From Burkholderiaceae bacterium (GTDB lineage: Bacteria > Pseudomonadota > Gammaproteobacteria > Burkholderiales > Burkholderiaceae_A): a stretch of DNA of 64,000 nt. The notes beneath the pieces were generated by a model. That model was given only the letters and a program-made list of their open reading frames with translations, was not told the DNA's origin and searched no databases. Positions within the stretch are counted from its first letter, which is position 1; every line of letters begins with the position of its first letter. This document shows positions 1-64,000 of this stretch, piece by piece. The position numbers were made by a program, and so were the translations under genes. Location of the stretch: assembly GCA_018882785.1 (NCBI GenBank), contig VERI01000007.1, forward strand, positions 1 through 64,000. Reading direction: 5' to 3'.

Positions 1-22
1 GCTGTAGAAGCATTGCAGGCCC

Positions 23-709
23 GTGCTGCTTAATCGCGCTGCAGTCTTATTCGATGTTGATGGAACCATCGCCGAGACAGAAGGGGACGGCCATCTCCCT
101 GCTTTTAATCAGGCGTTCGATGAGGCCTCGCTTGGCTGGCAGTGGTCAACGGCGGACTATGCAGGGCTACTGAAGATCACTGGTGGACTTGAGCGCATGA
201 TCGCGCATGCGCGGCAGATTGGCTGGAGCAATCTTGATGAGTCCGCGACGTTGGAGTACTTTCGTAGTATCCACCAGCGTAAGAATTCAATTTATGCACA
301 GCGGCTGCAGTCAGGACTGATCTCTCCACGGCAGGGATTCACAGCGCTTGTGCAAAAGATATGCGCGGGTGGTGGGCGATGGGCAGTGGTCACCACGACC
401 AGCAGCGCAAACTGGCAGGCGTTGTGGGCGGACGCAGTCCTGCCCCGTGGGGCACTCCCTGAGCCTGCTGTCGTGATCTGCGGCGAGGATGTTGAGAAAA
501 AGAAGCCTGATCCTCAGGCGTATCAGCTCGCCCTGGATCGGCTGGGACTCACCCCTCGTGAATGTCTGGCCATTGAAGATTCGAGAAACGGCCTCGTCGC
601 CGCCTGCGCTGCGGGTATTGATACAGTGGTCGTGCGCAGTCGGTTCTTCGGTCAGGAGCGGTTCCCGGAGGCAATACGCGTGATCGATGAGTTATCTGAA
701 TTGGTCTAG
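23..709 (+). CDS. cbbY: CbbY-type HAD hydrolase (sugar-phosphate phosphatase)
   Basis: A 228-residue haloacid-dehalogenase-superfamily phosphatase, cytosolic. Motif I is the FDVDGT segment near residue 10, where the first Asp forms the phospho-aspartyl intermediate; the TTTSS segment near residue 123 is motif II, and EDVEKKKPDP plus AIEDSRNG supply motifs III and IV. The run AETEGDGHLPAFN after motif I is characteristic of CbbY, which removes inhibitory sugar bisphosphates such as xylulose-1,5-bisphosphate in Calvin-cycle bacteria. The start is a GTG; an in-frame stop lies just upstream at 5-7, so the gene is complete. No other Calvin genes are in view, so the autotrophy link is inference. 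A generic phosphoglycolate-phosphatase-like role is the alternative. Confidence 0.85.
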   Translation: MLLNRAAVLFDVDGTIAETEGDGHLPAFNQAFDEASLGWQWSTADYAGLLKITGGLERMIAHARQIGWSNLDESATLEYFRSIHQRKNSIYAQRLQSGLISPRQGFTALVQKICAGGGRWAVVTTTSSANWQALWADAVLPRGALPEPAVVICGEDVEKKKPDPQAYQLALDRLGLTPRECLAIEDSRNGLVAACAAGIDTVVVRSRFFGQERFPEAIRVIDELSELV

Positions 710-726
710 GGTCTATGAATGTAGCG

Positions 727-2088
727 CTACAGCAGGCGTTGTTTACGTTGGCGCCGCGATAAAAACCAGAGCAGTCCGACGGCAATGGTGGGCACCGAAA
801 TAAGGCCCACGAGGTCAGGGTCTAGGCTGACCCCGCGGCTATGAAGACCTTTTGCAACATATTGCAGCAACCCAGTTGCGTAATACGTCATCACAATCAC
901 TGAAAGGCCCTCTACGGTCTGCTGAAGGCGCAGCTGTAACTTGGCCCGGCGATCCATACTCTCCAAGAGCGCCTGCTGCTGACTCTCATTTACGAACTCA
1001 ATTCGGGTCTTCAGAATATGACTTGTCCGCGAGATGCGGTCGGATAGGTCATGCAAGCGCCGAACTGTCCAGCGGCAGGTCCTCATGGCGGGCTCAAACC
1101 GACGCTCCATGAAAGTCCCCAGGGTCTGGACTCCCAGTATGACCGACTCATGCAATTCATTCAGGGCGCCCTTGACCAGTTCATGGTAAGCCTCAGCGGC
1201 GGTGAACCGAAGGCCATTTGCAGAGATCCAGCCCTCGACGCGCGCGGCCAACGCGGACACATCCCCCAGGAGCTGAGCATCCACGGTGATATCGATGGTT
1301 TCTTGTTTCTGGGCGGCTGCAATTTTCTCGGACACTTTTGCAAGTTCCATCTCAGCGTTTCTGAGTGGCTCGGCCATTGACTTTGCACTGGGAAAGGCGA
1401 GCAGCGCCATCATTCGGTAGTTCTCAATATCGATAAGCCGCTGTACAGCCCGCCCCGCCTGTCGGCTGCCCATCTTCCTGCCGCGAATCAACATGCAGAC
1501 GAACCCTTCGTTGTCCATCTGTAGGTCAGTCCAGAGCTGGGCATTCTGGTTTGAAGTGATCACACTGCCCAACAGCGTGTTGTCGTTAAACCGCTTAGCG
1601 ATCTCAAATGCATCGAGATCTGACGTGGCTTCTTCGAGAACAAGATCAATTGCGACAAGCCGTTGTCCGCCAAGGTCCTGCAGTGATGTCAGCCCATTTC
1701 GGGTCAGCAGGGTGTTCACTCGTACCAGCAGATCTGATCGGCTCTCGATATGGGCAGCATCTTTTTGCTGGGCAAATAGGGTGATGACCAGAAATTCGCC
1801 GTGCATTTCCCATTTCAGAAGAATCCGAGAGGGCTCATCTGAAAGACGCAATACCCGGATCGACTGTTGCTGAATACTTTTTTGCAGTGGAGGAAAGGCG
1901 GCGGAGGCTTGTTCGATCCAGGATATGTGCTCAAGTCGGCTCAAGGAGTCCAGCGTTAACGCCTGACTCACAATTCGCTCATTGGACCAGAGCGGAATAG
2001 GTGGCCTGGCGTGCACCTCGTTGTGGAGGGCGAGACGTTGGGGATGGTCCTTCACGGCGAGAGAGGGTATGGGATCGGGCGTGCTCAT
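727..2088 (-). CDS. DUF3422 family membrane-anchored protein
   Basis: A 453-residue protein of the DUF3422 family, recognised from the N-terminal block HNEVHARPP and overall length. Most of it is predicted soluble and helical, with a long helical, possibly coiled-coil stretch around residues 230-390. Two hydrophobic segments close to the C terminus (about 395-415 and 425-443) end in a basic tail, so it is probably anchored in the inner membrane by its C terminus. The function of the family is unknown. It ends 17 bp from the stop of the convergent cbbY gene and begins 2 bp after the stop of the thioredoxin-like gene on the same strand, so those two are probably co-transcribed. Confidence 0.75.
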   Translation of the reverse strand: MSTPDPIPSLAVKDHPQRLALHNEVHARPPIPLWSNERIVSQALTLDSLSRLEHISWIEQASAAFPPLQKSIQQQSIRVLRLSDEPSRILLKWEMHGEFLVITLFAQQKDAAHIESRSDLLVRVNTLLTRNGLTSLQDLGGQRLVAIDLVLEEATSDLDAFEIAKRFNDNTLLGSVITSNQNAQLWTDLQMDNEGFVCMLIRGRKMGSRQAGRAVQRLIDIENYRMMALLAFPSAKSMAEPLRNAEMELAKVSEKIAAAQKQETIDITVDAQLLGDVSALAARVEGWISANGLRFTAAEAYHELVKGALNELHESVILGVQTLGTFMERRFEPAMRTCRWTVRRLHDLSDRISRTSHILKTRIEFVNESQQQALLESMDRRAKLQLRLQQTVEGLSVIVMTYYATGLLQYVAKGLHSRGVSLDPDLVGLISVPTIAVGLLWFLSRRQRKQRLL

Positions 2089-2090
2089 GA

Positions 2091-2516
2091 CTAGCGGAGA
2101 TTCTGCCAGTATTTCGCCGCCGCGGTGATCTGATCCTCTAGGTAAGCCGCATAAAAGTCTCTCGATGAGTAGCCCTTCAGGGGTGGCAGCAGCGGCTTTG
2201 CTGTCTGGTCGAGCATGGCAATCGTGGGGGTGAGGTTCAGCCCCAGTGACTCACCCCACTGCCTTGCGGATCGACGGCGGTTGTCCGGAAGGGTAAATTC
2301 TGTTGTGTCATCTAGATTGAGTTCAATGATCCATAACTTGATCGGATGGTCGGTGCGTTGACGTGGTTCGATCTGTTCCTGTTGTAATGCGACGCACCAG
2401 GGGCAGCGGGGGGATGTCAGGAATGCGGCTACCGCGACAGACTGCCCTCTGGCGGCACGCAGAGTGGGGGTAAGCCTTGCGGCAGGAATCAATTGGGTGG
2501 ATTTTGTTATTGCCAT
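2091..2516 (-). CDS. Thioredoxin-fold protein with CPWC motif
   Basis: A 141-residue protein with a thioredoxin-like CxxC motif (CPWC, residues 38-41) after a short beta-strand (VAVAAFLTSPR), and a possible cis-proline segment LTPTIAML near residue 100. This suggests a thiol-disulfide or SoxW-like thioredoxin fold. There is no clear signal peptide, so the compartment is uncertain. I chose the ATG at 2516 (MAITKS) rather than an upstream start at 2534 because the upstream residues are atypical and would crowd the divergent DUF302 gene. A role in reducing sulfur intermediates is possible given the nearby sox cluster but is only inferred. Confidence 0.6.
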   Translation of the reverse strand: MAITKSTQLIPAARLTPTLRAARGQSVAVAAFLTSPRCPWCVALQQEQIEPRQRTDHPIKLWIIELNLDDTTEFTLPDNRRRSARQWGESLGLNLTPTIAMLDQTAKPLLPPLKGYSSRDFYAAYLEDQITAAAKYWQNLR

Positions 2517-2553
2517 GGGCTTACTATTGCACAAAGAACCCTAAGGAGCCCCC

Positions 2554-2940
2554 ATGCAGATCAACTTTAAACGTGAAATCGTAGGTGATCTCGATACGAC
2601 GATCGATCGGGTGTCGAAGGCGCTGTCCGCAGAGGGCTTTGGCATTCTCACGCGGATTGATATGCACAGCAAAATCAAAGAAAAAATTGGCAAGGAGATC
2701 ATCCCCACGGTGATTCTGGGAGCCTGTAACCCCACACTTGCACACGAGGCGTACTGTGCAAATCCAGACGTCACGAGTCTACTGCCCTGTAATGCAGTAC
2801 TGCGGGAGGTTCGGCCTGGCACGATCTCGGTAGAACTGGCGGCGCCCACCGCCCTGATGAAGATTCTCGGCGATGAGGCGTTGGTCGATCTCGCAGGGGA
2901 GGCCGATGCCCGCCTCAGACGGGCGCTTGCGACCGTCTAG
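2554..2940 (+). CDS. DUF302 domain protein (cytoplasmic)
   Basis: A 128-residue single-domain DUF302 protein. The block ILGACNPTLAHEAY followed by LLPCNAVLRE is the family signature, with the two cysteines in their usual places. There is no signal peptide. A good ribosome binding site (AAGGAG) lies 5-6 bases before the ATG. DUF302 proteins are common in bacteria handling sulfur compounds or heavy metals, but their biochemical role is not established. A second DUF302 domain is found in the lipoprotein at 4334-4906, and the two flank the FadL-type gene. It is divergent from the thioredoxin-like gene, separated by about 37 bp. Confidence 0.8.
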   Translation: MQINFKREIVGDLDTTIDRVSKALSAEGFGILTRIDMHSKIKEKIGKEIIPTVILGACNPTLAHEAYCANPDVTSLLPCNAVLREVRPGTISVELAAPTALMKILGDEALVDLAGEADARLRRALATV

Positions 2941-2951
2941 GATGCAATGAC

Positions 2952-2977
2952 GACAGCTCGATGGCGATCGGGCTGTC
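2952..2977. terminator. Hairpin between convergent genes
   Basis: An 11-bp stem (positions 2952-2962 with 2967-2977, one G-U pair) closed by a GGCG loop lies between the converging DUF302 and FadL-type genes. No clear T run follows on either side, so it is terminator-like rather than a textbook intrinsic terminator. It could act in both directions. Confidence 0.5.
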
Positions 2978-2990
2978 TGTTGGCGGCGCT

Positions 2991-4307
2991 TTAACGAAAC
3001 TTCTTGCTGTATTGCACGCCGATTGAGTTTTGGTACATGCGAATCCTCTCGGTGCCACCCCAAGAGGTCGCTGGCGCTCCGAAGCTTTGGAATATCGGCC
3101 CCAACGCGGAGATTCCTGAGACAGATTGTTCGCGAGCATGCATGTAGAAAAAGCTAACTTCCTGCATCTTGTCGATGGCCATGGTTCCACCCAAAGTGAA
3201 GTGTTCACGCATGACACCCGGAGCCAGAATGTTGAACGTTACATCACGTGATTGAATTGGATTTTCGCCTCGGTTGTAGCCGGCACGGACGGTCCATGTA
3301 GGCGTCGCCTCCCACTGTACGCCAATTTTCCAGACGCCGATATCTTTCCAACCGAAGCCTGGGCCATTGGAAGCACCTAAGGGCGCCATATTTGTACTCG
3401 GATTGTGAACGGAAGGTACATCGCTGTACATAATTCTTTGGTAATCCAACGCAATGACGGTAAACGGATTCGCTTGAAATGCAAGGCCTACCGTATAGTT
3501 GCCTGGGATATCGAAGTCACCGTTACCTGAGAACAGACCTTTGTATTTATCGAATGACTTCATATCGATTTTCGGAGAGTATGCAGCCCCCAAAGAAACT
3601 TGATCATTGAGTTTCCCTTGGTATCCGACGCGGACTCCAAAACCGGTGCTGTCGTCTTTTCCGTTATTGGTCACGTTTGCGGGTGATCCGCTCATCATGG
3701 CGAATGGCTGAATCCCATATGCCTTGAACTGCTGGTAAACGAGAAGCGGGGAAATGCCAAGTGAATGGTTCGGAGAAACTTTATAGGCGATTGTTGGCGC
3801 AATGATTAGCTGCGACATATCGACGCCAAGCTTACCCTGGCCGCAGAGGGTATTGCCGGAGTACAGCGCCCCGGTGCTAAGGTTCTGACATGTGAACTGC
3901 CCCCCTGGGTAAGAGGTGTTCATTCCGCCATTGCCGTATACGGTTAGGTTGACGCTCAGGTCTTTTGAGATAGTCCTGTTATACCCAAACTCGGGAACAA
4001 GAAAGTAATCCCGATCGCTTTCTACTTTACCGTCAAGTCCGAGGTTACTGCCAGAGCGGGTCATGCTGCGTTTCGGGCTAAATAATTCCGCACCGATGTC
4101 CCAGCGGTTTCCAGCAAATGCAGCAGCGGCGGGATTATTCGCGCCAGCAAAGGCATCCTGTGCCATGGCGACGGATGCGCCTCCCATTCCCTTGGCCTTG
4201 ATCCCATAGCCATGGGCGAAATAGCCATTCGTTGCCTGCGCAGCAGAGAAGCAGCTGGCGAGGGCAACGGCCACGAGGGCCTTCTGAGGAACCTGTTTGA
4301 TGTTCAT
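2991..4307 (-). CDS. OmpP1/FadL/TodX family outer-membrane transport protein
   Basis: A 438-residue outer-membrane protein with a Sec signal peptide ending around AAQA-TNGYFAHG. The mature N terminus (TNGYFAHGYG followed by KGMGGASVA) is the FadL-family plug or hatch region, and the protein ends in aromatic-rich beta strands with the terminal residues QYSKKFR. FadL proteins form 14-stranded barrels that let hydrophobic molecules diffuse laterally. It sits directly downstream of a DUF302 lipoprotein on the same strand (26 bp gap, RBS AGGAGAC), and that operon diverges from the sox regulators. The context makes sulfur-compound or hydrophobic substrate uptake conceivable, but no substrate can be read from the sequence. 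Confidence 0.85.
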   Translation of the reverse strand: MNIKQVPQKALVAVALASCFSAAQATNGYFAHGYGIKAKGMGGASVAMAQDAFAGANNPAAAAFAGNRWDIGAELFSPKRSMTRSGSNLGLDGKVESDRDYFLVPEFGYNRTISKDLSVNLTVYGNGGMNTSYPGGQFTCQNLSTGALYSGNTLCGQGKLGVDMSQLIIAPTIAYKVSPNHSLGISPLLVYQQFKAYGIQPFAMMSGSPANVTNNGKDDSTGFGVRVGYQGKLNDQVSLGAAYSPKIDMKSFDKYKGLFSGNGDFDIPGNYTVGLAFQANPFTVIALDYQRIMYSDVPSVHNPSTNMAPLGASNGPGFGWKDIGVWKIGVQWEATPTWTVRAGYNRGENPIQSRDVTFNILAPGVMREHFTLGGTMAIDKMQEVSFFYMHAREQSVSGISALGPIFQSFGAPATSWGGTERIRMYQNSIGVQYSKKFR

Positions 4308-4333
4308 TTTCGTCTCCTGTTGTTGTAGTTATT

Positions 4334-4906
4334 TTAAAACTCGCCCTTAGAGGCGCGTTCCATCATTTCATACATGGTTTCACGCACGCTCCAGGCTTCC
4401 TCTTTAAGAGGTGAGGGCAGCTTTCGACCCATCTTGACCATCATGTCCATGTTAAGGGTATAGAGCCAAAGTCCATCATCTTTTTCAAGAAGAGTGACGC
4501 GGCAGGGCATATAGGCCGACATGGCAGGGCTGAAGTCCGCCATCCGACGCGCGATCTGTGGGCTACAAAACGAATAGATCGTCAGGATTTTTTCCTTCTT
4601 GCCGGATCTCGCTTCAAGCTCCTTGGAGAGTGGCAAAGTGCCGACATCGCGCATGTTTCGCTCAGTTGCGACAATCTTTAAAATCTGCTCGACATCTTCG
4701 GCCTTCAGCCCCGGCTTTACTTTTCGTTCCCAAGTAGTGGCTACAGCGATGTCGCCTTCGCCCTCTATCCACTTGTCCCATAGTCGCATTGCTTCGGCTC
4801 CAGCACCGTTTTCCAGTTTTCCAAGCGTGCTGATCGTGCCGCATCCGGTCAGTAAAACTGTACTCGCCAGCACGATGGTTGCAAGTCCATGCGGAAAAAG
4901 CCTCAT
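4334..4906 (-). CDS. DUF302 domain lipoprotein
   Basis: A 190-residue protein with a type II signal peptide: the lipobox LLTGC places the lipidated Cys at residue 22. The mature part ends in a DUF302-type block (IYSFCSPQIARRM, then AYMPCRVTLLEKDDGLWLYTLN). It is the first gene of a minus-strand pair with the FadL-type gene, and its promoter region is shared with the divergent CsoR-superfamily regulator. Two short dyads (4947-4960 and 4975-4988) lie in that region and could control it. Function unknown. The family assignment is firm, while the cellular role is not. Confidence 0.75.
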   Translation of the reverse strand: MRLFPHGLATIVLASTVLLTGCGTISTLGKLENGAGAEAMRLWDKWIEGEGDIAVATTWERKVKPGLKAEDVEQILKIVATERNMRDVGTLPLSKELEARSGKKEKILTIYSFCSPQIARRMADFSPAMSAYMPCRVTLLEKDDGLWLYTLNMDMMVKMGRKLPSPLKEEAWSVRETMYEMMERASKGEF

Positions 4907-4946
4907 ATTGTGTCTCCCTGTTGTTTTGTCAGCGATTGGGGCTAAA

Positions 4947-4960
4947 TACCCTGGGGGGTA
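4947..4960. promoter_or_regulatory. TACCC-N4-GGGTA dyad, CsoR-family operator candidate
   Basis: A perfect 5-bp inverted repeat TACCC/GGGTA with a four-base G-rich spacer lies in the divergent region between the DUF302 lipoprotein and the CsoR-superfamily regulator. Operators of CsoR/CstR-type repressors typically have TACCC-type half-sites around a G-rich core. The position is about 40 bp before the lipoprotein start. Confidence 0.5.
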
Positions 4961-4974
4961 GGGTGTTTCAGCGG

Positions 4975-4988
4975 TTGACGAAAGTCAA
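4975..4988. promoter_or_regulatory. TTGAC-N4-GTCAA dyad over back-to-back -35-like hexamers
   Basis: A perfect dyad in which the plus strand reads TTGACG and the minus strand TTGACT, so each strand carries a sigma70 -35-like hexamer. No convincing -10 was found at 17 bp on either strand. It may be a shared promoter element or an operator for the divergent lipoprotein and regulator genes. Confidence 0.35.
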
Positions 4989-5063
4989 GTCGGGATCGTG
5001 GTTGTTACTGACAGGGGCCGGTAGAACAGGCACACTGCGGTAACTGGATCGGGAGGTAGTTTC

Positions 5064-5384
5064 ATGTCGCAACGCAAAAAAATATCCAAGGAGGCGACTC
5101 CGAGCACTCAGCGCTCGCCCCACGCATATCGTTTGGAGTATCAGCGCGATGTGACCAATCGGCTGCGAAGAATCGAAGGGCAGGTGACCGCCTTGCTTTC
5201 GATGATTGAGTCCGGACGTTCATGCGAGGAAGTTGCGCAGCAGATGTCAGCCGTGCGGAGGGCAATGGATAAGGCGTTTTATAAGATGATGACCTGTTCG
5301 GTGATGGAGGCTGCGACGGTACCTGGTGAGGAACGGCTTCGCGAAGTCGAGCGCTCCACCCGAATTCTCGAGCGTTATGCCTAA
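5064..5384 (+). CDS. CsoR/FrmR (DUF156) superfamily repressor, atypical cysteine pattern
   Basis: A 106-residue all-helical regulator. The block RLRRIEGQVTALLSMIE (residues 33-49) is the superfamily signature for DNA binding. Cys54 matches the conserved first ligand Cys. The family usually has His or another ligand 25 residues later and Cys or His 29 residues later; here those positions are Ser and Ala, and a Cys (Cys78) stands 24 residues after Cys54. The canonical copper, nickel or formaldehyde site is therefore not intact, and a thiol- or persulfide-based sensor is a reasonable inference in front of sox genes. RBS GGGAGG precedes the ATG. Divergent from the FadL/lipoprotein pair. Confidence 0.8.
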   Translation: MSQRKKISKEATPSTQRSPHAYRLEYQRDVTNRLRRIEGQVTALLSMIESGRSCEEVAQQMSAVRRAMDKAFYKMMTCSVMEAATVPGEERLREVERSTRILERYA

Positions 5385-5442
5385 AGATTACTAACTGGAC
5401 GTTCATTTTTTCGTCGCTGCGGCTTGCTCGGCGCGCACGGGG

Positions 5443-5471
5443 TTGACTATATGCGCGTATACGCATAAGGT
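5443..5471 (+). promoter_or_regulatory. Promoter-like TTGACT with operator dyad before arsR-sox
   Basis: TTGACT at 5443-5448 resembles a -35 element. Directly after it lies the inverted repeat TATGCG-N6-CGCATA (5450-5467). Seventeen bases after TTGACT is TAAGGT, a poor -10 that also overlaps the ribosome binding site, so the exact promoter is uncertain. An operator between -35 and -10 is the usual place for ArsR-family repression, which would make this the autoregulatory site of the ArsR gene and the sox cluster. Confidence 0.45.
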
Positions 5472-5477
5472 AAAGCA

Positions 5478-5846
5478 ATGTCTGTAACGTCATCAGATCA
5501 AGCCAGCCTGTTTGATCCAGGCCCTGGCCCCGCCTTGGATGCGGCTCAATTGTCGCGGCTGCTGGAACGGGCTTCCGCTTATTTTTCCCTGCTGTCCGAG
5601 CCCTCGCGTTTGAGGATCCTTCGAGTGGTCTGCTACGAGGAGCTGTCCGTTCAGCAGGTGGTTGAGCGGACCGGACTGCCTCAGCCAAACGTGTCGCGAC
5701 ATTTGGCGCTTTTAAATCGTTCGGGGGTACTGTCTCGCCGTCGGGCGGGGACCTCAGTTTTTTATGCTGTTTCAGACCCTACGATTGTGGAGCTATGTCG
5801 CCTTGTGTGTGTCCGGTTGGCGATCGGGTTAACAGAGAAGGGTTAA
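5478..5846 (+). CDS. ArsR-family transcriptional regulator, likely sox repressor
   Basis: A 122-residue winged-helix regulator. The block LLSEPSRLRILRVV followed by LSVQQVVERTGLPQPNVSRH is the ArsR/SmtB helix-turn-helix, and RRRAGTSVFYAVSD is the wing. The classic metal motif ELCVCDL is absent. Cys52 lies just before the recognition helices, and Cys107 and Cys111 lie in the last helix, a layout reminiscent of dithiol sulfur sensors such as BigR/SqrR, although the spacing differs. It is 53 bp upstream of soxC and probably co-transcribed with it. An operator-like dyad sits just before its start. Role as sulfur-responsive repressor of sox is inferred from context. Confidence 0.8.
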   Translation: MSVTSSDQASLFDPGPGPALDAAQLSRLLERASAYFSLLSEPSRLRILRVVCYEELSVQQVVERTGLPQPNVSRHLALLNRSGVLSRRRAGTSVFYAVSDPTIVELCRLVCVRLAIGLTEKG

Positions 5847-5899
5847 CAGATGATCGGGTTGTACTGGACGGTCACATAGAACAAGAAAGGGAGGGTTGG

Positions 5900-7252
5900 A
5901 TGTCAACCGAAGTAAAGAAGTTCGGGCGCTTGCTGAAGGCACCTGAGAATTTTCTGGGTCAGGGCGATGAGAAATCACCTGAGACCATGCGTCGCAAATT
6001 TCTGGCGGCCTCGGTCTCCACGGCGGCTGCGACTTTCGCCGGGCTGGGTCTGCAGGCATCCGCCCGCGCACAGGCCGCAGTGGGTGCGGGCGATCCGAAC
6101 ATCCTGCAGCTTCCCGCGCACTCGACGGGTCTTGGGATGCCGGTTGCTGCCAACCCTTATGGCGCTCCATCACAGTATGAAAAAGGCCTTCAGCGGCGCG
6201 AGAGCCCGGGCTTGACCCGAGTATCTGCAGCATCGGTGGCCTTCACACCGCTACAGGGAACCTTCGGCATCATCACGCCAAGTGGCCTGCACTTTGAGCG
6301 ACACCATCAAGGCTGGTGGGACATTGACCCAAGCAAACATCGCCTGATGGTGATGGGTCTGGTTAAGAATCCAAAGGTCTACACGATGGACGACCTGATG
6401 CGGCTGCCTTCCGTATCCCGAATCCACTTCATTGAGTGTGGCGCTAACACAGCGATGGAATGGGGCAATGTCGCGGTGCCAACCGTACAGTATTCCCACG
6501 GAATGGTCTCATGCAGTGAATTTACGGGGGTTCCGCTCTCTGTGCTACTCGACGACTGTGGCATTGATCGTAAGCAGGCCAAATACATTCTTGGGGAGGG
6601 TGCCGATGGTTCCTCCATGACCCGCACAATTCCTCTCGATCGTGCATTGGATGATGTGATTGTGGCCTATGGCATGAATGGCGAAATGCTGCGGCCAGAA
6701 AACGGCTATCCGCTGAGACTGGTGGTGCCGGGAATTCAAGGCGTGTCCTGGGTGAAGTGGCTGCGTCGAATCGAGGTCGGTGATCAGAAGTGGGCGACCA
6801 AGGACGAGGCGATTCACTATGTGGATCTAATGCCGGATGGCCTGCATCGACAGTACACGGGTATCCAAGAGGCGAAGTCGGTGATCACGACACCCTCTGG
6901 TGGCCAGACGCTGCTCGATAAGGGCTTCTACAACATTAGCGGTCTGGCGTGGTCGGGCCGCGGCAAGATCAAGCGGGTGGATGTATCCGTGGATGGCGGC
7001 CGTAATTGGCGGACGGCGCGGCTGGAGACGCCCGTGCTCTCCAAGGCATTTACGCGCTTTAACATTGATTGGGTCTGGAATGGAGGCCCTGCAATCCTGC
7101 AGTCTCGCGCGCAGGACGATACCGGCTACGTGCAGCCGAAAATCAATCAGCTTCGGGCAGTTCGAGGGACTCGCTCGATTTATCACCAGAATGCCATTCA
7201 GTCATGGAAGGTTGCAGAGAGCGGGGAGGTCAGCAATGTCCAGGTTTATTAA
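5900..7252 (+). CDS. soxC: SoxC, molybdopterin subunit of sulfane dehydrogenase
   Basis: A 450-residue periplasmic molybdoenzyme that, with the diheme SoxD, oxidises the sulfane sulfur bound to SoxY. A twin-arginine signal (MRRKFLAAS, about residues 30-38) follows an N-terminal extension typical of SoxC. The sulfite-oxidase-type Moco domain contains the conserved Cys in HFIECGANT, and the C-terminal dimerisation domain is seen in VDVSVDGGRNW. I chose the ATG at 5900 because AGGGAGGG precedes it; the longer frame opening at 5795 overlaps the regulator gene. The 3' end overlaps soxD by 17 bp. The cofactor genes mobA and moeA lie 8-11 kb downstream. Confidence 0.95.
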   Translation: MSTEVKKFGRLLKAPENFLGQGDEKSPETMRRKFLAASVSTAAATFAGLGLQASARAQAAVGAGDPNILQLPAHSTGLGMPVAANPYGAPSQYEKGLQRRESPGLTRVSAASVAFTPLQGTFGIITPSGLHFERHHQGWWDIDPSKHRLMVMGLVKNPKVYTMDDLMRLPSVSRIHFIECGANTAMEWGNVAVPTVQYSHGMVSCSEFTGVPLSVLLDDCGIDRKQAKYILGEGADGSSMTRTIPLDRALDDVIVAYGMNGEMLRPENGYPLRLVVPGIQGVSWVKWLRRIEVGDQKWATKDEAIHYVDLMPDGLHRQYTGIQEAKSVITTPSGGQTLLDKGFYNISGLAWSGRGKIKRVDVSVDGGRNWRTARLETPVLSKAFTRFNIDWVWNGGPAILQSRAQDDTGYVQPKINQLRAVRGTRSIYHQNAIQSWKVAESGEVSNVQVY

Positions 7253-8342
7253 TTGTGTGCGCTACAGCCTGGCCGTCATTGCGTTAGGTGCTGCGGTGGC
7301 CGCTTTCGCCCAGCCGGCTTCCAGCAAGTTCACAGGCGTTGGCCGCACCGCAACGCCCGCAGAGATTAAGGCCTGGGATATTGATGTCCGGCCCGATTTC
7401 AAAGGGCTTCCACCGGGCTCAGGATCGGTGGCCAAAGGCCAGGATGTCTGGGAGGCAAAGTGCGCGTCGTGTCACGGTATTTTTGGCGAGAGTACCGAGG
7501 TCTTTACGCCGATAGCCGGGGGCACAAGCAAAAAGGATATTGAAACAGGGCGGGTGGCCAATCTCTCGCGGCTGGATTTTCCTCAACGCACAACGTTGAT
7601 GAAAGTGGCGACTGTTTCTACGCTGTGGGACTACATTAATCGTGCGATGCCTTGGAATAATCCCAAGACCTTGTCGGTGGAGGAAGTCTATGCAGTAACC
7701 GCATATATCCTGAGTCTGGGCGAGATCGTGCCGGATAATTTTGTGCTCTCTGATAAAAATATCGCCGATGTACAAAAACGCATGCCCAATCGCAATGGCA
7801 TGACGGAGAAGCATGGCCTATGGGATATCAAGGGCAAGCCGGATGTCATCGGTACTTTATGCATGAAGGATTGCGCAACCGAGCTCAAGATCACTTCCGT
7901 CCTTCCAGAGTCTGCCCGGGATGCCCACGGCAATTTAAGAGAGCAACACCGTCCGATAGGCCCGGCGCGGGCGATTGACACATCGCGGCCTGGTGCGGCA
8001 GCACCCGCTGGCGATTCGGCGGGCAGGCCGATAGCGGTCGCGGCTGCTGCTGGTGCAGCACCCGCGGTCAAGAGTGGTGTATCGAGTGCGAGCGGCCCGG
8101 AGATCTCTAAAAAGTCGAATTGCACGGCCTGTCACGCGCCTGCTGCGAAGATGGTGGGCCCCTCTTGGGCGGATATCGCGAAGAAATATAAAGGGGACGC
8201 GAAGGCCCCCGCTATGCTTGCCCAGAAGGTAAAGGCGGGTGGGGCCGGAAACTGGGGTGCTGTTCCCATGCCACCGCATCCCGACTTAAAGGACAATGAG
8301 CTTGCTGCGGTCGTGCAGTGGGTTCTTGATGGTGCCAAGTGA
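7236..8342 (+). CDS. soxD: SoxD, diheme cytochrome c subunit of sulfane dehydrogenase
   Basis: A 368-residue secreted cytochrome with a Sec signal peptide (cleavage near AAFA-QP). Two CxxCH haem sites are visible: CASCH at 76-80 and CTACH at 296-300. An Ala/Pro-rich linker (about 250-285) joins the large N-terminal domain to a small C-terminal cytochrome c domain with the distal-ligand region around AVPMPPH. This two-domain arrangement is normal for SoxD. It accepts electrons from SoxC and passes them to the respiratory chain. The start is inside soxC with a GGGGAGG ribosome binding site, so the two are translationally coupled. Confidence 0.94.
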   Translation: MSRFINCVRYSLAVIALGAAVAAFAQPASSKFTGVGRTATPAEIKAWDIDVRPDFKGLPPGSGSVAKGQDVWEAKCASCHGIFGESTEVFTPIAGGTSKKDIETGRVANLSRLDFPQRTTLMKVATVSTLWDYINRAMPWNNPKTLSVEEVYAVTAYILSLGEIVPDNFVLSDKNIADVQKRMPNRNGMTEKHGLWDIKGKPDVIGTLCMKDCATELKITSVLPESARDAHGNLREQHRPIGPARAIDTSRPGAAAPAGDSAGRPIAVAAAAGAAPAVKSGVSSASGPEISKKSNCTACHAPAAKMVGPSWADIAKKYKGDAKAPAMLAQKVKAGGAGNWGAVPMPPHPDLKDNELAAVVQWVLDGAK

Positions 8343-8382
8343 CCGCTCGGCATTGGTTTGTGAACAGAGAGGAGAAGTCAAG

Positions 8383-8850
8383 ATGAACGTTTCACGTCGT
8401 ACGGTTGTAAAAGCCAGTGGCGGTGTCGCGCTGTATTCGGCTCTGGCATCGATCGGTTTTTTTGCAGCAAATCCTGCAATGGCCGCCTGGAAAAAAGAGT
8501 GGTTTGATACCAAGAATGTGCCCGATACCCTGAAGGTCATGGGCATTGCAAATGCCGCCAATAGTGGGGATATCGCGATTACATCGCCGGATATCGCAGA
8601 AAACGGTGCGGTGGTACCGGTAGGTATTGCCTCCAAGCTGCCGAAGACCGAGATGATTGCGCTCTTGGTGGAAAAAAATCCAGCCATGATGGCCGGATTT
8701 TATGATTTCACTTCTGATGCGGTTCCGGATATCTCGATGCGCGTGAAGATGGGCCAGAGCTCCGACGTTATCGCAATCGTTAAGGCGGATGGCAAGTTCT
8801 TTATGGCAAAGAAAGAGATTAAGGTCACCCTCGGCGGCTGCGGCGGCTGA
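8383..8850 (+). CDS. soxY: SoxY, sulfur carrier subunit
   Basis: A 155-residue protein with a Tat signal (SRRTVVKASGG) and the defining C-terminal swinging arm GGCGG, whose Cys153 carries the thiosulfate-derived sulfur adduct through the cycle. It forms a heterodimer with SoxZ, encoded directly downstream. The ATG at 8383 is preceded by GAGAGGAG, 10 nt upstream; earlier in-frame codons would extend into soxD. SoxY itself lacks a Sec signal in most species and carries SoxZ through the Tat system, which agrees with the signal seen here. Confidence 0.95.
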   Translation: MNVSRRTVVKASGGVALYSALASIGFFAANPAMAAWKKEWFDTKNVPDTLKVMGIANAANSGDIAITSPDIAENGAVVPVGIASKLPKTEMIALLVEKNPAMMAGFYDFTSDAVPDISMRVKMGQSSDVIAIVKADGKFFMAKKEIKVTLGGCGG

Positions 8851-8898
8851 TCTCAGGGTTGGATAGATAGATAACTTTGAACAGATAAGGAGTTTGAA

Positions 8899-9207
8899 AT
8901 GGCTGATCCAATGCGCATTCGTGCCAAGGCCGTTGATGGAGTAGTTGATGCCCGTGTGCTGATGGCCCACGAGATGGAGTCTGGTGTTCGTAAGGATGCC
9001 GCTGGAAAACTCGTTCCTGCCTGGTTTATCCAGGAGGTCACCTGCCAGGTAAACGGCAAGACCGTGATGAGCGCCCAGTGGGGTCCCGCAGTGTCGAAAA
9101 ACCCTTTCCTGCAGTTCAAGGCAAAGGGCAAGGCGGGAGATAAGATCACCGTGACCTGGGTGGATAACAAAGGCGACAAGCGGACCGACGAAGCCGCTGT
9201 AGGTTAA
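8899..9207 (+). CDS. soxZ: SoxZ, sulfur carrier partner subunit
   Basis: A 102-residue immunoglobulin-like protein matching SoxZ over its whole length (MRIRAKAVDGVVDARVLMAH near the start, PFLQFKAKG and DKITVTWVDNKGD towards the end). It has no signal peptide and is expected to be co-exported with SoxY. RBS AAGGAG lies before the ATG. A hairpin with a short T run follows its stop, which may lower transcription into soxA. Confidence 0.95.
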   Translation: MADPMRIRAKAVDGVVDARVLMAHEMESGVRKDAAGKLVPAWFIQEVTCQVNGKTVMSAQWGPAVSKNPFLQFKAKGKAGDKITVTWVDNKGDKRTDEAAVG

Positions 9208-9220
9208 TTAACCGCGTCAG

Positions 9221-9247
9221 GCCCGCCCACATCGGCGGGTCTTTTGT
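9221..9247 (+). terminator. Intrinsic terminator or attenuator after soxZ
   Basis: A 6-bp G/C stem (9222-9227 with 9234-9239), a six-base loop, then CTTTTGTTG. It lies inside the sox cluster between soxZ and soxA, so partial termination is more likely than a complete stop. Confidence 0.65.
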
Positions 9248-9278
9248 TGTGCACTAAAGAAATGCAAAGGAGACAGAC

Positions 9279-10082
9279 ATGCTGCGTAGGCATTTGCAGA
9301 TTGGGCTTTGCGCCTTGGCGCTGGGGACTGCCTGGGCCGGATCGGCCATGGCCCAGTCAGACGCCGAGAAGGCGATTGACCGTTATCGGGAACTGGTCGC
9401 TGACGGAAACCCTGCTGAGCTATGGGAGGCAAAGGGCGAGGACTTGTGGAAGAAAAAGCGTGGACCGAAGAACGCCTCTTTGGAGCAGTGCGATCTTGGG
9501 CAGGGCCCAGGTGTTGTAAAGGGTGCTTATGTATCGCTGCCGCGGTATTTCGACGATGTGAAAAAAGTCCAAGACCTGGAGACCCGGCTTGTAACATGCA
9601 TGGAGCAGCATCAGGGAATCAAGGCAAAGGCGTCCGTCTATGACCGCGATGACCACAAAGACGTCATTTCTTTGGTGGCTTGGATCGCGTCAGAGTCTCG
9701 CGGCATGCCCGTGAATCTCCCGCAAGGGCATCCCGAAGAGCGTCGGATGTACGAGATGGGCAAGAGCATATTTTTCTATCGCGCCGGTCCTTATGACTTT
9801 GCCTGTGCAACATGTCATGCGGAAGACGGAAAGCGCATTCGACTACAGGGGCTGCCCAACCTGACCAAGAATGATCCAGCCGGAAAGGCGTTTACCTCTT
9901 GGCCTGCCTACCGCGTCTCGAATTCCCAGCTCTGGCCGATGCAAAAGCGTCTCGAGGACTGTTTCCGTCAGCAACGTTTTCCGTATGTCGAATTTGGATC
10001 GGATGTTACGGTCGCCCTGTCGACTTACATGGGCGTGACCGGTAAAGGCGTGAAATCCCTCGCGCCAACGATTAAACGTTAA
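9279..10082 (+). CDS. soxA: SoxA, monoheme subunit of the SoxAX cytochrome
   Basis: A 267-residue secreted cytochrome with a Sec signal peptide (cleavage near AMA-QS). One haem motif is visible, CATCH at 176-180. The N-terminal domain has Cys71 and Cys107, the likely disulfide that replaces the second haem of diheme SoxA proteins. Cys228 in KRLEDCFRQQRFPY is the conserved persulfide-forming axial ligand. With SoxX it couples thiosulfate to the SoxY cysteine. The monoheme form paired with a long SoxX corresponds to the type II SoxAX described from Starkeya novella. RBS AAAGGAG. Confidence 0.94.
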   Translation: MLRRHLQIGLCALALGTAWAGSAMAQSDAEKAIDRYRELVADGNPAELWEAKGEDLWKKKRGPKNASLEQCDLGQGPGVVKGAYVSLPRYFDDVKKVQDLETRLVTCMEQHQGIKAKASVYDRDDHKDVISLVAWIASESRGMPVNLPQGHPEERRMYEMGKSIFFYRAGPYDFACATCHAEDGKRIRLQGLPNLTKNDPAGKAFTSWPAYRVSNSQLWPMQKRLEDCFRQQRFPYVEFGSDVTVALSTYMGVTGKGVKSLAPTIKR

Positions 10083-10099
10083 CGAGCGGAGCCGACAGA

Positions 10100-10726
10100 A
10101 TGAATAAATCACTCTTAGTTTCACTAGGCGCCGTATGCTTCTTGGTGGCTGGATGTGCGACGACCTATAGTGCTGCAGAGATTGAAAAGATGGCCCGTGA
10201 TGCGGTCAGTCGCTCGTTTTCGGAAAGGGGTATTGCCAAGAAAGAGCGCATCAATCAGGACGCAATTAATCTGGCATGTTCTCAGGCTGAGCATGCAGGC
10301 ACACCGCTATCGGGCGATGTGGTGAGAAAGCTAGAGGCCGCCGAGGCAGCCACGATTAAATACCCGGCGGACGGTAAGTTTCTTGGGGATTGGAAGACCG
10401 GTGAACGTGTGGCCCAGAGCGGGGCGGGCAGCACATACAGTGATAAGGCCGGGTCGCCCAATGGCGGAAACTGTTACAACTGTCATCAGATCAGCAAAGA
10501 AGAAATCTCCCACGGAACCCTCGGACCGAGTCTTTATAACTACGGAAAGTTGCGTGGAAATTCTGATGCGGTGGTGAAATACACCTGGGGCAAGATCTAT
10601 AACGCCAAGGCATTTAATGCCTGTACCAATATGCCCCGTTTTGGGCAGCAAGGCATCCTGACCGAGGCCCAGATGAAAGATCTTATGGCACTTTTGTTGG
10701 ATCCAAGCTCGCCTGTAAATAAGTAG
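10100..10726 (+). CDS. soxX: SoxX, cytochrome c subunit of SoxAX, predicted lipoprotein
   Basis: A 208-residue protein with one haem motif, CYNCH at 125-129, and the conserved NMPRFG segment with the methionine ligand near the C terminus. The N terminus reads as a lipoprotein signal with lipobox LVAGC (Cys19), which would tether SoxAX to a membrane. About 90 residues precede the haem domain, including a helical stretch and Cys60. This is longer than the classic short SoxX and fits the type II complex. It lies 17 bp after soxA. A hairpin follows the stop. Confidence 0.92.
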   Translation: MNKSLLVSLGAVCFLVAGCATTYSAAEIEKMARDAVSRSFSERGIAKKERINQDAINLACSQAEHAGTPLSGDVVRKLEAAEAATIKYPADGKFLGDWKTGERVAQSGAGSTYSDKAGSPNGGNCYNCHQISKEEISHGTLGPSLYNYGKLRGNSDAVVKYTWGKIYNAKAFNACTNMPRFGQQGILTEAQMKDLMALLLDPSSPVNK

Positions 10727-10737
10727 CCACATGGCTG

Positions 10738-10761
10738 GGCCCGGCAGACCGATGCCGGGCC
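10738..10761 (+). terminator. Strong hairpin between soxX and soxB
   Basis: A perfect 8-bp G/C stem (GGCCCGGC at 10738-10745 with GCCGGGCC at 10754-10761) with an eight-base loop. Only ATTTCC follows, so it may be an attenuator or an mRNA-stabilising hairpin rather than a full terminator. Confidence 0.5.
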
Positions 10762-10795
10762 ATTTCCTCCCCTATACGCAAGGTCAAGTCTAAAT

Positions 10796-12517
10796 ATGCA
10801 GCTCAATCGCAGAGAGTTTCTCAATGTAATGGCAGCAGGTTCCGCCTGTGGGATGTTCGGTTCTTGGGCAAGTGCAGCTCGGGCTGCAGTCAAAGGAGAA
10901 AAGCTCTATGACCTGCCGAAAGCGGGCAATGTGAGTTTTCTGCATTTCACGGATTGTCATGCCCAACTCATTCCGATTTATTTCCGAGAGCCGAGCGTGA
11001 ATATCGGACTCGGCATCATGAATGGCCGTCCGCCGCACTTTGTTGGAGAGGAGTTTTTAAAATTCCATAAAGTACCTGCGAACACAGCGCTTTCCCATGC
11101 GTATACCTATCTCGACTTTGAAAAAGCTGCCAAAGCGTATGGAAAAGTCGGCGGTTTTGCCCACCTTGCGACCTTGGTAAAGAAAATGCGGGCGGATCGA
11201 CCAAATGCCTTCCTGCTCGATGGCGGTGATACGTGGCAGGGATCGGCGACATCGCTCTGGACCAATGGCCAAGACATGGTCGATGCCTGCAAGCTCTTAG
11301 GCGTCAACATGATGAGCCCCCATTGGGAGTTTACGTTGGGCGCTAAACGTGTCGAAGAGATCGTTCAAAAAGATTTTGCAGGCAAGATTGAGTTCCTTGC
11401 CCAGAATGTTAAGACCACTGATTTCGGGGATCAGGTCTTCAAGCCTTATGTGATTCGCGAACAAAACGGTATCCCTGTTGCCGTAATTGGCCAGGCATTT
11501 CCCTACACCCCGATTGCCAACCCGCGTTATATGGTGCCGGACTGGACGTTTGGCATTCAAGACGACAATATGCAGAAGATGGTCGATGAGGTCCGCTCCA
11601 AAGGGGCAAAGGTGGTGGTGGTCATTTCGCACAACGGCATGGACGTTGATCTGAAAATGGCATCACGGGTGCGCGGGATTGATGCAATCTTCGGTGGTCA
11701 TACCCATGATGGTGTCCCGCAGCCGGTAGTGGTGAGTAATCCCGGTGGAAAAACATTGGTGACCAATGCGGGATCAAACTCGAAGTTTCTTGGCGTGATG
11801 GATTTTGACGTTCGGGACGGCAAGATCGCGTCGTATAAGTACTCCTTGCTACCAGTATTTGCCAATATGTTGCCTGCAGATAAAGAGATGCAGGCATTCA
11901 TCAACAAGATTCGGGCGCCCTATCAGGCGAAGCTTCAGGAGCCGCTGGCAGTGACCGAGGGGCTGCTCTACCGTCGTGGTAACTTTAACGGCACGTTTGA
12001 TCAGCTGATCTGTGATGCTTTGATGGAAGTAAAGGGCGCTGAGATTGCATTTTCTCCAGGCTTTCGTTGGGGTACCAGCGTGCTCTCTGGCCAGACCATC
12101 ACGCGCGAGCATGTGATGGATCAGACTGCAATCACTTATCCATACACCACAGTAACGGACATGACAGGGGAGTTCATCAAGACGGTCCTGGAAGACGTCT
12201 GCGATAACTTGTTTAACCCTGATCCTTACTATCAGCAGGGCGGCGATATGGTCCGCGTGGGCGGGCTGACCTATGCCTGCGAGCCGGGTGGCAAGCAAGG
12301 AAACCGCATCAGCGATATGCGCCTGAAGGGCCAGCCAATTGATCCAAAAAAGACCTATAAGGTTGCGGGGTGGGCACCCGTCGCCGAGGGCGCCAAGGGC
12401 GAGCCGATCTGGGACGTGGTCGAAACCTGGTTGAAATCAAAAAAACGGATTACCCCGCGGGCGTTAAACCTGCCCCGGCTGATCGGTGTTCAGAATAATC
12501 CCGGTATGGCGTCGTAG
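10796..12517 (+). CDS. soxB: SoxB, dimanganese thiosulfohydrolase
   Basis: A 573-residue periplasmic enzyme of the calcineurin-like/5'-nucleotidase fold that hydrolyses the terminal sulfone from SoxY as sulfate. It has a Tat signal (LNRREFLNV, residues 3-11). Metal-site motifs are visible: FTDCHAQL near 51, LDGGDTWQGS near 140, ISHNGMD near 280 and FGGHTHDG near 300, followed by the C-terminal 5'-nucleotidase domain (GTFDQLICDALM). The gene ends the core sox order C-D-Y-Z-A-X-B. The upstream hairpin and 69-bp gap allow separate control of its level. Confidence 0.96.
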   Translation: MQLNRREFLNVMAAGSACGMFGSWASAARAAVKGEKLYDLPKAGNVSFLHFTDCHAQLIPIYFREPSVNIGLGIMNGRPPHFVGEEFLKFHKVPANTALSHAYTYLDFEKAAKAYGKVGGFAHLATLVKKMRADRPNAFLLDGGDTWQGSATSLWTNGQDMVDACKLLGVNMMSPHWEFTLGAKRVEEIVQKDFAGKIEFLAQNVKTTDFGDQVFKPYVIREQNGIPVAVIGQAFPYTPIANPRYMVPDWTFGIQDDNMQKMVDEVRSKGAKVVVVISHNGMDVDLKMASRVRGIDAIFGGHTHDGVPQPVVVSNPGGKTLVTNAGSNSKFLGVMDFDVRDGKIASYKYSLLPVFANMLPADKEMQAFINKIRAPYQAKLQEPLAVTEGLLYRRGNFNGTFDQLICDALMEVKGAEIAFSPGFRWGTSVLSGQTITREHVMDQTAITYPYTTVTDMTGEFIKTVLEDVCDNLFNPDPYYQQGGDMVRVGGLTYACEPGGKQGNRISDMRLKGQPIDPKKTYKVAGWAPVAEGAKGEPIWDVVETWLKSKKRITPRALNLPRLIGVQNNPGMAS

Positions 12518-12559
12518 ATGGTCCATTCTTCGTTTATGGCATGTAGAAGGAGTGTCCGC

Positions 12560-12886
12560 ATGAGGTCGATCCGAATCTTTGCGCTCGGTGCAATTGCAGC
12601 CCTTGCGCTGTCGTCTTTCCAGGCGCAGGCAAACCCGTTTCCGAAAGGTCAGGCTGCCATGGGCAAGAAGTTGCATGATCCACGCTGTGTGTCGTGCCAT
12701 AACAGCATGTTCCCAGACAAAGATGGTACGCAGCTGTATTCCGATATGTTTCGTAAGGCAGATACAGTCGCTAAGCTTCGGGGGATGATCGAGTTTTGTA
12801 ACACCCGCACCAACTCTGGCTGGTTCGAAGAGGAAATCCAGCACGTCGGGCGGTATCTGAACGACACTTACTACAAGTTTAAGTAG
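12560..12886 (+). CDS. Small monoheme cytochrome c, secreted
   Basis: A 108-residue protein with a Sec signal (cleaved near AQA-NP) and one haem motif CVSCH at 43-47. The rest is unlike SoxE-type diheme proteins: a GTQLYS segment, one further Cys (EFCNTR), and a C-terminal WFEEEIQHVGRYLNDTYYKF. It follows soxB by 42 bp with the RBS AGAAGGAG, and I chose the ATG at 12560 over an in-frame one at 12518 for that reason. It probably shuttles electrons from the Sox enzymes to a terminal oxidase, which is inferred from context. Confidence 0.8.
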   Translation: MRSIRIFALGAIAALALSSFQAQANPFPKGQAAMGKKLHDPRCVSCHNSMFPDKDGTQLYSDMFRKADTVAKLRGMIEFCNTRTNSGWFEEEIQHVGRYLNDTYYKFK

Positions 12887-12888
12887 CC

Positions 12889-13515
12889 CTAGCGTAACCG
12901 CAGGTCGATGTTCGCCAGCAGCCGTCCTGCAAAAATCATATCCAGGGTTGCCCGGTCGCTGCCGGCGTTGAAGACCACCCCTGGCTGCGGCCTTGGGTGG
13001 GTCTGCTCAAGCGTTGCCAGCTGTTCAGGCCATTCGAAGGTCAGCGACGCCTGCATGGGCAGGTAACCATCGAGGTAGCGGCGCATCAGCGGTCCCGCCT
13101 GAAGTCGGAATGTGTTCTGACTGATTCGGTCTAAAGCCTTGGATCTTAATTCGATGCATATCGAAGCCCCTCGGCTGACCTCTGTCATCTCAACATGATG
13201 GTCTTTCACCGCCAGTCCGCCAATTCCACTGGCAGATGTAATCGATAGATCCTGCAGCCTCTTTGGATTAAATGCGATCACAATTTTTCGAATGGGATCG
13301 AGCTGATGGTGGCAGGTACTGAGTTCGACTATTCCCGTAGTAAAGCTCTCTGCCAGAATCCGCACCCGTGATTCGTAGCGGTAGCCACCAGGCTCGGGGT
13401 GGGTAGCCAGAAAGCGAAGCTCGCCTTCGCGCGCGATATCAGAGAATTCCAGGGCGACAACAGAAGGGGCAATCGCCGTCAGGGCACAGGCGAGCCACCG
13501 CCACCACGTTGCCAT
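12889..13515 (-). CDS. Conserved secreted protein of unknown function
   Basis: About 208 residues from the ATG at 13515, opening with a signal peptide (WWRWLACALTAIAPSVVALEF). The remainder appears beta-rich, with a segment around residues 60-160 containing a CHHQLDPIRKIVIAFNP motif and two cysteines. I do not recognise the family. An earlier in-frame ATG at 13620 would add 35 residues that overlap tesA; the start at 13515 sits 10 bp after the tesA stop and puts the signal peptide at the N terminus. It ends 2 bp from the convergent cytochrome gene. Confidence 0.5.
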   Translation of the reverse strand: MATWWRWLACALTAIAPSVVALEFSDIAREGELRFLATHPEPGGYRYESRVRILAESFTTGIVELSTCHHQLDPIRKIVIAFNPKRLQDLSITSASGIGGLAVKDHHVEMTEVSRGASICIELRSKALDRISQNTFRLQAGPLMRRYLDGYLPMQASLTFEWPEQLATLEQTHPRPQPGVVFNAGSDRATLDMIFAGRLLANIDLRLR

Positions 13516-13525
13516 TCGGCGCGCG

Positions 13526-14242
13526 TCAGGATCCGGAACGGCCGGGAGCGTCTGCGGCATTTGCCTTTGTAGCGTCCTGAGGCTGTAGGAGTCCATAAGT
13601 GGAAAGTGCATTCCAGACATTTTTTAAGATTGTAGGCTGTGCTTTCTCGTTGGGATGAATCGTGTCTGCCTGAAACAGCAGGGGGTTGTCGGCGATTCCC
13701 TCTAAAAGAAAAGGCACCAGCGGGACTTGTTTGTCGGTGGAGAGTTGCCCAAAGATGGCCTCAAATTGCCGCGTGTACTGCGGGCCGTAGTTCGGCGGAA
13801 TTCGGATACCAATGAGTAAAACCGTGGCACCGAGGGCCCGGCTCCGGTCGATCATCTCGGCCAGATTTTTCCTGGTCTGAGCCACGGATAGTCCCCGCAG
13901 GCCGTCATTGGCGCCTAACTGTAGCACCACCAGGCGAGGGCTATGTTTCTTCAGGGTGGCCTCGAAACGCGACAGCCCGCCTGCTGTGGTCTCTCCAGAG
14001 ATGCTTACGTTCATAATGCGATGCGGATATCCCTCCCGGCTCAGTCGCTCTTGAAGTAACGCGACCCAGCCAGCCCCGCGCTTTAGGCCATACTCGGCGG
14101 ACAGGCTATCCCCATAGATCAGAATGAGGGGTTGTGCACCAGAGGGCTGCTGCGCAACTGCTGGCATAAGGCCGAGTAGCCCCGGCAGGCTGAAGATCAA
14201 GCCGACGATGCGGCGTCGGGGAATTAAGAAAAATCGGAGCAT
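13526..14242 (-). CDS. tesA: TesA-like SGNH arylesterase/thioesterase I
   Basis: A 238-residue periplasmic hydrolase of the SGNH family: GDSLSAEYG (nucleophile Ser), SISGETT (Gly), QLGANDGL (Asn) and DTIHPN (Asp and His) give the four catalytic blocks. A hydrophobic N-terminal signal ends near AVAQ-QP. It matches E. coli TesA (multifunctional acyl-CoA thioesterase I/protease I/lysophospholipase L1). The gene is divergent from ybbA, as in E. coli, with only 28 bp between the starts, so the promoters must overlap the opposite gene's 5' end. Confidence 0.9.
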   Translation of the reverse strand: MLRFFLIPRRRIVGLIFSLPGLLGLMPAVAQQPSGAQPLILIYGDSLSAEYGLKRGAGWVALLQERLSREGYPHRIMNVSISGETTAGGLSRFEATLKKHSPRLVVLQLGANDGLRGLSVAQTRKNLAEMIDRSRALGATVLLIGIRIPPNYGPQYTRQFEAIFGQLSTDKQVPLVPFLLEGIADNPLLFQADTIHPNEKAQPTILKNVWNALSTYGLLQPQDATKANAADAPGRSGS

Positions 14243-14270
14243 AAGTCTTTCGTTTCAAGGAGTCGGGCAG

Positions 14271-14933
14271 TTGAATGCAATTCGTGCGAAGCATATTTCA
14301 AAGACCGTTGTCGACAGCACCGGTTCCATCGATATTTTGCGGGATGTGTCCTTATCCGTCGATATTGGCGGGTCGTTGGCGATTCTGGGTGCTTCGGGAA
14401 GTGGGAAGTCGACCCTTCTGGGTGTCCTAGCGGGGCTTGAGACCCCGACGTCGGGTGCTGTGTTCTGGTTCGATGAGCGGATTGATCATCTATCGGAAGA
14501 TGATCGGGCCCGCCGTCGCAATGGTGTCTTGGGATTTGTTTTTCAGTCGTTTCAGCTGTTGGGGCACTTAAACGCGCTGGAGAATGTCATGTTGCCTCTG
14601 GAATTGGGAGGGTTCCCCCAGGCCCGTCAAAAGGCGCAGGATCTGCTGGATCAGGTGGGCATGTCTGCACGCATGGAGCATTTCCCCAAGACGCTTTCCG
14701 GAGGAGAGCAGCAGCGGGTCGCGCTGGCGCGGGCCTTTGTGACGGAGCCGAAATTGATTTTTGCGGATGAGCCGACGGGAAGTCTGGATGCGGCCAATGG
14801 TGAGAAGATTTCTAACCTGTTATTTGAGCTTCAGGTGCGACATGGCACCACGATTGTGCTGGTAACCCATGCGGCGGACCTTGCCGCGCGTTGTCAGCAG
14901 GTCCTGCGGCTCACCGCAGGCGCCACCGTATAA
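14271..14933 (+). CDS. ybbA: YbbA-like ABC transporter ATPase
   Basis: A 220-residue ATP-binding subunit of the LolD/MacB/YbbA family. Walker A is GASGSGKST near 41, the Q loop FVFQSFQLL near 86, signature [14 protein letters not shown] near 140, Walker B LIFADEP near 163, and the H loop LVTHA near 195. The start is TTG at 14271 with AAGGAG 8 bases upstream; no ATG fits. In E. coli the gene is followed by the permease ybbP, but here purL follows directly, so no partner permease is visible. Confidence 0.85.
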
Positions 14934-14940
14934 TCTCAGT

Positions 14941-17900
14941 ATGTCCTCTCTGCAGTTTCTCGGTGGCGATGCCGCGCTCTCCGAGTTTCGACTCTCTCGG
15001 CTGATATCGAAGATCCAGGCGTTTGCTCCGAAGGCAAAGACAATCGAGTCGCACTGGATTTATCTGGTCCGTTGCGCCCAGGAGTGCGACGATCGTCGGC
15101 TTGGTCTCATGCTCAATGCGACTGGCCCGATGCGGCCGGCCTCAAGTGGTGTGCTCCGAATCTCGATTGTTCCCCGCAAGGGAACCCGTTCGCCCTGGTC
15201 GTCAAAGGCGACCGATATTTTGCATTCCTGTGGCCTGCGCCAGGTCGACCGGGTTGAACGCGGGATGGTGGTCGATATCGGAATCAAGACTTCAGATTCA
15301 GGGCTGATTGAACGAATCGCGGGCGTATTGCACGATCGCATGACCGAATCCTGGTTTGTGGGCCTGCCACCCGAAGATGTCATGGAGGCGCGTGAGTCGC
15401 CGCCACTGGGGCTGGTGACGCTCGGTTCGACAGTAGAGTCAGCCAGGTCGGCATTAAGCGATGCAAATCAAGAACTTGGCCTTGCCCTGTCGGAGGATGA
15501 GATCGAATACCTGGTTGCGGCCTATTGTGAGCTGGGCCGAGACCCTACCGATGTTGAGCTATTAATGTTTGCCCAGGCAAACTCCGAACATTGTCGGCAT
15601 AAGATTTTCAATGCGGATTTCACGATCGACGGAGAGCCTCAGACCGAGTCGCTTTTCAAGATGATTCGGCATACCCATGCCGTCACGCCGCAGCATACCG
15701 TGGTCGCCTATGCGGATAACGCAGCGATTCTGCATCGTGTAGAGGCGACTCGATTTCGTCCCGTGGCAGGTGCGGCCGCATATCAGCGCCAGCCACAGAC
15801 GGTGCATACGGTACTCAAGGCAGAGACACACAATCACCCCACGGCGATCTCTCCGTTTCCAGGCGCCGCGACAGGTGCCGGTGGAGAGATTCGCGACGAA
15901 GGCGCCACGGGCCGCGGTGCGGAGCCGCGTGCGGGTCTGACTGGATTTACAGTTTCGCGGCTCGATTTCCATGCTGAGTCCCATGCGCCAGCCCGGATTG
16001 CATCCCCTGTTGAGATCATGACAGATGGTCCACTCGGGGGTGCTGCGTTTAACAACGAATTCGGACGGCCCAACATTCTTGGATATTTCAGAAGTTTTGA
16101 GATGCAGGTTGACGGCCGGCATTGGGGCTATCATAAGCCCATTATGTTGGCGGGCGGTGTCGGTGTGATCGACGCGCCGCAGACCGAGAAAAGGCCGCTT
16201 ACCGAGGGATCGTTGCTGATTCAATTGGGCGGGCCAGGCATGCGGATCGGTATGGGCGGTGGCGCTGCCTCTTCCATACAGACGGGAGCCAATCAGGAGT
16301 CGCTTGATTTTGACTCCGTCCAGCGAGGAAACCCCGAGATGCAGCGTCGGGCGCAAGAGGTTATCGATGCCTGCGTTGCGCTTGGAGATGACAACCCGTT
16401 GCTGTCAATCCACGATGTCGGCGCGGGCGGCTTGTCCAACGCATTTCCGGAACTTGTCCATGGTGCTGGAAGGGGCGGCGACTTTCGGCTAGACGACATC
16501 CCCCTTGATGAGACCGGGCTGTCTGCGGCAGAGATGTGGTGTAACGAGTCGCAGGAGCGTTATGTGTTATCGATCGCCCCGGAGTCTCTTGGGCGGTTTC
16601 AGGCGATCTGTGAGCGCGAGCGCTGCCCATTTGCTGTGGTCGGCGTAGCAACATCCGATGACAGGCTGTTGGTTTCGGCTCCAGATGGCCGCCGGGCGCC
16701 AGTGGATATTCCACTTTCCGTGCTTTTGGGAAAACCCCCGAAGATGCATCGGCAGGTCGGGCGTCAGGTCGTGAAGCCGGTGTCGATCGATCTCACCGGC
16801 CATATCCTTGAAGATCTTGTGACTCAGGTCTTATCGCATCCGACTGTCGCCAGTAAACAATTTTTAATCACCATTGGAGATCGGACCGTTGGTGGACTCA
16901 CCGCGCGTGATCAGATGGTCGGCCCATGGCAGACACCTGTATCTGATGTTGCCGTTACGCTGTGGGACTTTGAAGGTTTTGGCGGACAGGCGATGGCCCT
17001 TGGCGAGCGTCCGCCGCTAGCGATTGTGGATTCCGCCGCAGCATCGCGGATGGCACTGGGCGAGGCTTTGACCAATCTTGTGGCCGCAGATATCGGCCCA
17101 TTGGAAACCGTTAAATTGTCGGCCAATTGGATGGCCGCCTGTGGTGAACCCGGCCAGGACGCTGCGCTTTTTGATGCCGTGCATGCGCTTGCCAAGGAGA
17201 TCTGCCCCGAACTTAGCCTCTCGATTCCTGTTGGAAAAGACTCGCTCTCAATGCGCACGGTTTGGCAGGATGAATCGGGCCAGCAGTCCGTGGTCTCCCC
17301 GGTGTCGTTAAACCTTACCGCGGTGGCGCCTGTGGCCGATGTTCGGCGGTCATGGACACCACAGCTTCAGCGTGATGGTGAGCCGACCGTTTTGATTTTG
17401 ATCGATCTAGGCTCCGGGAAGAATCGTCTCGCGGGGTCGATTCTGGCGCAGTGCCTGAATACCTTCGGAGAGGAAACGCCGGATGTCATCGGTGCCGACC
17501 AGTTGAGGGCATTTGTCGCATCGATGTCGGAGCTTCATCAGACCAATCGTGTGCTCGCCTACCACGATCGGTCTGATGGTGGGCTCTTGGCCACCCTGTG
17601 CGAAATGGCCTTTGCGGGTCGCTGTGGCCTGACCATTAATATCGATCTGCTGACCATTGATCCGTTTGCGGCGGACTGGGGAGATTTCAAGATTCGCCCC
17701 GATCAGGTCGCTGTTCAGCGGGATGAGCTCACGTTAAAGGCGCTGTTTAGTGAAGAGTTAGGTGCCGTGATCCAGGTGGCGCGATCCGATCGCTCCGAGG
17801 TGCTCGAGTGTCTTCGTCGGCATGGCCTGTCGAAGGTTGCATTTGAAATCGGCGGCACCAACCCCCGGGATTCAATCGAGATCTACCGTGACGCCAAGTG

Positions 17901-18912
17901 CATCTTCCAGCGACCGAGATCGGCATTACAGAAGTTCTGGTCCTCTGTTAGTGCAGAGATTGCTGCCCGGCGAGACCATCCGGATTGTGTTCAACAGGAG
18001 TCGGACCTGCCTGAGCAGACCGTAGCCCCTCGGATCCAGCTGGGTCCCGAGTTCGTTGGCCGTCGTGCTGCGCTGGCATCGAACGTCTTAGCGGGGCGCC
18101 CGAAGGTCGCAATCTTGCGTGAGCAGGGGGTCAATGGCCACGTTGAGATGGCAGCCGCCTTTGACCGTGCGGGTTTCGAAGCCTGGGATGTGCATATGAG
18201 CGATCTCATGAGCGGAAGAATTCGATTGGCCGAATTTACGGGTCTTGCAGCCTGTGGGGGATTCTCGTTTGGAGACGTATTGGGGGCTGGCCAAGGCTGG
18301 GCGCGCTCCATCCTCTTTCATCATGAGCTGCGTGACCAATTCGAGCGTTTTTTCGCGGATCCGACACGGTTTGCATTGGGCATATGCAACGGCTGTCAGA
18401 TGCTGAGTGGGCTCGCCGAGATCATTCCAGGCGCGGCCCACTGGCCTCGGTTTATCCGAAATCGCTCAGAGCAGTTTGAGGCACGTTTCTCTCTGGTCGA
18501 GATCATGGCGTCCCCCTCGATCATGCTGCGCGGAATGGAGGGATCGATTCTTCCGGTGGTCGTGTCGCATGGTGAAGGCCGTGTCGATTTTTCTGGCCGT
18601 GTTTCATCCGACGCTATCGATGGCAGTCCGGCGCGCGGTGCCTCCCGCACACCTGAAGGTGCGGTTCTACGTTATGTCGATCTGTCGGGTAGCGCCACGG
18701 AACACTATCCCTACAATCCGAATGGATCTCGGGGAGGTCTGACCGGTTTTACGAATTCGGATGGGCGGATCACACTGATGATGCCGCACCCCGAGCGGGT
18801 CTTTCGTCAGGTACAGATGTCCTGGGTTCCTCAGGCCTTCTCTGATTCCAGCGATGACTCGCCATGGATGATGATGTTTAGAAACGCCCGTCAATGGGTT
18901 ACCAGCGCTTGA
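14941..18912 (+). CDS. purL: Phosphoribosylformylglycinamidine synthase (large, single-chain)
   Basis: A 1323-residue purine-biosynthesis enzyme that makes FGAM from FGAR, ATP and glutamine. An N-terminal PurS-like domain is followed by two AIRS-type synthase repeats ([16 protein letters not shown] near 220, [20 protein letters not shown] near 295), and a C-terminal class I glutamine amidotransferase with the nucleophile in [11 protein letters not shown] and the His-Glu end HPERVF. The length matches proteobacterial PurL (E. coli 1295). ATG at 14941, 7 bp after ybbA, with a weak ribosome binding site. Confidence 0.97.
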
Positions 18913-18923
18913 GAGTCTAATCG

Positions 18924-20546
18924 ATGTTATCTGTTGCAAATATCACAATGCAGTTCGGCGCAAAGCCGTTATTTGAAAACGTCAACGCGAAGTTTGATAA
19001 CGGAAATCGCTATGGGTTAATTGGGGCAAATGGCTGTGGTAAGTCCACCCTAATGAAGATTCTGGGCGGTGATCTAGAGCCGAGTAATGGAGTTGTGGTG
19101 CGTGATCCGCATGTTCGGCTCGGTAAACTTCGACAAGATCAGTTTGCATTTGAAGATGTACGGGTGTTGGACGTAGTGATGATGGGCCACGATGAAATGT
19201 GGGCGGCACAGACCGATCGTGATGCGATTTATGCAAACCCAGAGGCGTCCGAAGATGATTACATGAGAGCCGCTGAGTTAGAGGCAAAGTTCGCCGAGTA
19301 TGGGGGCTACACCGCGGAGGCAAGAGCGGGAGAGCTGCTCCTCGGCGTTGGAATTCCGCTTGACCAGCACCAGGGCCCGATGCGGGAAGTCGCACCAGGT
19401 TGGAAGCTCCGCGTGCTGCTTGCCCAGGCACTCTTTTCCGATCCGGATGTGCTGCTGCTGGATGAGCCAACCAACAACCTGGATATCCATTCCATCCAGT
19501 GGCTCGAAGACGTGCTCAATGAGCGCAACAGCACCATGATCATCATTTCACACGATCGCCACTTTCTTAATTCTGTCTGCACCCATATGGCTGATCTGGA
19601 TTACGGTGAACTCAGGATTTATCCGGGTAACTATGATGATTTCATGCTGGCAGCCTCGGAGGCCAGGGCACGGCTCATGGCGGCAAATGCCAAGAGTAAG
19701 GAGCGCGTATCTGAACTCCAGGAATTCGTGCGGCGATTTGCAGCAAACAAATCGAAAGCCAAGCAGGCCACCTCGCGCCGAAAACTAATCGAAAAAATTC
19801 AAGGGGATGCGGTGGAGGTCAGGCCATCCTCACGCCAGAACCCTTATATCCGGTTTGAACAATCCAAGCAGCTCTACCGGCAGGCTGTCCACGTACAAAG
19901 TATCTCCAAAACCTTCGAGGGTCGAGATCAGCCGGTGCTGAACCGTTTCTCGATCATGGTGGAGGCCGGCGAGAAGATTGCGATTGTGGGCGCCAATGGA
20001 GCGGGAAAATCTACGCTGCTGAAATGCATTGCGGGGTCCGATGTCAGCGGCATGGCACCTGATAGCGGCGAGAATAAATGGGCGGAGAATGCCAATATCG
20101 GATACATGCAGCAGGACGTCTATCCCGACTTTGAAAAAGATGTTTCGCTGACCGATTGGATTGGGAGATACACCCAAGAGGGAGACGATGATCAGGCAGT
20201 GCGGTCGATACTTGGCCGGCTCCTTTTTTCGGGAGACGATGTCGGAAAGATGGTCAAAGTGTTATCGGGTGGAGAAAAGCATCGGATGACGTTTGGCCGG
20301 CTGATGCTCGGGCGGCACAACGTGCTGATGCTCGATGAGCCCACCAATCACCTGGATATGGAGTCGATTGAATCTCTCCAACTCGCGCTCGAGAAATTTC
20401 AGGGCACATTGTTTGTGGTCTCGCATGACCGCGAATTTGTCAACGCGGTAGCGAACCGTATCCTGGAGGTCAGAGGCGATGGGACTGTTGCGGACTTCAA
20501 GGGAACCTACGACGACTACCTGAGCAGTCAAGGGCTTGCCGTCTAG
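18924..20546 (+). CDS. ybiT: ABC-F family ATPase, YbiT-like
   Basis: A 540-residue soluble protein with two ABC domains and no membrane segments: GANGCGKST near 38, signature-like VAPGWKLRV near 155 (degenerate), then GANGAGKST near 356 and [13 protein letters not shown] near 450. The start [20 protein letters not shown] and the linker with [12 protein letters not shown] are those of YbiT, an ABC-F factor acting on translating ribosomes. It lies 11 bp after purL. Confidence 0.92.
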
Positions 20547-20549
20547 CCC

Positions 20550-20566
20550 GGTGGACTTAGTCCACC
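20550..20566. terminator. Hairpin between convergent ybiT and mobA
   Basis: A perfect 7-bp stem GGTGGAC/GTCCACC with a three-base TTA loop straddles the mobA stop codon (the loop is the mobA TAA read on the other strand). There is no T run; it may form a bidirectional 3' end. Confidence 0.4.
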
Positions 20567-21144
20567 ATGTCTTGCGGCGTATTGAGGTTTCGAAAAGACG
20601 ACTCATCACCAGGGGGTATCGGATAGGCCCCAATCTCCTCAAGCCATTGGCCGAGCTTTCGACGGCCATGTTGCAGGAAGTGATTCAGGTGGTCTTTCGC
20701 AGAGACCGGAATAAGCGCAAAGGTCGGGTGGGATTGGATGTAGGCAGCGCGGGTGAATGTGGCGGATGCCAGGCGCAGTTGGGATACCAGATCACGGGGA
20801 AAAAGAGGGCAGTCGCAGGGTACTGTGACGAGCCAGCGGTGCTCCATGGCGTTTAGTCCGGCGAGAATTCCAGCCAGCGGCCCCTGAAACGTCAGGTGAT
20901 CCTCGCCGTAGTGCGGGTCAGTGACGACCGGAAAGCCAAGTGCCTGATAGACAGGAAGATTTCGGTTTGCGTTTACGAGCATTGCATCGACCTGCGGACG
21001 CAGTCTATCGATGGCGATCTCGATGAGCCGGCGCCCGTGAAAATCGAGCAGCCCCTTGTCTTGACCGCCCATGCGATGGCCCTGTCCACCGCAAAGAATC
21101 AGTCCTGTGGTGGGCTCAGGATGGGTGTTCGGCACTGAGTTCAT
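20557..21144 (-). CDS. mobA: Molybdenum cofactor guanylyltransferase
   Basis: A 195-residue nucleotidyltransferase that attaches GMP to Mo-molybdopterin, giving the guanine dinucleotide form used by formate dehydrogenase. The GTP-binding signature LILCGGQGHRMGGQDKGLL is at residues 15-33, and VPCDCPLFP near 108 is the metal-binding block. Its start overlaps the upstream ferredoxin gene by 29 bp. FdnG in this window is the obvious client. Confidence 0.93.
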   Translation of the reverse strand: MNSVPNTHPEPTTGLILCGGQGHRMGGQDKGLLDFHGRRLIEIAIDRLRPQVDAMLVNANRNLPVYQALGFPVVTDPHYGEDHLTFQGPLAGILAGLNAMEHRWLVTVPCDCPLFPRDLVSQLRLASATFTRAAYIQSHPTFALIPVSAKDHLNHFLQHGRRKLGQWLEEIGAYPIPPGDESSFRNLNTPQDMVD

Positions 21145-21400
21145 CGATTAATGCCACTGCCTGCTCTGGGGTGCAGATCTGATGCCAGCTGCCCCTGGGA
21201 TACACCACCAGGTTCGGACCCTGTTCACATCGTCCGAAGCAGCCCGACTTGTTGGCCATGATGCCGCCCTCGATGTCTAGTCCACGCCTGCGGAGCTCAT
21301 TTTTTAACGTGCGCAGCAGGTCGAACGCTCCTCGCTGTGCGCAGCATGACCCTGACTGCCGCTCGTTTGTACAAATAAACAGGTGATGCCGGAATCGCAT
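21116..21400 (-). CDS. 2Fe-2S ferredoxin, thioredoxin-like fold
   Basis: A 94-residue protein with Cys10 (FICTNER), Cys19/20 (SGSCC), Cys54 and Cys58 (SGCFGRC), the four-ligand pattern of thioredoxin-like 2Fe-2S ferredoxins related to the NuoE subunit. It is cytosolic, probably an electron carrier. It overlaps mobA by 29 bp and follows a small secreted-protein gene by 14 bp, so these three form one minus-strand unit. Its redox partner is not evident. Confidence 0.85.
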   Translation of the reverse strand: MRFRHHLFICTNERQSGSCCAQRGAFDLLRTLKNELRRRGLDIEGGIMANKSGCFGRCEQGPNLVVYPRGSWHQICTPEQAVALIDELSAEHPS

Positions 21401-21414
21401 AGTGTCAGGCTGCC

Positions 21415-21666
21415 TTAATCGATCTTCAGAAGTTTTTTTGCGGAGCCCAGGACCAACATGGCCTCGCCGTGTTTATCCTGCTTGTGCAGCCGTTCGCCCT
21501 CTGCGCGTAATTCTCGGATTTTTTTACTCGTGATGGGATCCAGGTGCTTCTGTTGGGATAAGGCCTGATCAATCTTAAATATCTCAAGTGGGCAGCTGTG
21601 GGCCCATGCCGCGGGCGCTGTTGCCAAAAGCAATAGCGACAAAATGTAGGGTTGATGGGCTTGCAT
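21415..21666 (-). CDS. Small secreted helical protein
   Basis: 83 residues: a Sec signal peptide (MQAHQPYILSLLLLATAPAAWA) followed by about 60 residues of charged helix (KKIRELRAEGERLHKQDKHGEAMLVLG), with one Cys near the mature N terminus. Function unknown; TPR-like or small helical periplasmic proteins look similar. It is divergent from the multicopper oxidase with 41 bp between starts, so the two may share regulation. Confidence 0.6.
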   Translation of the reverse strand: MQAHQPYILSLLLLATAPAAWAHSCPLEIFKIDQALSQQKHLDPITSKKIRELRAEGERLHKQDKHGEAMLVLGSAKKLLKID

Positions 21667-21707
21667 TTTTCAGGGCGCTCCTTAAGACTCTACGCTTCAC
21701 ACCCATT

Positions 21708-23126
21708 ATGAACCGACGACAAGTTCTTCAGGCCGGCTTGGGCTGCGCAACCCTGGCGGCGTCCATCGCCACGCCAGTCGCGTGGTCTGCCCGGGGCAGC
21801 CGAACCCGGGATCAGATGCTCATCGCTCAGCCTTCTCGGCTCAGCCTGCTGGGCGATGACTACCCCTCGACGGAGGTCTGGGGTTTCAACAATATGATTC
21901 CTGGTCCCGTGCTACGTGCCAATCAGGGCGATGTTCTTCGGGTGCGCTTTCGTAACCGTCTGCCCAGTGTCTCGACTATCCATTGGCATGGCATCCGGCT
22001 TCCCAATGCGATGGACGGCGTTCCAGGAATCACACAGCCCGCGGTGAAGCCTGGACAGGATTTCGTATATGAGTTTCCTCTGCCAGATGCGGGCACCTTC
22101 TGGTATCACCCCCATGTGGCGACCTATGAGCAGATTGGCCGGGGGCTTTATGGCGTGATTCAGGTAGAAGAACGCGAGCCGCCCGATGTCGATGAGGATG
22201 TGACCTGGGTTATTTCGGATGTGCTTCTGACCAAGGATGCAGCGATTTCTCCCAATTTCAAAAGCCTGCATGATGCAGCCCATGCTGGGCGGCTCGGCAA
22301 TATTGTTTTGGTGAATGGCCAACGCGGCCCGGCCGTGTTGGATGTTCGTGCAGGTCAAAGAATCAGGCTTCGTCTGCTCAATGCGGCCAGTGCACGAATT
22401 TTCCGAATCAAGATCCATGGCCATCAGCCGCTCGTTGTGGCCCACGACGGCCATCCCTGCACGCCCTATCGGCTGGGTGAATCTTTCTATTTCTCGCCGG
22501 GAAATCGTATGGATTTGATGCTGGATTGCACGGGCGCTCCAAATGCGCAGTTCGAAATCGAGGACGAATTCTTTCCAGCAATGCGAAATAAGGTGGGTTT
22601 GATTCGTTACGGCAGTCGTTCTGCCCAGGGGCTACGAAAGCCATTCGAGGGGCTGTCTCCGAACGGGTTGTTCGAGCCTGTGTTGGCGGGTGCCGAGTCC
22701 GTCAAGATGGTGCTGGAGGGTGGGGCGCTGTCGAATAAGGCGACCCGCGAGGCGATCTGGTTGATGAACGGAAAGGGCAACGATCACGGATCCCATATGG
22801 ACAGTCATGGTGCCCAGCCTGATCCTTTATTTACCTTTGAGCAGGGATGCACCGTTCGATGTCTTATTGATAACCGGACGGCGTGGTTTCATCCGATGCA
22901 CTTTCACGGGATAGTGTTTCGCGAACGCCTGCCGAGTGGGCAATGGGGACCATTTAAAGACTCCACGCTTGTATGGCCATTTAAGACCCAGGAGATTGCC
23001 TTCGTCGCCGAGAGTCCTGGAGATTGGATGATTCATTGCCACGTGGCTGAGCACCAGCACTCTGGACTAATGGGGACCTTTCGGGTCGCGAGTCTCTGCA
23101 AAACGCCCGCCACACCCAGGGCGTAA
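21708..23126 (+). CDS. Multicopper oxidase with twin-arginine signal
   Basis: A 472-residue periplasmic copper oxidase. The N terminus NRRQVLQAGLG is a Tat signal. All four copper-ligand blocks are visible: HWHG near 93, WYHPH near 132, HPMHFHG near 402, and HCHVAEHQHSGLM near 443. In the last block the HCH motif gives the type 1 Cys and the Met gives its axial ligand. It matches three-domain laccase/CueO-type enzymes, with no methionine-rich insert. The ATG at 21708 is chosen because it opens the Tat signal; the frame extends upstream without support. Substrate (Cu(I), Mn or phenolics) unknown. Confidence 0.9.
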   Translation: MNRRQVLQAGLGCATLAASIATPVAWSARGSRTRDQMLIAQPSRLSLLGDDYPSTEVWGFNNMIPGPVLRANQGDVLRVRFRNRLPSVSTIHWHGIRLPNAMDGVPGITQPAVKPGQDFVYEFPLPDAGTFWYHPHVATYEQIGRGLYGVIQVEEREPPDVDEDVTWVISDVLLTKDAAISPNFKSLHDAAHAGRLGNIVLVNGQRGPAVLDVRAGQRIRLRLLNAASARIFRIKIHGHQPLVVAHDGHPCTPYRLGESFYFSPGNRMDLMLDCTGAPNAQFEIEDEFFPAMRNKVGLIRYGSRSAQGLRKPFEGLSPNGLFEPVLAGAESVKMVLEGGALSNKATREAIWLMNGKGNDHGSHMDSHGAQPDPLFTFEQGCTVRCLIDNRTAWFHPMHFHGIVFRERLPSGQWGPFKDSTLVWPFKTQEIAFVAESPGDWMIHCHVAEHQHSGLMGTFRVASLCKTPATPRA

Positions 23127-23173
23127 CGACAAAAACCTGTCGATCAAACGTCGTGGATCGAGAGATGCCCTGC

Positions 23174-24430
23174 TTATCGAAGCATCATTACATCGACCAC
23201 ATCGCCTGCGGAAAGCGGGCCGGACGCGTGAGGGAGTACAGCGAGTCCGTCGGCGTCGACCAGGGACTTCAGACTTGCAGCCCCCTGTGAGGCAGCGATC
23301 TCTGCAAGCCATTCTCCAGAGTCATCACGGCTCAGGGTGCATCGAAGAAATTCGGTACGACCAGGAATTTTTTTTGTCGCCCGGGTGAGGCGCGCGCGAA
23401 CAATTGGTTTACTGACAGGTGTTGCACCGGCGAGCTGCTGTAGGCAGGGGCCGACAATGCCTTGAAATGTCACAAAGGCAGCGACAGGATTGCCGGGCAG
23501 CCCAAAAAATGGGATTCGCTTGACATGGTTGGAATCCCAGACCCACCCCGCTGCAAGGGGGCGTCCAGGCTTGATTGCCAGCTTCCAGAATGCAATTTCT
23601 CCCAGTGATTGCATCGTTGCGCGCGTATGGTCTGCCTCCCCAACGCTGACGCCACCCGATGTGATGATGGCGTCCGCAAGAGCTGCTGCATGCTGAATGC
23701 TGTCGCGCAGACTTACGGGGTCATCCGGCACGATGCCGAGGTCGATGGCGAGGGCACCATATTCACGGATGAGTTCCAACAACATCGGCCGATTGGCATC
23801 GTAAATTTTTCCTGCAACGAGCGGGGATCCGGGATCTGTTACCTCGTCGCCCGTTGAAATCACTGCAACACGAATGGGCTGCATGACATCGACTTCGGCG
23901 ACGCCAATGGATGCCAACAACGCAAGTGCCTGGGCGCTGATTCGGGTGCCCGCACGGAGTGCGACTGCGCCTGTGGCGATATCCTCGCCCGCACGTCGAA
24001 TATTCAATAACGGGACGAGACCCTCCAGGCCAAATGTGATCGTGGCTGTCGCCTCATCCAGGGTCACACGTTCCTGCGGAATTACGACATCACAGCAGCC
24101 GGGTACCTGTGCGCCGGTAAAGATTCGGATGCAGCCGGTTGGGTCAGGATCATCCTGCAGCGGATGCCCCGCCAGAGATCTGCCAGTAACCTTCAATGTG
24201 TAAGGTTTTTCGCCTGGCGTTTTGTTCAGGCTGCCTAGGGAAAACGCGTAGCCATCCATGGCCGAGAGCGGGTGCTCGGGGACATTTTTGGGGCTGTGCA
24301 CATCCCGGGCAAGGACGCGGCCCCCTGACTTAGACAGGGGCACGCGCTCGGCCGCTGCTGACTGGGAGATCTGGCTGGAAATGACGCTCAGCGCCATTTC
24401 AATGGTCTGGGGAAGGAATTGGTCAGCCAT
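23174..24430 (-). CDS. moeA: Molybdopterin molybdenumtransferase
   Basis: A 418-residue enzyme that inserts molybdate into adenylylated molybdopterin. LSAMDGYAF near 55 is the family signature, the MPT-binding blocks IYDANRPML and TSGGVSVGEADH lie mid-protein, and FFGLPGNPVAAFVTF is present. I start it at the ATG 24430 with a GAGG ribosome binding site, close to E. coli MoeA (411 residues); the longer frame begins with TTG and has no such site. It is divergent from fdnG with a 275-bp gap. Together with mobA it supplies the cofactor for SoxC and FdnG. Confidence 0.93.
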   Translation of the reverse strand: MADQFLPQTIEMALSVISSQISQSAAAERVPLSKSGGRVLARDVHSPKNVPEHPLSAMDGYAFSLGSLNKTPGEKPYTLKVTGRSLAGHPLQDDPDPTGCIRIFTGAQVPGCCDVVIPQERVTLDEATATITFGLEGLVPLLNIRRAGEDIATGAVALRAGTRISAQALALLASIGVAEVDVMQPIRVAVISTGDEVTDPGSPLVAGKIYDANRPMLLELIREYGALAIDLGIVPDDPVSLRDSIQHAAALADAIITSGGVSVGEADHTRATMQSLGEIAFWKLAIKPGRPLAAGWVWDSNHVKRIPFFGLPGNPVAAFVTFQGIVGPCLQQLAGATPVSKPIVRARLTRATKKIPGRTEFLRCTLSRDDSGEWLAEIAASQGAASLKSLVDADGLAVLPHASGPLSAGDVVDVMMLR

Positions 24431-24540
24431 GTCCTCGGACGCCTGTGCGCTCTGCCTTATTTCGGAGAAGCCGAAAGCCTGCGCAAATGGCGGGTTGAAG
24501 TCAAACAAAGCGCTGATCGGGAGTTAAACGAGGACTTTTT

Positions 24541-24612
24541 ATGTCCATAACAAACTCTCGACAAACAGAATATCTGATTGCACGCATATTGCAGCGCAGC
24601 TTGAATCTGTAG
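24541..24612 (+). CDS. Possible 23-residue leader ORF upstream of fdnG
   Basis: A short frame with ATG at 24541, preceded by GAGGA with six bases of spacing, and a TAG stop at 24610-24612. It encodes MSITNSRQTEYLIARILQRS plus three more residues. It lies in the 275-bp moeA-fdnG gap. It could be a leader peptide, but short frames arise by chance, so I give it low confidence. Confidence 0.25.
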   Translation: MSITNSRQTEYLIARILQRSLNL

Positions 24613-24705
24613 GGGAGAAGATCACACTTCAGGCAGCAAAAATCCGTCTGGACTTTGCTGTAGCTCAATTGGTACTTGTCTAACGTTCGTTCTGGAGGGA
24701 CACAA

Positions 24706-27700
24706 ATGAACGCACCGATGTCTCGCCGACAGTTCTTTAAAGTCTGTTCGGCAGGTGTCGCGACTTCATCGGCAGTTGGTCTCGGGTTTGCGCCCGCGAC
24801 TGTGCATGCTGAAGTCCGGGCTTTTAAATTAGCCCGCACCACTGAAACCCGTGGCACTTGCCCATATTGCTCTGTGAGCTGTGGCGTGCTGATGTACTCA
24901 CGTACAGATGAAGCCACGAAGAAAACCAAACTAATCCATATCGAGGGAGATCCTGATCACCCGGTGAACAAGGGATCGCTGTGCCCCAAAGGCGCGGGTC
25001 TTTTGGACATGGTGCATTCTCCCAACCGCCTTCTGCATCCAGAGGTACGGGAGGCTGGTTCAAAAGAGTGGAAAAAGATTTCTTGGGAAGACGCCCTGAA
25101 TCGTGTCGCGCGCCATATGAAGGCGGATCGCGATGCTAATTTTGTCGAGAAGAACGACAAGGGCACTCCTGTTAATCGCTGGAACACGACATCACTGCTT
25201 GTATCAAGCGCATCCTCAAACGAGTCCGGTTACGCGTTGGTAAAAATGGCGCGCGGCCTGGGCATGGTTGCGCTCGATACACAAGCTCGTATCTGACACG
25301 CCCCCACGGTATCCAGTCTGGGTCCGACGTTTGGGCGTGGCGCCATGACAAATGGCTGGCCAGATATTCAGCATGCTGATCTGATTCTTGTGATGGGCGG
25401 CAACGCCGCCGAGGCCCACCCCTGTGGCTTTAAGTGGGTGACCGAGGCGATGGAGCACCGCAAGGCGAAGTTTGTGGTCGTCGATCCGCGCTTTACCCGC
25501 TCTGCGGCGGTTGCGGATTACTACGCGCCGATTCGGGTTGGAACAGACATCGCCTTCTTGGCTGGTGTGATCAATTACCTGCTCGCCAAGAACAAGATTC
25601 ACGAGGAGTATGTCAAGCACTACACCAATGCTCCGTTCTTGATTAACGGCGACTACAACTTTAAAGACGGTCTATTTGCCGGCTACGACGAAGAGAAGCG
25701 TTCCTACGATAAAAAGACGTGGACCTATCAGATGGGTGACGATGGCTTTGCCAAAGTCGATATGACCATGAAGGATCCCCGTTGTGTGTATCAGCTGATG
25801 AAGTCCCACTTCAGCCGCTACACACCCGAAAAAGTCTCTTCGATCTGTGGTACGCCGAAAGACCAGTTCTTGAAGGTCTGCGAGTACATTGCCGAGACCT
25901 CGCGTCCCGACAAGGTCATGACCATTCTGTACGCCCTTGGCTGGACGCAGCATTCCCATGGTTCGCAGAACATCCGCACTATGGCGATGATCCAGATGCT
26001 CCTGGGCAACGTGGGCCGGCCGGGTGGCGGCGTGAATGCGCTGCGTGGCCATGCCAACGTGCAGGGCATTACCGATATGTGTGCCTATTCAGAAGTGCTT
26101 TCGGGCTACATGCTCTCGCCCACGGAGGCTGATGAGACCCGTGAGAACTATCTGAAGGTGCGCACGCCCAAGGCGACGCGCCCGAACTCGATGAACTTCC
26201 CGCAGAACTTCCCGAAGTGGAATACCAGCCTGCTGAAGGCCTACTACGGGGATAACGCAACGAAGGACAATGACTTCGGCTACCACTATCTGCCCAAGCG
26301 TGACGGCGCCTATGATGTGCTGGCGAACTTTGAGCGCATGGTTCAGGGCAAGATGAATGGCCTGATCTGCCAAGGCTTTAATCCTTTGGCAGCGCTTCCG
26401 AACAAGGCCAAGCTACACAAGGCGTTGTCTAACCTGAAGTACATGGTGGTAATTGACCCGTTGAAGACCGAGTCAGCCGAGTTCTGGAAAAACTTTGGTG
26501 AGCTCAACAATGCAAAGCCAGAGGACATCAAGACGGAGGTGATCCGTCTGCCGTCCACCTGCTTTGCAGAGGATCCGGGCACGTTTACGAGTTCCGGTCG
26601 AGTGGTGCACTGGCACTACGCTGCGGCAGATGCGCCAGGCGAGGCTAAGACTGACCGAGAAATCATCGGTTCGCTCTTCACCAAGCTGCGCGATATGTAT
26701 CGCAAGGAAGGTGGTAAGGGCCGTGATCCATTGATGGCCATCAAGTGGAACTACACCAATCCATCAAACCCGGCTCCCGAAGAACTTTTGAAAGAGATTT
26801 CGGGCCGTGCATTAGTGGATATCAAGGATCCAAAAACGGGCGATGTGCTCTTTAAGGCGGGCGATCAACTGCCCGGCTTTGGTGTACTGCGCGATGATGG
26901 CTCCACCGAGTGCGGCAACTGGATCTATGGCGGCTGCTGGTCCCAGGCAGGTAATCTCACCGCGCGTCGGAATAACGCCGACGACGGTGGCATGGGGATT
27001 CACCAGCAGTGGGGCTACTCATGGCCCGCCAATCGCCGGGTGCTCTATAACCGTGCAGGTGCGGATCCCTCGGGCAAGGCCTGGGATGCTAAGCGTCCGA
27101 CGATTCAGTGGGATGGCAGCAAGTGGGCGGGCGTGGATATTCCCGACATTGCACCGGCGCTACCGCCGGCGACCGGCCCCTTCATCATGAATCCGGAAGG
27201 GGTTGGCCGTCTGTTTGCGCCTGGCATGGCCGAAGGGCCGTTCCCCGAGCATTACGAGCCTTTTGAGACGCCTGTTGGCAAGAACCTGATGCATCCGAAT
27301 AACCCCAAGGTCACCAGCAATCCATGTGCCCGGGTGTACAAGGCGGACGCGTCATCGTTCGGGAAAGCGGACGAGTTTCCATACGCAGCGACGACCTATC
27401 GTCTGACCGAGCACTTCCACTTCTGGACCAAGAACGTCGAGTCCAACGCCATTGTTCAGCCACAGCCTTTCGTTGAGATTGGCGAGGCACTCGCGAAAGA
27501 AAAAGGCATCAAAAACGGCGACATGGTCAGGGTCTGGAGTAACCGCGGGCAGGTCAAGGCGGTCGCCTCGGTCACCAAGCGGATTCGTCCGCTCACGGTC
27601 GATGGGAAGACGGTTCACCAGGTAGGCATTCCGATTCACTTCGGATTTGTTGGTGTGACGAAGAACGGCTTCCTGGCCAATGAACTCACGCCGTATGTGG

Positions 27701-27762
27701 GGGATGCCAATTCGCAGACGCCGGAGTTTAAGGCGTTTCTTGTCAACGTCGCTAAGGTCTAA
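24706..27762 (+). CDS. fdnG: Selenocysteine-containing formate dehydrogenase-N alpha subunit (FdnG/FdoG)
   Basis: A 1018-residue periplasmic catalytic subunit with an in-frame UGA at 25294-25296 that is read as selenocysteine (residue 197), giving ARI[18 protein letters not shown]. E. coli FdnG has the same context around its Sec196 and a similar length (1015). It has a Tat signal (SRRQFFK, 6-12), a 4Fe-4S site (Cys52, 55, 59, 93) and MGD-binding blocks ([13 protein letters not shown] and the C-terminal GIPIHFGF region). The enzyme oxidises formate and passes electrons to FdnH and FdnI. The RBS GGAGGG precedes the ATG. A SECIS hairpin directly follows the UGA, and selA, selB and selC are in the same run. 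Confidence 0.95.
25294..25339 (+). promoter_or_regulatory. UGA selenocysteine codon and SECIS hairpin in fdnG
   Basis: Immediately after the UGA, CACGCCC (25297-25303) pairs with GGGCGTG (25333-25339). Inside, positions 25307-25309 pair with 25324-25326, T25310 is bulged, 25311-25314 pair with 25320-25323 (one G-U), and the loop is AGUCU. A bulged U below a short upper stem whose loop contains GU is the SelB-recognised shape of bacterial SECIS elements, and the upper stem begins about 10 nt after the UGA, as in E. coli. Confidence 0.85.
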
Positions 27763-27773
27763 GGGGGATAACA

Positions 27774-28643
27774 ATGGCAACTGCAACAACCATGAACATT
27801 GTCAATCGCTCTGCGACCACGGCACCGATGCCGGTGAAGTCAAATCCGGAGATCTCCGTAGCGAAGCTCATCGACGAATCTAAGTGCATTGGCTGCAAGG
27901 CTTGTCAGGTGGCTTGTATGCAATGGAACGACAATCGAGATGAGATTGGATCGACCGTAGGGGTGTATGACAATCCCGCGGATCTCACCACGAAGTCCTG
28001 GACCGTGATGCGCTTTAACGAGGTCGAGCGCGCTGACGGCGGGCTTGACTGGTTGATTCGTAAAGACGGCTGTATGCACTGCGAGGATCCAGGCTGTCTA
28101 AAAGCATGTCCGGCTCCCGGCGCGATTGTTAAATACGAAAACGGCATTGTCGATTTCGTAAAAGACAACTGCATCGGCTGCGGCTATTGCGTGGCGGGCT
28201 GCCCATTCAACATCCCGCGGATCAGCAAGACCGATCACAAGGCCTACAAGTGCTCGCTGTGCTCTGACCGAGTTGCCGTAGGTGAGGGTGCAGCCTGTGC
28301 AAAGGCCTGCCCGACCAAGGCGATTCGGTTTGGCAAGAAAAAGGACTTGGTAGCCTGGGCGGATCAACGCGTGAAGGATCTGAAGGAGCGTGGCTATCAG
28401 AATGCAGCCCTCTACAACCCGCAGGGGGTAGGCGGCACGCATGTGATGTATGTGCTGCGTCATGGCGATAAGCCTGAGGCCTATAACGGCCTTCCAAGTG
28501 ATCCGCAGATCAGCCCGACGGTGAATCTGTGGAAGGGCATGACCAAGACCGTTCTGTCCTGGGGTATGGCGGCTGCTGTTGCTGTAGGCGTCGCGCACTA
28601 CTTCATCAAGGGACCGAAAGAGATCGATGAGACGGAGGCGTAA
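27774..28643 (+). CDS. fdnH: Formate dehydrogenase-N beta (iron-sulfur) subunit
   Basis: A 289-residue electron-transfer subunit with four 4Fe-4S motif sets: [11 protein letters not shown] (38-48), [14 protein letters not shown] near 101, [12 protein letters not shown] near 133, and CSLCSD near 158 with CAKACP near 174. A single membrane helix near 258-278 ([15 protein letters not shown]) anchors it, as in E. coli FdnH/FdoH. It passes electrons from FdnG to cytochrome b. It is 11 bp after fdnG with a GGGGG-type ribosome binding site and 3 bp before fdnI. Confidence 0.96.
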
Positions 28644-28646
28644 ACC

Positions 28647-29270
28647 ATGAGCCAAGGTAACGAAGTTCAGCGGTACGCCACAAACGAGCGCATAAACCAC
28701 TGGTTTACAGCCATCTGTTTTGTGCTGCTGGCCGCCAGTGGTCTGGCGTTCTTTCATCCGTCCTTCTGGTCGCTTTCCGCGGTGTTGGGTGGCGGGGAAC
28801 TATCCCGCTTCCTGCACCCGATTTTGGGCGTGCTGATGTTCCTGTCGTTTTTCATCTTTGCCATTCAGAAGATGGGTGACAACATGATGAAATCCTACGA
28901 CTGGCAATGGATGGGTCGTATCGGTGATGTATTGGCAAATCGGGATGACAACATGCCCGAGATCGGTAAATACAACGCCGCCCAGAAGCTGATGTACTGG
29001 TTCACGTTTCTGTTCATGATTCTGCTTTTGATCAGCGGAATTGTGATCTGGCGTCAGTTCTTCTCGCATAATTTTGCGATTGACACCATTCGTTGGGCTG
29101 CCGTGGTACACGCAGTGGCAGGGGTTTTGCTGATTATCACAATCATTGTTCACATTTATGCTGCGATCTGGGTGAAGGGAACGATGAGTGCGATTACGAA
29201 AGGCACCGTTTCCCGCGCTTGGGCCAAGCATCATCACCCGTTGTGGTATCGCTCGCTGGGCAATAAGTAA
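28647..29270 (+). CDS. fdnI: Formate dehydrogenase-N gamma subunit, cytochrome b556
   Basis: A 207-residue integral membrane protein with four predicted helices (about 20-40, 54-73, 112-132 and 150-171) and histidines placed as haem b ligands. RYATNERINHWFTAICFV at the start and HAVAGVLLIITIIVHIYAAIW near the end are typical of the family. It transfers electrons from FdnH to quinone. It is followed by a strong terminator, so fdnGHI can be an mRNA of its own with sel genes read through or expressed separately. Confidence 0.95.
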   Translation: MSQGNEVQRYATNERINHWFTAICFVLLAASGLAFFHPSFWSLSAVLGGGELSRFLHPILGVLMFLSFFIFAIQKMGDNMMKSYDWQWMGRIGDVLANRDDNMPEIGKYNAAQKLMYWFTFLFMILLLISGIVIWRQFFSHNFAIDTIRWAAVVHAVAGVLLIITIIVHIYAAIWVKGTMSAITKGTVSRAWAKHHHPLWYRSLGNK

Positions 29271-29311
29271 GCGCGCTTACAACAGTTATAAAAAGGAAGT
29301 GGTAGGAGACT

Positions 29312-29340
29312 CCGGCCCCGAAAGGGGCCGGTTTTTATTT
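29312..29340 (+). terminator. Intrinsic terminator after fdnI
   Basis: An 8-bp G/C stem (CCGGCCCC/GGGGCCGG) with a GAAA tetraloop followed by TTTTTATTT. This is a strong rho-independent terminator that separates fdnGHI from fdhE-selAB. Confidence 0.9.
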
Positions 29341-29377
29341 TGAAGATGGATTGCTGACGCGACAGGAAGACGACAAC

Positions 29378-30322
29378 ATGCCCACACCGATCATCACCGA
29401 TGGCACGATGGATAAGCTGGTTAAGGCGCCGCGGGTGGTTCTGCCGCAAGAGGCAGGACTATTTCGGGACCGTGCGGCCCGCTTCGATGCCTTGGCCCCG
29501 CGTGACGATTCGGGTGCCTATATGCGTTTCTTGTCGCATGTATGCCGTGCCCAGGCCGATGCCTACGGGGCACGGACGGCACATTCGGTGCCTGAGCGAG
29601 CAGTCGACAATAGCCGTCAGTACGGAATGCCGCCCCTATCGGCCCATGTGACGCCGCGGGACCCCCAGTGGCGCGCTGACCTGCGGGATATTCTCGATCG
29701 GGTCCAGGCCGACTACGGAGAGAGCAACACGCAGTTATCTACGGTTATTGGAAAGATCAGACGACAGCTTGAGTCCGACGCCTCAGCCCTTGAGGCGGTT
29801 GCGGATCGGATCATTGCGGGGGTGTCTGAGCCCGACGACAGTGCCAGTTATCCCTTCATTGGAGCGGCTCTACAGGTCTATTTTTCAAGGCTGGCAGCAA
29901 CCTTGACGCCCGAAGATGTTGCGGTCAGTGATGTTCCGACGGTCTGTCCGTGTTGCGGCATGCGGCCGACAGCTAGCCTGGTACGGATTAACCCGGATCG
30001 TATGAATTATCGGTACCTTGTGTGTTCCCTGTGTATGACAGAATGGAATCTGGAACGGGTAAAGTGCTCGTCCTGCGAGGAGGAAAAAGGCATCGGCTAC
30101 CTTTCCGTAGAGGTAGAGGGCCGAGCGCCTGCCGACGCAGCTATTCGGGCAGAGACCTGTGATGAATGTAAGACCTATCTGAAAATTTTTGTTCAAGAAA
30201 AGGATCCACAGATCGACCCAATTGCGGATGACTTAAATTCTCTGGCCTTGGATATGCTGGTCGATGAGAAGGGATATGCGCGCACAGGTCCAAATCTGCT
30301 CTTTTATCCAGGCCACGAATAG
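29378..30322 (+). CDS. fdhE: Formate dehydrogenase accessory protein FdhE
   Basis: A 314-residue cytosolic protein needed for assembly of membrane-bound, respiratory formate dehydrogenases. Four CxxC pairs in the C-terminal half (CPCC near 198, CSLC near 224, CSSC near 237, CDEC near 266) form the rubredoxin-like iron sites of FdhE. Start at ATG 29378, preceded by AGGAAG; an upstream in-frame start at 29351 adds nine residues without support. It lies 38 bp after the fdnI terminator and 2 bp before selA. Confidence 0.93.
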   Translation: MPTPIITDGTMDKLVKAPRVVLPQEAGLFRDRAARFDALAPRDDSGAYMRFLSHVCRAQADAYGARTAHSVPERAVDNSRQYGMPPLSAHVTPRDPQWRADLRDILDRVQADYGESNTQLSTVIGKIRRQLESDASALEAVADRIIAGVSEPDDSASYPFIGAALQVYFSRLAATLTPEDVAVSDVPTVCPCCGMRPTASLVRINPDRMNYRYLVCSLCMTEWNLERVKCSSCEEEKGIGYLSVEVEGRAPADAAIRAETCDECKTYLKIFVQEKDPQIDPIADDLNSLALDMLVDEKGYARTGPNLLFYPGHE

Positions 30323-30324
30323 TC

Positions 30325-31800
30325 ATGTCCTCCAAGATTCTGCCCGGTCCGGGCGAATCCACATCTGAACAAAATCTCCGGCATCTGCCTTCGGTGGATC
30401 GGCTGCTCGGTTCCAGTGCGCTTTCCAGCCTCGCGGATGCGTTAGGCCGGCCACTGGTCAAGCGGGCAGTGCAGCGCGCACTTTCCCAGGCGCGTGATCA
30501 CGCACCAAAGGACGGGCAGACGCCGAGCGAGCAGGCGCTGATTTCCATGGCGTCCGGATTTGCGCGGGAGGATGCGGCCTCGCGTATGCGGCCGGTAATC
30601 AATCTCACAGGAACCGTGATCCACACCAATCTTGGCCGGGCGCTGCTTGCGGAAGAGGCGATTGTGTCGGTGTCCCAGGCGATGCGAGGCTATAGCGCCT
30701 TAGAGTTTGATGTCGCATCGGGCGAGCGTGGGGATCGAGATGATGTGATTGAAGGCCTGATCTGCCAGTTGACAGGCGCAGAGGCTGCAACTGTTGTGAA
30801 TAACTGTGCCGCAGCAGTTCTGCTCTCTCTGGTTGCCCTTGGGGGCAGGAAGGAAGTCATTATTTCGCGTGGCGAGCAGATTGAGATAGGCGGCGCTTTT
30901 CGTATGCCGGACATTATGCGGGCCGCAAACTGTCGGCTTGTCGAGGTTGGCACCACGAACCGCACGCATTTGCATGACTATGCGTCCGCGATTACCCCGA
31001 AGTCGGCCCTCATCGTGAAGGCCCATCGGTCTAATTACGCCGTGACTGGATTTACCTCAGAGGTGGGTGATGCTGAGCTGGCTGCACTCGCCAAGAGATC
31101 CGGTGTGCTCTATATGGTCGATCTTGGCAGTGGCGCGCTGGTTGATATGAGTGCATGGGGCCTTCCGCGTGAGCCGCTGCCCTCAGACTCTCTGTCTAAG
31201 GGGGCCGATGTGGTGATGTTCTCTGGCGATAAGCTCCTGGGTGGGCCGCAGGCCGGCATCATTGTCGGCAGTCGGGCTGCGATCACCAGGATTAAACGTC
31301 ATCCTTTAAAGCGCACGCTACGGGTATCGAAGTTAGTTCTGGCGGCCCTTGAGGCAACGCTGCGTGTGTACGACTCGGGCCATCGGCTTCATGAGCGGCT
31401 GCCCGTGCTGGCGATGCTGACGCGGAGCCGAGACGCCATTCGAGAGTCCTGTATGCGTGTCGGAACCGCACTCGCCAACTATGCAGGCCCGGAGTTTGAG
31501 CTGTCGATCGAAGATTGTGCGAGTCAGATTGGTTCGGGCGCTTTGCCCGAGGAGAAACTTCCCTCGGCGGCAGTCGTCTTAAGGCCGCGGCTCGTATCGC
31601 GCCGCTCGGGGTCGTTGCTGAAGCAGACACTGACGCGGTTTCGGAGCCTTCCGACGCCGGTTGTCGGCCGAATTAATGATCAGGCAATCCTGTTTGACTG
31701 CCGCTGTTTGTCGATTGCCGATGAAGCCTTGTTGCTGGGTCAGCTCCGTGATGCCCAGCCTCCGGGGATCGCTGGTGGTCAGCAGGATCGGCCTGCCTAG
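30325..31800 (+). CDS. selA: Selenocysteine synthase, L-seryl-tRNA(Sec) selenium transferase
   Basis: A 491-residue PLP enzyme that converts Ser-tRNA(Sec) to Sec-tRNA(Sec) using selenophosphate. The PLP lysine is Lys303 in SGDKLLGGPQAG (E. coli Lys295). Other conserved blocks are NLTGTVIHTNLGRA near 93 and VEVGTTNRTHLHDY near 207. The length is slightly above E. coli SelA (463). The gene begins 2 bp after fdhE and ends 17 bp before selB, which fits a single fdhE-selA-selB unit that also runs into selC. Confidence 0.96.
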   Translation: MSSKILPGPGESTSEQNLRHLPSVDRLLGSSALSSLADALGRPLVKRAVQRALSQARDHAPKDGQTPSEQALISMASGFAREDAASRMRPVINLTGTVIHTNLGRALLAEEAIVSVSQAMRGYSALEFDVASGERGDRDDVIEGLICQLTGAEAATVVNNCAAAVLLSLVALGGRKEVIISRGEQIEIGGAFRMPDIMRAANCRLVEVGTTNRTHLHDYASAITPKSALIVKAHRSNYAVTGFTSEVGDAELAALAKRSGVLYMVDLGSGALVDMSAWGLPREPLPSDSLSKGADVVMFSGDKLLGGPQAGIIVGSRAAITRIKRHPLKRTLRVSKLVLAALEATLRVYDSGHRLHERLPVLAMLTRSRDAIRESCMRVGTALANYAGPEFELSIEDCASQIGSGALPEEKLPSAAVVLRPRLVSRRSGSLLKQTLTRFRSLPTPVVGRINDQAILFDCRCLSIADEALLLGQLRDAQPPGIAGGQQDRPA

Positions 31801-31817
31801 CTTCGGTCGAGTATCTG

Positions 31818-33734
31818 ATGATTGTTGGAACCGCTGGCCATATTGATCACGGCAAGACCTCGTTGGTTCGCCGTCTCACCGGCCGCGATACAGATCGGCT
31901 GCCGGAAGAAAAGCGCAGAGGGATCTCGATTGAGCTTGGCTATGCATATCTGGGAATCGACGAGAACGCTTCCGATTCACAGCAGCATATTGGGTTCATT
32001 GATGTCCCCGGTCATGAGCGTTTTGTGCATGCCATGGTCTCGGGTGCCACAGGAATTGATTTCGCATTGTTGGTGGTTGCCGCCGATGACGGACCAATGC
32101 CGCAGACCCGGGAGCATCTCGAGATTCTGAAGCTCTTAGGCATTTCGCGTGGGGCGATTGTGGTGACGAAAATCGATATGGTCGATCCGTCTCAAGGCGA
32201 TCTGGCGATCACCGCGATCGCGGATGTTGTGGCCGCCCAGCCCGCCGAGCGATGGCCGTTGTTTCCTGTCTCCTCGGTAACGGGAGAGGGTATCGATGCG
32301 CTGCGTGATTTTCTTCGGGCTGAGGCCAAGACGGTACAGACATCGATTGACGAAGGGATGTTTCGACTTGCAGTGGATCGTGCGTTTTCTCTTCCTGGAA
32401 TTGGTACGGTCGTGACCGGCACGGCGCATGCTGGAAGGGTCGCGGTGGGCGATGACGTGAGTCTTTATAACCCGGAGCGTGCCGATCCAGTACGTGCGCG
32501 TGTGCGTTCCGTGCACGCCCAAGACCATCCTGCAGAGGTGGGCGTGAAAGGCCAGCGCCTTGCCTTAAATCTCGTGGGCGTGTCCGTAGAGGATGTGCCG
32601 CGCGGCAGCTGGATCAACAGCATGGAACTGGATAATCGGATTCTACGGTTTGACGTACAGCTTTCTATGTCGGCATTACATGATCGTACCGTCGTACAGG
32701 GGCTTGAGGTCCATCTGCATCACGGCGCCGCCGATATGATGGCCAGGGTGTATCCGTTGAGCGTAGAGCGCGCCGCCCCGGGCGCGCAGTGTTTTGCCTC
32801 GATTCTGCTGCCTGCTCCTGTCGCAGCCTGCCGTGGTGACCGTCTGGTCATTCGCGATAGCCAGGCCCAGACGACCTTGGCCGGCGCTACGATTCTCGAC
32901 GTTCATCCTCCGAACCGTGGACGCAGAGCCGTGGGTCGCCTCGCAAGCCTACAGACCTTATCGGCTGCTGATGATGTCACCAGCCTATTGGAGCTGGCAT
33001 TATCGGGCCCAATCTTAATTTCGCGCATCGGACAAGGATGGAATCGTAGACGCCATCAGATTGATGCGATGGTCAGGCAGGGAGATTTGGTGGTGGCCGC
33101 GGGCGTGATCTTTCATCCGTCACATTGGGCCGCCTATTTAGAGCGGTTGATACTCGCGGTAGACGAGACCCATGTGCGTGAGCCAGAGATGCCCGGCATG
33201 GAGATTAATCGTGCCCGCCGTGTTGTCGCCCCGCAGCTTGAATTATCTGCATTTGATGAATTAATTTCCCGCCTTGTCAGCGATAAACGTCTTGAGCGTC
33301 GGGGTGCGTTTCTTGCCCGACCGGGCCACACGGTCGAATTGAGTAAGGCCGAACGGAATCTGTGGAATTCTCTCGCACCGCTGCTGGAGCAGTCACCCTA
33401 CAATCCGCCCCGGGTTAGGGATATCGCCAAGACGACCAATATCCCGGAGACTGAAATTCGTGCCAATCTTCGGCGTGTTGCGCGCGTTGGGGAGGTGACG
33501 TTGGTCGCGCTGGATCATTTCTTTTTGACGGCTCGAGTAAGTGAAATGGCCCAGATTGCAAAGAAACTTCATGATCAGCACGGTGCGGTGCGAGCGTCTG
33601 ATTTTCGTGATCAGATCGGTGGCGGCCGCAAAGTGGCGATACAGATCCTGGAGTTCTTTGATCGCGTGGGTTACACGCGTCGCGTGCGCGATGACCACCT
33701 GATTCGAAGAGACAACCCCTTCGAGTTGCATTAA
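31818..33734 (+). CDS. selB: Selenocysteine-specific translation elongation factor
   Basis: A 638-residue GTPase that brings Sec-tRNA(Sec) to the ribosome at UGA codons with a SECIS. GTP motifs: GHIDHGKTSLV (7-17), DVPGHERFVH near 67 and TKIDM near 121. Domains II and III follow, then C-terminal winged helices (about 390-638) that bind the SECIS RNA. The start MIVGTAGHIDHGKT is typical of SelB. Its only visible client in the window is the UGA in fdnG. The selC gene begins 39 bp after its stop. Confidence 0.96.
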   Translation: MIVGTAGHIDHGKTSLVRRLTGRDTDRLPEEKRRGISIELGYAYLGIDENASDSQQHIGFIDVPGHERFVHAMVSGATGIDFALLVVAADDGPMPQTREHLEILKLLGISRGAIVVTKIDMVDPSQGDLAITAIADVVAAQPAERWPLFPVSSVTGEGIDALRDFLRAEAKTVQTSIDEGMFRLAVDRAFSLPGIGTVVTGTAHAGRVAVGDDVSLYNPERADPVRARVRSVHAQDHPAEVGVKGQRLALNLVGVSVEDVPRGSWINSMELDNRILRFDVQLSMSALHDRTVVQGLEVHLHHGAADMMARVYPLSVERAAPGAQCFASILLPAPVAACRGDRLVIRDSQAQTTLAGATILDVHPPNRGRRAVGRLASLQTLSAADDVTSLLELALSGPILISRIGQGWNRRRHQIDAMVRQGDLVVAAGVIFHPSHWAAYLERLILAVDETHVREPEMPGMEINRARRVVAPQLELSAFDELISRLVSDKRLERRGAFLARPGHTVELSKAERNLWNSLAPLLEQSPYNPPRVRDIAKTTNIPETEIRANLRRVARVGEVTLVALDHFFLTARVSEMAQIAKKLHDQHGAVRASDFRDQIGGGRKVAIQILEFFDRVGYTRRVRDDHLIRRDNPFELH

Positions 33735-33773
33735 AAGATTAATTTTGGAGCGTGATGTCACAGGTGAGATTTC

Positions 33774-33869
33774 GGAAGGGTGTCGTGGCCCGGTGGTCCG
33801 GTCAGACTTCAAATCTGATAGGGGTTGCCAGCAATCCCTGGTGGGTTCGACTCCCATACCCTTCCGCCA
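33774..33869 (+). tRNA. selC: tRNA-Sec (UCA anticodon)
   Basis: A 96-base gene with an 8-bp acceptor stem (33774-33781 with 33858-33865), discriminator G and encoded CCA. The anticodon loop CUUCAAA gives the UCA anticodon at 33809-33811, which reads UGA. The extra arm is long (GGGGTTGCC...), and the acceptor and T arms have the lengths typical of selenocysteine tRNA. It lies directly after selB with no terminator seen between them. Confidence 0.95.
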
Positions 33870-33887
33870 CACAGCAATGGGGATGTA

Positions 33888-34370
33888 ATGGAACTTGAGC
33901 AGATACTCGCGGAGCTGCCTGCGGACTGCCTTTATGCCGCCGAGCAGGATCTCTGGATCCGTCAAGAGGGTGAAGAGGTTGTCGTCGGCGCCATACGATT
34001 TGTGGTCGAACATGGCCAGTTCATGCTTTTTTATCCACGCCCCTGTGAGGTTCCCGTCATGCGCGACCGGTCCCTTGGCGTGATGGAGACCGCCAAGACG
34101 GCGGTTGCGATTTCATGCCCACTGAGCTGCACGATTATCGAGACCAATCAGGCTGTCCAGATGGATATCAGCGTGGTCACTCAGGATCCCTATGGTGCCG
34201 GATGGCTCTATCGTTTAAAACCAATGGCATGGGAGGAGGAGTCCTCTTTCCTGATGGGAGTGGATGAGTACCGCTCATGGCTTGTGGCCCATCATCGTGA
34301 GCGGCTTCGGCCGCCTAATCCGCAGCACCATGAGCTGCCCCCGATTGATCCGCAGAACATCAGCTACTGA
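33888..34370 (+). CDS. GcvH-like lipoyl-carrier domain protein
   Basis: A 160-residue protein whose central 85 residues read as a lipoyl-carrier of the glycine-cleavage H-protein family: VGAIRFVVEHG, GVMETAKTAVAI with Lys70 in the lipoylation position, PLSCTIIETN and DPYGAGWLYRL. The usual PxSG turn is PLSC here. No gcvT or gcvP gene is nearby. It starts 18 bp after selC at ATG 33888 and is followed 3 bp later by a DsrE-family gene. A lipoate-bound sulfur carrier, as in LbpA of other sulfur oxidisers, is one possible reading. The fold call is good, but the function is inferred. Confidence 0.7.
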   Translation: MELEQILAELPADCLYAAEQDLWIRQEGEEVVVGAIRFVVEHGQFMLFYPRPCEVPVMRDRSLGVMETAKTAVAISCPLSCTIIETNQAVQMDISVVTQDPYGAGWLYRLKPMAWEEESSFLMGVDEYRSWLVAHHRERLRPPNPQHHELPPIDPQNISY

Positions 34371-34373
34371 TCG

Positions 34374-34751
34374 ATGGCCGTGACACGGGTGGTGTTGGTG
34401 ATGTGGCAGGCAGATCCGGGCGCACCGGAGAAGTCAGCAGCGCCGTTTGTATATGCGCTGTGTGCCCGAGCCCTGGATCTGGAGGTCGAGATTCATCTGA
34501 CATCTTCTGCGGTCCGCTGGGCATTTGAGGGCGTTGCTGCATCGGCTGTATCGGATCGGCGCGGTGAGCAAACCATTCTCGGATATATCCAGCGATGCCA
34601 TGAGATGGGTGTGAAGATCTACACGTGCGGAATGGCACTTTCGGAGCATCATCAAGGCGAGCGCATCATTCCTGAAATTACCGGACAGACCGGTGCGACT
34701 GCGGTGATGGCCCAGCTGCAGCGCGAGGACACGCGGGTGCTGGTCTTTTAG
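34374..34751 (+). CDS. DsrE-family protein
   Basis: A 125-residue protein with the DsrE/DsrF-like fold: a Rossmann-like start (RVVLVMWQADPG), the mid segment VEIHLTSSAVRWAFEG, and GVKIYTCGMALSEHH with Cys85 at the position where this superfamily has its active-site, sulfur-binding Cys. Such proteins bind or move sulfane sulfur. It is 3 bp after the lipoyl-carrier gene and its stop overlaps the next GTG start by one base, so the three genes form a unit. The substrate is unknown. Confidence 0.65.
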   Translation: MAVTRVVLVMWQADPGAPEKSAAPFVYALCARALDLEVEIHLTSSAVRWAFEGVAASAVSDRRGEQTILGYIQRCHEMGVKIYTCGMALSEHHQGERIIPEITGQTGATAVMAQLQREDTRVLVF

Positions 34752-35509
34752 TGATCGGCTCCAACATGATGGATGGCCGATTCGAGGTGGTGAGCCTGAA
34801 CATGCATAAGGGCGTGTCTGCCCTGCATTTTCGTTTGACCGCCCATCGGCTGCGCCAACGGATTCGAGAACGCCATCCGGATCTGATATTCCTGCAAGAG
34901 TTACAGCAAAAGACCCACGGCCGGCTGCGTGATCTCAGGGTAGGGGCAACGCTCGGACTGACGCCCTATCTGGCCCAGGATTTCTGGCCGGACTGGCACT
35001 ACGGTAAGAATGCTGTCTACGACCGTGGCCATCATGGCAACGCGATTCTGTCCCGCCATCCGCTGGATCGTGGACTGAATTACGATATTTCGGAGTATCG
35101 GTTTGAGCGGCGGGGGCTGTTACATAGTGTTGCGAAGCTCGGAGATGCACAGCGGCCAATCGACTGTTATTGCGTGCATCTTGGGCTCTTGGAGCGAGGC
35201 CGTCGGCGACAGCTGGATACGGTGCTTCAATGCATCGATCGCATCAGCGATACCGGCCCTGCGATTATTGCCGGAGACTTTAATGACTGGCGTAATCGGG
35301 CCGAAGATCCGATGCGGGAGGCAGGATTTCGTGATGTCTTCGAAGTGTTGACGGGCAGTCCCGCGAAAACCTTTCCTGCGCTAAGGCCGATGTTAAAAAT
35401 GGACAGGATTTATGTTCGTGGCCTGCAGGTGGTCAGTGTCGAGCGGCTCACCGACTGGGCGGGGCTTTCGGATCATCTTGGTATTTCAGCCCGGCTTGCA
35501 TTGAACTGA
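34751..35509 (+). CDS. Endonuclease/exonuclease/phosphatase family protein (YbhP-like)
   Basis: A 252-residue metal-dependent hydrolase of the EEP superfamily. Motifs: VVSLNMHKG near 13, FLQELQQ near 50, GNAILSRHPL near 96, AGDFNDWRN near 175, KMDRIYVRG near 215 and LSDHLGI near 240. It could start at the GTG 34751 that overlaps the previous stop or at ATG 34766/34769; I keep the first. It resembles E. coli YbhP, which lies with cardiolipin synthase genes, and no such gene is here. Substrate unknown. It ends 1 bp from the convergent serB stop. Confidence 0.75.
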   Translation: MIGSNMMDGRFEVVSLNMHKGVSALHFRLTAHRLRQRIRERHPDLIFLQELQQKTHGRLRDLRVGATLGLTPYLAQDFWPDWHYGKNAVYDRGHHGNAILSRHPLDRGLNYDISEYRFERRGLLHSVAKLGDAQRPIDCYCVHLGLLERGRRRQLDTVLQCIDRISDTGPAIIAGDFNDWRNRAEDPMREAGFRDVFEVLTGSPAKTFPALRPMLKMDRIYVRGLQVVSVERLTDWAGLSDHLGISARLALN

Positions 35510-35510
35510 T

Positions 35511-36395
35511 CTACTCAAACCAATCGAGAACGTTGTCTAATCCGCCATAGGCTATCGCCTGCATGGCCTGTGCTGCGACCGCAGGCTTTGCCCGGTGGGC
35601 GACCGACAGGCCGCTGTGCTTCATCATCTCTAGATCATTGGCGCCATCACCGATTGCGATCGCGCGTACGGGGTTCGCCCCCAGTCGACGGCATGCGGCC
35701 GCCACTGTGCTGCGCTTGACCGAGGCATCAACGATTTTTCCAATGAGACGGCCTGTCAGCTTGCCATCGATAATCTCTAACGTATTCGAACGTGTCTGTT
35801 GAAAGCCAATCTTTTCGGCCACAAAGTCGGTAAATTGGGTAAAACCACCAGAGACCAGCAGCGTGTGAACCTTGTGGGCATTTGCGGCAGACACCAATTC
35901 TTTGACTCCAGGTGTGAATCTGAGCCGATAGCGGATAACCTCTCCCAGCACGGATTCGGGTAGACCCGCCAGCAGGGCGACCCGGCGCCGCAGGCTTTCC
36001 GCATAGTCTTTGATTTCACCCCTCATCGCAGCCTCTGTGATCGCAGAGACCTCATCTTTTTTTCCGCAGAAGTCGGCGATCTCATCGATGCACTCGATGG
36101 TAATTACGGTGGAGTCCATATCCATGGCCAGCACGGAGAAATCATTCCATCGGTAGGGTGCATTCAGTAACGCGGTATCCACCTGGTGCAGGCGTGCGAG
36201 TTCGTGAAGTGCCTGCGTAAGGATTTGACGACGGGATTGTGAAATCCGGGGGAGTTTCCATACGGCCGCCTGCGATGAACGCATGCGTCGCTCAGCCTTA
36301 TCGGTGATGGCATCGACTGCGGCGAGAGCCGCAGCGGGTAGCCGGCCACGGTGCTGATGGGCCCTAAGGGCGGGAGAAATCACAATGAACGGCAT
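35511..36395 (-). CDS. serB: Phosphoserine phosphatase
   Basis: A 294-residue HAD phosphatase giving L-serine. Motif I is MDMDSTVI (Asp92 nucleophile, Asp94), motif II LLVSGGF, motif III VKRSTV with the Lys, and motif IV GDGANDLEMM. The SerB signature ECIDEIAD follows motif I, and the N-terminal 80 residues form a reduced ACT-like region. It is followed upstream by mfd on the same strand with a 72-bp gap. Confidence 0.94.
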   Translation of the reverse strand: MPFIVISPALRAHQHRGRLPAAALAAVDAITDKAERRMRSSQAAVWKLPRISQSRRQILTQALHELARLHQVDTALLNAPYRWNDFSVLAMDMDSTVITIECIDEIADFCGKKDEVSAITEAAMRGEIKDYAESLRRRVALLAGLPESVLGEVIRYRLRFTPGVKELVSAANAHKVHTLLVSGGFTQFTDFVAEKIGFQQTRSNTLEIIDGKLTGRLIGKIVDASVKRSTVAAACRRLGANPVRAIAIGDGANDLEMMKHSGLSVAHRAKPAVAAQAMQAIAYGGLDNVLDWFE

Positions 36396-36467
36396 AGTCG
36401 TGTCGCAATTAGCAGGAAATGGGCTATGGGTGTGGACTGAAAAGGGATATTCATTTTTATTGTTGTT

Positions 36468-39400
36468 TCATGGGCACAGGCCCGCCAAGAGCTCGCGCAC
36501 GGCTCTTGCCCGTTGTGTGGGGTCTGGCACGCTGATGTTGACGCGTAGCTTTTCATTACCCATCAGTTTATAGCGCTGATCAGACTGGATCAGCCGGATA
36601 ATCTTCGCTGGATCAATTCGGTGGTCTTTCCCGAAGGTCATCACCATTACCTCGGGTGCTGCATCGACCTTAAGGACACCGATCGGCTTGGCAAATATTC
36701 TTAATTTATGGGTTTCAATCAGGGTCTGGGCAGCCTCAGGCGGGCGGCCGAACCGGTCGATCAGCTCCTCTTGCAGGATCTCGAGCTCGTCAAGATCGGC
36801 TGCGTTTGCAAAGCGTTTGTACAGCGTGAGCCGCTCATGAATATCTCCGCAATAGTCACTGGGCAGTAGCGCGGGTGCGTGCAGATTAATCTCGGTGACA
36901 GCGGACAGCGGGGATTCAAGATCTGGTTCCCGTCCCGCCTTTAGTGCATTAACTGCCTCGGTTAGCATATCGGTGTACATCTGAAAGCCAACCTCGTTGA
37001 TGTTGCCCGACTGCTGGTCGCTTAAAACCTCGCCCGCACCGCGAATCTCCAGGTCGTGCATGGCCAGAAAGAATCCACTGCCGAGCTCCTCCATGGCCTG
37101 GATTGCCTCGAGTCGTTTCCCGGCATCTTTGCTGATGGCATCGTCGCCGGGCGTTAGAAGATAGGCATAGGCCTGGTGGTGCGAACGCCCCACACGGCCT
37201 CTGAGCTGATGGAGCTGCGCGAGCCCAAAGCGATCTGCCCGGTAGATCACGATCGTATTCGCGGTGGGCACATCGATGCCAGTTTCAATGATGGTTGTAC
37301 ACAGCAGAACATTAAATCGCTGCTGATGAAAGTCGCGCATCACCCGCTCCAGATCGCGCTCATGCATCTGCCCATGGGCAATCTGAATACGGGCCTCTGG
37401 GACGAGCGCCTGGAGCTCATCGCGACGTCGTTCAATGGTATCGACCTGGTTATGTAGAACATAGCATTGCCCTCCGCGTTTTAGCTCGCGCAGGAGCGCC
37501 TCGCGGACGACGCTGTCACTGTCTCGACGTACAAAGGTCTTGATCGCCAGGCGCCTCTGCGGCGCTGTAGCGATAATGGAAAAGTCGCGAAGTCCTTCCA
37601 TGCTCATTGCGAGTGTTCGCGGGATGGGGGTTGCGGTCAGGGTGAGCACATCTACTTCGGAGCGCAGCGCCTTCAGGGCCTCCTTCTGGCGAACGCCGAA
37701 CCGATGTTCCTCGTCGATAATCACCAGACCGAGCCGATCAAAACGAACGCCGGCTGACAGCAGTTTGTGGGTGCCGATGGCGATGTCCACTCGGCCGCTG
37801 GCAAGACCCTCGAGCGCGGTTTGAATTTCCTTTGTCGTTCGGAATCGGGAGAGCTCGGCGATCTGAACCGGCCACTCGGAGAATCGGTCCTTAAATGTCT
37901 GCAGGTGCTGTTCGGCCAGAAGCGTTGTTGGCGTCAATACTGCAACCTGTTTTCCGTCCATGACGGACAGAAACGCAGCCCTCAGGGCAACCTCGGTCTT
38001 GCCGAAGCCGACATCACCGCAGACCAGGCGATCCATTGGCTTACCGGAGACCATATCTTGGACCGTAGCGTGAATGGCTGCGAGCTGATCGGGTGTTTCC
38101 TCGAAACCAAATCCGTCGGCAAACCGTTCATATTCCTGTGGATCAAACTTAAACGCATGGCCCTGTCTCGCCGCTCGGCGCGCATAAATGTTAAGGAGTT
38201 CTGCCGCGGTATCCCGTGCCTTGGCAGCCGCTTTCCGCTTGGCCTTCTCCCACTGGCCTGATCCCAGGGTGTGCAAGGGTGCGTTTTCGGGGTTTGCGCC
38301 ACTGTAGCGTCCGATCACATGGAGCTGGGACACCGGGATATAGAGCTTCGCATCGTCGGCATATTCCAGCTGTAAGAACTCGGTATCGCCTTCTCCCATA
38401 TCCAGGTGCACCAGTCCTCGGTAGCGGCCTATGCCGTGCTGGACATGGACCACCGGATCGCCAATTTTCAGTTCCGAAAGGTCCCGAATAATCGAGTCGA
38501 TATTTGTTTCACTCTGTTTGCGTCCCGCGCGTTGACGTCGGGCCACCTGTGAGAACAGCTCACCCTCTGTTGTCAGGTGTAGCCCGCACCAGTCAGCCGT
38601 GAACCCCGCTGCGAGAGGTCCAATGAGCAGGCCGATGCCCTCTTTTGGCTGGGAGATGGCGGCCTGAAGCGAATCGGCATGGAAAGTGGTAATTCCGTGC
38701 TCGTTCAGGTATTGGGCAAGCGTCTCCCGCCGTCCTGCGCTCTCCGCAGTCATCAGAATGGTATGTTGGTTCAGTGAGCGAAGCTTCGCCACTGGATCGC
38801 TATGTCGTCGGTCAACAGCAATATCCGGCGCAGGAAGAAACGGTCCTGGCGATGGGCTTGGATCTGGACGCGACATCTTGAGACGGGCGAGATTCCGGGC
38901 TGAAGTGAAAAATTCCTCCGCGCTGAGGTAAAGAAGTTCCGGAGGCAGCACAGGACGTTCGATATCGGCCTTTAAGAAGCGATGACGCCCTTGAATGTCG
39001 CGGTGAAATTCCAGAAATGCATGATCGATATCGCCTACAGTCGCGATGGCGCCGTTCGCCTTTGGCAGATAGTCAAAAATGCTTGCCAACGGGGATATCA
39101 GTAGCGGCAGGTAGTATTCGATCCCAGCCCCGAAGAGGCCTTTGCCAGCATCCCGGTATAGGCTGCAACGCGAGGGGTCTCCCTCGAAGACCTCTCGCCA
39201 TCGGGCACGAAATTGTTGTGCGGCCTCCGGGTGGCTTGGAAATTCTCTGCCGGGCAGAAGTCGAATCTCTGTCACCGGATGGACGCTGCGCTGACTGTCG
39301 GGATCAAAAACGCGCATCGTTTCTACTTCATCATCGATCAGCTCAATTCGGTATGGCAGTGGTGCGCCGGTGGGATACAGGTCGATGAGTCCACCTCGCA

Positions 39401-39998
39401 GTGCATATTCACCTGGCGTCACTACCTGACTGACCGGCGAATACCCAGCGGTCTGGAGCTGTTCCCGCAGGCGATCTGCTGAGATTTTCTGGCCTTTTTT
39501 GAATAAAAATGTGTTGGCGGCGAGAAATGCGGGGGGCGCAATCCGCTGTAAAGCCGTGTTTGCCGCGACCACCATCACATCGAGGGTCCCGGTAGCGGCC
39601 TCATACAGGGCCAGGAGACGGTCCGAAACCAGGTCCTGGTGCGGCGAGAATGCCTCATAGGGCAGGGTCTCCCAGTCAGGAAAAAGTCTCACCCGCAGGG
39701 TTGGATCGAAAAAAACGATCTCCTCAGAGAGTCTCTGAGCGTCTTGGGCGGACTCGCAGATGACTGCAAGGCCGAGACCGGATGCCTCTGACGTACGCAT
39801 CTCTCGACGCTGGCCTGCCCAGCTGGCCAATAGCCAGGCATCCGCACTACCGGGAGGCTGATGCAGGCTGAGAGTCTGATTTGCCCCCGGGGGGTTGAGC
39901 TCGAGCGCGCTGTAAGGGTTGGGAAGATTGGGCGGCAAATCGGTCGTCGGGGAGGTGTTGAGGAAAAACGGTAAATTGTAGGTTCTATGGAGATCCAT
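36468..39998 (-). CDS. mfd: Transcription-repair coupling factor Mfd
   Basis: A 1176-residue ATPase that removes stalled RNA polymerase and recruits UvrA. It has the UvrB-like N-terminal module ([20 protein letters not shown]), the RNA-polymerase-interacting region ([13 protein letters not shown]) and the translocase: [38 protein letters not shown] and [10 protein letters not shown] take ATG 39998 ([10 protein letters not shown]) as start, because upstream residues of the longer frame are not Mfd-like. That start overlaps the divergent ispDF ATG by 12 bp. Confidence 0.95.
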
Positions 39999-41306
39999 CG
40001 CAGACTCGCCATTACAACGCAGCAGGCAAGGGGCCATCTTGAGCCTTTTCTTGGCCCGGCGGCCAAGCTGGTGGCGGTCATTCCGGCTGCGGGCCGCGGA
40101 GAGCGCAGCGGCCTGCAGCACCCAAAGCAGTATCACCGGCTTCACGGGCAGACCGTGCTGGCAAGGAGCATTCGGGCTTTGGCCCGATTTTCAGAGCTAG
40201 CCGCCATCGTTGTGGTCCTCGATCCTGAGGATCAGCATTGGCAGGCGTGTGGCCTTGATCAAGAGCTTGCAGATCTTAAAAACATCGTGGCTGTTCCGAT
40301 CGGTGGTAAGACCCGTCGTGACTCAGTTATCGCGGGATGTGATCTTGTGCAGCAGGCTAGTGGTGACCGGGATGACCTCTGGGTCATGGTCCACGACGCC
40401 GCACGTCCGGGAGTCTCACTCGAAAGCCTGACGCGGCTGTGGCAGGCCTGTGCAATGACGCCACAGGAGGATTCCGGACCCTCTGGTGCGATACTTGCGC
40501 TGCCCGTTGCGGATACCGTAAAACGCTCCCTCGTTTCAGATGATCAGGCGATGGTGCTGGAGACGCTTGATCGCAGTCAGCTCTGGTCAGCACAGACGCC
40601 ACAGCTGTTTCCGCTGAACAAACTGCTGGATGCATATCGGGCGTGTCCTTCGGCGACGGATGAGGCCAGCGCGATTGAGTTTGTTGGGGGGCGGGTCAGA
40701 CTGGTGCCCGGCCAGGCCGGCAACATGAAGCTCACCACGGCTGATGATTTTGATCTGATGGAGGCATTCTTGAAAGATAGTCCGCAGCCGCAGTCGTTCA
40801 TTGAAAAGCGATCGAATAGTCCATTAATTGCGATCGGGCAGGGCGTTGATGTGCATGCACTTGTTGCTGGGCGGCCTTTAATCATTGGTGGTGTGGAGAT
40901 TCCTTTTGAGCGGGGCTTAGAGGGGCACTCTGACGCCGACGTTTTGCTGCATGCGATTACCGATGCAATCCTTGGTGCCGCAGGGATGGGCGATATCGGC
41001 CGGCTGTTTCCAGATACCGACCCGCGCTACAAGGGTGCCGATAGCCGGGTCTTGTTGCGCGAGGCGGTAGCCGTTGTTCATGCGGCCGGATGGAGCGTCA
41101 GTCAGATTGATGCAACCGTCATTGCGCAGCGGCCGAAAATTTCGCCCTATGTCCAGCAAATGGCTGAGGTGATAGCGGGCTGTGTCTCGGCCCCGTCGTC
41201 GCGTATCAATATTAAGGGCAAGACCACGGAGCATCTCGGCTTTACCGGCCGAGAAGAGGGTATCGCTGCCCAGGCAGTCGCCTTGCTCGTCAGATCTCAG
41301 GGATGA
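39987..41306 (+). CDS. ispDF: Bifunctional IspD-IspF fusion
   Basis: A 439-residue protein carrying two MEP-pathway enzymes in one chain. Residues about 27-255 are IspD, 2-C-methyl-D-erythritol 4-phosphate cytidylyltransferase ([29 protein letters not shown]). Residues about 280-439 are IspF, the cyclodiphosphate synthase ([30 protein letters not shown] with metal ligands, FPDTDP and [11 protein letters not shown]). In most beta- and gammaproteobacteria these are separate genes; fusions are known in alpha- and epsilonproteobacteria. A GTG at 40071 is an alternative start, closer to the usual IspD N terminus. The stop overlaps the next gene by 4 bp. Confidence 0.93.
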
Positions 41307-42520
41307 CTGTCGCATTACTTGCGCTGGAGTCGGCCTCGCCTCTTGCATCGGTTGCCGTGCGAGACCCCGCTGGCCGTTTGGTCTCGGCCCATGCCCAGTC
41401 GGGCCAGTCCCATTCGAGTCAGTTGCTGCCGCTTGCTGAAGAACTTCTGAACTGTCTGGGCGAAGAGTGGCGCTCGCTGCATGGCCTAGTCGTTGGCGTG
41501 GGGCCAGGCTCATTTACAGGAATTCGAATTGCGTGCGGGATTGCACAGGGGATCTGCCTAGGCCTGAATCGTCTTTGTTATCCGGTGAGCGGTTTTGAAG
41601 CTGCTGCGTACGCCTGGTGGTCGACCCATGCCCATGGGGATCGACAGCAACTACTCATTGCCTTTGATGCGCGCCTGGGGGAGTCATTTGCGGCGCTGAT
41701 GGAGGTGTCGCGCGAAAATGATCGTATCCGTCTATCTTGGATCGCGTCGCCAGCCGTGGTGGGGAATGATGGGCTGGATGACTTTGGGCGAGAAGTCCGG
41801 GATGATTCCCTGATGGTTCGGCTCACTGATCCTGATGTGCGTCTGATGGGCGAGGAGTCTTTGGTCCTCGCGGGGTGGATGCTGCGGTATGCCAGCGATT
41901 CAAAATGGGATCGTCCGAGTCATTGGGTGGCTGCAGCGGCCCTTGAACCGATTTATGTTCGCGATAAGGTGGCGCAGACGATTGCTGAACGACAGGATAT
42001 TCCTGATCTCAGCTGGGCGGATATGCGGGCGGAGGATATCGGATCGGTGTTGGCCATTGAGCTCGAGGCCTATCCCTTTCCGTGGACCGAGGGAAATTTT
42101 CGGGACTCGTTCTCAGCGGGATATCGGCTAAGGCTGCTCAGAGAGCGCGGAGTATTGGTGGGCTATCTGGTCTGGATGCCTGTGCTCCAGGAGGCGCATT
42201 TGCTCAACATCACCCTTGCACCCGCCCGACAGGGTCATGGCCTGGGCGCATGGATGATGCGTCAGGCCATGGAGCAGATGCGGGCAGAGGGGATGGAGCA
42301 TGTATTGCTGGAAGTCCGGCCCAGCAATGTCCGAGCGCTTGGCCTTTACAGACGACTGGGGTTTAGCCAGATTGGTCTGCGCAAGGGCTACTACCCGCAG
42401 TCTGTGGTTTGTGCTGAGGGTCGAGAGGATGCTGTGGTGATGAGGATTAATCTGCAGCCTGCGGCATCCGTGTCAGCCTCAGACAGGCGTCATAACAACC
42501 GTCGAGCGGCAGATGTCTGA
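41303..42520 (+). CDS. tsaB: TsaB-RimI fusion protein
   Basis: A 405-residue chain with two activities. Residues 1 to about 225 are TsaB, the partner of TsaD in making t6A37 of tRNAs ([32 protein letters not shown]). Residues about 236-390 are RimI, the N-acetyltransferase of ribosomal protein S18 and others ([54 protein letters not shown]). The two are separate genes in most bacteria, but this fused form occurs in several. Start ATG 41303 overlaps the ispDF stop (ATGA). Confidence 0.93.
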
Positions 42521-42863
42521 TTTATCCCGTGAGGCCATGATCCTGTTGGAACTCTCTCCGATCTGGCGGCTGCGACAGGAATCAATCTCTGAAGCGGACA
42601 GCCGTGCAGAGGATCCACGGACTTCGGATGCACTGGAGACCGCCCAGCCTGACACAACGGCAGACACTGGCTTGGCGCTGCAGCGCCGGATTATTGATGT
42701 CTGTGTCAGGATTGGAATGGATCGGTCGACCATTGCTGCTGCGATTGCAGCAGATGCCTCTGGCCTGACCGATCTCTCATCTGCACAGGGTAAACGTCGT
42801 CTTTGGCTGCAGATATGTGCGGCCCACAGACAGCTTAGTGGTGATGTTTCTCCACCCCAATAA
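42513..42863 (+). CDS. Hypothetical protein, possible remnant of a family-4 uracil-DNA glycosylase
   Basis: 116 residues, starting 8 bp inside tsaB-rimI. The first 24 residues (REAMILLELSPIWRLR) resemble the N-terminal helix that precedes the catalytic domain of family-4 uracil-DNA glycosylases, which often follow rimI in betaproteobacteria. The Fe-S cysteines and the glycosylase core are missing. The rest is low in recognisable features. It ends 29 bp inside the convergent lplT gene. It may be a degenerate or shortened gene; the coding call itself is moderate. Confidence 0.4.
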   Translation: MSDLSREAMILLELSPIWRLRQESISEADSRAEDPRTSDALETAQPDTTADTGLALQRRIIDVCVRIGMDRSTIAAAIAADASGLTDLSSAQGKRRLWLQICAAHRQLSGDVSPPQ

Positions 42864-44103
42864 GGGCATTCAGGTCGTAATTGCTGCGGTTGAAACGGTA
42901 ACGTTTAATCACGAGCGCCATCGTTGCCGCAACGAACAATCCAAAAATTACGATGATGGTGTTTACCGGGAGTTCAGCCTTGATCAGTAGGGCATACAGG
43001 CCGAGCATGACCAGAATATTCAGATTCTCATTGAAATTTTGGACTGCGATGGAGTGGCCTGCTGATAACAATACATGGCCGCGATGCTGAAGAAGTGCAT
43101 TCATCGGCACAACGAAGTAGCCGGCGAGTCCTCCGATCAACACCAACAGCGGTATCGAGGTGGCCATACTGCCTACAAGTGTCATCAACGGCACGACCAG
43201 GCCCATGATCACCCCTAGCTTGAGCACCGAAGGGGTGGCCTTTAGCGGGACGAATCGGGCGGCGAGCACTGCGCCGGCTGCGATGCCTATGGCAACGATG
43301 CCTTGAAGAATGGCCGCCTTGTCTAGCCCCATGCCAAGCTGGTCTCTTGCCCAATGCAGCACGATGAATTGCAGGGTCGCCCCTGCGCCCCAGAATAAGG
43401 TTGTGACTGCGAGCGAGATCTGGCCGAGCTTGTCACGCCACAGCGTGGTATTACAGTGCCAGAAGTCTGCAAGGAGCTTGATCGGATTGGTGTGCTGTCG
43501 TTCGTAGCGGGCGCCGGTATCAGGAATTCTTAGATTAAAGAGCGCAGCCAGCGCATAGATAGCGCCGATCACCAGAATGGCGGATTCGGCTGGACTATTA
43601 ATGCCCAGGTCGATTACCGGAAAATCAAACGACAACAGCCATGCGCTGACCGCGGGGCTGATCAGCGCGCCGCCCACCATCGTGCCAAGAATAATGGAGC
43701 CAACTGTGGTGCCTTCGATCCAGCCATTTGCGGCAACAAGTCGTTCAGCGGGTAGCAATTCAGTCAAGATGCCATATTTCGCGGGTGAGTAGGCCGCTGC
43801 ACCAAAACCCACGACTGCATAGGCGAGCAGTGGATGGATTGAAAAAAAGAGCAGGCCACAGCCGAGAATCTTGATCGTATTGGTGATAAACATCACCTTG
43901 CCTTTCGGCATTGAGTCTGCAAATGCCCCCACAAAAGGAGCGAGCACCACATAGGAAACAGTGAAAAACAGCTTCAGTAACGGTTTCATCCAATCCGGCG
44001 CAGACAGCTCGATCAGCAGGGCGATCGCGGCAATCAGCAACGCGTTATCGGCCAGCGATGAGAAAAATTGCGCGGCCATGATGGTGTAAAAACCGGGTTT
44101 CAT
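42835..44103 (-). CDS. lplT: Lysophospholipid transporter LplT (MFS)
   Basis: A 422-residue major-facilitator membrane protein with about 12 hydrophobic segments. The start (FYTIMAAQFFSSLADNALLIAAIALL) and the block SPAKYGILTELLPAERLVAANGWIEG are those of LplT, which flips lysophospholipids across the inner membrane for re-acylation. In E. coli it is adjacent to aas; here it neighbours tsaB-rimI and alr, as in many betaproteobacteria. It has a 57-bp divergent gap to alr. Confidence 0.92.
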   Translation of the reverse strand: MKPGFYTIMAAQFFSSLADNALLIAAIALLIELSAPDWMKPLLKLFFTVSYVVLAPFVGAFADSMPKGKVMFITNTIKILGCGLLFFSIHPLLAYAVVGFGAAAYSPAKYGILTELLPAERLVAANGWIEGTTVGSIILGTMVGGALISPAVSAWLLSFDFPVIDLGINSPAESAILVIGAIYALAALFNLRIPDTGARYERQHTNPIKLLADFWHCNTTLWRDKLGQISLAVTTLFWGAGATLQFIVLHWARDQLGMGLDKAAILQGIVAIGIAAGAVLAARFVPLKATPSVLKLGVIMGLVVPLMTLVGSMATSIPLLVLIGGLAGYFVVPMNALLQHRGHVLLSAGHSIAVQNFNENLNILVMLGLYALLIKAELPVNTIIVIFGLFVAATMALVIKRYRFNRSNYDLNALIGVEKHHH

Positions 44104-44160
44104 GTCGTCCTTTGTGCAGGTGCGACGAGATTAGAGCACGAACGAATAAAATGACCCTCT

Positions 44161-45279
44161 ATGCCACGGCCAATCCTGCTCACGATCCGCATTGATGCGA
44201 TGCGGCATAACCTGTCGTTGATCCGCAATCGTATTGGCCAGACGCGTATCTGGGCCGTTGCGAAGGCTGACGCGTACGGACATGGTGTTGAGCAGGCGGT
44301 TCGGGCATTCGATTCCGCGGATGGCCTCGCCGTGCTGGATATTGCAGAGGCCGCAGTTGCCCGAGAGATGGGCTGGACAAAACCGATTCTGATGATTGAG
44401 GGCGCTTTTGGGGATCATGACCTCTCCGAGATGGTTCGGCTGGGCCTTACTCCAGTGATCACCAGCGTCGAGCAGGCCAAGGACTTTCTTGCTGCTGAGC
44501 GTGTTCCACCCATGGCCTGGATTAAGCTGAACACTGGAATGAATCGGCTTGGATTTCCCACCCAGGGAGAGCCTGAGGCCTTGGCTGGTCTCGTGCGGGG
44601 CGTGAACGCACGCCTTGGTCATGACGCGGGCCTGCTCATGCATTTCGCATGTGCAGATTCACCAGATGGCTGGCAGTCGCAACTGGCAGAGTTTGAACGG
44701 GTGCGGTTGTGGTTTCGAAATGGTTCTCCGTCATGGTCACCGCCCGTCTCGCTTGCCAACTCTGCGGCCGTGTTTTCCTTGCCGCATACCCACGGTGATT
44801 GGGTAAGGCCTGGGATAGCGCTCTATGGGGGTACGCCCTTTGAAGACGGGCTGCCATCTCACTCGGCGGCCGGATTGGGACTTCGACCTGCCCAAAGCCT
44901 CACCAGTCGGGTCATCGCTGTGCAAGAGATATCGCCAGGTGATGCGGTTGGCTACGGTGCCCGCTGGCGTGCCGATCGGCGCTCCCGAATTGGCGTCCTT
45001 GCCGCGGGGTATGCCGATGGCTACCCGCGGTCAGCACCGGATGGCACACCGGTTTGGATAGCGGGAAGACGCGTGCCGCTTGTTGGCCGAGTCTCAATGG
45101 ACCTGATCACAGTAGATCTCACGGATCATCCTCAGGCGGGCGCAGGCGCGGCTGTGGAGCTTTGGGGGGAGCATCTTCCCATTGACGAGGTGGCGCGTTC
45201 GTGCGGCACCATCGGCTATGAGCTGATGACGGCCGTGACGGCTCGCGTTCCCAGAAAGGTCATCGATGGCGAGAGATAA
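44161..45279 (+). CDS. alr: Alanine racemase
   Basis: A 372-residue PLP enzyme giving D-alanine for peptidoglycan. PLP Lys35 is in AVAKADAYGHG, the catalytic Tyr is in GDAVGYGARW, and VGRVSMDLITVDLTD is present. Length is that of the family (E. coli 359). Its last 14 bp overlap radA. The alr-radA order is common in betaproteobacteria. Confidence 0.96.
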   Translation: MPRPILLTIRIDAMRHNLSLIRNRIGQTRIWAVAKADAYGHGVEQAVRAFDSADGLAVLDIAEAAVAREMGWTKPILMIEGAFGDHDLSEMVRLGLTPVITSVEQAKDFLAAERVPPMAWIKLNTGMNRLGFPTQGEPEALAGLVRGVNARLGHDAGLLMHFACADSPDGWQSQLAEFERVRLWFRNGSPSWSPPVSLANSAAVFSLPHTHGDWVRPGIALYGGTPFEDGLPSHSAAGLGLRPAQSLTSRVIAVQEISPGDAVGYGARWRADRRSRIGVLAAGYADGYPRSAPDGTPVWIAGRRVPLVGRVSMDLITVDLTDHPQAGAGAAVELWGEHLPIDEVARSCGTIGYELMTAVTARVPRKVIDGER

Positions 45280-46642
45280 AGGCCAGTTCGTATGTCGGGA
45301 GTGCGGGCAGCTGCACGCCAAGTGGCAGGGGCAATGCGATGGCTGCGGATCATGGAATACGCTCGAAGAGACCGGGGCCTCACTGGTCTCACGAAAGGGC
45401 CAGGCCCCGATCGCGATCGCGCCCTCCGGTAAAGCAGTTCGGCTGTCCGAGGTTCAGGCCCAAGAATTGCCGCGAGTCGCGACAGGAAGCGATGAATTCG
45501 ATCGGGTCTTAGGGGGTGGACTGGTTCCCGGTGGTGTGGTCCTCATCGGTGGTGATCCGGGCATCGGTAAGTCGACGCTATTGCTTCAGGCCCTCGTGGG
45601 TCTGAGCCGCCATCAGTCGACGCTTTATGTGAGTGGCGAGGAGTCTGTCGCCCAGGTCGCGTTGCGGGCACGCAGACTGGGCCTAGATGAGAGCTCCTTA
45701 ACCGTGCTTGCAGAGATTCAACTTGAGCAGATTTTGGCGCAGCTGATGGCGCAGAAACCTGCGATTGTGGTGTTGGATTCGATACAGACGCTTTACAGCG
45801 AGTCGCTTACGGCAGCGCCGGGATCTGTCTCCCAGGTGCGAGAGTGCGCCTCTCGACTGACCCGTTGGGCCAAAGAGAGTGACTGCACGGTAATTCTGGT
45901 GGGCCATGTCACCAAAGAGGGAACGCTCGCAGGCCCGCGTGTGCTGGAGCATATTGTTGATACCGTGCTGTACTTTGAAGGCGATGCCCATGCGTCTTAT
46001 CGCGTGATTCGTGCGATCAAAAATCGTTTCGGCACGGTCAATGAGATTGGTGTTTTCGCGATGACGGAACGTGGGCTTAAGGCAGTCAGCAATCCCTCTG
46101 CCTTGTTTTTATCGCCGCGACACCTCGGTGAGGCTGGGCAGGGCCCGGTGGCCGGATCCTGCGTGCTGGTGACACAGGAAGGAACGCGTCCGTTGTTGGT
46201 GGAGATCCAGGCGTTGGTCGATACCGCGCATGTTCCCAATCCGCGTAGGCTGAGCGTGGGGCTCGAGCCTCAGCGACTGGCCATGCTCTTAGCAGTGCTG
46301 CATCGACATGCAGGAATTGCGTGTTTTGATCAGGATGTGTTTATCAATGCGGTCGGTGGTGTGCGCATCACGGAGCCAGCCGCAGATCTTGCGGTCATGC
46401 TGGCGATCGTCTCGTCGATGCGCAATCGGGCGATGCCCGCTGGACTGGTGGTGTTTGGCGAGCTCGGGCTTGCGGGTGAAGTCCGTCCCGCCCCGCGCGG
46501 ACAGGAGCGGCTCAAAGAGGCCGCGAAGCTGGGGTTTTCGAAGGCGGTGATTCCGGCTGCAAACGCGCCGAAACGTACATTTGAGGGCATGGAGGTTCAC
46601 GCCGTGACGAATCTGGAGCAGGCCTTACAAATTATTCGTTAG
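45266..46642 (+). CDS. radA: DNA repair protein RadA
   Basis: A 458-residue DnaB-like helicase of recombination. Domains: N-terminal zinc finger (CRECGQLHAKWQGQCDGCG, residues 10-28), RecA-like ATPase with GGDPGIGKSTLL near 91, the KNRFG motif near 249, and a C-terminal Lon-like domain (GGVRITEPAADLAVMLAI). The start ATG at 45266 lies 14 bp inside alr, so translation is coupled. Confidence 0.96.
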   Translation: MARDKGQFVCRECGQLHAKWQGQCDGCGSWNTLEETGASLVSRKGQAPIAIAPSGKAVRLSEVQAQELPRVATGSDEFDRVLGGGLVPGGVVLIGGDPGIGKSTLLLQALVGLSRHQSTLYVSGEESVAQVALRARRLGLDESSLTVLAEIQLEQILAQLMAQKPAIVVLDSIQTLYSESLTAAPGSVSQVRECASRLTRWAKESDCTVILVGHVTKEGTLAGPRVLEHIVDTVLYFEGDAHASYRVIRAIKNRFGTVNEIGVFAMTERGLKAVSNPSALFLSPRHLGEAGQGPVAGSCVLVTQEGTRPLLVEIQALVDTAHVPNPRRLSVGLEPQRLAMLLAVLHRHAGIACFDQDVFINAVGGVRITEPAADLAVMLAIVSSMRNRAMPAGLVVFGELGLAGEVRPAPRGQERLKEAAKLGFSKAVIPAANAPKRTFEGMEVHAVTNLEQALQIIR

Positions 46643-46650
46643 GCAGACTA

Positions 46651-48015
46651 CTAACGCTGTAGAAGCTGCTCCGCAGTCGATCTGCCAGAGCGGACGGCGC
46701 TCTCAATTGTGGCGGGGTAGCCGGCGACCAGATCGTCTGCTGCACGAAATAGCCCCGCGATACCGGTATGACCGAGCTGTTCCTGATCGCTTGGCCGGGG
46801 TGCATTCACCGTGCAGGCCCATGTTGCATTTTTTTCTGTGATCCATTTCTGATCAAGTGTTTCTAGTTCCAGTCCAAGATGGACCCGAAGCTGAAGCGCG
46901 AGTCCTGAGGCGAGCTGCTCTCGTCCCGACTGCTGTGAGGAATCGGACTGTGCGCTGATGACAACACCGATTGCACCTGGCCTGCGCACGACCACCTGTC
47001 CAACCTGTGGCAGGCCGGAAAGCGTATTTAAGACAAACCATTCTGGTAGCTGACGCAACGCTGACTCCTGTTGGTCATTGAGCGCAAGCCAGACGGTGGT
47101 GATCGCCCGGTGCTGCATCGTAGCCCAGCGACGACTTGCGGATGTGATCGGGAGATGTGAATCTGACCAGAGTCGCTCGCTCGGGCCGCAGGGTAGGGCC
47201 ATGACAACAGCCCTCGCGTCAATAAAGGATTGATGATTGCCACGGACAACGCTGACCTGCCACTGGCCCTCGCTGGGCTGTGAGAGAGACACTGCCCGAT
47301 GTCCGAGTAACAGCTGGACCCCTTGTGAGCGCAGCCATTGTTCGATTGGATCGACACCGTCGATCGATAGGTTTCGCTGCGGTATCAGCACATCACACGC
47401 ATCGGAGGCACCACCCAGAGAATCTTGCAGCACGCGAATGAGTGTGGCTGCGCTGGCAGATTCAATCTCGGTGTTCAGTGCGCCCTCCGCGATCGGCCTC
47501 CAGAAGTGGTCAATGAGCCCCTGTGGAACATGCTGATCGGATAGCCATCTGGCCACCGTCAGGTGCGGGCCGTGGTCACCATAGCCGCGCGATAGGCACC
47601 ATTGGTCTCTGCTTAATTTCGCCAGCATTGCCGCCATCTTTTTTCGCCATGGGAGGGGCCAGCCACGGGGGGTAAATCCCGGTACTGCCCCAAGCAGAGC
47701 CCGCCAAGGCCAGCCCAGACGGGGGACCCGCCACTGATGGCTGATCTGACGATCTGCGCCACAGCCTGACCAGACCAGCGGCTGACGGTGCCAGGTCGGT
47801 GCGCCCACCATGTCAAGCAACGTGAACGTCTCCCGATAGGCGCCAATGGTCAGGTGCTGGCCATTGTCGATCAGGCGGCCATTCCAGATCAGCCCGCGGG
47901 CCCTGCCACCCAAGGCCGGAGCCGCCTCCACGAGGGTGATCGGCCCTTCGTTGCGCCGACAGAGGGCCGCGGCACATGCAAGTCCTGCCCAGCCTCCGCC
48001 GATGATGACAATCAT
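46651..48015 (-). CDS. hpnE: Hydroxysqualene dehydroxylase HpnE
   Basis: A 454-residue FAD-dependent amine-oxidase-like enzyme that reduces hydroxysqualene to squalene. The FAD fold is at the N terminus (MIVIIGGGWAGLACAAAL), followed by GGRARG and NGQHLTIGAY, typical of HpnE. I start at ATG 48015, 5 bp after the hpnD stop; the longer frame begins inside hpnD. With HpnC and HpnD it forms the squalene route from farnesyl diphosphate. A convergent gap of 8 bp separates it from radA. Confidence 0.9.
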   Translation of the reverse strand: MIVIIGGGWAGLACAAALCRRNEGPITLVEAAPALGGRARGLIWNGRLIDNGQHLTIGAYRETFTLLDMVGAPTWHRQPLVWSGCGADRQISHQWRVPRLGWPWRALLGAVPGFTPRGWPLPWRKKMAAMLAKLSRDQWCLSRGYGDHGPHLTVARWLSDQHVPQGLIDHFWRPIAEGALNTEIESASAATLIRVLQDSLGGASDACDVLIPQRNLSIDGVDPIEQWLRSQGVQLLLGHRAVSLSQPSEGQWQVSVVRGNHQSFIDARAVVMALPCGPSERLWSDSHLPITSASRRWATMQHRAITTVWLALNDQQESALRQLPEWFVLNTLSGLPQVGQVVVRRPGAIGVVISAQSDSSQQSGREQLASGLALQLRVHLGLELETLDQKWITEKNATWACTVNAPRPSDQEQLGHTGIAGLFRAADDLVAGYPATIESAVRSGRSTAEQLLQR

Positions 48016-48020
48016 CGATG

Positions 48021-48863
48021 CTAGGCGGGCATCATGCCGAGCGATGCCTTCCACGCGAGCCAGAGCTTGCGTGCAGGTGCCACGGAGATACGCTGATGCA
48101 GGACTTGAAATGATTCAGATTCAACAAGTCGAAGCAATTCACGATAGATCGCGGCCATGATGAGTCCTGGACGCTGCGCTGCCCGATCTGTGCGTGGAAG
48201 TCGCCCAAGGGCCTGGTCGTAAAGGGCATGGGCGCGGCGTGCCATATCCGCCATCGCCGCCTGGAAGGCCACCGAATGTTCATAACGAAGAATACTTGCC
48301 GCATCAACACCGTGCTGCTGAAGTGCTTCAGCAGGAATATAGATTCGTCCGCGTCGCGCATCATCACCAACATCACGAATAATGTTGGTGTACTGCAAGG
48401 CCCGCCCCAGCAGTAACGCGTACTCGAGTACGGCGGGATTAACGCTGCCAAAGATCCGCGCCGAGAGAAGCCCGACGGCTCCGGCCACGCGGTCGCAGTA
48501 CAGATCCAGATCTGACCACCTCGCGTAACGATTCTGATCTAAGTCCATTTCGCAGCCCTGAATAATTTCAAGAAACTGCCCTTGCGGCAAAGCATAACGA
48601 TCGATCCTGGGGGATAACGCCTGGCTCACGGGATGTCCGGGGCGTTGATCAAAAAGCCGGCCGATTTCGTCCCTCCACCAGGCCAACTTGATACGGGCCA
48701 GATCAGGCTCACTACATTCGTCGACGATGTCGTCTACTTCCCGACAAAACGCATAGAGTGCGGTGATTGCGCCGCGTGGCTCGGCGTCCAGTATCTTGAA
48801 CGCTGCCACCAGATTGGAGCCACTCTCATGAACCTTGGATTCGCAGTATTGGTCCGGACTCAT
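48021..48863 (-). CDS. hpnD: Presqualene diphosphate synthase HpnD
   Basis: A 280-residue all-helical prenyl-transferring enzyme. Asp-rich motifs are visible: REVDDIVDE near 42 and RALQYTNIIRDVGDDARRGR near 154, which bind Mg2+ and diphosphate. It condenses two farnesyl diphosphates to presqualene diphosphate. The gene overlaps hpnC by 4 bp (ATGA-type) and precedes hpnE. Confidence 0.93.
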   Translation of the reverse strand: MSPDQYCESKVHESGSNLVAAFKILDAEPRGAITALYAFCREVDDIVDECSEPDLARIKLAWWRDEIGRLFDQRPGHPVSQALSPRIDRYALPQGQFLEIIQGCEMDLDQNRYARWSDLDLYCDRVAGAVGLLSARIFGSVNPAVLEYALLLGRALQYTNIIRDVGDDARRGRIYIPAEALQQHGVDAASILRYEHSVAFQAAMADMARRAHALYDQALGRLPRTDRAAQRPGLIMAAIYRELLRLVESESFQVLHQRISVAPARKLWLAWKASLGMMPA

Positions 48864-49783
48864 AGGTGCCGATGGGGTCTAAAAAAAGTAAGGACGGCCC
48901 GAAACACTACCACCGTCAGATCTCCGCGTGACAGCCGAGGCGAGCGGCTCCAGACAGCAGCAGGCTGCAACAGGATCTTCTCCGCGATCGACAGTCCACC
49001 CTCGATGATTAGCGAAAGCTCTAACGCCAGACGGGTATTTGCCGGGACAGGGGCCTTCTTGACCTCGGCAATGAGACCGGCTGCGGATTTTATTTTCCCA
49101 GCACCCAGTCGGGCCAGGTCGCAGGCCCAGCGCTGCTGTACGTCCGCAGAAAGGCATGCGACACCATGGCCGGGCTGCCAGCCTGCTGGCCACCAATTGA
49201 CAGGCACATTGATGCGCTGGCGAGAAAAGTCCTCGCCGAGATCCTGGGCGAAATTAATCAACTGCAGTCCGGTGCAGATGGCGTCTGATTTTTCAGTCAG
49301 GTTTGAGTTCTCATCAGGGCTCCCAATGACGCTGCCGGCTGCCAGCACCAGTCGGCCGACTGGCGTAGCTGAATACGTGCAGTAGCGGTAGAGCTCCCGC
49401 TCTGAGGGAAAAGGACGATGCTCTGCGTCCATTCGAAAGGCCTTAATCAGACGCTCCGCCTGACCGATGTCGATGCCCTTGGCGTCAAGCGCGTTTCGAA
49501 GCCTCATTCCGATTTCAGACAGCCCGAGATCGGGCGTCGAAGCGTTGCCCGACGCGTCTTCGCCAGCCTGCCCCCGAAGTCCGCTGAGGAGTGCCGCCAG
49601 TCCGCGTAGCCGCTCCCGAGTCTCCAAATTGCCCTCGTCGGCAAGGTCGTCACCGGCTCTGGCGAATGCGTACAGGGGGAGCATGACCAGCCGCATCTGG
49701 GGCGGCAGCAGCCGGGAGGCGACAGGAAAATTTTCGTAGTGGGCGCCGCCGTGAAAGGCCTTGCCGAGGTGTCCCGAGTCCAT
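48860..49783 (-). CDS. hpnC: Hydroxysqualene synthase HpnC
   Basis: A 307-residue relative of HpnD that turns presqualene diphosphate into hydroxysqualene. AFARAGDDLADEG near 40 and QLINFAQDLGEDFSRQRINVP near 178 are the two Asp-rich motifs; GAHYENFPVASRLLP near the start is typical of HpnC. First gene of the hpnC-hpnD-hpnE unit. The squalene-hopene cyclase is not in this window. Confidence 0.92.
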   Translation of the reverse strand: MDSGHLGKAFHGGAHYENFPVASRLLPPQMRLVMLPLYAFARAGDDLADEGNLETRERLRGLAALLSGLRGQAGEDASGNASTPDLGLSEIGMRLRNALDAKGIDIGQAERLIKAFRMDAEHRPFPSERELYRYCTYSATPVGRLVLAAGSVIGSPDENSNLTEKSDAICTGLQLINFAQDLGEDFSRQRINVPVNWWPAGWQPGHGVACLSADVQQRWACDLARLGAGKIKSAAGLIAEVKKAPVPANTRLALELSLIIEGGLSIAEKILLQPAAVWSRSPRLSRGDLTVVVFRAVLTFFRPHRHL

Positions 49784-49827
49784 GCGGGGATTCTAAGTAC
49801 AATGGCAGTCGAGCGTCGGGCGCACAG

Positions 49828-49912
49828 GCGAAGGTGGCGAAATTGGTAGACGCACCAGGTTTAGGTCCTGACGCCGCAAGGTGTGCGGGTTCGAGTCCCG
49901 CCCTTCGCACCA
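49828..49912 (+). tRNA. tRNA-Leu (UAG anticodon)
   Basis: An 85-base class II tRNA gene. A 7-bp acceptor stem (GCGAAGG/CCTTCGC), D-loop AAATTGGTAGA, anticodon UAG at 49862-49864 in a UUUAGGU loop, a long variable arm, the TTCGAGTCC T-loop and encoded CCA. The first pair of the anticodon stem is C-A. It lies 44 bp from the divergent hpnC start and is followed by a terminator. Confidence 0.95.
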
Positions 49913-49931
49913 TCCGACATGTTTAACAAAC

Positions 49932-49957
49932 GCGCGCCGAAGGGCGCGCCTCTTTTA
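49932..49957 (+). terminator. Intrinsic terminator after tRNA-Leu
   Basis: A 7-bp G/C stem (GCGCGCC/GGCGCGC) with a GAAG loop followed by CTCTTTTAT, placed between tRNA-Leu and tig. Confidence 0.85.
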
Positions 49958-49974
49958 TACGCTAAAGATTCGTC

Positions 49975-51294
49975 ATGACTGCAACCACACCCGCAACGCC
50001 AAGCTCACTGGAGCGCCGTTTTCAGCTATCGGTATCAATTGCCGAGGTGGAGCAAGAGGCCCAGAAACGCCTGCAGCGTCTCAGCAAGTCAGTAAAGATG
50101 CCGGGCTTTCGGCCGGGCAAGGTGCCGATGAAGGTCGTTGCCCAGACCTATGGTGCGCAGGCCCAGTCCGAAGCCATGAGTGAGGTGATCGGACGGGTCT
50201 ACGGCAATGCCGTGGTGGAGCAAAAGCTCCGTGTCGCGGGCCCGCCATCTATTGCGCCGGCCAAGGCCGAGTCAGGCTCAGACCAGGTCCTGCAGTTTGA
50301 GGCAGTCGTTGAGGTCTACCCCGAAGTCACCTGCCCAGATCTTGCCGGTGTTGAGATTCAGAAAGTGACCTGCGCGATTACGGATGCTGATCTCGACCGG
50401 ACGATTGAGACACTGCGAAAACAGCGGACCAATTACGAGGATGTCAGCCGGCCCTCACAGAAAGGGGACCGTGTCGTCCTTGATTTTATCGGCGAGATTG
50501 ATGGGGTTGCGTTCACGGGAGGGTCGTCAGAGAACTATGCCTTTGTTCTTGGGGATGGCAGCATGCTCAAAGAATTCGATGAGGCTGCCACCAGCATGAA
50601 GGCAGGCGAGACCAAGACCTTTCCGCTACAGTTTCCTGCCGACTATCACGGCAAGGATGTCGCTGGAAAACTGGCAAGCTTCAAAATAAAAATACGCTCA
50701 GTGGGTGAGCCGAAACTGCCCGCGCTGGACGAAGCATTTGCAAAGTCCATGGGTGTTGCATCAGGTGATTTATCAAAATTTCGCGAGGATGTGAAAAACA
50801 ATCTGTCGCGCGAGGTTGCCAGCAGATGCAAGGCCAAGACGAAAACGGCTGTAATGGATGCATTGAATCAGTGGGCAACATTTGAAGTGCCCAAGTCGCT
50901 TGTGCAAGATGAGTCCCAGAGAATGGCAGACTCCACCCGCGAGGATATGGCGGCACGCGGCATGAACATGAAAGATGTGCCAATACCTGCAGATCTTTTT
51001 ACAGAGCAGGCCACCCGTCGGGTCAAGCTTGGCCTTCTGGTGGGCGAGATTATTCGCGCCAAAGAGCTTCGGCCGACGGAGGAACAGATCCGTAGTTTTG
51101 TCCAGGATCTGGCGGCTGCGTATGAGCGGCCTGAGGCATTTGTGAGCTGGTTTATGGGGCAGCCAAAGCAGCGTGCCGAGGCAGAGGCTGTCGTGATTGA
51201 GGACAACGTCGTGACCTGGGCACTTGCGCAGGCCAAGGTGGTGGACAACGCCGTTTCGGTTGAGGCCTTGATGGCCGATGCCGGGCAGGCCTGA
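49975..51294 (+). CDS. tig: Trigger factor
   Basis: A 439-residue ribosome-bound chaperone. The ribosome-docking signature is GFRPGKVPM near 44; the FKBP-type PPIase domain occupies about 150-245 ([32 protein letters not shown]), and the helical C-terminal domain follows. It is followed by clpP and clpX in the classic tig-clpP-clpX order with a 16-bp gap to clpP. Confidence 0.96.
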
Positions 51295-51310
51295 CAGAGG
51301 AATCGGGACA

Positions 51311-51982
51311 ATGGGTCTTTTTGAAGGTACGGTCGCCCAAGGGGGCATGGTGGAGCATCAAGCGGGCGCACAGACGGCGCGCGGGCTAGGCCTGGTGCCC
51401 ATGGTGATTGAGCAGTCGGGACGTGGAGAACGCGCCTACGACATTTATTCCCGGCTGCTGAAAGAGCGGGTGGTGTTCATGGTGGGTCCAGTCAATGATC
51501 AGACTGCGAACCTGGTGATCGCCCAGTTGTTGTTTCTAGAGTCCGAAAATCCTGACAAAGATATTTCTTTGTATATCAACTCCCCGGGTGGCTCCGTTTC
51601 CTCCGGCCTGGCGATTTTTGACACCATGCAGTTCATCAAACCCGATGTCAGCACCTTGTGTGTTGGCATGGCGGCCAGTATGGGGGCGTTCCTGTTGGCT
51701 GCGGGCGCCAAGGGCAAGCGGTTTTCCCTGCCCAATAGTCGCGTCATGATCCACCAGCCGCTGGGAGGCGTGCAGGGTCAGGCGTCAGATATTGAAATTC
51801 ATGCCCGGGAGATTCTCGCGCTGCGGGATAAGTTAAACCGGATCCTGGCCGAGAGAACAGGACAGACACTGGAGACCATCGCCCGGGATACCGATCGGGA
51901 TAACTTCATGTCGGCTGAAGATGCGTTACAGTACGGAATCGTCGATAAGGTGCTGACGCACCGTGAGAGCGCGGATGGCTGA
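51311..51982 (+). CDS. clpP: ATP-dependent Clp protease proteolytic subunit
   Basis: A 223-residue serine peptidase. Catalytic Ser123 is in GMAASMGA, His148 in MIHQP, and the Asp near 197 in [20 protein letters not shown] is the oxyanion-region block. About 25 residues precede the mature start, consistent with the propeptide. The start ATG at 51311 has GAGGAAT before it; earlier in-frame codons lie in tig. It overlaps clpX by 8 bp. Confidence 0.96.
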
Positions 51983-53249
51983 AAAAAAAGGGTCTAGCGA
52001 GAAACTTCTGTACTGCTCTTTCTGCGGCAAAAGCCAGCATGAAGTGAAGAAGCTGATCGCTGGTCCCTCGGTGTTCATCTGTGATGAATGCATCGACCTG
52101 TGTAACGACATCATCCGGGACGAGCAGTCTGCCGAGCCCGAGGCAGCCAAGGACGGCCTGCCTACCCCCCAGGAAATTGCGGCCCGTCTTGATCAGTATG
52201 TGATTGGCCAGAGCAGTGCCAAGCGGATTCTTTCCGTAGCGGTCTATAACCATTACAAGCGCCTGCGCCACCGGGGCGATGGCCGGCCAGACGGTAAAAC
52301 CGATATTGAGCTGGCGAAAAGCAACATTCTGTTGATCGGCCCCACTGGCTCCGGCAAAACATTGCTGGCCCAGACCCTGGCCCGGCTGCTTAACGTGCCC
52401 TTTGTGATCGCGGATGCCACCACCCTGACCGAGGCCGGCTATGTCGGGGAGGATGTAGAAAACATCATTCAGAAGCTTCTGCAAAACTGCAACTACGAGG
52501 TCGAGAAGGCGCAAAACGGTATTGTCTATATTGACGAAATCGACAAGATCACCCGCAAATCGGATAACCCATCGATTACCCGCGATGTCTCCGGCGAGGG
52601 TGTTCAGCAGGCCCTGCTAAAACTGATCGAAGGGACGGTTGCCTCTGTACCGCCGCAAGGGGGCCGAAAGCATCCTAATCAGGATTTTGTGCAGATCGAC
52701 ACCACGAATATTTTGTTTATCTGCGGCGGCGCCTTTGACGGGCTGGATAAGGTCATTCGTGGCCGAACCGAGAAGACATCCATTGGCTTTGGTGCGGAAG
52801 TCCGCTCGCCGAGTGACCGGGATGTAGGGGAATTATTTCGTGAGGTCGAGCCCGAGGATCTGATCAAGTTTGGCCTTATCCCCGAGCTGGTGGGCCGACT
52901 GCCGGTGGTGGCCACCCTGGATGAACTCCACGAGGAGGCGCTCATTGAGATCCTCATTGAGCCGAAGAACGCCCTAGTCAAGCAGTACCAGGCGCTTTTT
53001 GCAATGGAGAACGTTGAGCTCGAGATACGTCCTGCAGCCCTGTCAGCCATCGCGAAAAAAGCGATTAAACGTAAAACAGGGGCCCGGGGACTGCGCTCTA
53101 TCCTGGAGCAGGTCCTGCTGGACACGATGTTTGATCTGCCCGGCCAGCAGAACGTCACGAAGGTCGTGATCGATGAGTCCGCCATCCAGGGCGATGGAAA
53201 GCCGCTCTTAATCTATGGAGAGGCCCAAAAGCTTGCCAGCGGCGCCTGA
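51975..53249 (+). CDS. clpX: Clp protease ATP-binding subunit ClpX
   Basis: A 424-residue AAA+ unfoldase. The N-terminal zinc-binding domain has CSFCGKSQ and CDECIDLC, residues 15-43; Walker [16 protein letters not shown] near 123, Walker [10 protein letters not shown] near 187, and sensor 2 [11 protein letters not shown]. It delivers substrates to ClpP. ATG at 51975 is inside the clpP end. Confidence 0.97.
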
Positions 53250-53329
53250 CCACCCCGCTGATCACCCCCAACACCCTCGCAGTCCGTGGGGGAGCAGAGT
53301 CCTTACCCCCGCGTTTCCAAGGCCTAGCC

Positions 53330-53358
53330 CTTGTGTTTTGCGCACTTTGGCCCCATCT
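53330..53358 (+). promoter_or_regulatory. Sigma-32 heat-shock promoter of lon
   Basis: CTTGTGT (53330-53336), a 14-base spacer, then CCCCATCT (53351-53358). The -10 part matches the sigma-32 consensus CCCCATnT completely, and CTTG matches the core of CTTGAAA. The predicted RNA would begin about 25 bases before the lon GTG start, which has its own TTGGAG site. Confidence 0.8.
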
Positions 53359-53389
53359 TCGAAGTCAACACCTTTTGGAGTCATGACAC

Positions 53390-55825
53390 GTGTCCAAAAT
53401 AGACCTTCTGCCTGAAGAGCCAGTTTCCCTTCCCATGCTGCCCTTGCGGGACGTAGTTGTCTTCCCGCACATGGTGATCCCATTGTTCGTGGGCCGCCCG
53501 AAGTCCATAAAAGCGATGGAAGTAGCGATGGAGTCGGGCAAACATATTTTTCTGGCCGCCCAGAAAAGCGCAGCCCAGGATGATCCTGCCGCGACCGATA
53601 TCTACGAGATCGGCTGTGTGGCCAGCATTCTGCAGATGCTGAAATTACCGGACGGCACTGTCAAGGTTCTGGTCGAAGGCTCGCAGCGCGCACGCGTTAT
53701 GGAGGTCGAAGACGAGGGCAGCTATCTCACATCGCGGGTGTCGCCGATGGTTCCCGAGTCCCCCGAGGGGCCCGAGGTCGAGGCGCTTCGCCGAACCATC
53801 CTTAATCAGTTTGACCAGTTTGTGAAGTTAAATAAAAAAGTACCGGCCGAGATTCTCAACAGCCTCATGAGCATCGAGGATGCGGGGCGGCTGGCCGATG
53901 CGATTGCTGCCCACTTGCCAATGAAGCTTGAGCAGAAACAGGCAGTCCTCGAGGTCGTCCCGGTGATCGAGCGGCTTGAAAAGCTCTTGGCTTTGATTGA
54001 AACCGAGCTGGATATCTTGCAGGTCGAGAAACGGATTCGTGGCCGTGTGAAGCGCCAGATGGAAAAAAGCCAGCGCGAGTACTACCTTAATGAGCAGGTC
54101 AAGGCGATTCAGAAAGAACTGGGTGAGGGCGAAGATAGCGAGCTCGATGAGCTGGACAAGAAGATCAAGGCCGCCCGTATGCCGAAAGAGGCCCTCGATA
54201 AGGCCAACGCCGAATTGAAGAAGCTGCGCATGATGTCGCCGATGTCAGCCGAGGCCACTGTTGTGCGTAACTACATCGATGCACTTGTTACCCTTCCCTG
54301 GAAGAAAAAGAGCAAGATTAATAACAACCTGTCGGATGCCGAACGGGTGCTCGAAGAAGAGCACTACGGACTTGAAAAGGTGAAGGAACGTATTCTGGAA
54401 TACCTGGCCGTTCAGCAGCGGGTCGATAAGGTAAAAGCGCCCATCCTTTGCCTAGTTGGGCCACCTGGGGTGGGCAAGACCTCTCTGGGCCAGTCGATTG
54501 CGCGGGCCACGAACCGTAAGTTCGTCCGAATGGCGCTCGGTGGTGTTCGCGATGAGGCCGAGATTCGTGGCCATCGCAAGACCTATATCGGGTCGATGCC
54601 CGGGAAGGTCCTGTCCAATCTCACCAAGACCGGTGTGCGTAATCCACTGTTTTTGTTCGACGAGGTCGACAAAATGGGGATGGACTTTCGCGGTGATCCC
54701 GCCAGTGCGTTGCTGGAGGTGCTGGATCCCGAGCAAAACCATGCCTTCGTCGACCATTACGTCGAAGTCGAGTACGACCTTTCCGATGTGATGTTTGTCG
54801 CGACGGCGAACTCCTTGAATATTCCCGCGGCACTGCTGGATCGCATGGAGGTCATCAAACTTTCTGGCTACACAGAAGAAGAGAAGATCAATATTGCCAC
54901 CCGTTATCTGCTGCCCAAGCAGATTAAGCATACGGGCCTAAAGGCTGGCGAAATCGAGGTAGATGAGTCCGCCATTCGCGAGATTATTCGCACCTACACA
55001 CGCGAGGCTGGCGTGCGGGGATTGGAGCGTGAGATTTCCAAGATCTGCCGCAAGGTCACCCGAATGGTGCTGACCAAGAAGGCGGCGCCTCCAGTCAAAG
55101 TGGCCGCGGAAAACATTGAGGAATTCCTGGGTGTACGAAAGTTCACCTATGGGGTGGCCGAGAAAGAGGATCAGGTCGGCGAGGTGACTGGTCTGGCCTG
55201 GACCGAGGTGGGCGGAGAGCTGCTGACCATCGAGGCGGCGGTAATGCCCGGCAAGGGCCAGATTATTCGCACAGGATCGCTGGGCGATGTCATGAAAGAG
55301 TCTGTAGAGGCGGCGCGTTCAGTCGTCCGCAGCCGTTCCCGTCGGCTGGGCATCGCAGACGATGTATTTGAGAAAAAAGATCTGCATATCCACGCACCGG
55401 AGGGCGCCACGCCCAAGGATGGTCCGAGCGCAGGTATTGCGATGACCACGGCGATGGTCTCAGCGCTCACGGGTATCCCGGTAAGGGCTGACGTGGCCAT
55501 GACCGGAGAGATAACGTTGCGCGGAGAAGTGCTGCAGATTGGGGGGCTCAAAGAGAAGTTGCTTGCAGCCCATCGAGGAGGCATCAAGAAGGTATTGATC
55601 CCCGAGCAGAATGTCCGCGATCTGGCGGAGATCCCACAGAACGTCAAAAATGCGTTGGAGATTGTGCCAGTTAAGTGGATCGATCAGGTGCTTGACCTGG
55701 CCCTCTCGAAAGCGCCAGTTCCTCTGCCCGAAGATGATGAGGCGCTGTCGGTGCCTGCAGCCGAGTCTGCCGGTTCGGAATCGATCGCGCGAAAGCCCGC
55801 CAAGCCCGATCCGTTGCCGCACTAA
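53390..55825 (+). CDS. lon: ATP-dependent protease Lon
   Basis: An 811-residue AAA+ serine protease that degrades misfolded proteins. N-terminal LON domain ([23 protein letters not shown]), helical linker, ATPase [11 protein letters not shown] near 361, and the protease domain with the nucleophile in [10 protein letters not shown] and the Lys in [17 protein letters not shown]. The start is GTG at 53390 with TTTTGGAG upstream. It is transcribed from a heat-shock-type promoter and followed by hupB, as in many proteobacteria. Confidence 0.97.
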
Positions 55826-55840
55826 GTGTTTTTGCGGAAT

Positions 55841-55878
55841 CGATTCGCCTTGACACTGTTGGGGCGAATCGAAATAAT
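55841..55878 (+). promoter_or_regulatory. hupB promoter flanked by a 9-bp inverted repeat
   Basis: TTGACA (55850-55855), a 17-base spacer and AATAAT (55873-55878) form a near-consensus sigma70 promoter. The inverted repeat CGATTCGCC (55841-55849) and GGCGAATCG (55863-55871) brackets the -35 and spacer, with a 13-base gap. In RNA the same repeat could also fold as a hairpin after the lon stop. Confidence 0.75.
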
Positions 55879-55905
55879 TTGCCCTCTTTTCCCGGGGAGC
55901 ACGAA

Positions 55906-56181
55906 GTGAATAAGAACGACATGATTGAACATATCTCCAAGCAGGCGGATATTTCCAAGGCCGCTGCGGGCCGGGCGCTTGAGTCGGTGATCGGTGGCAT
56001 TAAGAACACATTGAAAAAGGGTGGCTCAGTCACCCTCGTCGGCTTTGGCACGTTTGCCGTGGGCAAGCGCGCCGCCAGGACCGGCCGCAATCCCCAGACC
56101 GGTGCAGCCATTAAGATCAAGGCCGCCAAGGTGCCCAAGTTCAGGGCGGGCAAGGCCCTCAAAGACGCGATCAATCGCTGA
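55906..56181 (+). CDS. hupB: DNA-binding protein HU-beta
   Basis: A 91-residue histone-like protein. The signature [21 protein letters not shown] is in its usual place (residues 46-66); the arm and C-terminal helix ([18 protein letters not shown]) follow. The start is GTG at 55906, with GGGGAG about 6 bases upstream. It has a strong promoter upstream and a terminator downstream. Confidence 0.96.
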
Positions 56182-56222
56182 AATCTGTATCTCGACCGGC
56201 CGGACCTCTGCCGGCAGATCCC

Positions 56223-56258
56223 AAAGGGCTCGCTTGAAGAAGTGGGCCTTTTTTTTTA
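56223..56258 (+). terminator. Intrinsic terminator after hupB
   Basis: A stem of about 12 pairs with one bulged G and a GAAG loop, ending in a run of about ten T. It lies 42 bp after the hupB stop and before the two tRNA genes. Confidence 0.85.
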
Positions 56259-56310
56259 TACTCGCAGGCTTGCACAAAGCAGTCTCGTGCTGCTGCTGTT
56301 ATGCGGTTTT

Positions 56311-56386
56311 GGGTGCTTAGCTCAGTTGGTAGAGCGGCGCCCTTACAAGGCGTAGGTCGGGAGTTCGACCCTCTCAGCACCCACCA
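56311..56386 (+). tRNA. tRNA-Val (UAC anticodon)
   Basis: A 76-base gene: acceptor stem GGGTGCT/AGCACCC, D-loop AGTTGGTAG, anticodon loop CUUACAA with anticodon UAC, T-loop TTCGACC, encoded CCA. Placed between hupB and tRNA-Asp, as in other betaproteobacteria. Confidence 0.95.
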
Positions 56387-56415
56387 AAACTTTTTTGCAG
56401 CAGTCCCTTTTTCAA

Positions 56416-56492
56416 GGAGTGGTAGTTCAGTTGGTTAGAATACCGGCCTGTCACGCCGGGGGTCGCGGGTTCGAGCCCCGTCCACTCCGCCA
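56416..56492 (+). tRNA. tRNA-Asp (GUC anticodon)
   Basis: A 77-base gene: acceptor stem GGAGTGG/CCACTCC, D-loop with GTTGGTTAGAA, anticodon GUC in the loop CUGUCAC, T-loop TTCGAGC, encoded CCA. It lies 29 bp after tRNA-Val and upstream of the PpiD-like gene. Confidence 0.95.
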
Positions 56493-56545
56493 TCTTTATC
56501 AGGCGCTCCGTCCGCATGGGCGTGGTGCACTGCTGATCGTCTGCC

Positions 56546-58042
56546 ATGTTTGATTCCGTTCGTCGTCATCAGAGGCTAATGCTCGGCCTCATTCTGATTC
56601 TGATCATCCCGTCGTTTGTTGTTGTCGGCGCATGGGATCTCATCGCTCCCGGCTCTGATGCGGCGACAGTCGCGACCGTAGGCCGTCAGAAGATTCAAAA
56701 GTTCGAATGGGAGCGGGCCCATCAGCAGCGCCTTGATCAAATCCGTCAGCAGCTTGGCGGGCGTATCGATCCATCCCTTCTGGACTCACAGGCCACACGG
56801 CTGTCCACCTTAGAGGACCTGATCACCCAGCAGGTATTGCTCCGCGCAGCCGAATCCCTTCGGGTTCGGATCGGCGACGAGCAGATGCGTAAGACCATTG
56901 CTGGTATTCCCGCCGTACAGAAGGACGGCCGTTTCGATATGGCGTTGTATCAGCAGGCGTTGAAGGCGCAGGGCTTAACCGCAGAAGGATTTGAGCAGCG
57001 TGTCCGTGCCGATCTTGCGCTAGAGGCTGTCCCAGGGGCGATTGGTCGATCAACCCTCGTACCGAGATCGGTGGCACGTCGGCTGACGCAGGCATCGCTG
57101 GAGACACGCACGGTACGTGCAAAAAAGTTTCCGGTAAGCGATATAGCGGCGGCAGTCCAAGTCTCCGAAAACGAGGTGCGGTCCTTCTATGAGGCCAATG
57201 CCAAAGACTTTCAGACACCAGAGGAAGTGGATATTCGTCTGGTGGCCTTCTCCAAGCCGGCCTCAGCAGATCAGGTGGAACAGTTTGCAAACATGGTCTA
57301 TGAGCAGTCCGATAGCCTTGAGCCCGCTGCAAAAAAATTCAATCTACCGATCCAGACCGTGACCTCAGTCCGACGCCAGGGCAGCACAGAGCCGCGCCCT
57401 CCGGAACTGCAGCGCATCCTCAATCATCCAAAAATGCTTCAGGCATTGTTCTCAACCGATGCCTTAGTACATAAGCGCAACACAGAGGCGGTCGAAATCG
57501 CGCCTGGAATACTCGCCAGCGCGCGTGTCGTGGCCCATCGTCCGGCGGCGCCCATCGCGATTGAGCGTGTGAGGGGAAGTATCGAAAAACAACTCAAAGA
57601 TCAGAAGGCCGCCCAGCAGGCGGGTGGTCTGGCGGAGGCTGCAGCGAAGGACTTTGCCGCCGGGTCTGCGGGGGCGGCGTTGCCTGCCGGGCTTGGCGCC
57701 TCAAAAAGCGTCAGCCGTGCTGATCTGCAAAAATCCAGTGGTGCCGGGGATCTTCCTGCCGAGGTAATCGCTGCAGTGTTCTCTACCGAACTGAAGCGCT
57801 TTCCCCATGCCATCAGCGTACCGGCCTCTGCGAAAAACGCCGCCGCCTGGCTGGTGGTGATTGAGTCATCACAGGTTCCCGCAGCGGACAGCTCTGCTGT
57901 AAAAGACGCGATTTCCAGAGAGATACAACGGCTTGAATTGGCATCAACCCAGGACCTTTTGGACCGCTGGATCTCGCTTCATCGGGACAGTATTGGCGTG
58001 AAAACGTTTCCTGAGAAGCTCGCAAAGTCAGACGGCCGCTAG
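56546..58042 (+). CDS. ppiD: PpiD-like periplasmic chaperone lacking the parvulin domain
   Basis: A 498-residue inner-membrane-anchored chaperone of the SurA/PpiD family. A single N-terminal membrane helix (about 12-33) is followed by the SurA-N-like chaperone region (KIQKFEWERAHQQRLDQIRQQLG to GFEQRVRADL). The usual PpiD of 620-640 residues then carries a PPIC/parvulin domain with an ASHIL-type start. Here residue 232 (IRLVAFSKPASADQ) runs straight into VEQFANMVYEQSDSLEPAAKKF, the segment that normally follows that domain. So the peptidyl-prolyl isomerase core is absent and the reading frame is intact. The C-terminal part (LFSTDALVHKRNTEAVE) is normal. The gene overlaps mnmH by 15 bp convergently. 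Confidence 0.85.
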   Translation: MFDSVRRHQRLMLGLILILIIPSFVVVGAWDLIAPGSDAATVATVGRQKIQKFEWERAHQQRLDQIRQQLGGRIDPSLLDSQATRLSTLEDLITQQVLLRAAESLRVRIGDEQMRKTIAGIPAVQKDGRFDMALYQQALKAQGLTAEGFEQRVRADLALEAVPGAIGRSTLVPRSVARRLTQASLETRTVRAKKFPVSDIAAAVQVSENEVRSFYEANAKDFQTPEEVDIRLVAFSKPASADQVEQFANMVYEQSDSLEPAAKKFNLPIQTVTSVRRQGSTEPRPPELQRILNHPKMLQALFSTDALVHKRNTEAVEIAPGILASARVVAHRPAAPIAIERVRGSIEKQLKDQKAAQQAGGLAEAAAKDFAAGSAGAALPAGLGASKSVSRADLQKSSGAGDLPAEVIAAVFSTELKRFPHAISVPASAKNAAAWLVVIESSQVPAADSSAVKDAISREIQRLELASTQDLLDRWISLHRDSIGVKTFPEKLAKSDGR

Positions 58043-59053
58043 GTCAACTGAACGATCCATCGGATGCCCGGATACCACCTGGGCACTGTCGTAGCGGGAA
58101 AAGTTGTTCCGCATCGAACGTCGGTAAGTCGGATCGTAGTGGTGTACCAAGAGCGAGGTCACCAGTGATGACCAGTCATGACGCTCGATATAGCCTCGCC
58201 ACTCGTTAATTCTGTCGCCTCCCACTAGGGGCCTGAGCCGCTCCAGCTGGGAGATGAGCGTGTCAGGGTTATTGAAGAAATGGGAATAGTCTTGCAAGAG
58301 GTATCGGACCCGTTCTTCCAACGAGGGGTTGAGCTCAATACAGGGCGATGTACGCATACGCATGATGAGCGAGGAAGGTACCTGGAGCGCTCCTATTTTT
58401 TTGCTTTCTGACTCGACAAAAACCTGTCTGGCCGGATCGAGCCGGCGCAAGATATTCCATACTGCAGTATCGAATGCCTTCTGGCTGGGCTGTCCACCCG
58501 TGGGCTCTGAACCTAAAAGAGAACCGCGATGGTTCGCCAACGCCTCAAGATCCAGAATCTGATGCCCTTGTTGTCCGAGTGTGCGGAGAAACAGACTTTT
58601 TCCGGCGCCCGTCACACCGCAGATGACGGTGAACTGAAACGAAGAAGCAAGCCGCTCTAGTGCACTGACGACGTGACGTCGAAACGCAACATAGCCACCC
58701 GACAGGAGCGTCGGCCGCCAGCCAATTCGCTCCATGACGGTGGCCATGGCCTGACTCCGATTGCCACCTCGCCAGCAGTAAATGAGCGGCCGCCATTCCC
58801 GCGGCATTGCATCGAATTGGGTCTCAAGGGCGTTGGCAATATTTCGAGCGACAAGCGCGGCCCCTTTTTTCTTGGCCTCGAATGCAGATGCGGCATAGCG
58901 TCTGCCGATATCGTCCCGTTCCATATCGCTGAGCACAGGGACATTGATGGCACCTGGCAGATGGTCAACTGCCCATTCCCCCGGACTACGGACATCGATG
59001 ATGGTGTCAAACCGATCCCATTGCTCAGTAACGGTTTCGATTTCCAGGTGCAT
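58028..59053 (-). CDS. mnmH: tRNA 2-selenouridine synthase MnmH (SelU)
   Basis: A 341-residue enzyme that replaces the sulfur of 2-thiouridine at the wobble position of some tRNAs with selenium, using selenophosphate, via a geranylated intermediate. A rhodanese domain carries the catalytic Cys93 in IYCWRGGNRS, followed by a P-loop domain with GVTGAGKS near 144. This makes it a second selenium-dependent function in the window. It is the last gene of the minus-strand run from queF and starts 24 bp after the GST stop. Confidence 0.94.
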   Translation of the reverse strand: MHLEIETVTEQWDRFDTIIDVRSPGEWAVDHLPGAINVPVLSDMERDDIGRRYAASAFEAKKKGAALVARNIANALETQFDAMPREWRPLIYCWRGGNRSQAMATVMERIGWRPTLLSGGYVAFRRHVVSALERLASSFQFTVICGVTGAGKSLFLRTLGQQGHQILDLEALANHRGSLLGSEPTGGQPSQKAFDTAVWNILRRLDPARQVFVESESKKIGALQVPSSLIMRMRTSPCIELNPSLEERVRYLLQDYSHFFNNPDTLISQLERLRPLVGGDRINEWRGYIERHDWSSLVTSLLVHHYDPTYRRSMRNNFSRYDSAQVVSGHPMDRSVDLAAV

Positions 59054-59077
59054 AGCGTTGACCTTTGGCCCCCTGGT

Positions 59078-59710
59078 TTATTTTCGAAGATCCGCAAATA
59101 AAGCGCATCCTCGGATGACCGCCGGACGCCTGCCGATACCATCAAACCATCGTTTCACGTGTGGAAACTCCTCAAGATTAATGCCCTGCCGCTCATATGA
59201 GGAGATCCACGGCCAGGCGGCGATATCTGCAATCGAATAGGTCTTACATCCCAGGTAGGCACTCTTGGAGAGACGCTGATTCATCACGCCATAGAGTCGA
59301 TGCGCCTCTTGGGTATAACGGCGAACAGCGTAGCTGATTTTCTCTGGAGCATAGATGCGGAAGTGATGTGCCTGGCCCAGCATGGGGCCAAGGCCGCCCA
59401 TCTGAAACATCAGCCACTGCAGGATGTCATACCGATCTGTCTCGGTCTTGCCGAGCAAAGCGTTGGTTTTCCCGGCGAGATAGATCAGGATTGCTCCGGA
59501 TTCAAACAAGGAATAAGGCTTTCCGCCAGGACCATCACTGTCCACGATTGCGGGGATCTTGTTATTTGGACTGATCTTTAGAAAATCCGGGGCAAACTGC
59601 TCGTCAGCGGAAATATTGATCGGCACCGCTTTATAGGGCAGGCCAGTCTCTTCGAGCATGATCTGGATTTTTTTGCCGTTTGGCGTTGGCCAGGTGTAAA
59701 GGGTAATCAT
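59078..59710 (-). CDS. Glutathione S-transferase family protein (YfcG/YghU-like)
   Basis: A 210-residue protein with an N-terminal thioredoxin-like domain (LYTWPTPNGKKIQIMLEETGL, cis-Pro region NNKIPAIVD, and the ESGAILIYLA glutathione site) and a helical C-terminal domain (SIADIAAWPWI). The TPNG motif near the N terminus is typical of YfcG/YghU disulfide-bond oxidoreductases, which lack the usual Tyr/Ser. Substrate unknown. Spaced 20 bp from prmB. Confidence 0.88.
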   Translation of the reverse strand: MITLYTWPTPNGKKIQIMLEETGLPYKAVPINISADEQFAPDFLKISPNNKIPAIVDSDGPGGKPYSLFESGAILIYLAGKTNALLGKTETDRYDILQWLMFQMGGLGPMLGQAHHFRIYAPEKISYAVRRYTQEAHRLYGVMNQRLSKSAYLGCKTYSIADIAAWPWISSYERQGINLEEFPHVKRWFDGIGRRPAVIRGCALFADLRK

Positions 59711-59730
59711 TGGGCATGTCTCCGTTGGCG

Positions 59731-60618
59731 TCAGGGATGCGGGTTGGGGGTGATCAGAAAAACATTATCAAATTGTTCAGAGGTTCGGATCCAGTGCGGT
59801 TTATACCCCGGGAACTCTCGGCGCATTAGCTCATCGGCAGCGCGTCGTTCGTGGCCAATTTCTATGAATATCAGACCCCGGGGGCTAAGAAATTCTCCGG
59901 CCTGGGAGAGAATCTTTCTTACAACGGACATCCCGCGGTCTGCGGCAATCAGGGCAGAACGCGGCTCGGCTTTAAATTCTGGGGGGAGCTCAGCTGCCTT
60001 ACGCTCAGGCACGTACGGAGGATTGGAGATCATCAGATCGTAGGGTCCGTGCACTTTCGGATCGAGATTCTGGAAGGCGTCAGACTGAACGAGTGTGATT
60101 CGCTTCTCGAGTTCATAACGCTGAATATTCAGCCTGGCCACCTCAAGCGCTGGGGACGATAGGTCCACAGCGGTGACCTGTGCCTGTTGAAAAACGTCTG
60201 CCGCAATGATGGCCAGGCAGCCCGAGCCGGTGCACATATCCAGAATTCGAAGGGGGGCGGTAGGGTGGGGCCAATACGGCCGAAGCCTGTCTACCAGCAG
60301 CTCAGCGAGAAACGACCGGGGAATAATCACCCGCGGGTCCACGATAAACGAATAGCCCTTTAGCCAGGCCTCCCCGGTGAGATAGGCCGTCGGTATGCGT
60401 TCATGAATTCGACGTTCGATCGCGGCCCGGACGCGACTGGCCTGATCTGCCGAGAGTGGCTGTTGCTCTACATCAATGGGACTGTCTACCGCGAGCCCCA
60501 GGCTCGCCAAAACCAGCCAGCGTGATTCATCCCAAGCGTTGAGGGTGCCTTGGCCGAATTGAACGCCTTTTTCCAGCATCAGTCTTTCTCCCAGACTGAT
60601 CAGGTCACCCACCGTCAT
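59731..60618 (-). CDS. prmB: Ribosomal protein L3 N5-glutamine methyltransferase
   Basis: A 295-residue SAM methyltransferase that modifies a glutamine of ribosomal protein L3. Substrate motif NPPYV is near 190, SAM motif LDMCTGSGCLAIIAA near 127. A PrmC-like enzyme would have the same NPPY, but the N-terminal region and the placement after dapE fit PrmB. Confidence 0.9.
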   Translation of the reverse strand: MTVGDLISLGERLMLEKGVQFGQGTLNAWDESRWLVLASLGLAVDSPIDVEQQPLSADQASRVRAAIERRIHERIPTAYLTGEAWLKGYSFIVDPRVIIPRSFLAELLVDRLRPYWPHPTAPLRILDMCTGSGCLAIIAADVFQQAQVTAVDLSSPALEVARLNIQRYELEKRITLVQSDAFQNLDPKVHGPYDLMISNPPYVPERKAAELPPEFKAEPRSALIAADRGMSVVRKILSQAGEFLSPRGLIFIEIGHERRAADELMRREFPGYKPHWIRTSEQFDNVFLITPNPHP

Positions 60619-60629
60619 TGCTGGCAGCT

Positions 60630-61793
60630 TTAGGCGGCTGCCAGCAGGCCCTGAATCGCCCGGTGGTAGATCTCGGTGAGCGGTTCAAGATCCTGAATCG
60701 CGATTCGCTCATTGATCTGATGGATGGTGGCGTTGGGAGGACCGAATTCGATGACCTCTCGGCAGTGCTTTGCAATGAAGCGACCGTCCGAGGTACCGCC
60801 AGTGGTGGACAGCTCAGCGCGAACCCCAGTCACGGTCTGAATCGCGGCAGTCACGGTGTCGCAAAGGCGTCCGGCCTCGGTGAGATAGGGATCCCCGCCG
60901 AGAGTCCAACGAATCTCAAACTGAAGACCGTGTTTGGACAGAACCGTCTCCAGGCGCTGCTGCAGGTCCTGCGGTGAACTCACACTGCCAAATCGGAAAT
61001 TGAACTGAGCCTTGAGAGACCCAGGAATCACGTTAGTGGCGCCCGTGCCGGAATTCAGATTAGAGACCTGCCACGTGGTCGGGGGAAAATAATGATTCCC
61101 GTCATCCCAGCGAATTGCAGCGAGCTCCGCCAATGCCGGTGCAAAGGCATGAATGGGATTCAAGGCAAGATGGGGATAGGCCACATGGCCCTGACGGCCA
61201 TGAATAATCAGATCGCCAGAGAGCGTTCCGCGGCGGCCATTTTTGATCATGTCGCCCAGATGCTTTACCGAGGTCGGTTCACCGACGATGCAGTAGTCGA
61301 GCAATTCACCACGATGGGCAAGCTCGCGAACGACCTGGACTGTGCCATCTATCGCGGGACCCTCCTCATCGGAGGTGATTAAATAGGCGAGACGGCCTGC
61401 AAATTGGGGGACTGCTTTGATGAAACGCTCCGTCGCAACGACGAATGCAGCAAGTGATGACTTCATGTCGGACGCTCCGCGTCCATAAAGCTCACTCTGA
61501 TCAATTGCCGCAGCAAAAGGATCGTGCTTCCATTCTGCGACTGGTCCAGGCGGCACGACGTCTGTGTGGCCGGCGAGCACCAGGGTGGGCCCAGGCATGC
61601 CGCCTTCGCGAATCGCCCACAGGTTGGTGACATCGCCAAAACGCAGAAATTCATTTTTGAAACCGACTGCATCCAGCCGCGAGGCCAGCAGATCGCAGCA
61701 GCCCGCATCACGGGGCGTGACGGAATCACGACGGATCAACGCCTGGGCAAGCGCCAGCGTTTCTGATCCATGGGAGAGGGCAGCGTTAGGCAT
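60630..61793 (-). CDS. dapE: Succinyl-diaminopimelate desuccinylase
   Basis: A 387-residue zinc peptidase-fold enzyme giving LL-diaminopimelate for lysine and peptidoglycan. Metal ligands lie in [11 protein letters not shown] near 70, [15 protein letters not shown] near 100 and [12 protein letters not shown] near 133; [13 protein letters not shown] near 325 is present. It overlaps the arsC-like gene by one base and is 11 bp from prmB. Confidence 0.96.
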
Positions 61794-62179
61794 CAGTTTG
61801 TCTTGAAAAATAGGTTCTCGTAGAGGGTTTCAGAAAAACCGACTGACATTTTTTCACCCATCTCCAGGACGGGTCGTTTGATCAACAAAGGATGGGCGAG
61901 CATCAACTCGGATGCGGAGCTCTGGTCGTTAATCTGCGCGCGCAGGCTGGGATCAAGCTGTCGCCATGTCATGCCGCGCCGATTGAGCAGGGCGTCCCAA
62001 GGCAGGTGGGTAAGCCAGCGGTCAAGCGTGGCAGCATCGAGGCCGGACTTTTTTAGATCAATGAACTCAATCCCGCAGTCATGTTGGACCAGCCAGGCGC
62101 GGGCAGCCCGAACCTGATCACAGTTCTGGATCCCGTAAAGACGAACCTGGGGGCGCGCTGAGGCGGGCGTTGCCGTCAT
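61793..62179 (-). CDS. ArsC/Spx-family protein (YffB-like)
   Basis: A 128-residue thioredoxin-fold protein with [17 protein letters not shown] near residue 14; a single Cys at the active position instead of the classic CxxC. This matches YffB, found beside dap genes in many proteobacteria. Conserved RP and the segment [11 protein letters not shown] are present. Function unclear; probably a glutathione-dependent reductase. Confidence 0.88.
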
Positions 62180-62182
62180 GCG

Positions 62183-63025
62183 TCAGTCACCGCGAAGGAG
62201 CTCATTGATTCCGGTCTTCGCCCGTGTCTGCGCGTCGACACGTTTGACGATGACCGCACATGCGAGCGCGTACCTGCCGTCGGCCGAGGGCAGACTGCCC
62301 GGGACCACGACGGCGCCGGAGGGCACCCGGCCATAGCTGATCTGCCCAGTTTCGCGATCGAAAATTTTGGTGGACTGGCCAATAAATACGCCCATGGAGA
62401 GCACGGCGTTGTCTTCCACGATCACGCCTTCGACGACCTCTGAGCGGGCGCCAATGAAACAGTTATCGCCAATGATGGTGGGGTTGGCCTGAATAGGTTC
62501 GAGCACCCCTCCGATACCGACCCCGCCAGAGAGATGTACGTTCTTTCCAATCTGTGCACATGAACCAACAGTCGCCCAGGTGTCGACCATAGTACCCTCA
62601 TCGACATATGCACCGATGTTTACATACGAGGGCATCAGCACAACATTTTTTCCAATAAACGCGCCGCGACGGGCGGTTGCGGGCGGTACCACGCGGAAGC
62701 CTCCCGCCTTGAAATCAGCCTCTGAGTAGCTCGAAAATTTCGTGGCGACTTTGTCGTAAAACCTGAGACCACCGGCCTCGATGGGGGTGTTATCGCGCAG
62801 ACGGAAGCTCAGCAGAACTGCTTTTTTGATCCATTGATGGGTAACCCACTCACCGTTGATCCGCTCAGCAACGCGAAGTGTGCCGCGGTCGAGATGGTCA
62901 ATCACCTCCTCGACAGCTTGACGAATATCGGCAGGCACATCTGAAGGCGAGAGCGTGGTCCGCGTTTCCCAAGCGCCCTCAATGAGAGTAAAGAGCTTTT
63001 GATGGTCTTGATGAGAGGAGGTCAT
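62183..63025 (-). CDS. dapD: Tetrahydrodipicolinate N-succinyltransferase
   Basis: A 280-residue hexapeptide-repeat acyltransferase. The left-handed beta-helix is seen in repeated units ([39 protein letters not shown]). It catalyses the succinylation step in lysine/DAP synthesis, acting just before DapC and DapE. It is 3 bp from the next gene. Confidence 0.96.
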
Positions 63026-63093
63026 ATCAGGTCGATGGTCGGGTGAAGGGGGTTGCTGACAAGGTTGAGTAAGGGGTCTGGGCCGCCCGATTC

Positions 63094-63513
63094 TTAACCG
63101 CGGACGGAGCCCTGGCGGTCAAGCTCAGGGAGATGTACGGCGGGCTGTGGCTTCCAGCCTTTTGCCTGATGCTCGGCGATTACAGTTGTGAAAATTCCGC
63201 CACGGACATACCAGCGCGCGGTCAGGCGCATAAATCTTGGCTGAACGGCCTTGACCATGTCCGACAGAATCTTATTGGTGACGGCCTCGTGGAAGGCGCC
63301 CTGGTCGCGGTAAGACCACATGTAGAGCTTGAGCGCCTTGAGCTCCAGATTCTTCTTTGCTGGGATGTAGTCAAGCGTAAAGTGGGCAAAGTCAGGCTGA
63401 CCGGTGAGCGGGCACAGGCAAGTGAACTCAGGGATCTCGATATGGACGCGATAGTCCCGTCCGGATTCGGGATTGGGGAAAGTAGCGAGGGAGGTACTGG
63501 GCTTGCTCGGCAT
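63094..63513 (-). CDS. queF: NADPH-dependent 7-cyano-7-deazaguanine reductase
   Basis: A 139-residue unimodular QueF that makes preQ1 for queuosine tRNA modification. The nucleophilic Cys is in [14 protein letters not shown], and the family block [21 protein letters not shown] follows. Length fits the short, B. subtilis-like type rather than the two-module E. coli enzyme. It is the first gene of a minus-strand run with dapD 68 bp downstream. Confidence 0.95.
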
Positions 63514-63667
63514 GTTTTAAGGGATTCAGATAAAGACGGCAGAAGTTAGGCAAATCGCCGGAGTTAGATGAAGATCGACTTATTTTTAAGTGAAAACCCG
63601 GTGTTTTGCTGGGTGATATTATAGCCGCTGTCCCGCATTCGGCCTCCTTTTTCCCCACGGATTCATC

Positions 63668-64000
63668 GTGCGCCTGTCCTATCTAAAACTCTCCGGTTTT
63701 AAGTCCTTCGTTGATCCGACGACCCTTCACTTTCCCAGTCTGTTGGTGGGCATCGTGGGCCCGAACGGCTGCGGAAAATCCAATGTCATCGACGCGGTTC
63801 GCTGGGTGTTGGGGGAGTCCAGGGCCAGTGAGCTGCGCGGCGAGTCAATGCAGGATGTGATTTTTTCGGGCTCCGGAAGCCGAAAGGCATCGGGCCGGGC
63901 AAGCGTGGAGCTGGTGTTTGAAAACACCGAGGGAAGAATCACTGGGCCCTGGGGCCAATATTCCGAAATATCTGTAAAACGCATCCTGACTCGAGACGGC
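63668..64000 (+). CDS. smc: Chromosome partition protein SMC, 5' part
   Basis: The first 111 codons of smc; the gene runs off the window. The start is GTG at 63668 ([19 protein letters not shown] when read with Met). Walker [11 protein letters not shown] is near 32, and the conserved QDVIFSGS segment near 63 follows. It is divergent from queF with a 154-bp gap. Confidence 0.93.

Follow-up and report, generated by a model that had tools for sequence, protein, structure and literature searches.

FadL-family channels are known as uptake routes that operate by lateral diffusion, and the closest solved sequences to the FadL-type protein studied here are those of TodX, CymD and TbuX, which are channels for monoaromatic hydrocarbons. 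According to one account, S0-transport membrane proteins lack experimental confirmation in acidophilic and neutrophilic sulfur oxidisers, and OprD-like porins of Sulfurovum have been proposed for S8 uptake from expression data (PMC10045233). Like the FadL-type protein described here, these porins have been put forward as a way for zero-valent sulfur through the outer membrane; they belong to another porin family and were proposed from expression data, whereas the FadL case rests on gene neighbourhood. DUF302 genes occur in the sox clusters of Thermithiobacillus (PMC5037610) and Sulfitobacter (PMC11034169), a feature shared with the cassette reported below, and the passages on them do not mention a FadL partner. 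In Thermus, a CsoR-like protein is reported to repress Sox genes (PMC10318464). Full-text searches, with subscription journals mostly outside their reach, yielded no paper proposing a FadL-type sulfur route among the matches listed. A FadL subfamily with repeated linkage to sulfur genes offers a short candidate list for the passage of S8 across the outer membrane, and it is accompanied by DUF302, a domain for which no function is known, and by a CsoR-type protein that departs from the canonical form.

The window, meaning the whole stretch of 64,000 nucleotides of Burkholderiaceae DNA that was analysed, carries a cassette of DUF302a, fadL, DUF302b and csoR between a thioredoxin-like gene and an ArsR gene (2433..5496; these bounds are blastn alignment ends, and the exact breakpoints may differ). 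The adjacent pathway is a soxCDYZAXB cluster (5894..12517, + strand), in which SoxC matches TIGR04555 at 2e-185 and the remaining genes were named from translations and gene order. The original prediction had placed one FadL-type and two DUF302 open reading frames beside this cluster, and all three are indeed present there, with matches to PF03349 (fadL, 2991..4307, - strand, 438 aa, E 1.1e-24) and to PF03625 (DUF302a, 2554..2940, + strand, 128 aa, E 5.2e-17; DUF302b lipoprotein, 4334..4906, - strand, 190 aa, E 1.7e-11). DUF302b is the first gene of the fadL unit and lies upstream of fadL at an operon-like spacing of 26 bp. A divergent promoter shared with the sulfur regulator had also been claimed. 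The divergent arrangement of fadL and DUF302b holds, but the gene on the other side of the 157 bp intergenic region (5064..5384, + strand) encodes a CsoR/RcnR-family regulator (PF02583, E 4.1e-18), and the ArsR-family regulator is encoded one gene further along (5478..5846, + strand; NF033788, E 1.4e-21; Cys52, Cys107 and Cys111), not at the shared promoter. This ArsR-family protein is SoxR-like by position only. The second DUF302 gene is found alongside as claimed, at 2554, but it is convergent with fadL, outside the divergent promoter, and its relatives recur near fadL in only 2 of the 80 closest loci (L041 and L062). A scan of positions 2400-5900 for consensus promoters and terminators gave no more signals than shuffled sequence.

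The FadL protein scores 87.2 bits against the curated PF03349 cut-off of 29.7, and an NCBIfam search with it returned no model above its cut-off. By eye, the signal peptide ends in ...AQA, and the mature protein has 413 aa. The AlphaFold (AF2) model is a confident FadL/TodX barrel (pLDDT 93.7) in which helices between residues 11 and 40 lie ahead of the first strand, an N-terminal hatch that places the protein within the FadL fold. The hatch carries the NPA motif in common with E. coli FadL, and its three residues (N33-P34-A35, mature numbering) are invariant in 49/49 aligned barrels. PDB titles name the FadL mutants N33A, P34A and delta NPA. The computed fold is the same as that of E. coli FadL (3pf1, a point mutant; VIA Z 39.1, rmsd 2.1, 350 aligned), from which the protein differs in sequence (18% identity), and the same barrel-plus-hatch arrangement is found in TodX (3bs0; VIA Z 35.9, rmsd 2.5, 344 aligned). 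The family profile matches TodX at 5.6e-32, but identity to TodX, CymD and TbuX is only ~20-24%, and these channels have ring-cleavage genes as neighbours instead of the sulfur neighbourhoods of the subfamily examined here. One loop holds a cysteine pair at mature positions 115 and 130. Cysteine numbers in the 49 aligned barrels are 0 (6 proteins), 2 (30), 3 (6), 4 (6) and 5 (1), and the two commonest cysteine columns fall in one loop region (position 115 in 27/49, position 130 in 42/49). Judging from the alignment, the loop pair looks like an optional disulfide. Given these counts, free-thiol activation by FadL was rejected as an essential step.

Both DUF302 proteins exceed the PF03625 cut-off of 23 (61.9 bits for DUF302a, 44.2 for DUF302b), a match in common with the TT1751/DUF302 family (1j3m, 1q9u). 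Direct profile comparison of the two with each other is weak (E 0.0012), and Pfam assigns both to DUF302. The Pfam entry for this domain gives no function. DUF302a, which has Cys58, Cys68 and Cys79 and no signal peptide by eye, matches solved TT1751 (1j3m) at 1.7e-21. The DUF302b model (pLDDT 79.3) has the DUF302 fold (Z 14.9 to 1q9u, 14.3 to 1j3m), but the protein differs from the TT1751/DUF302 family in being a lipoprotein (lipobox LLTGC by eye, Cys22) that has a helix at its N terminus and a segment, LNMDMMVKMGRKLPSPLKE, showing strong conservation. Its Cys114 and Cys135 are invariant in 13/13 aligned proteins (alignment A3, 72-83% identity). Diverged DUF302 relatives also lie beside soxB in three further genomes (G048, G175 and G298). 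Secreted proteins of ~300 aa (Sec300 clusters) are encoded just behind fadL near 30 of 70 order-wide loci. These appeared DUF302-like by eye but were rejected as such: Pfam gave nothing significant, and profile comparison, with thin alignments, found no similarity.

The canonical metal ligands of CsoR/RcnR proteins are Cys-His-Cys/His, and the reactive cysteines of CstR lie 29 residues apart. The cassette regulator scores 66 bits against the PF02583 cut-off of 22.8, and its Cys54/Cys78 pair is invariant in 17/17 aligned rows. A conserved histidine is absent from these 17 proteins, and the potential ligands in the protein itself are just Cys54, Cys78 and His20. The regulator thus lacks the canonical ligands of metal-sensing CsoR/RcnR proteins, and its cysteine spacing of 24 also sets it outside the CstR/TTHA1953 type. 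TTHA1953 of Thermus thermophilus has Cys39/Cys68 with a spacing of 29 (PMC10318464). TTHA1953 and CstR are, like the cassette regulator, two-Cys CsoR-family proteins linked to sulfur metabolism; however, TTHA1953 binds TACnnTACnnnnGTAnnGTA, whereas the cassette palindrome is TACCCCnnAGGGTAT with a C/G tract (PMC10318464). The operator-like palindrome ATACCCTGGGGGGTA lies at 4946..4960 in the divergent intergenic region between DUF302b and the CsoR-family gene. This operator is conserved: TACCCCNNAGGGTAT with at most 2 mismatches is found upstream of DUF302b in 16/17 regions, and exact ATACCCNNNGGGGTA has one site in the 2.17-Mb genome, the intergenic one. Five sites with 1 mismatch exist in the genome, and the one inspected (L171) lies among unrelated genes.

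Gene neighbourhoods were scored with sulfur markers (sox, DsrE2/TusA and sHdr-LbpA genes within 10 kb) that were picked after the neighbours had been seen; the count left out CMD-Rieske, TauE, rhodanese and Usp neighbours and included DUF302b only where stated. DsrE2/TusA and sHdr-LbpA act on inorganic sulfane sulfur. The controls were 20 ordinary FadL genes from the same order, taken from the strongest PF03349 matches; strong SoxB or DsrE2 hits occur in the genomes of 7 of them and are lacking in those of the other 13. A marker is present at 50/70 order-wide subfamily loci (52/70 counting DUF302b) versus 0/20 controls (Fisher p 3e-9), and the 7 controls from SoxB- or DsrE2-bearing genomes likewise give 0/7 (p 4e-4). 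Markers also occur at 53/80 of the closest loci, these being the best 80 of at least 574 relatives. The original prediction would have been refuted by a consistent placement of close homologs next to fatty-acid or aromatic degradation genes, and these counts show otherwise. At the genome level, SoxB or DsrE2 is present in 59/64 genomes with the subfamily versus 95/236 without (odds ratio 17.5). The sulfur link of the FadL subfamily is therefore well supported by computation. The expected association with sox itself fared less well, since sox is the context of a minority (1/70 order-wide, 16/80 closest loci); the commoner partners are DsrE2/TusA and sHdr-LbpA-LipS genes of the cytoplasmic sulfane-sulfur pathway. 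Sox genes lie within 10 kb of 10 of the 15 close loci with DUF302b, and the other 5 (L045, L050, L089, L090 and L097) have no sulfur marker, as is also the case for DUF302b-FadL in G007 and G013. Culturable bacteria with the module include Tepidimonas ignava and a Limnohabitans strain, and Thiobacillus thioparus has the DsrE2-linked form. Two relatives at 30-34% identity sit in styrene/aromatic clusters. Among the remoter members, some are neighboured by CysA/CysT, a TauD-like gene, or an encapsulin 2A whose cargo is cysteine desulfurase.

In two same-genus genomes the flanking genes and sox are present and the cassette is absent at that place; four same-family genomes also have sox without the cassette there. 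The sox gene order is identical in G001, G003, G007, G009, G011 and G013. In the same-genus genome G003, ~140 bp stands where the cassette is in the window (blastn aligns window positions 2433/5496 with L141 7957/7818), and sibling genomes without the cassette at this place still carry the ArsR gene next to soxC. G007 has CsoR-DUF302b-FadL elsewhere on the same contig as sox, and G013 has DUF302b-FadL on another contig than sox. A FadL search in six other genomes of the genus found none, and FadL is therefore not needed for sox function. In a quick FadL tree, with SH-aLRT support and without bootstrap, the sox label must have changed at least 6 times if strongly supported branches are counted. 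The target protein falls in a 22-row group (SH-aLRT 99) comprising 11 sox loci, 7 with DUF302b and without sox, 3 with CMD/Rieske and 1 with none.

These findings make FadL, whose relatives are often beside sulfur genes, a good candidate for an outer-membrane door for insoluble sulfur, and putative uptake of elemental sulfur by it is plausible. We hypothesize, with a probability of about 0.5, that DUF302b and FadL form a module dedicated to sulfur entry across the outer membrane and controlled by a repressor of its own. We infer the substrate and the direction: hydrophobic zero-valent sulfur (S8 or polysulfanes) would cross the outer membrane through FadL as a lateral-diffusion family channel. 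The DUF302b lipoprotein, on the periplasmic side, might take up or open this sulfur, perhaps via its two invariant cysteines, and the sulfur could then be passed to SoxYZ here; in relatives it would go onward by the DsrE2/TusA/sHdr route. The signal sensed may be sulfane sulfur, in that the two-Cys CsoR-family protein would keep the DUF302b-fadL promoter shut until modified by it. More tentatively, and with a likelihood somewhat below even, a widespread FadL/TodX branch may be the elemental-sulfur gate of sulfur-oxidising Proteobacteria. Such a gate would have a dedicated periplasmic partner, either a DUF302b lipoprotein or a secreted protein of ~300 aa that belongs to no known family. In some cases a new two-Cys CsoR-type sulfane sensor would go with it, and the gate would be used interchangeably in sox, DsrE2/TusA and sHdr-LbpA contexts and, in distant members, in sulfur assimilation or storage. 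Several observations count against the entry-module reading. The target genome yields no strong DsrE2 match and no LipS2 over the cut-off in profile searches, so the most frequent partner pathway of this FadL subfamily is not evident there; 12/70 order-wide loci lack every marker; the DUF302b-FadL module itself has no sulfur marker at 5/15 close loci; one 42% relative adjoins hydrogenase genes; and the genome combines beta-oxidation families with this single FadL-family gene, so that fatty-acid uptake is conceivable. In Acidithiobacillus, a rise of FadL at low pH is read as fatty-acid related in one paper (PMC10487802).

As an alternative, FadL might import hydrophobic organosulfur compounds (thiols, disulfides, alkyl or aryl sulfides), and the cell would then oxidise or assimilate their sulfur; S8 would not be the substrate. 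The small aromatics carried by the closest solved relatives fit this account, as do the distant members by CysA/CysT and a TauD-like gene, which would serve sulfur assimilation. However, the commonest partners handle inorganic sulfane sulfur and, the TauD-like gene aside, no organosulfur-cleaving enzyme is among the named recurrent neighbour clusters, many clusters being unnamed; we consider organosulfur import rather unlikely. Transport might instead run outward: a repressor that senses sulfane would control the exit of surplus zero-valent sulfur from the periplasm, either to excrete sulfur or to relieve sulfane stress. Control by a CsoR-type protein that lacks metal ligands suits stress relief as well as it suits uptake, but known FadL-family channels serve uptake, and the distant members near CysA/CysT and near encapsulin 2A with cysteine desulfurase suggest acquisition, which makes export improbable.

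Two further accounts treat the position beside sox as chance. An ordinary fatty-acid or hydrocarbon FadL is compatible with the fold, with fadL (2991-4307) being the sole PF03349 gene found in a profile search of the genome, and with the beta-oxidation families present (acyl-CoA dehydrogenases with 7 matches and thiolases with 6, of which one is below cut-off). It is highly improbable given the sulfur neighbours of 50/70 subfamily loci against none of 20 controls, and a long branch with full support separates the subfamily from the four control FadL genes placed in the tree. The other account, a CsoR cassette that responds to metals or stress and has no tie to a sulfur substrate, would accord with the CsoR/RcnR family of the regulator and with the 5/15 close loci of the module that lack sulfur markers nearby. 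We give this very little credence, as the regulator has no conserved His and one Cys at a non-canonical position, the cassette has no metal transporter, and placement in sulfur loci is repeated.

Genes for Mo-oxidoreductases recur at 29/80 of the closest loci. Their assignment as SoeABC was rejected, the best match being PhsA, far below cut-off, and they are called Soe-like and kept outside the strict count. Members of the FadL subfamily are carried by the named isolates Thiobacillus thioparus DSM 505 and Tepidimonas ignava.

The FadL-type gene and the two DUF302 genes that the original prediction had placed beside the sox cluster are real: DUF302a lies at 2554-2940 (+), fadL at 2991-4307 (-) and DUF302b, which carries a lipobox, at 4334-4906 (-). 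Because only 26 bp separate the end of DUF302b from fadL, these two genes look like one unit. The start of DUF302b is 157 bp from a CsoR/RcnR-family gene (start 5064, +); next come an ArsR gene and soxCDYZAXB. The genome, of which the window is contig C27, amounts to 2.17 Mb (98% complete), and no PF03349 gene other than this fadL was found in it. An AlphaFold2 model of FadL built from 49 sequences (pLDDT 93.7) matches the folds of E. coli FadL (Z 39.1) and TodX (Z 35.9), the NPA motif in its hatch does not vary among the aligned barrels, and the closest solved proteins by sequence profile are TodX, CymD and TbuX. The DUF302b model is less well predicted (pLDDT 79.3), and matches the solved DUF302 structures 1q9u and 1j3m (Z 14.9 and 14.3); a further row of the same fold search, 7tj1 (Z 16.2), has an unrelated title. 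Cys114 and Cys135 of DUF302b are invariant in 13 of 13 sequences.

To survey gene neighbourhoods, a profile made from 14 barrels was searched in named genomes, which yielded at least 574 relatives. The best 80 (49-60% identity) were kept, their loci were scored with profiles of recurrent neighbours, and representatives were named with Pfam and NCBIfam. The neighbours named in this way are DsrE2 (NF047629, over cut-off), TusA, rhodanese, a Soe/Phs-like Mo-oxidoreductase, TauE and CMD-Rieske. Among these best 80 of at least 574, sox, DsrE2/TusA or sHdr-LbpA genes lie within 10 kb at 53 loci, a count that rises to 58 with DUF302b and to 69 with Soe-like genes as well. In the same best 80, the position immediately upstream of fadL is taken by DsrE2 (29), CMD-Rieske (20), DUF302b (14), TusA (2) or none of these markers (15). 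DUF302b occurs at 15 of these 80 loci, ten of which have sox within 10 kb and five no sulfur marker; at close loci the mature protein is 72-83% identical to that of the window. Genes similar to DUF302a are found near fadL at two of the best 80 loci. A small secreted cytochrome-like protein (12518-12886, +; CVSCH by eye) is encoded after soxB in the window, and its relatives (cytX profile) lie near fadL at 13 of the best 80 loci; a Pfam scan of the member from locus L074 gave no match.

A sample not ranked by similarity was obtained from 300 genomes drawn evenly across the order. All places scoring at least 158 bits (at least 39% identity), except that of the window itself, were taken, giving 70 stretches, seven of which are shorter than 14 kb; three further FadL copies lie within the same stretches. 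The same sox, DsrE2/TusA or sHdr-LbpA markers are within 10 kb at 50 of the 70 loci (52 with DUF302b, 54 with Soe-like genes, and 58 after addition of CysA/CysT, a TauD-like gene or encapsulin cargo). The proposed association held for sulfur markers at large in both surveys; sox itself is a minority context, within 10 kb at only 16 of the best 80 loci and one of the 70. An sHdr-LbpA set (LipS1-, LipS2-, LplA- and GcvH-like proteins and HdrB, with LipS1/LipS2 NCBIfam scores under cut-offs) is present at 31 of the 70 loci, and LipS2 lies no more than 2.5 kb from the fadL midpoint at 25. In contrast, none of 20 ordinary FadL genes from the same order has these markers when scored with the same profiles (Fisher p 3e-9). 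Only seven of these controls have strong SoxB or DsrE2 matches elsewhere in their genomes; with these alone (0/7) p is still 4e-4. Because the markers were drawn up once the neighbours had been seen, the control carries more weight than the p-value.

Two related families of ~300-amino-acid secreted proteins are encoded close behind fadL near 30 of the 70 order-wide loci (for example, L215 10652-11572 and L200 4923-5819). Neither Pfam nor NCBIfam matched the members scanned; these families may supply periplasmic partners for the channel. At loci L206, L223 and L229 the sulfur-linked FadL is duplicated in tandem.

The association is also seen between whole genomes. With a best match of about 296 bits or more taken as presence, 64 of the 300 genomes have the subfamily. 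SoxB or DsrE2 is found in 59 of these 64 versus 95 of the 236 others (DsrE2 alone, 54 versus 28; SoxB alone, 51 versus 90). Five genomes with the subfamily have neither. The FadL loci of G049 and G138 include CysA and CysT; that of G139 has TauD-like and cystine-transporter-like genes with scores under cut-offs; and in G258 (L178, 6433-12070) a 43% FadL relative has close by it the shell of a family 2A encapsulin together with the cysteine desulfurase that is its cargo. Nothing was recognised among the FadL neighbours examined in G082. Counter-examples are a relative (42%) beside hydrogenase genes on an Ideonella plasmid, and relatives at 34% and 30% within styrene and aromatic clusters; the locus of a further relative (36%), on a Paracoccus plasmid, is unannotated. 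Diverged DUF302 relatives at G048:C8:201652, G175:C53:39781 and G298:C13:231324, ~170 bp or less from soxB matches, recall a DUF302 gene reported for Thermithiobacillus sox clusters.

A quick maximum-likelihood tree was built from 87 barrels, four of which are controls. It places the window FadL in a 22-row group (SH-aLRT 99) of mostly sox- and DUF302b-linked rows. Nine changes of sox label are needed on this tree, at least six of them forced by strongly supported branches. Either the barrel entered sox clusters on more than one occasion or it left them repeatedly. At one sox region of an Undibacterium MAG (L082, 1210 and 10001) the two genes are apart, with DUF302b at the end marked by ArsR/soxC and FadL following soxB.

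Among sister genomes, the order HAD, DUF3422, thioredoxin-like, ArsR, soxC is seen in G001 and G003 (same genus) and in G007 and G013 (same family). G009 and G011 share the order from DUF3422 onwards; HAD was not detected in G009, and the G011 contig begins within DUF3422. In all six, the thioredoxin-like/ArsR interval is free of DUF302a, FadL, DUF302b and CsoR. The alignment of the window with G003 ends at 2433 and restarts at 5496, with ~140 bp there in G003. No FadL match was found in six other genomes of the genus, two of which are only 78-79% complete. G007 carries CsoR-DUF302b-FadL alone, ~14 kb away from its sox genes, and G013 has DUF302b-FadL close to the end of another contig. GC within the cassette (0.51-0.54) is somewhat below that of its immediate flanks (0.54-0.59), and part of sox is equally low (0.51 at 10.5-12 kb). 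The cassette is a presence/absence unit, for which gain in the window and loss in the sisters are alike possible.

Cys54 and Cys78 of the CsoR-family protein are invariant in 17 of 17 aligned rows, including a copy 7.5 kb from fadL (L051), and no His is conserved. Metal sensors of the CsoR type differ from this protein in these features. A palindrome, TACCCCnnAGGGTAT, occurs with at most two mismatches upstream of DUF302b in 16 of 17 regions (missing in L081), even at sox loci without an adjacent CsoR gene. The only exact ATACCCNNNGGGGTA site in the genome is in the DUF302b upstream region; five more sites appear with one mismatch, which are meaningless because a reversed control pattern also gives five. 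C/G tracts of this kind are present in most CsoR-RcnR sites, and the Thermus CsoR-like repressor of Sox genes, TTHA1953, has a Cys pair (C39/C68) spaced unlike that of the window protein (PMC10318464).

These findings make a strong case for the sulfur link of the subfamily, and the window FadL is a new sulfur-linked variant within a known channel family, of a type that serves hydrophobic compounds and is frequently tied to sulfane-sulfur pathways. What the barrel carries can be read in several ways. It may take up fatty acids, in line with the beta-oxidation families present in the window genome; it may import organosulfur compounds; or flow through it may be outward. We propose that hydrophobic zero-valent sulfur would enter through FadL, which best explains the combination of channel type and sulfane-sulfur pathway linkage with an adjoining two-Cys lipoprotein and two-Cys CsoR-family protein. 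Since the window genome has no strong DsrE2 match and no LipS2 over cut-off, sulfur entering by this route would have to be taken by the sox cluster, where it would feed SoxYZ.

Elsewhere in the window, a formate-dehydrogenase-like gene region (24676-27762, +) is interrupted by a TGA codon in frame (...LDTQARI*HAPTV...). This codon is probably selenocysteine, because FdhE-, SelA- and SelB-like ORFs recognised by eye (29351-33734, +) and a tRNA-Sec (33774-33869, +) come after it. Three adjoining squalene/hopanoid-synthesis-like genes, two phytoene/squalene-synthase-like and one amine-oxidase-like, were noted by eye at 46651-49783 (-).

Follow-up and report, generated by a model that had tools for sequence, protein, structure and literature searches.

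A predicted selenocysteine-containing formate dehydrogenase-N encoded in an fdn-sel block of a burkholderialean genome

The selenocysteine (Sec)-containing formate dehydrogenase FdhA has been described as the most widespread selenoprotein family in bacteria (PMC1794560; PMC13188914). Zhang et al. (2006; PMC1794560) reported clusters which combine fdhA with selA-selB-selC in Pseudomonadales as well as in Betaproteobacteria, and such an arrangement has been known in Beta- and Gammaproteobacteria since 2006. Regarding the mRNA signal, a review (PMC8659212) singles out U17 and G23-U24 as conserved bases of key importance in the upper SECIS hairpin; SelB binds at U17 and G23, and UGA decoding is lost when these are mutated. 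The locus described here lies in a 64 kb window, which is the whole stretch of DNA that was analysed, and its features are collected in Table 1. An earlier note on this DNA had proposed that two frames seemingly broken by a stop form one gene with a recoded UGA.

Table 1. Coordinates of the features of the fdn-sel region, as positions in the window.
Feature	Position	Strand	Support
mobA, molybdenum cofactor guanylyltransferase	20557..21144	-	
moeA, molybdopterin molybdotransferase (divergent neighbour; molybdenum cofactor supply)	23174..24508	-	
fdnG-type formate dehydrogenase-N alpha subunit, 1018 aa, predicted Sec197	24706..27762	+	TIGR01553; 1KQF_A
SECIS element (predicted), Rfam SECIS_3 (RF01989)	25291..25349	+	covariance-model match, 76.6 bits
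UGA codon predicted to encode selenocysteine, residue 197	25294..25296	+	alignment to 1KQF_A; TGA in 93/93 homologous loci
fdnH, iron-sulfur beta subunit	27774..28643	+	TIGR01582, 436 bits, above cut-off
fdnI, cytochrome b gamma subunit	28647..29270	+	TIGR01583, 196.7 bits, above cut-off
Stem-loop with T tail resembling a terminator, in the fdnI-fdhE gap	29312..29331	+	strongest such site of the region
fdhE, formate dehydrogenase accessory protein	29378..30322	+	TIGR01562, 263.6 bits, above cut-off
selA, L-seryl-tRNA(Sec) selenium transferase	30325..31800	+	TIGR00474, 556.7 bits, above cut-off
selB, selenocysteine-specific elongation factor	31818..33734	+	TIGR00475, 410.1 bits, above cut-off
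selC, tRNA-Sec, anticodon TCA	33774..33869	+	RF01852, 74.6 bits; ARAGORN

The fdnG frame and its in-frame UGA codon

Translation of the fdnG region with the standard table 11 yields two ORFs, the first ending at 25296 and the second starting at 25345, as would be expected if the UGA were a true stop that has left two fragments of a pseudogene or had arisen from a sequencing or assembly error. With the TGA read as Sec, however, a single frame of 1018 residues with one recoded codon (U197) is obtained, and no further stop occurs in its 1018 codons. The product matches TIGR01553, the NCBIfam model for the formate dehydrogenase-N alpha subunit, with 1447.7 bits against a cut-off of 814.2, and the match is full length, covering residues 5-1017 on model positions 2-1009 of 1009. 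Among proteins of solved structure, E. coli FdnG is the best match (1KQF chain A; phmmer E = 0), and the alignment places residue 197 on chain residue 196, printed as X, in a gap-free block, which bears out the proposal that the UGA occupies the position of E. coli Sec196. The residue is found in a U-H-A-P context, in agreement with the active-site pattern of Sec or Cys followed by HxP, and the in-frame peptide which the earlier note had read beyond the UGA was recovered on translation. A twin-arginine motif (SRRQFFK) has been detected at the N-terminus of the protein, while a GGAGGG sequence resembling a ribosome-binding site lies upstream of the ATG at 24706.

Comparison with relatives, which range from members of the same genus to E. 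coli, has revealed a TGA at the Sec codon in every one of the 93 loci that could be aligned there. A few of these loci are duplicates retrieved with two tools, and distinct SECIS sequences number 66. Five further genomes of the genus are represented, with 87-94% identity at the protein level, while E. coli shows 59%. Most of the named relatives belong to the Betaproteobacteria (Burkholderiales, Rhodocyclales, Sulfuritalea, Sulfurisoma), along with Pseudomonas/Stutzerimonas, Geobacter, Nitrospirae and others. In a genome search, each of 11 full-length orthologues, the window's own counted, contained exactly one internal stop, a TGA, and no Cys version of the FdnG orthologue was found among the best 80 loci, a set biased to the closest relatives. 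A pseudogene or an assembly error was rejected because none of the 93 loci lacks the UGA. With the SECIS element conserved through compensatory changes and the decoding genes located within the same block as well, a true stop has next to no chance of being the correct explanation. Judged from sequence, in which nothing of weight was found to contradict this reading, the region is almost certainly one FdnG-type gene, the UGA of which is predicted to be read as Sec.

It had also been anticipated that an automatic pipeline would split such a gene or call it a pseudogene, and this holds in part. Annotation tools often truncate selenoprotein genes of this kind according to a 2026 review (PMC13188914), but RefSeq does not divide the E. 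coli homologue that was compared, giving it one CDS of 3051 bp (it adjoins fdhD and is hence fdoG-like, though labelled fdnG), which indicates that at least one automatic pipeline copes with the FdnG family.

The SECIS element and its coding sequence

A cmscan of the whole 64 kb window placed SECIS_3 directly at the UGA with 76.6 bits (E 2.6e-16), above the gathering threshold of 63 bits. Folding showed that the lower stem begins directly 3' of the UGA codon, and that the upper hairpin, of the SelB-binding type, lies at 25308-25325, 11 nt past the UGA; one U is bulged in it and its loop reads GUC. The earlier note had described a SECIS hairpin with a bulged U and a GU-containing loop within about 10 nt of the UGA; its nature and close succession have been confirmed, but the distance requires amending, as the lower stem starts at once and the upper hairpin 11 nt after. 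Numbered from the U of the UGA, the bulged U17 is found at 25310 and the loop G23-U24 at 25316-25317. The two points on which the note had staked its reading beforehand, the alignment of the UGA with a known Sec position and the folding of the hairpin as a SECIS, both came out in its favour.

The bulged T and the loop GT are invariant across the 66 distinct homologous sequences, and each pair of the upper stem is retained in 97-100% of them, with two-sided changes observed between A-U and G-C, U-G and G-C, and C-G and A-U. The lower stem is looser, with single pairs formed in as few as 45% of the same sequences. Folding energy was not exceptional when compared to shuffled sequences (z of -1.79 for 47 nt and -0.46 for 59 nt), and as shuffles fold almost equally well, the case for a SECIS rests on the covariance-model score and conservation rather than on stability. 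Both the loose lower stem and the ordinary stability can be explained by the element having to encode protein as well. These data support the assignment of the hairpin as a SECIS, for which SelB binding and Sec insertion are predicted. No second SECIS_3 was found in the genome, a search using a model built on the fdnG-type element, which other selenoproteins could escape.

The coding function of the element is also of interest with respect to two residues near the UGA. The window encodes PTVSSLGP where most relatives have PTVASLAP, and within 25306-25327 the TCC codon of residue 203 is paired with the GGT codon of residue 206 in the upper stem of the SECIS. Among 87 FdnG sequences, this pair of residues is Ala-Ala in 70, Ser-Gly in 16 and Thr-Ala in 1, with neither Ser-Ala nor Ala-Gly occurring, and the association is tied for the strongest among 1712 local residue pairs tested. 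On an FdnG tree built without the columns of 203 and 206, six changes are required to explain the Ser-Gly state, and well-supported branches force a minimum of five of them. It may be, with roughly even chances, that the SECIS stem constrains the protein so that Ser203 and Gly206 replace Ala203 and Ala206 only jointly, because a single changed codon would break the hairpin. Coupling at the level of the protein itself could also account for the pattern, as could the exchange of a short stretch of sequence. If the RNA constraint is real, the FdnG sequence beside the active site would be set in part by an RNA element and not by catalysis.

The fdn-sel block and other selenium and molybdenum genes

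The block fdnGHI-fdhE-selA-selB-selC spans 24706-33869. The strongest terminator-like site of the region, where the total number of such sites is at chance level, falls between fdnI and fdhE, and fdnGHI may therefore be transcribed partly apart from fdhE-selAB. Outside the block, selD is located at another place in the genome (C83:34572-35498, 415 bits, without an internal stop), and fdhD at yet another (C20:19420-20148). The genome holds selA, selB, selC and selD, so that no known part of the Sec-decoding pathway is missing. This has a bearing on whether the UGA might be read through as another residue, by a near-cognate tRNA such as that for Trp or under a reassigned code. Any UGA can show some read-through, which lends this explanation nothing specific, whereas the codon occupies the known Sec position of FdnG, is followed by a curated SECIS and is accompanied by a tRNA-Sec with a TCA anticodon, SelA, SelB and SelD; decoding as anything other than Sec is thus very improbable.

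Of 80 related loci, 46 have fdnG, fdnH, fdnI, fdhE, selA and selB in this order without interruption, and in 38 selC comes next; many of the remainder are short contigs in which the block is cut by contig ends. In a set of 41 related genomes, a full FdnG orthologue is always accompanied by SelB and by a strong match to tRNA-Sec. Two genomes of the same family (G008 and G012), both approximately 85% complete, carry selB, with a strong tRNA-Sec match in G008, and an FdnG orthologue was not found in either. A further variation has been observed in a Burkholderiaceae MAG (L044), where two tandem fdnG-fdnH-fdnI sets precede fdhE-selA-selB. In two genomes of the same order (G029 and G036) the SelD genes contain one internal TGA, and these SelD proteins are probably Sec-containing.

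Additional genes have been detected in the surroundings of the block. The tRNA 2-selenouridine synthase gene selU/ybbB is located in the same window (58094-59011, -; TIGR03167, 345 bits), meaning that both selenium-use traits occur on the contig. Following selC, a GcvH-like (lipoyl-carrier-like) protein and a DsrE-family protein are encoded at 33888-34751, a pair which holds its place in many loci of Burkholderiales and Rhodocyclales and for which a link to sulfur metabolism or to lipoate-binding proteins is possible. A multicopper oxidase gene is found upstream of moeA (21588-23126, +).

Proposed mechanism and comparison with known systems

By analogy with the E. coli homologue, the product of fdnG would be the catalytic subunit of a membrane-bound formate dehydrogenase-N facing the periplasm. 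SelA and SelD would produce Sec-tRNA(Sec) on the selC tRNA, and SelB would bind both this tRNA and the SECIS hairpin after the UGA, delivering the former to the ribosome for decoding of the codon as Sec197. The residue is expected to bind metal, and the Mo-bis-MGD/[4Fe-4S] protein would be exported by the Tat system, after which FdnH and FdnI would relay the electrons from formate to the quinone pool.

When compared to E. coli FdnGHI (1KQF), the system shares homology along the full length of the alpha subunit, the Sec at the aligned position, the H and I subunits, the SECIS class and the Tat motif. It differs in having fdhE and selA-selB-selC directly after the structural genes, in one block, and in a SECIS variant which encodes VSSLGP instead of VASLAP. 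The Sec formate dehydrogenases of the sulfate-reducer type with known structures (e.g., 8CM4 and 6SDR), which their depositors call selenocysteine-containing, are homologous along the whole alpha subunit as well but more distant, as phmmer scores them at 850-857 bits and E. coli FdnG at 1385. The clusters of Zhang et al. (2006; PMC1794560) have the same selABC operon and neighbouring formate dehydrogenase selenoprotein gene, often the sole selenoprotein, and no relevant difference from them has been detected, the present genome being another burkholderialean example. The locus is an ordinary and already known case, a Sec-containing formate dehydrogenase-N of the standard type within an equally standard fdn-sel block, in a genome that holds everything needed for Sec decoding and for a respiratory formate dehydrogenase. 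While no new mechanism is added, the case indicates that a recoded stop can be caught by reading the raw sequence.
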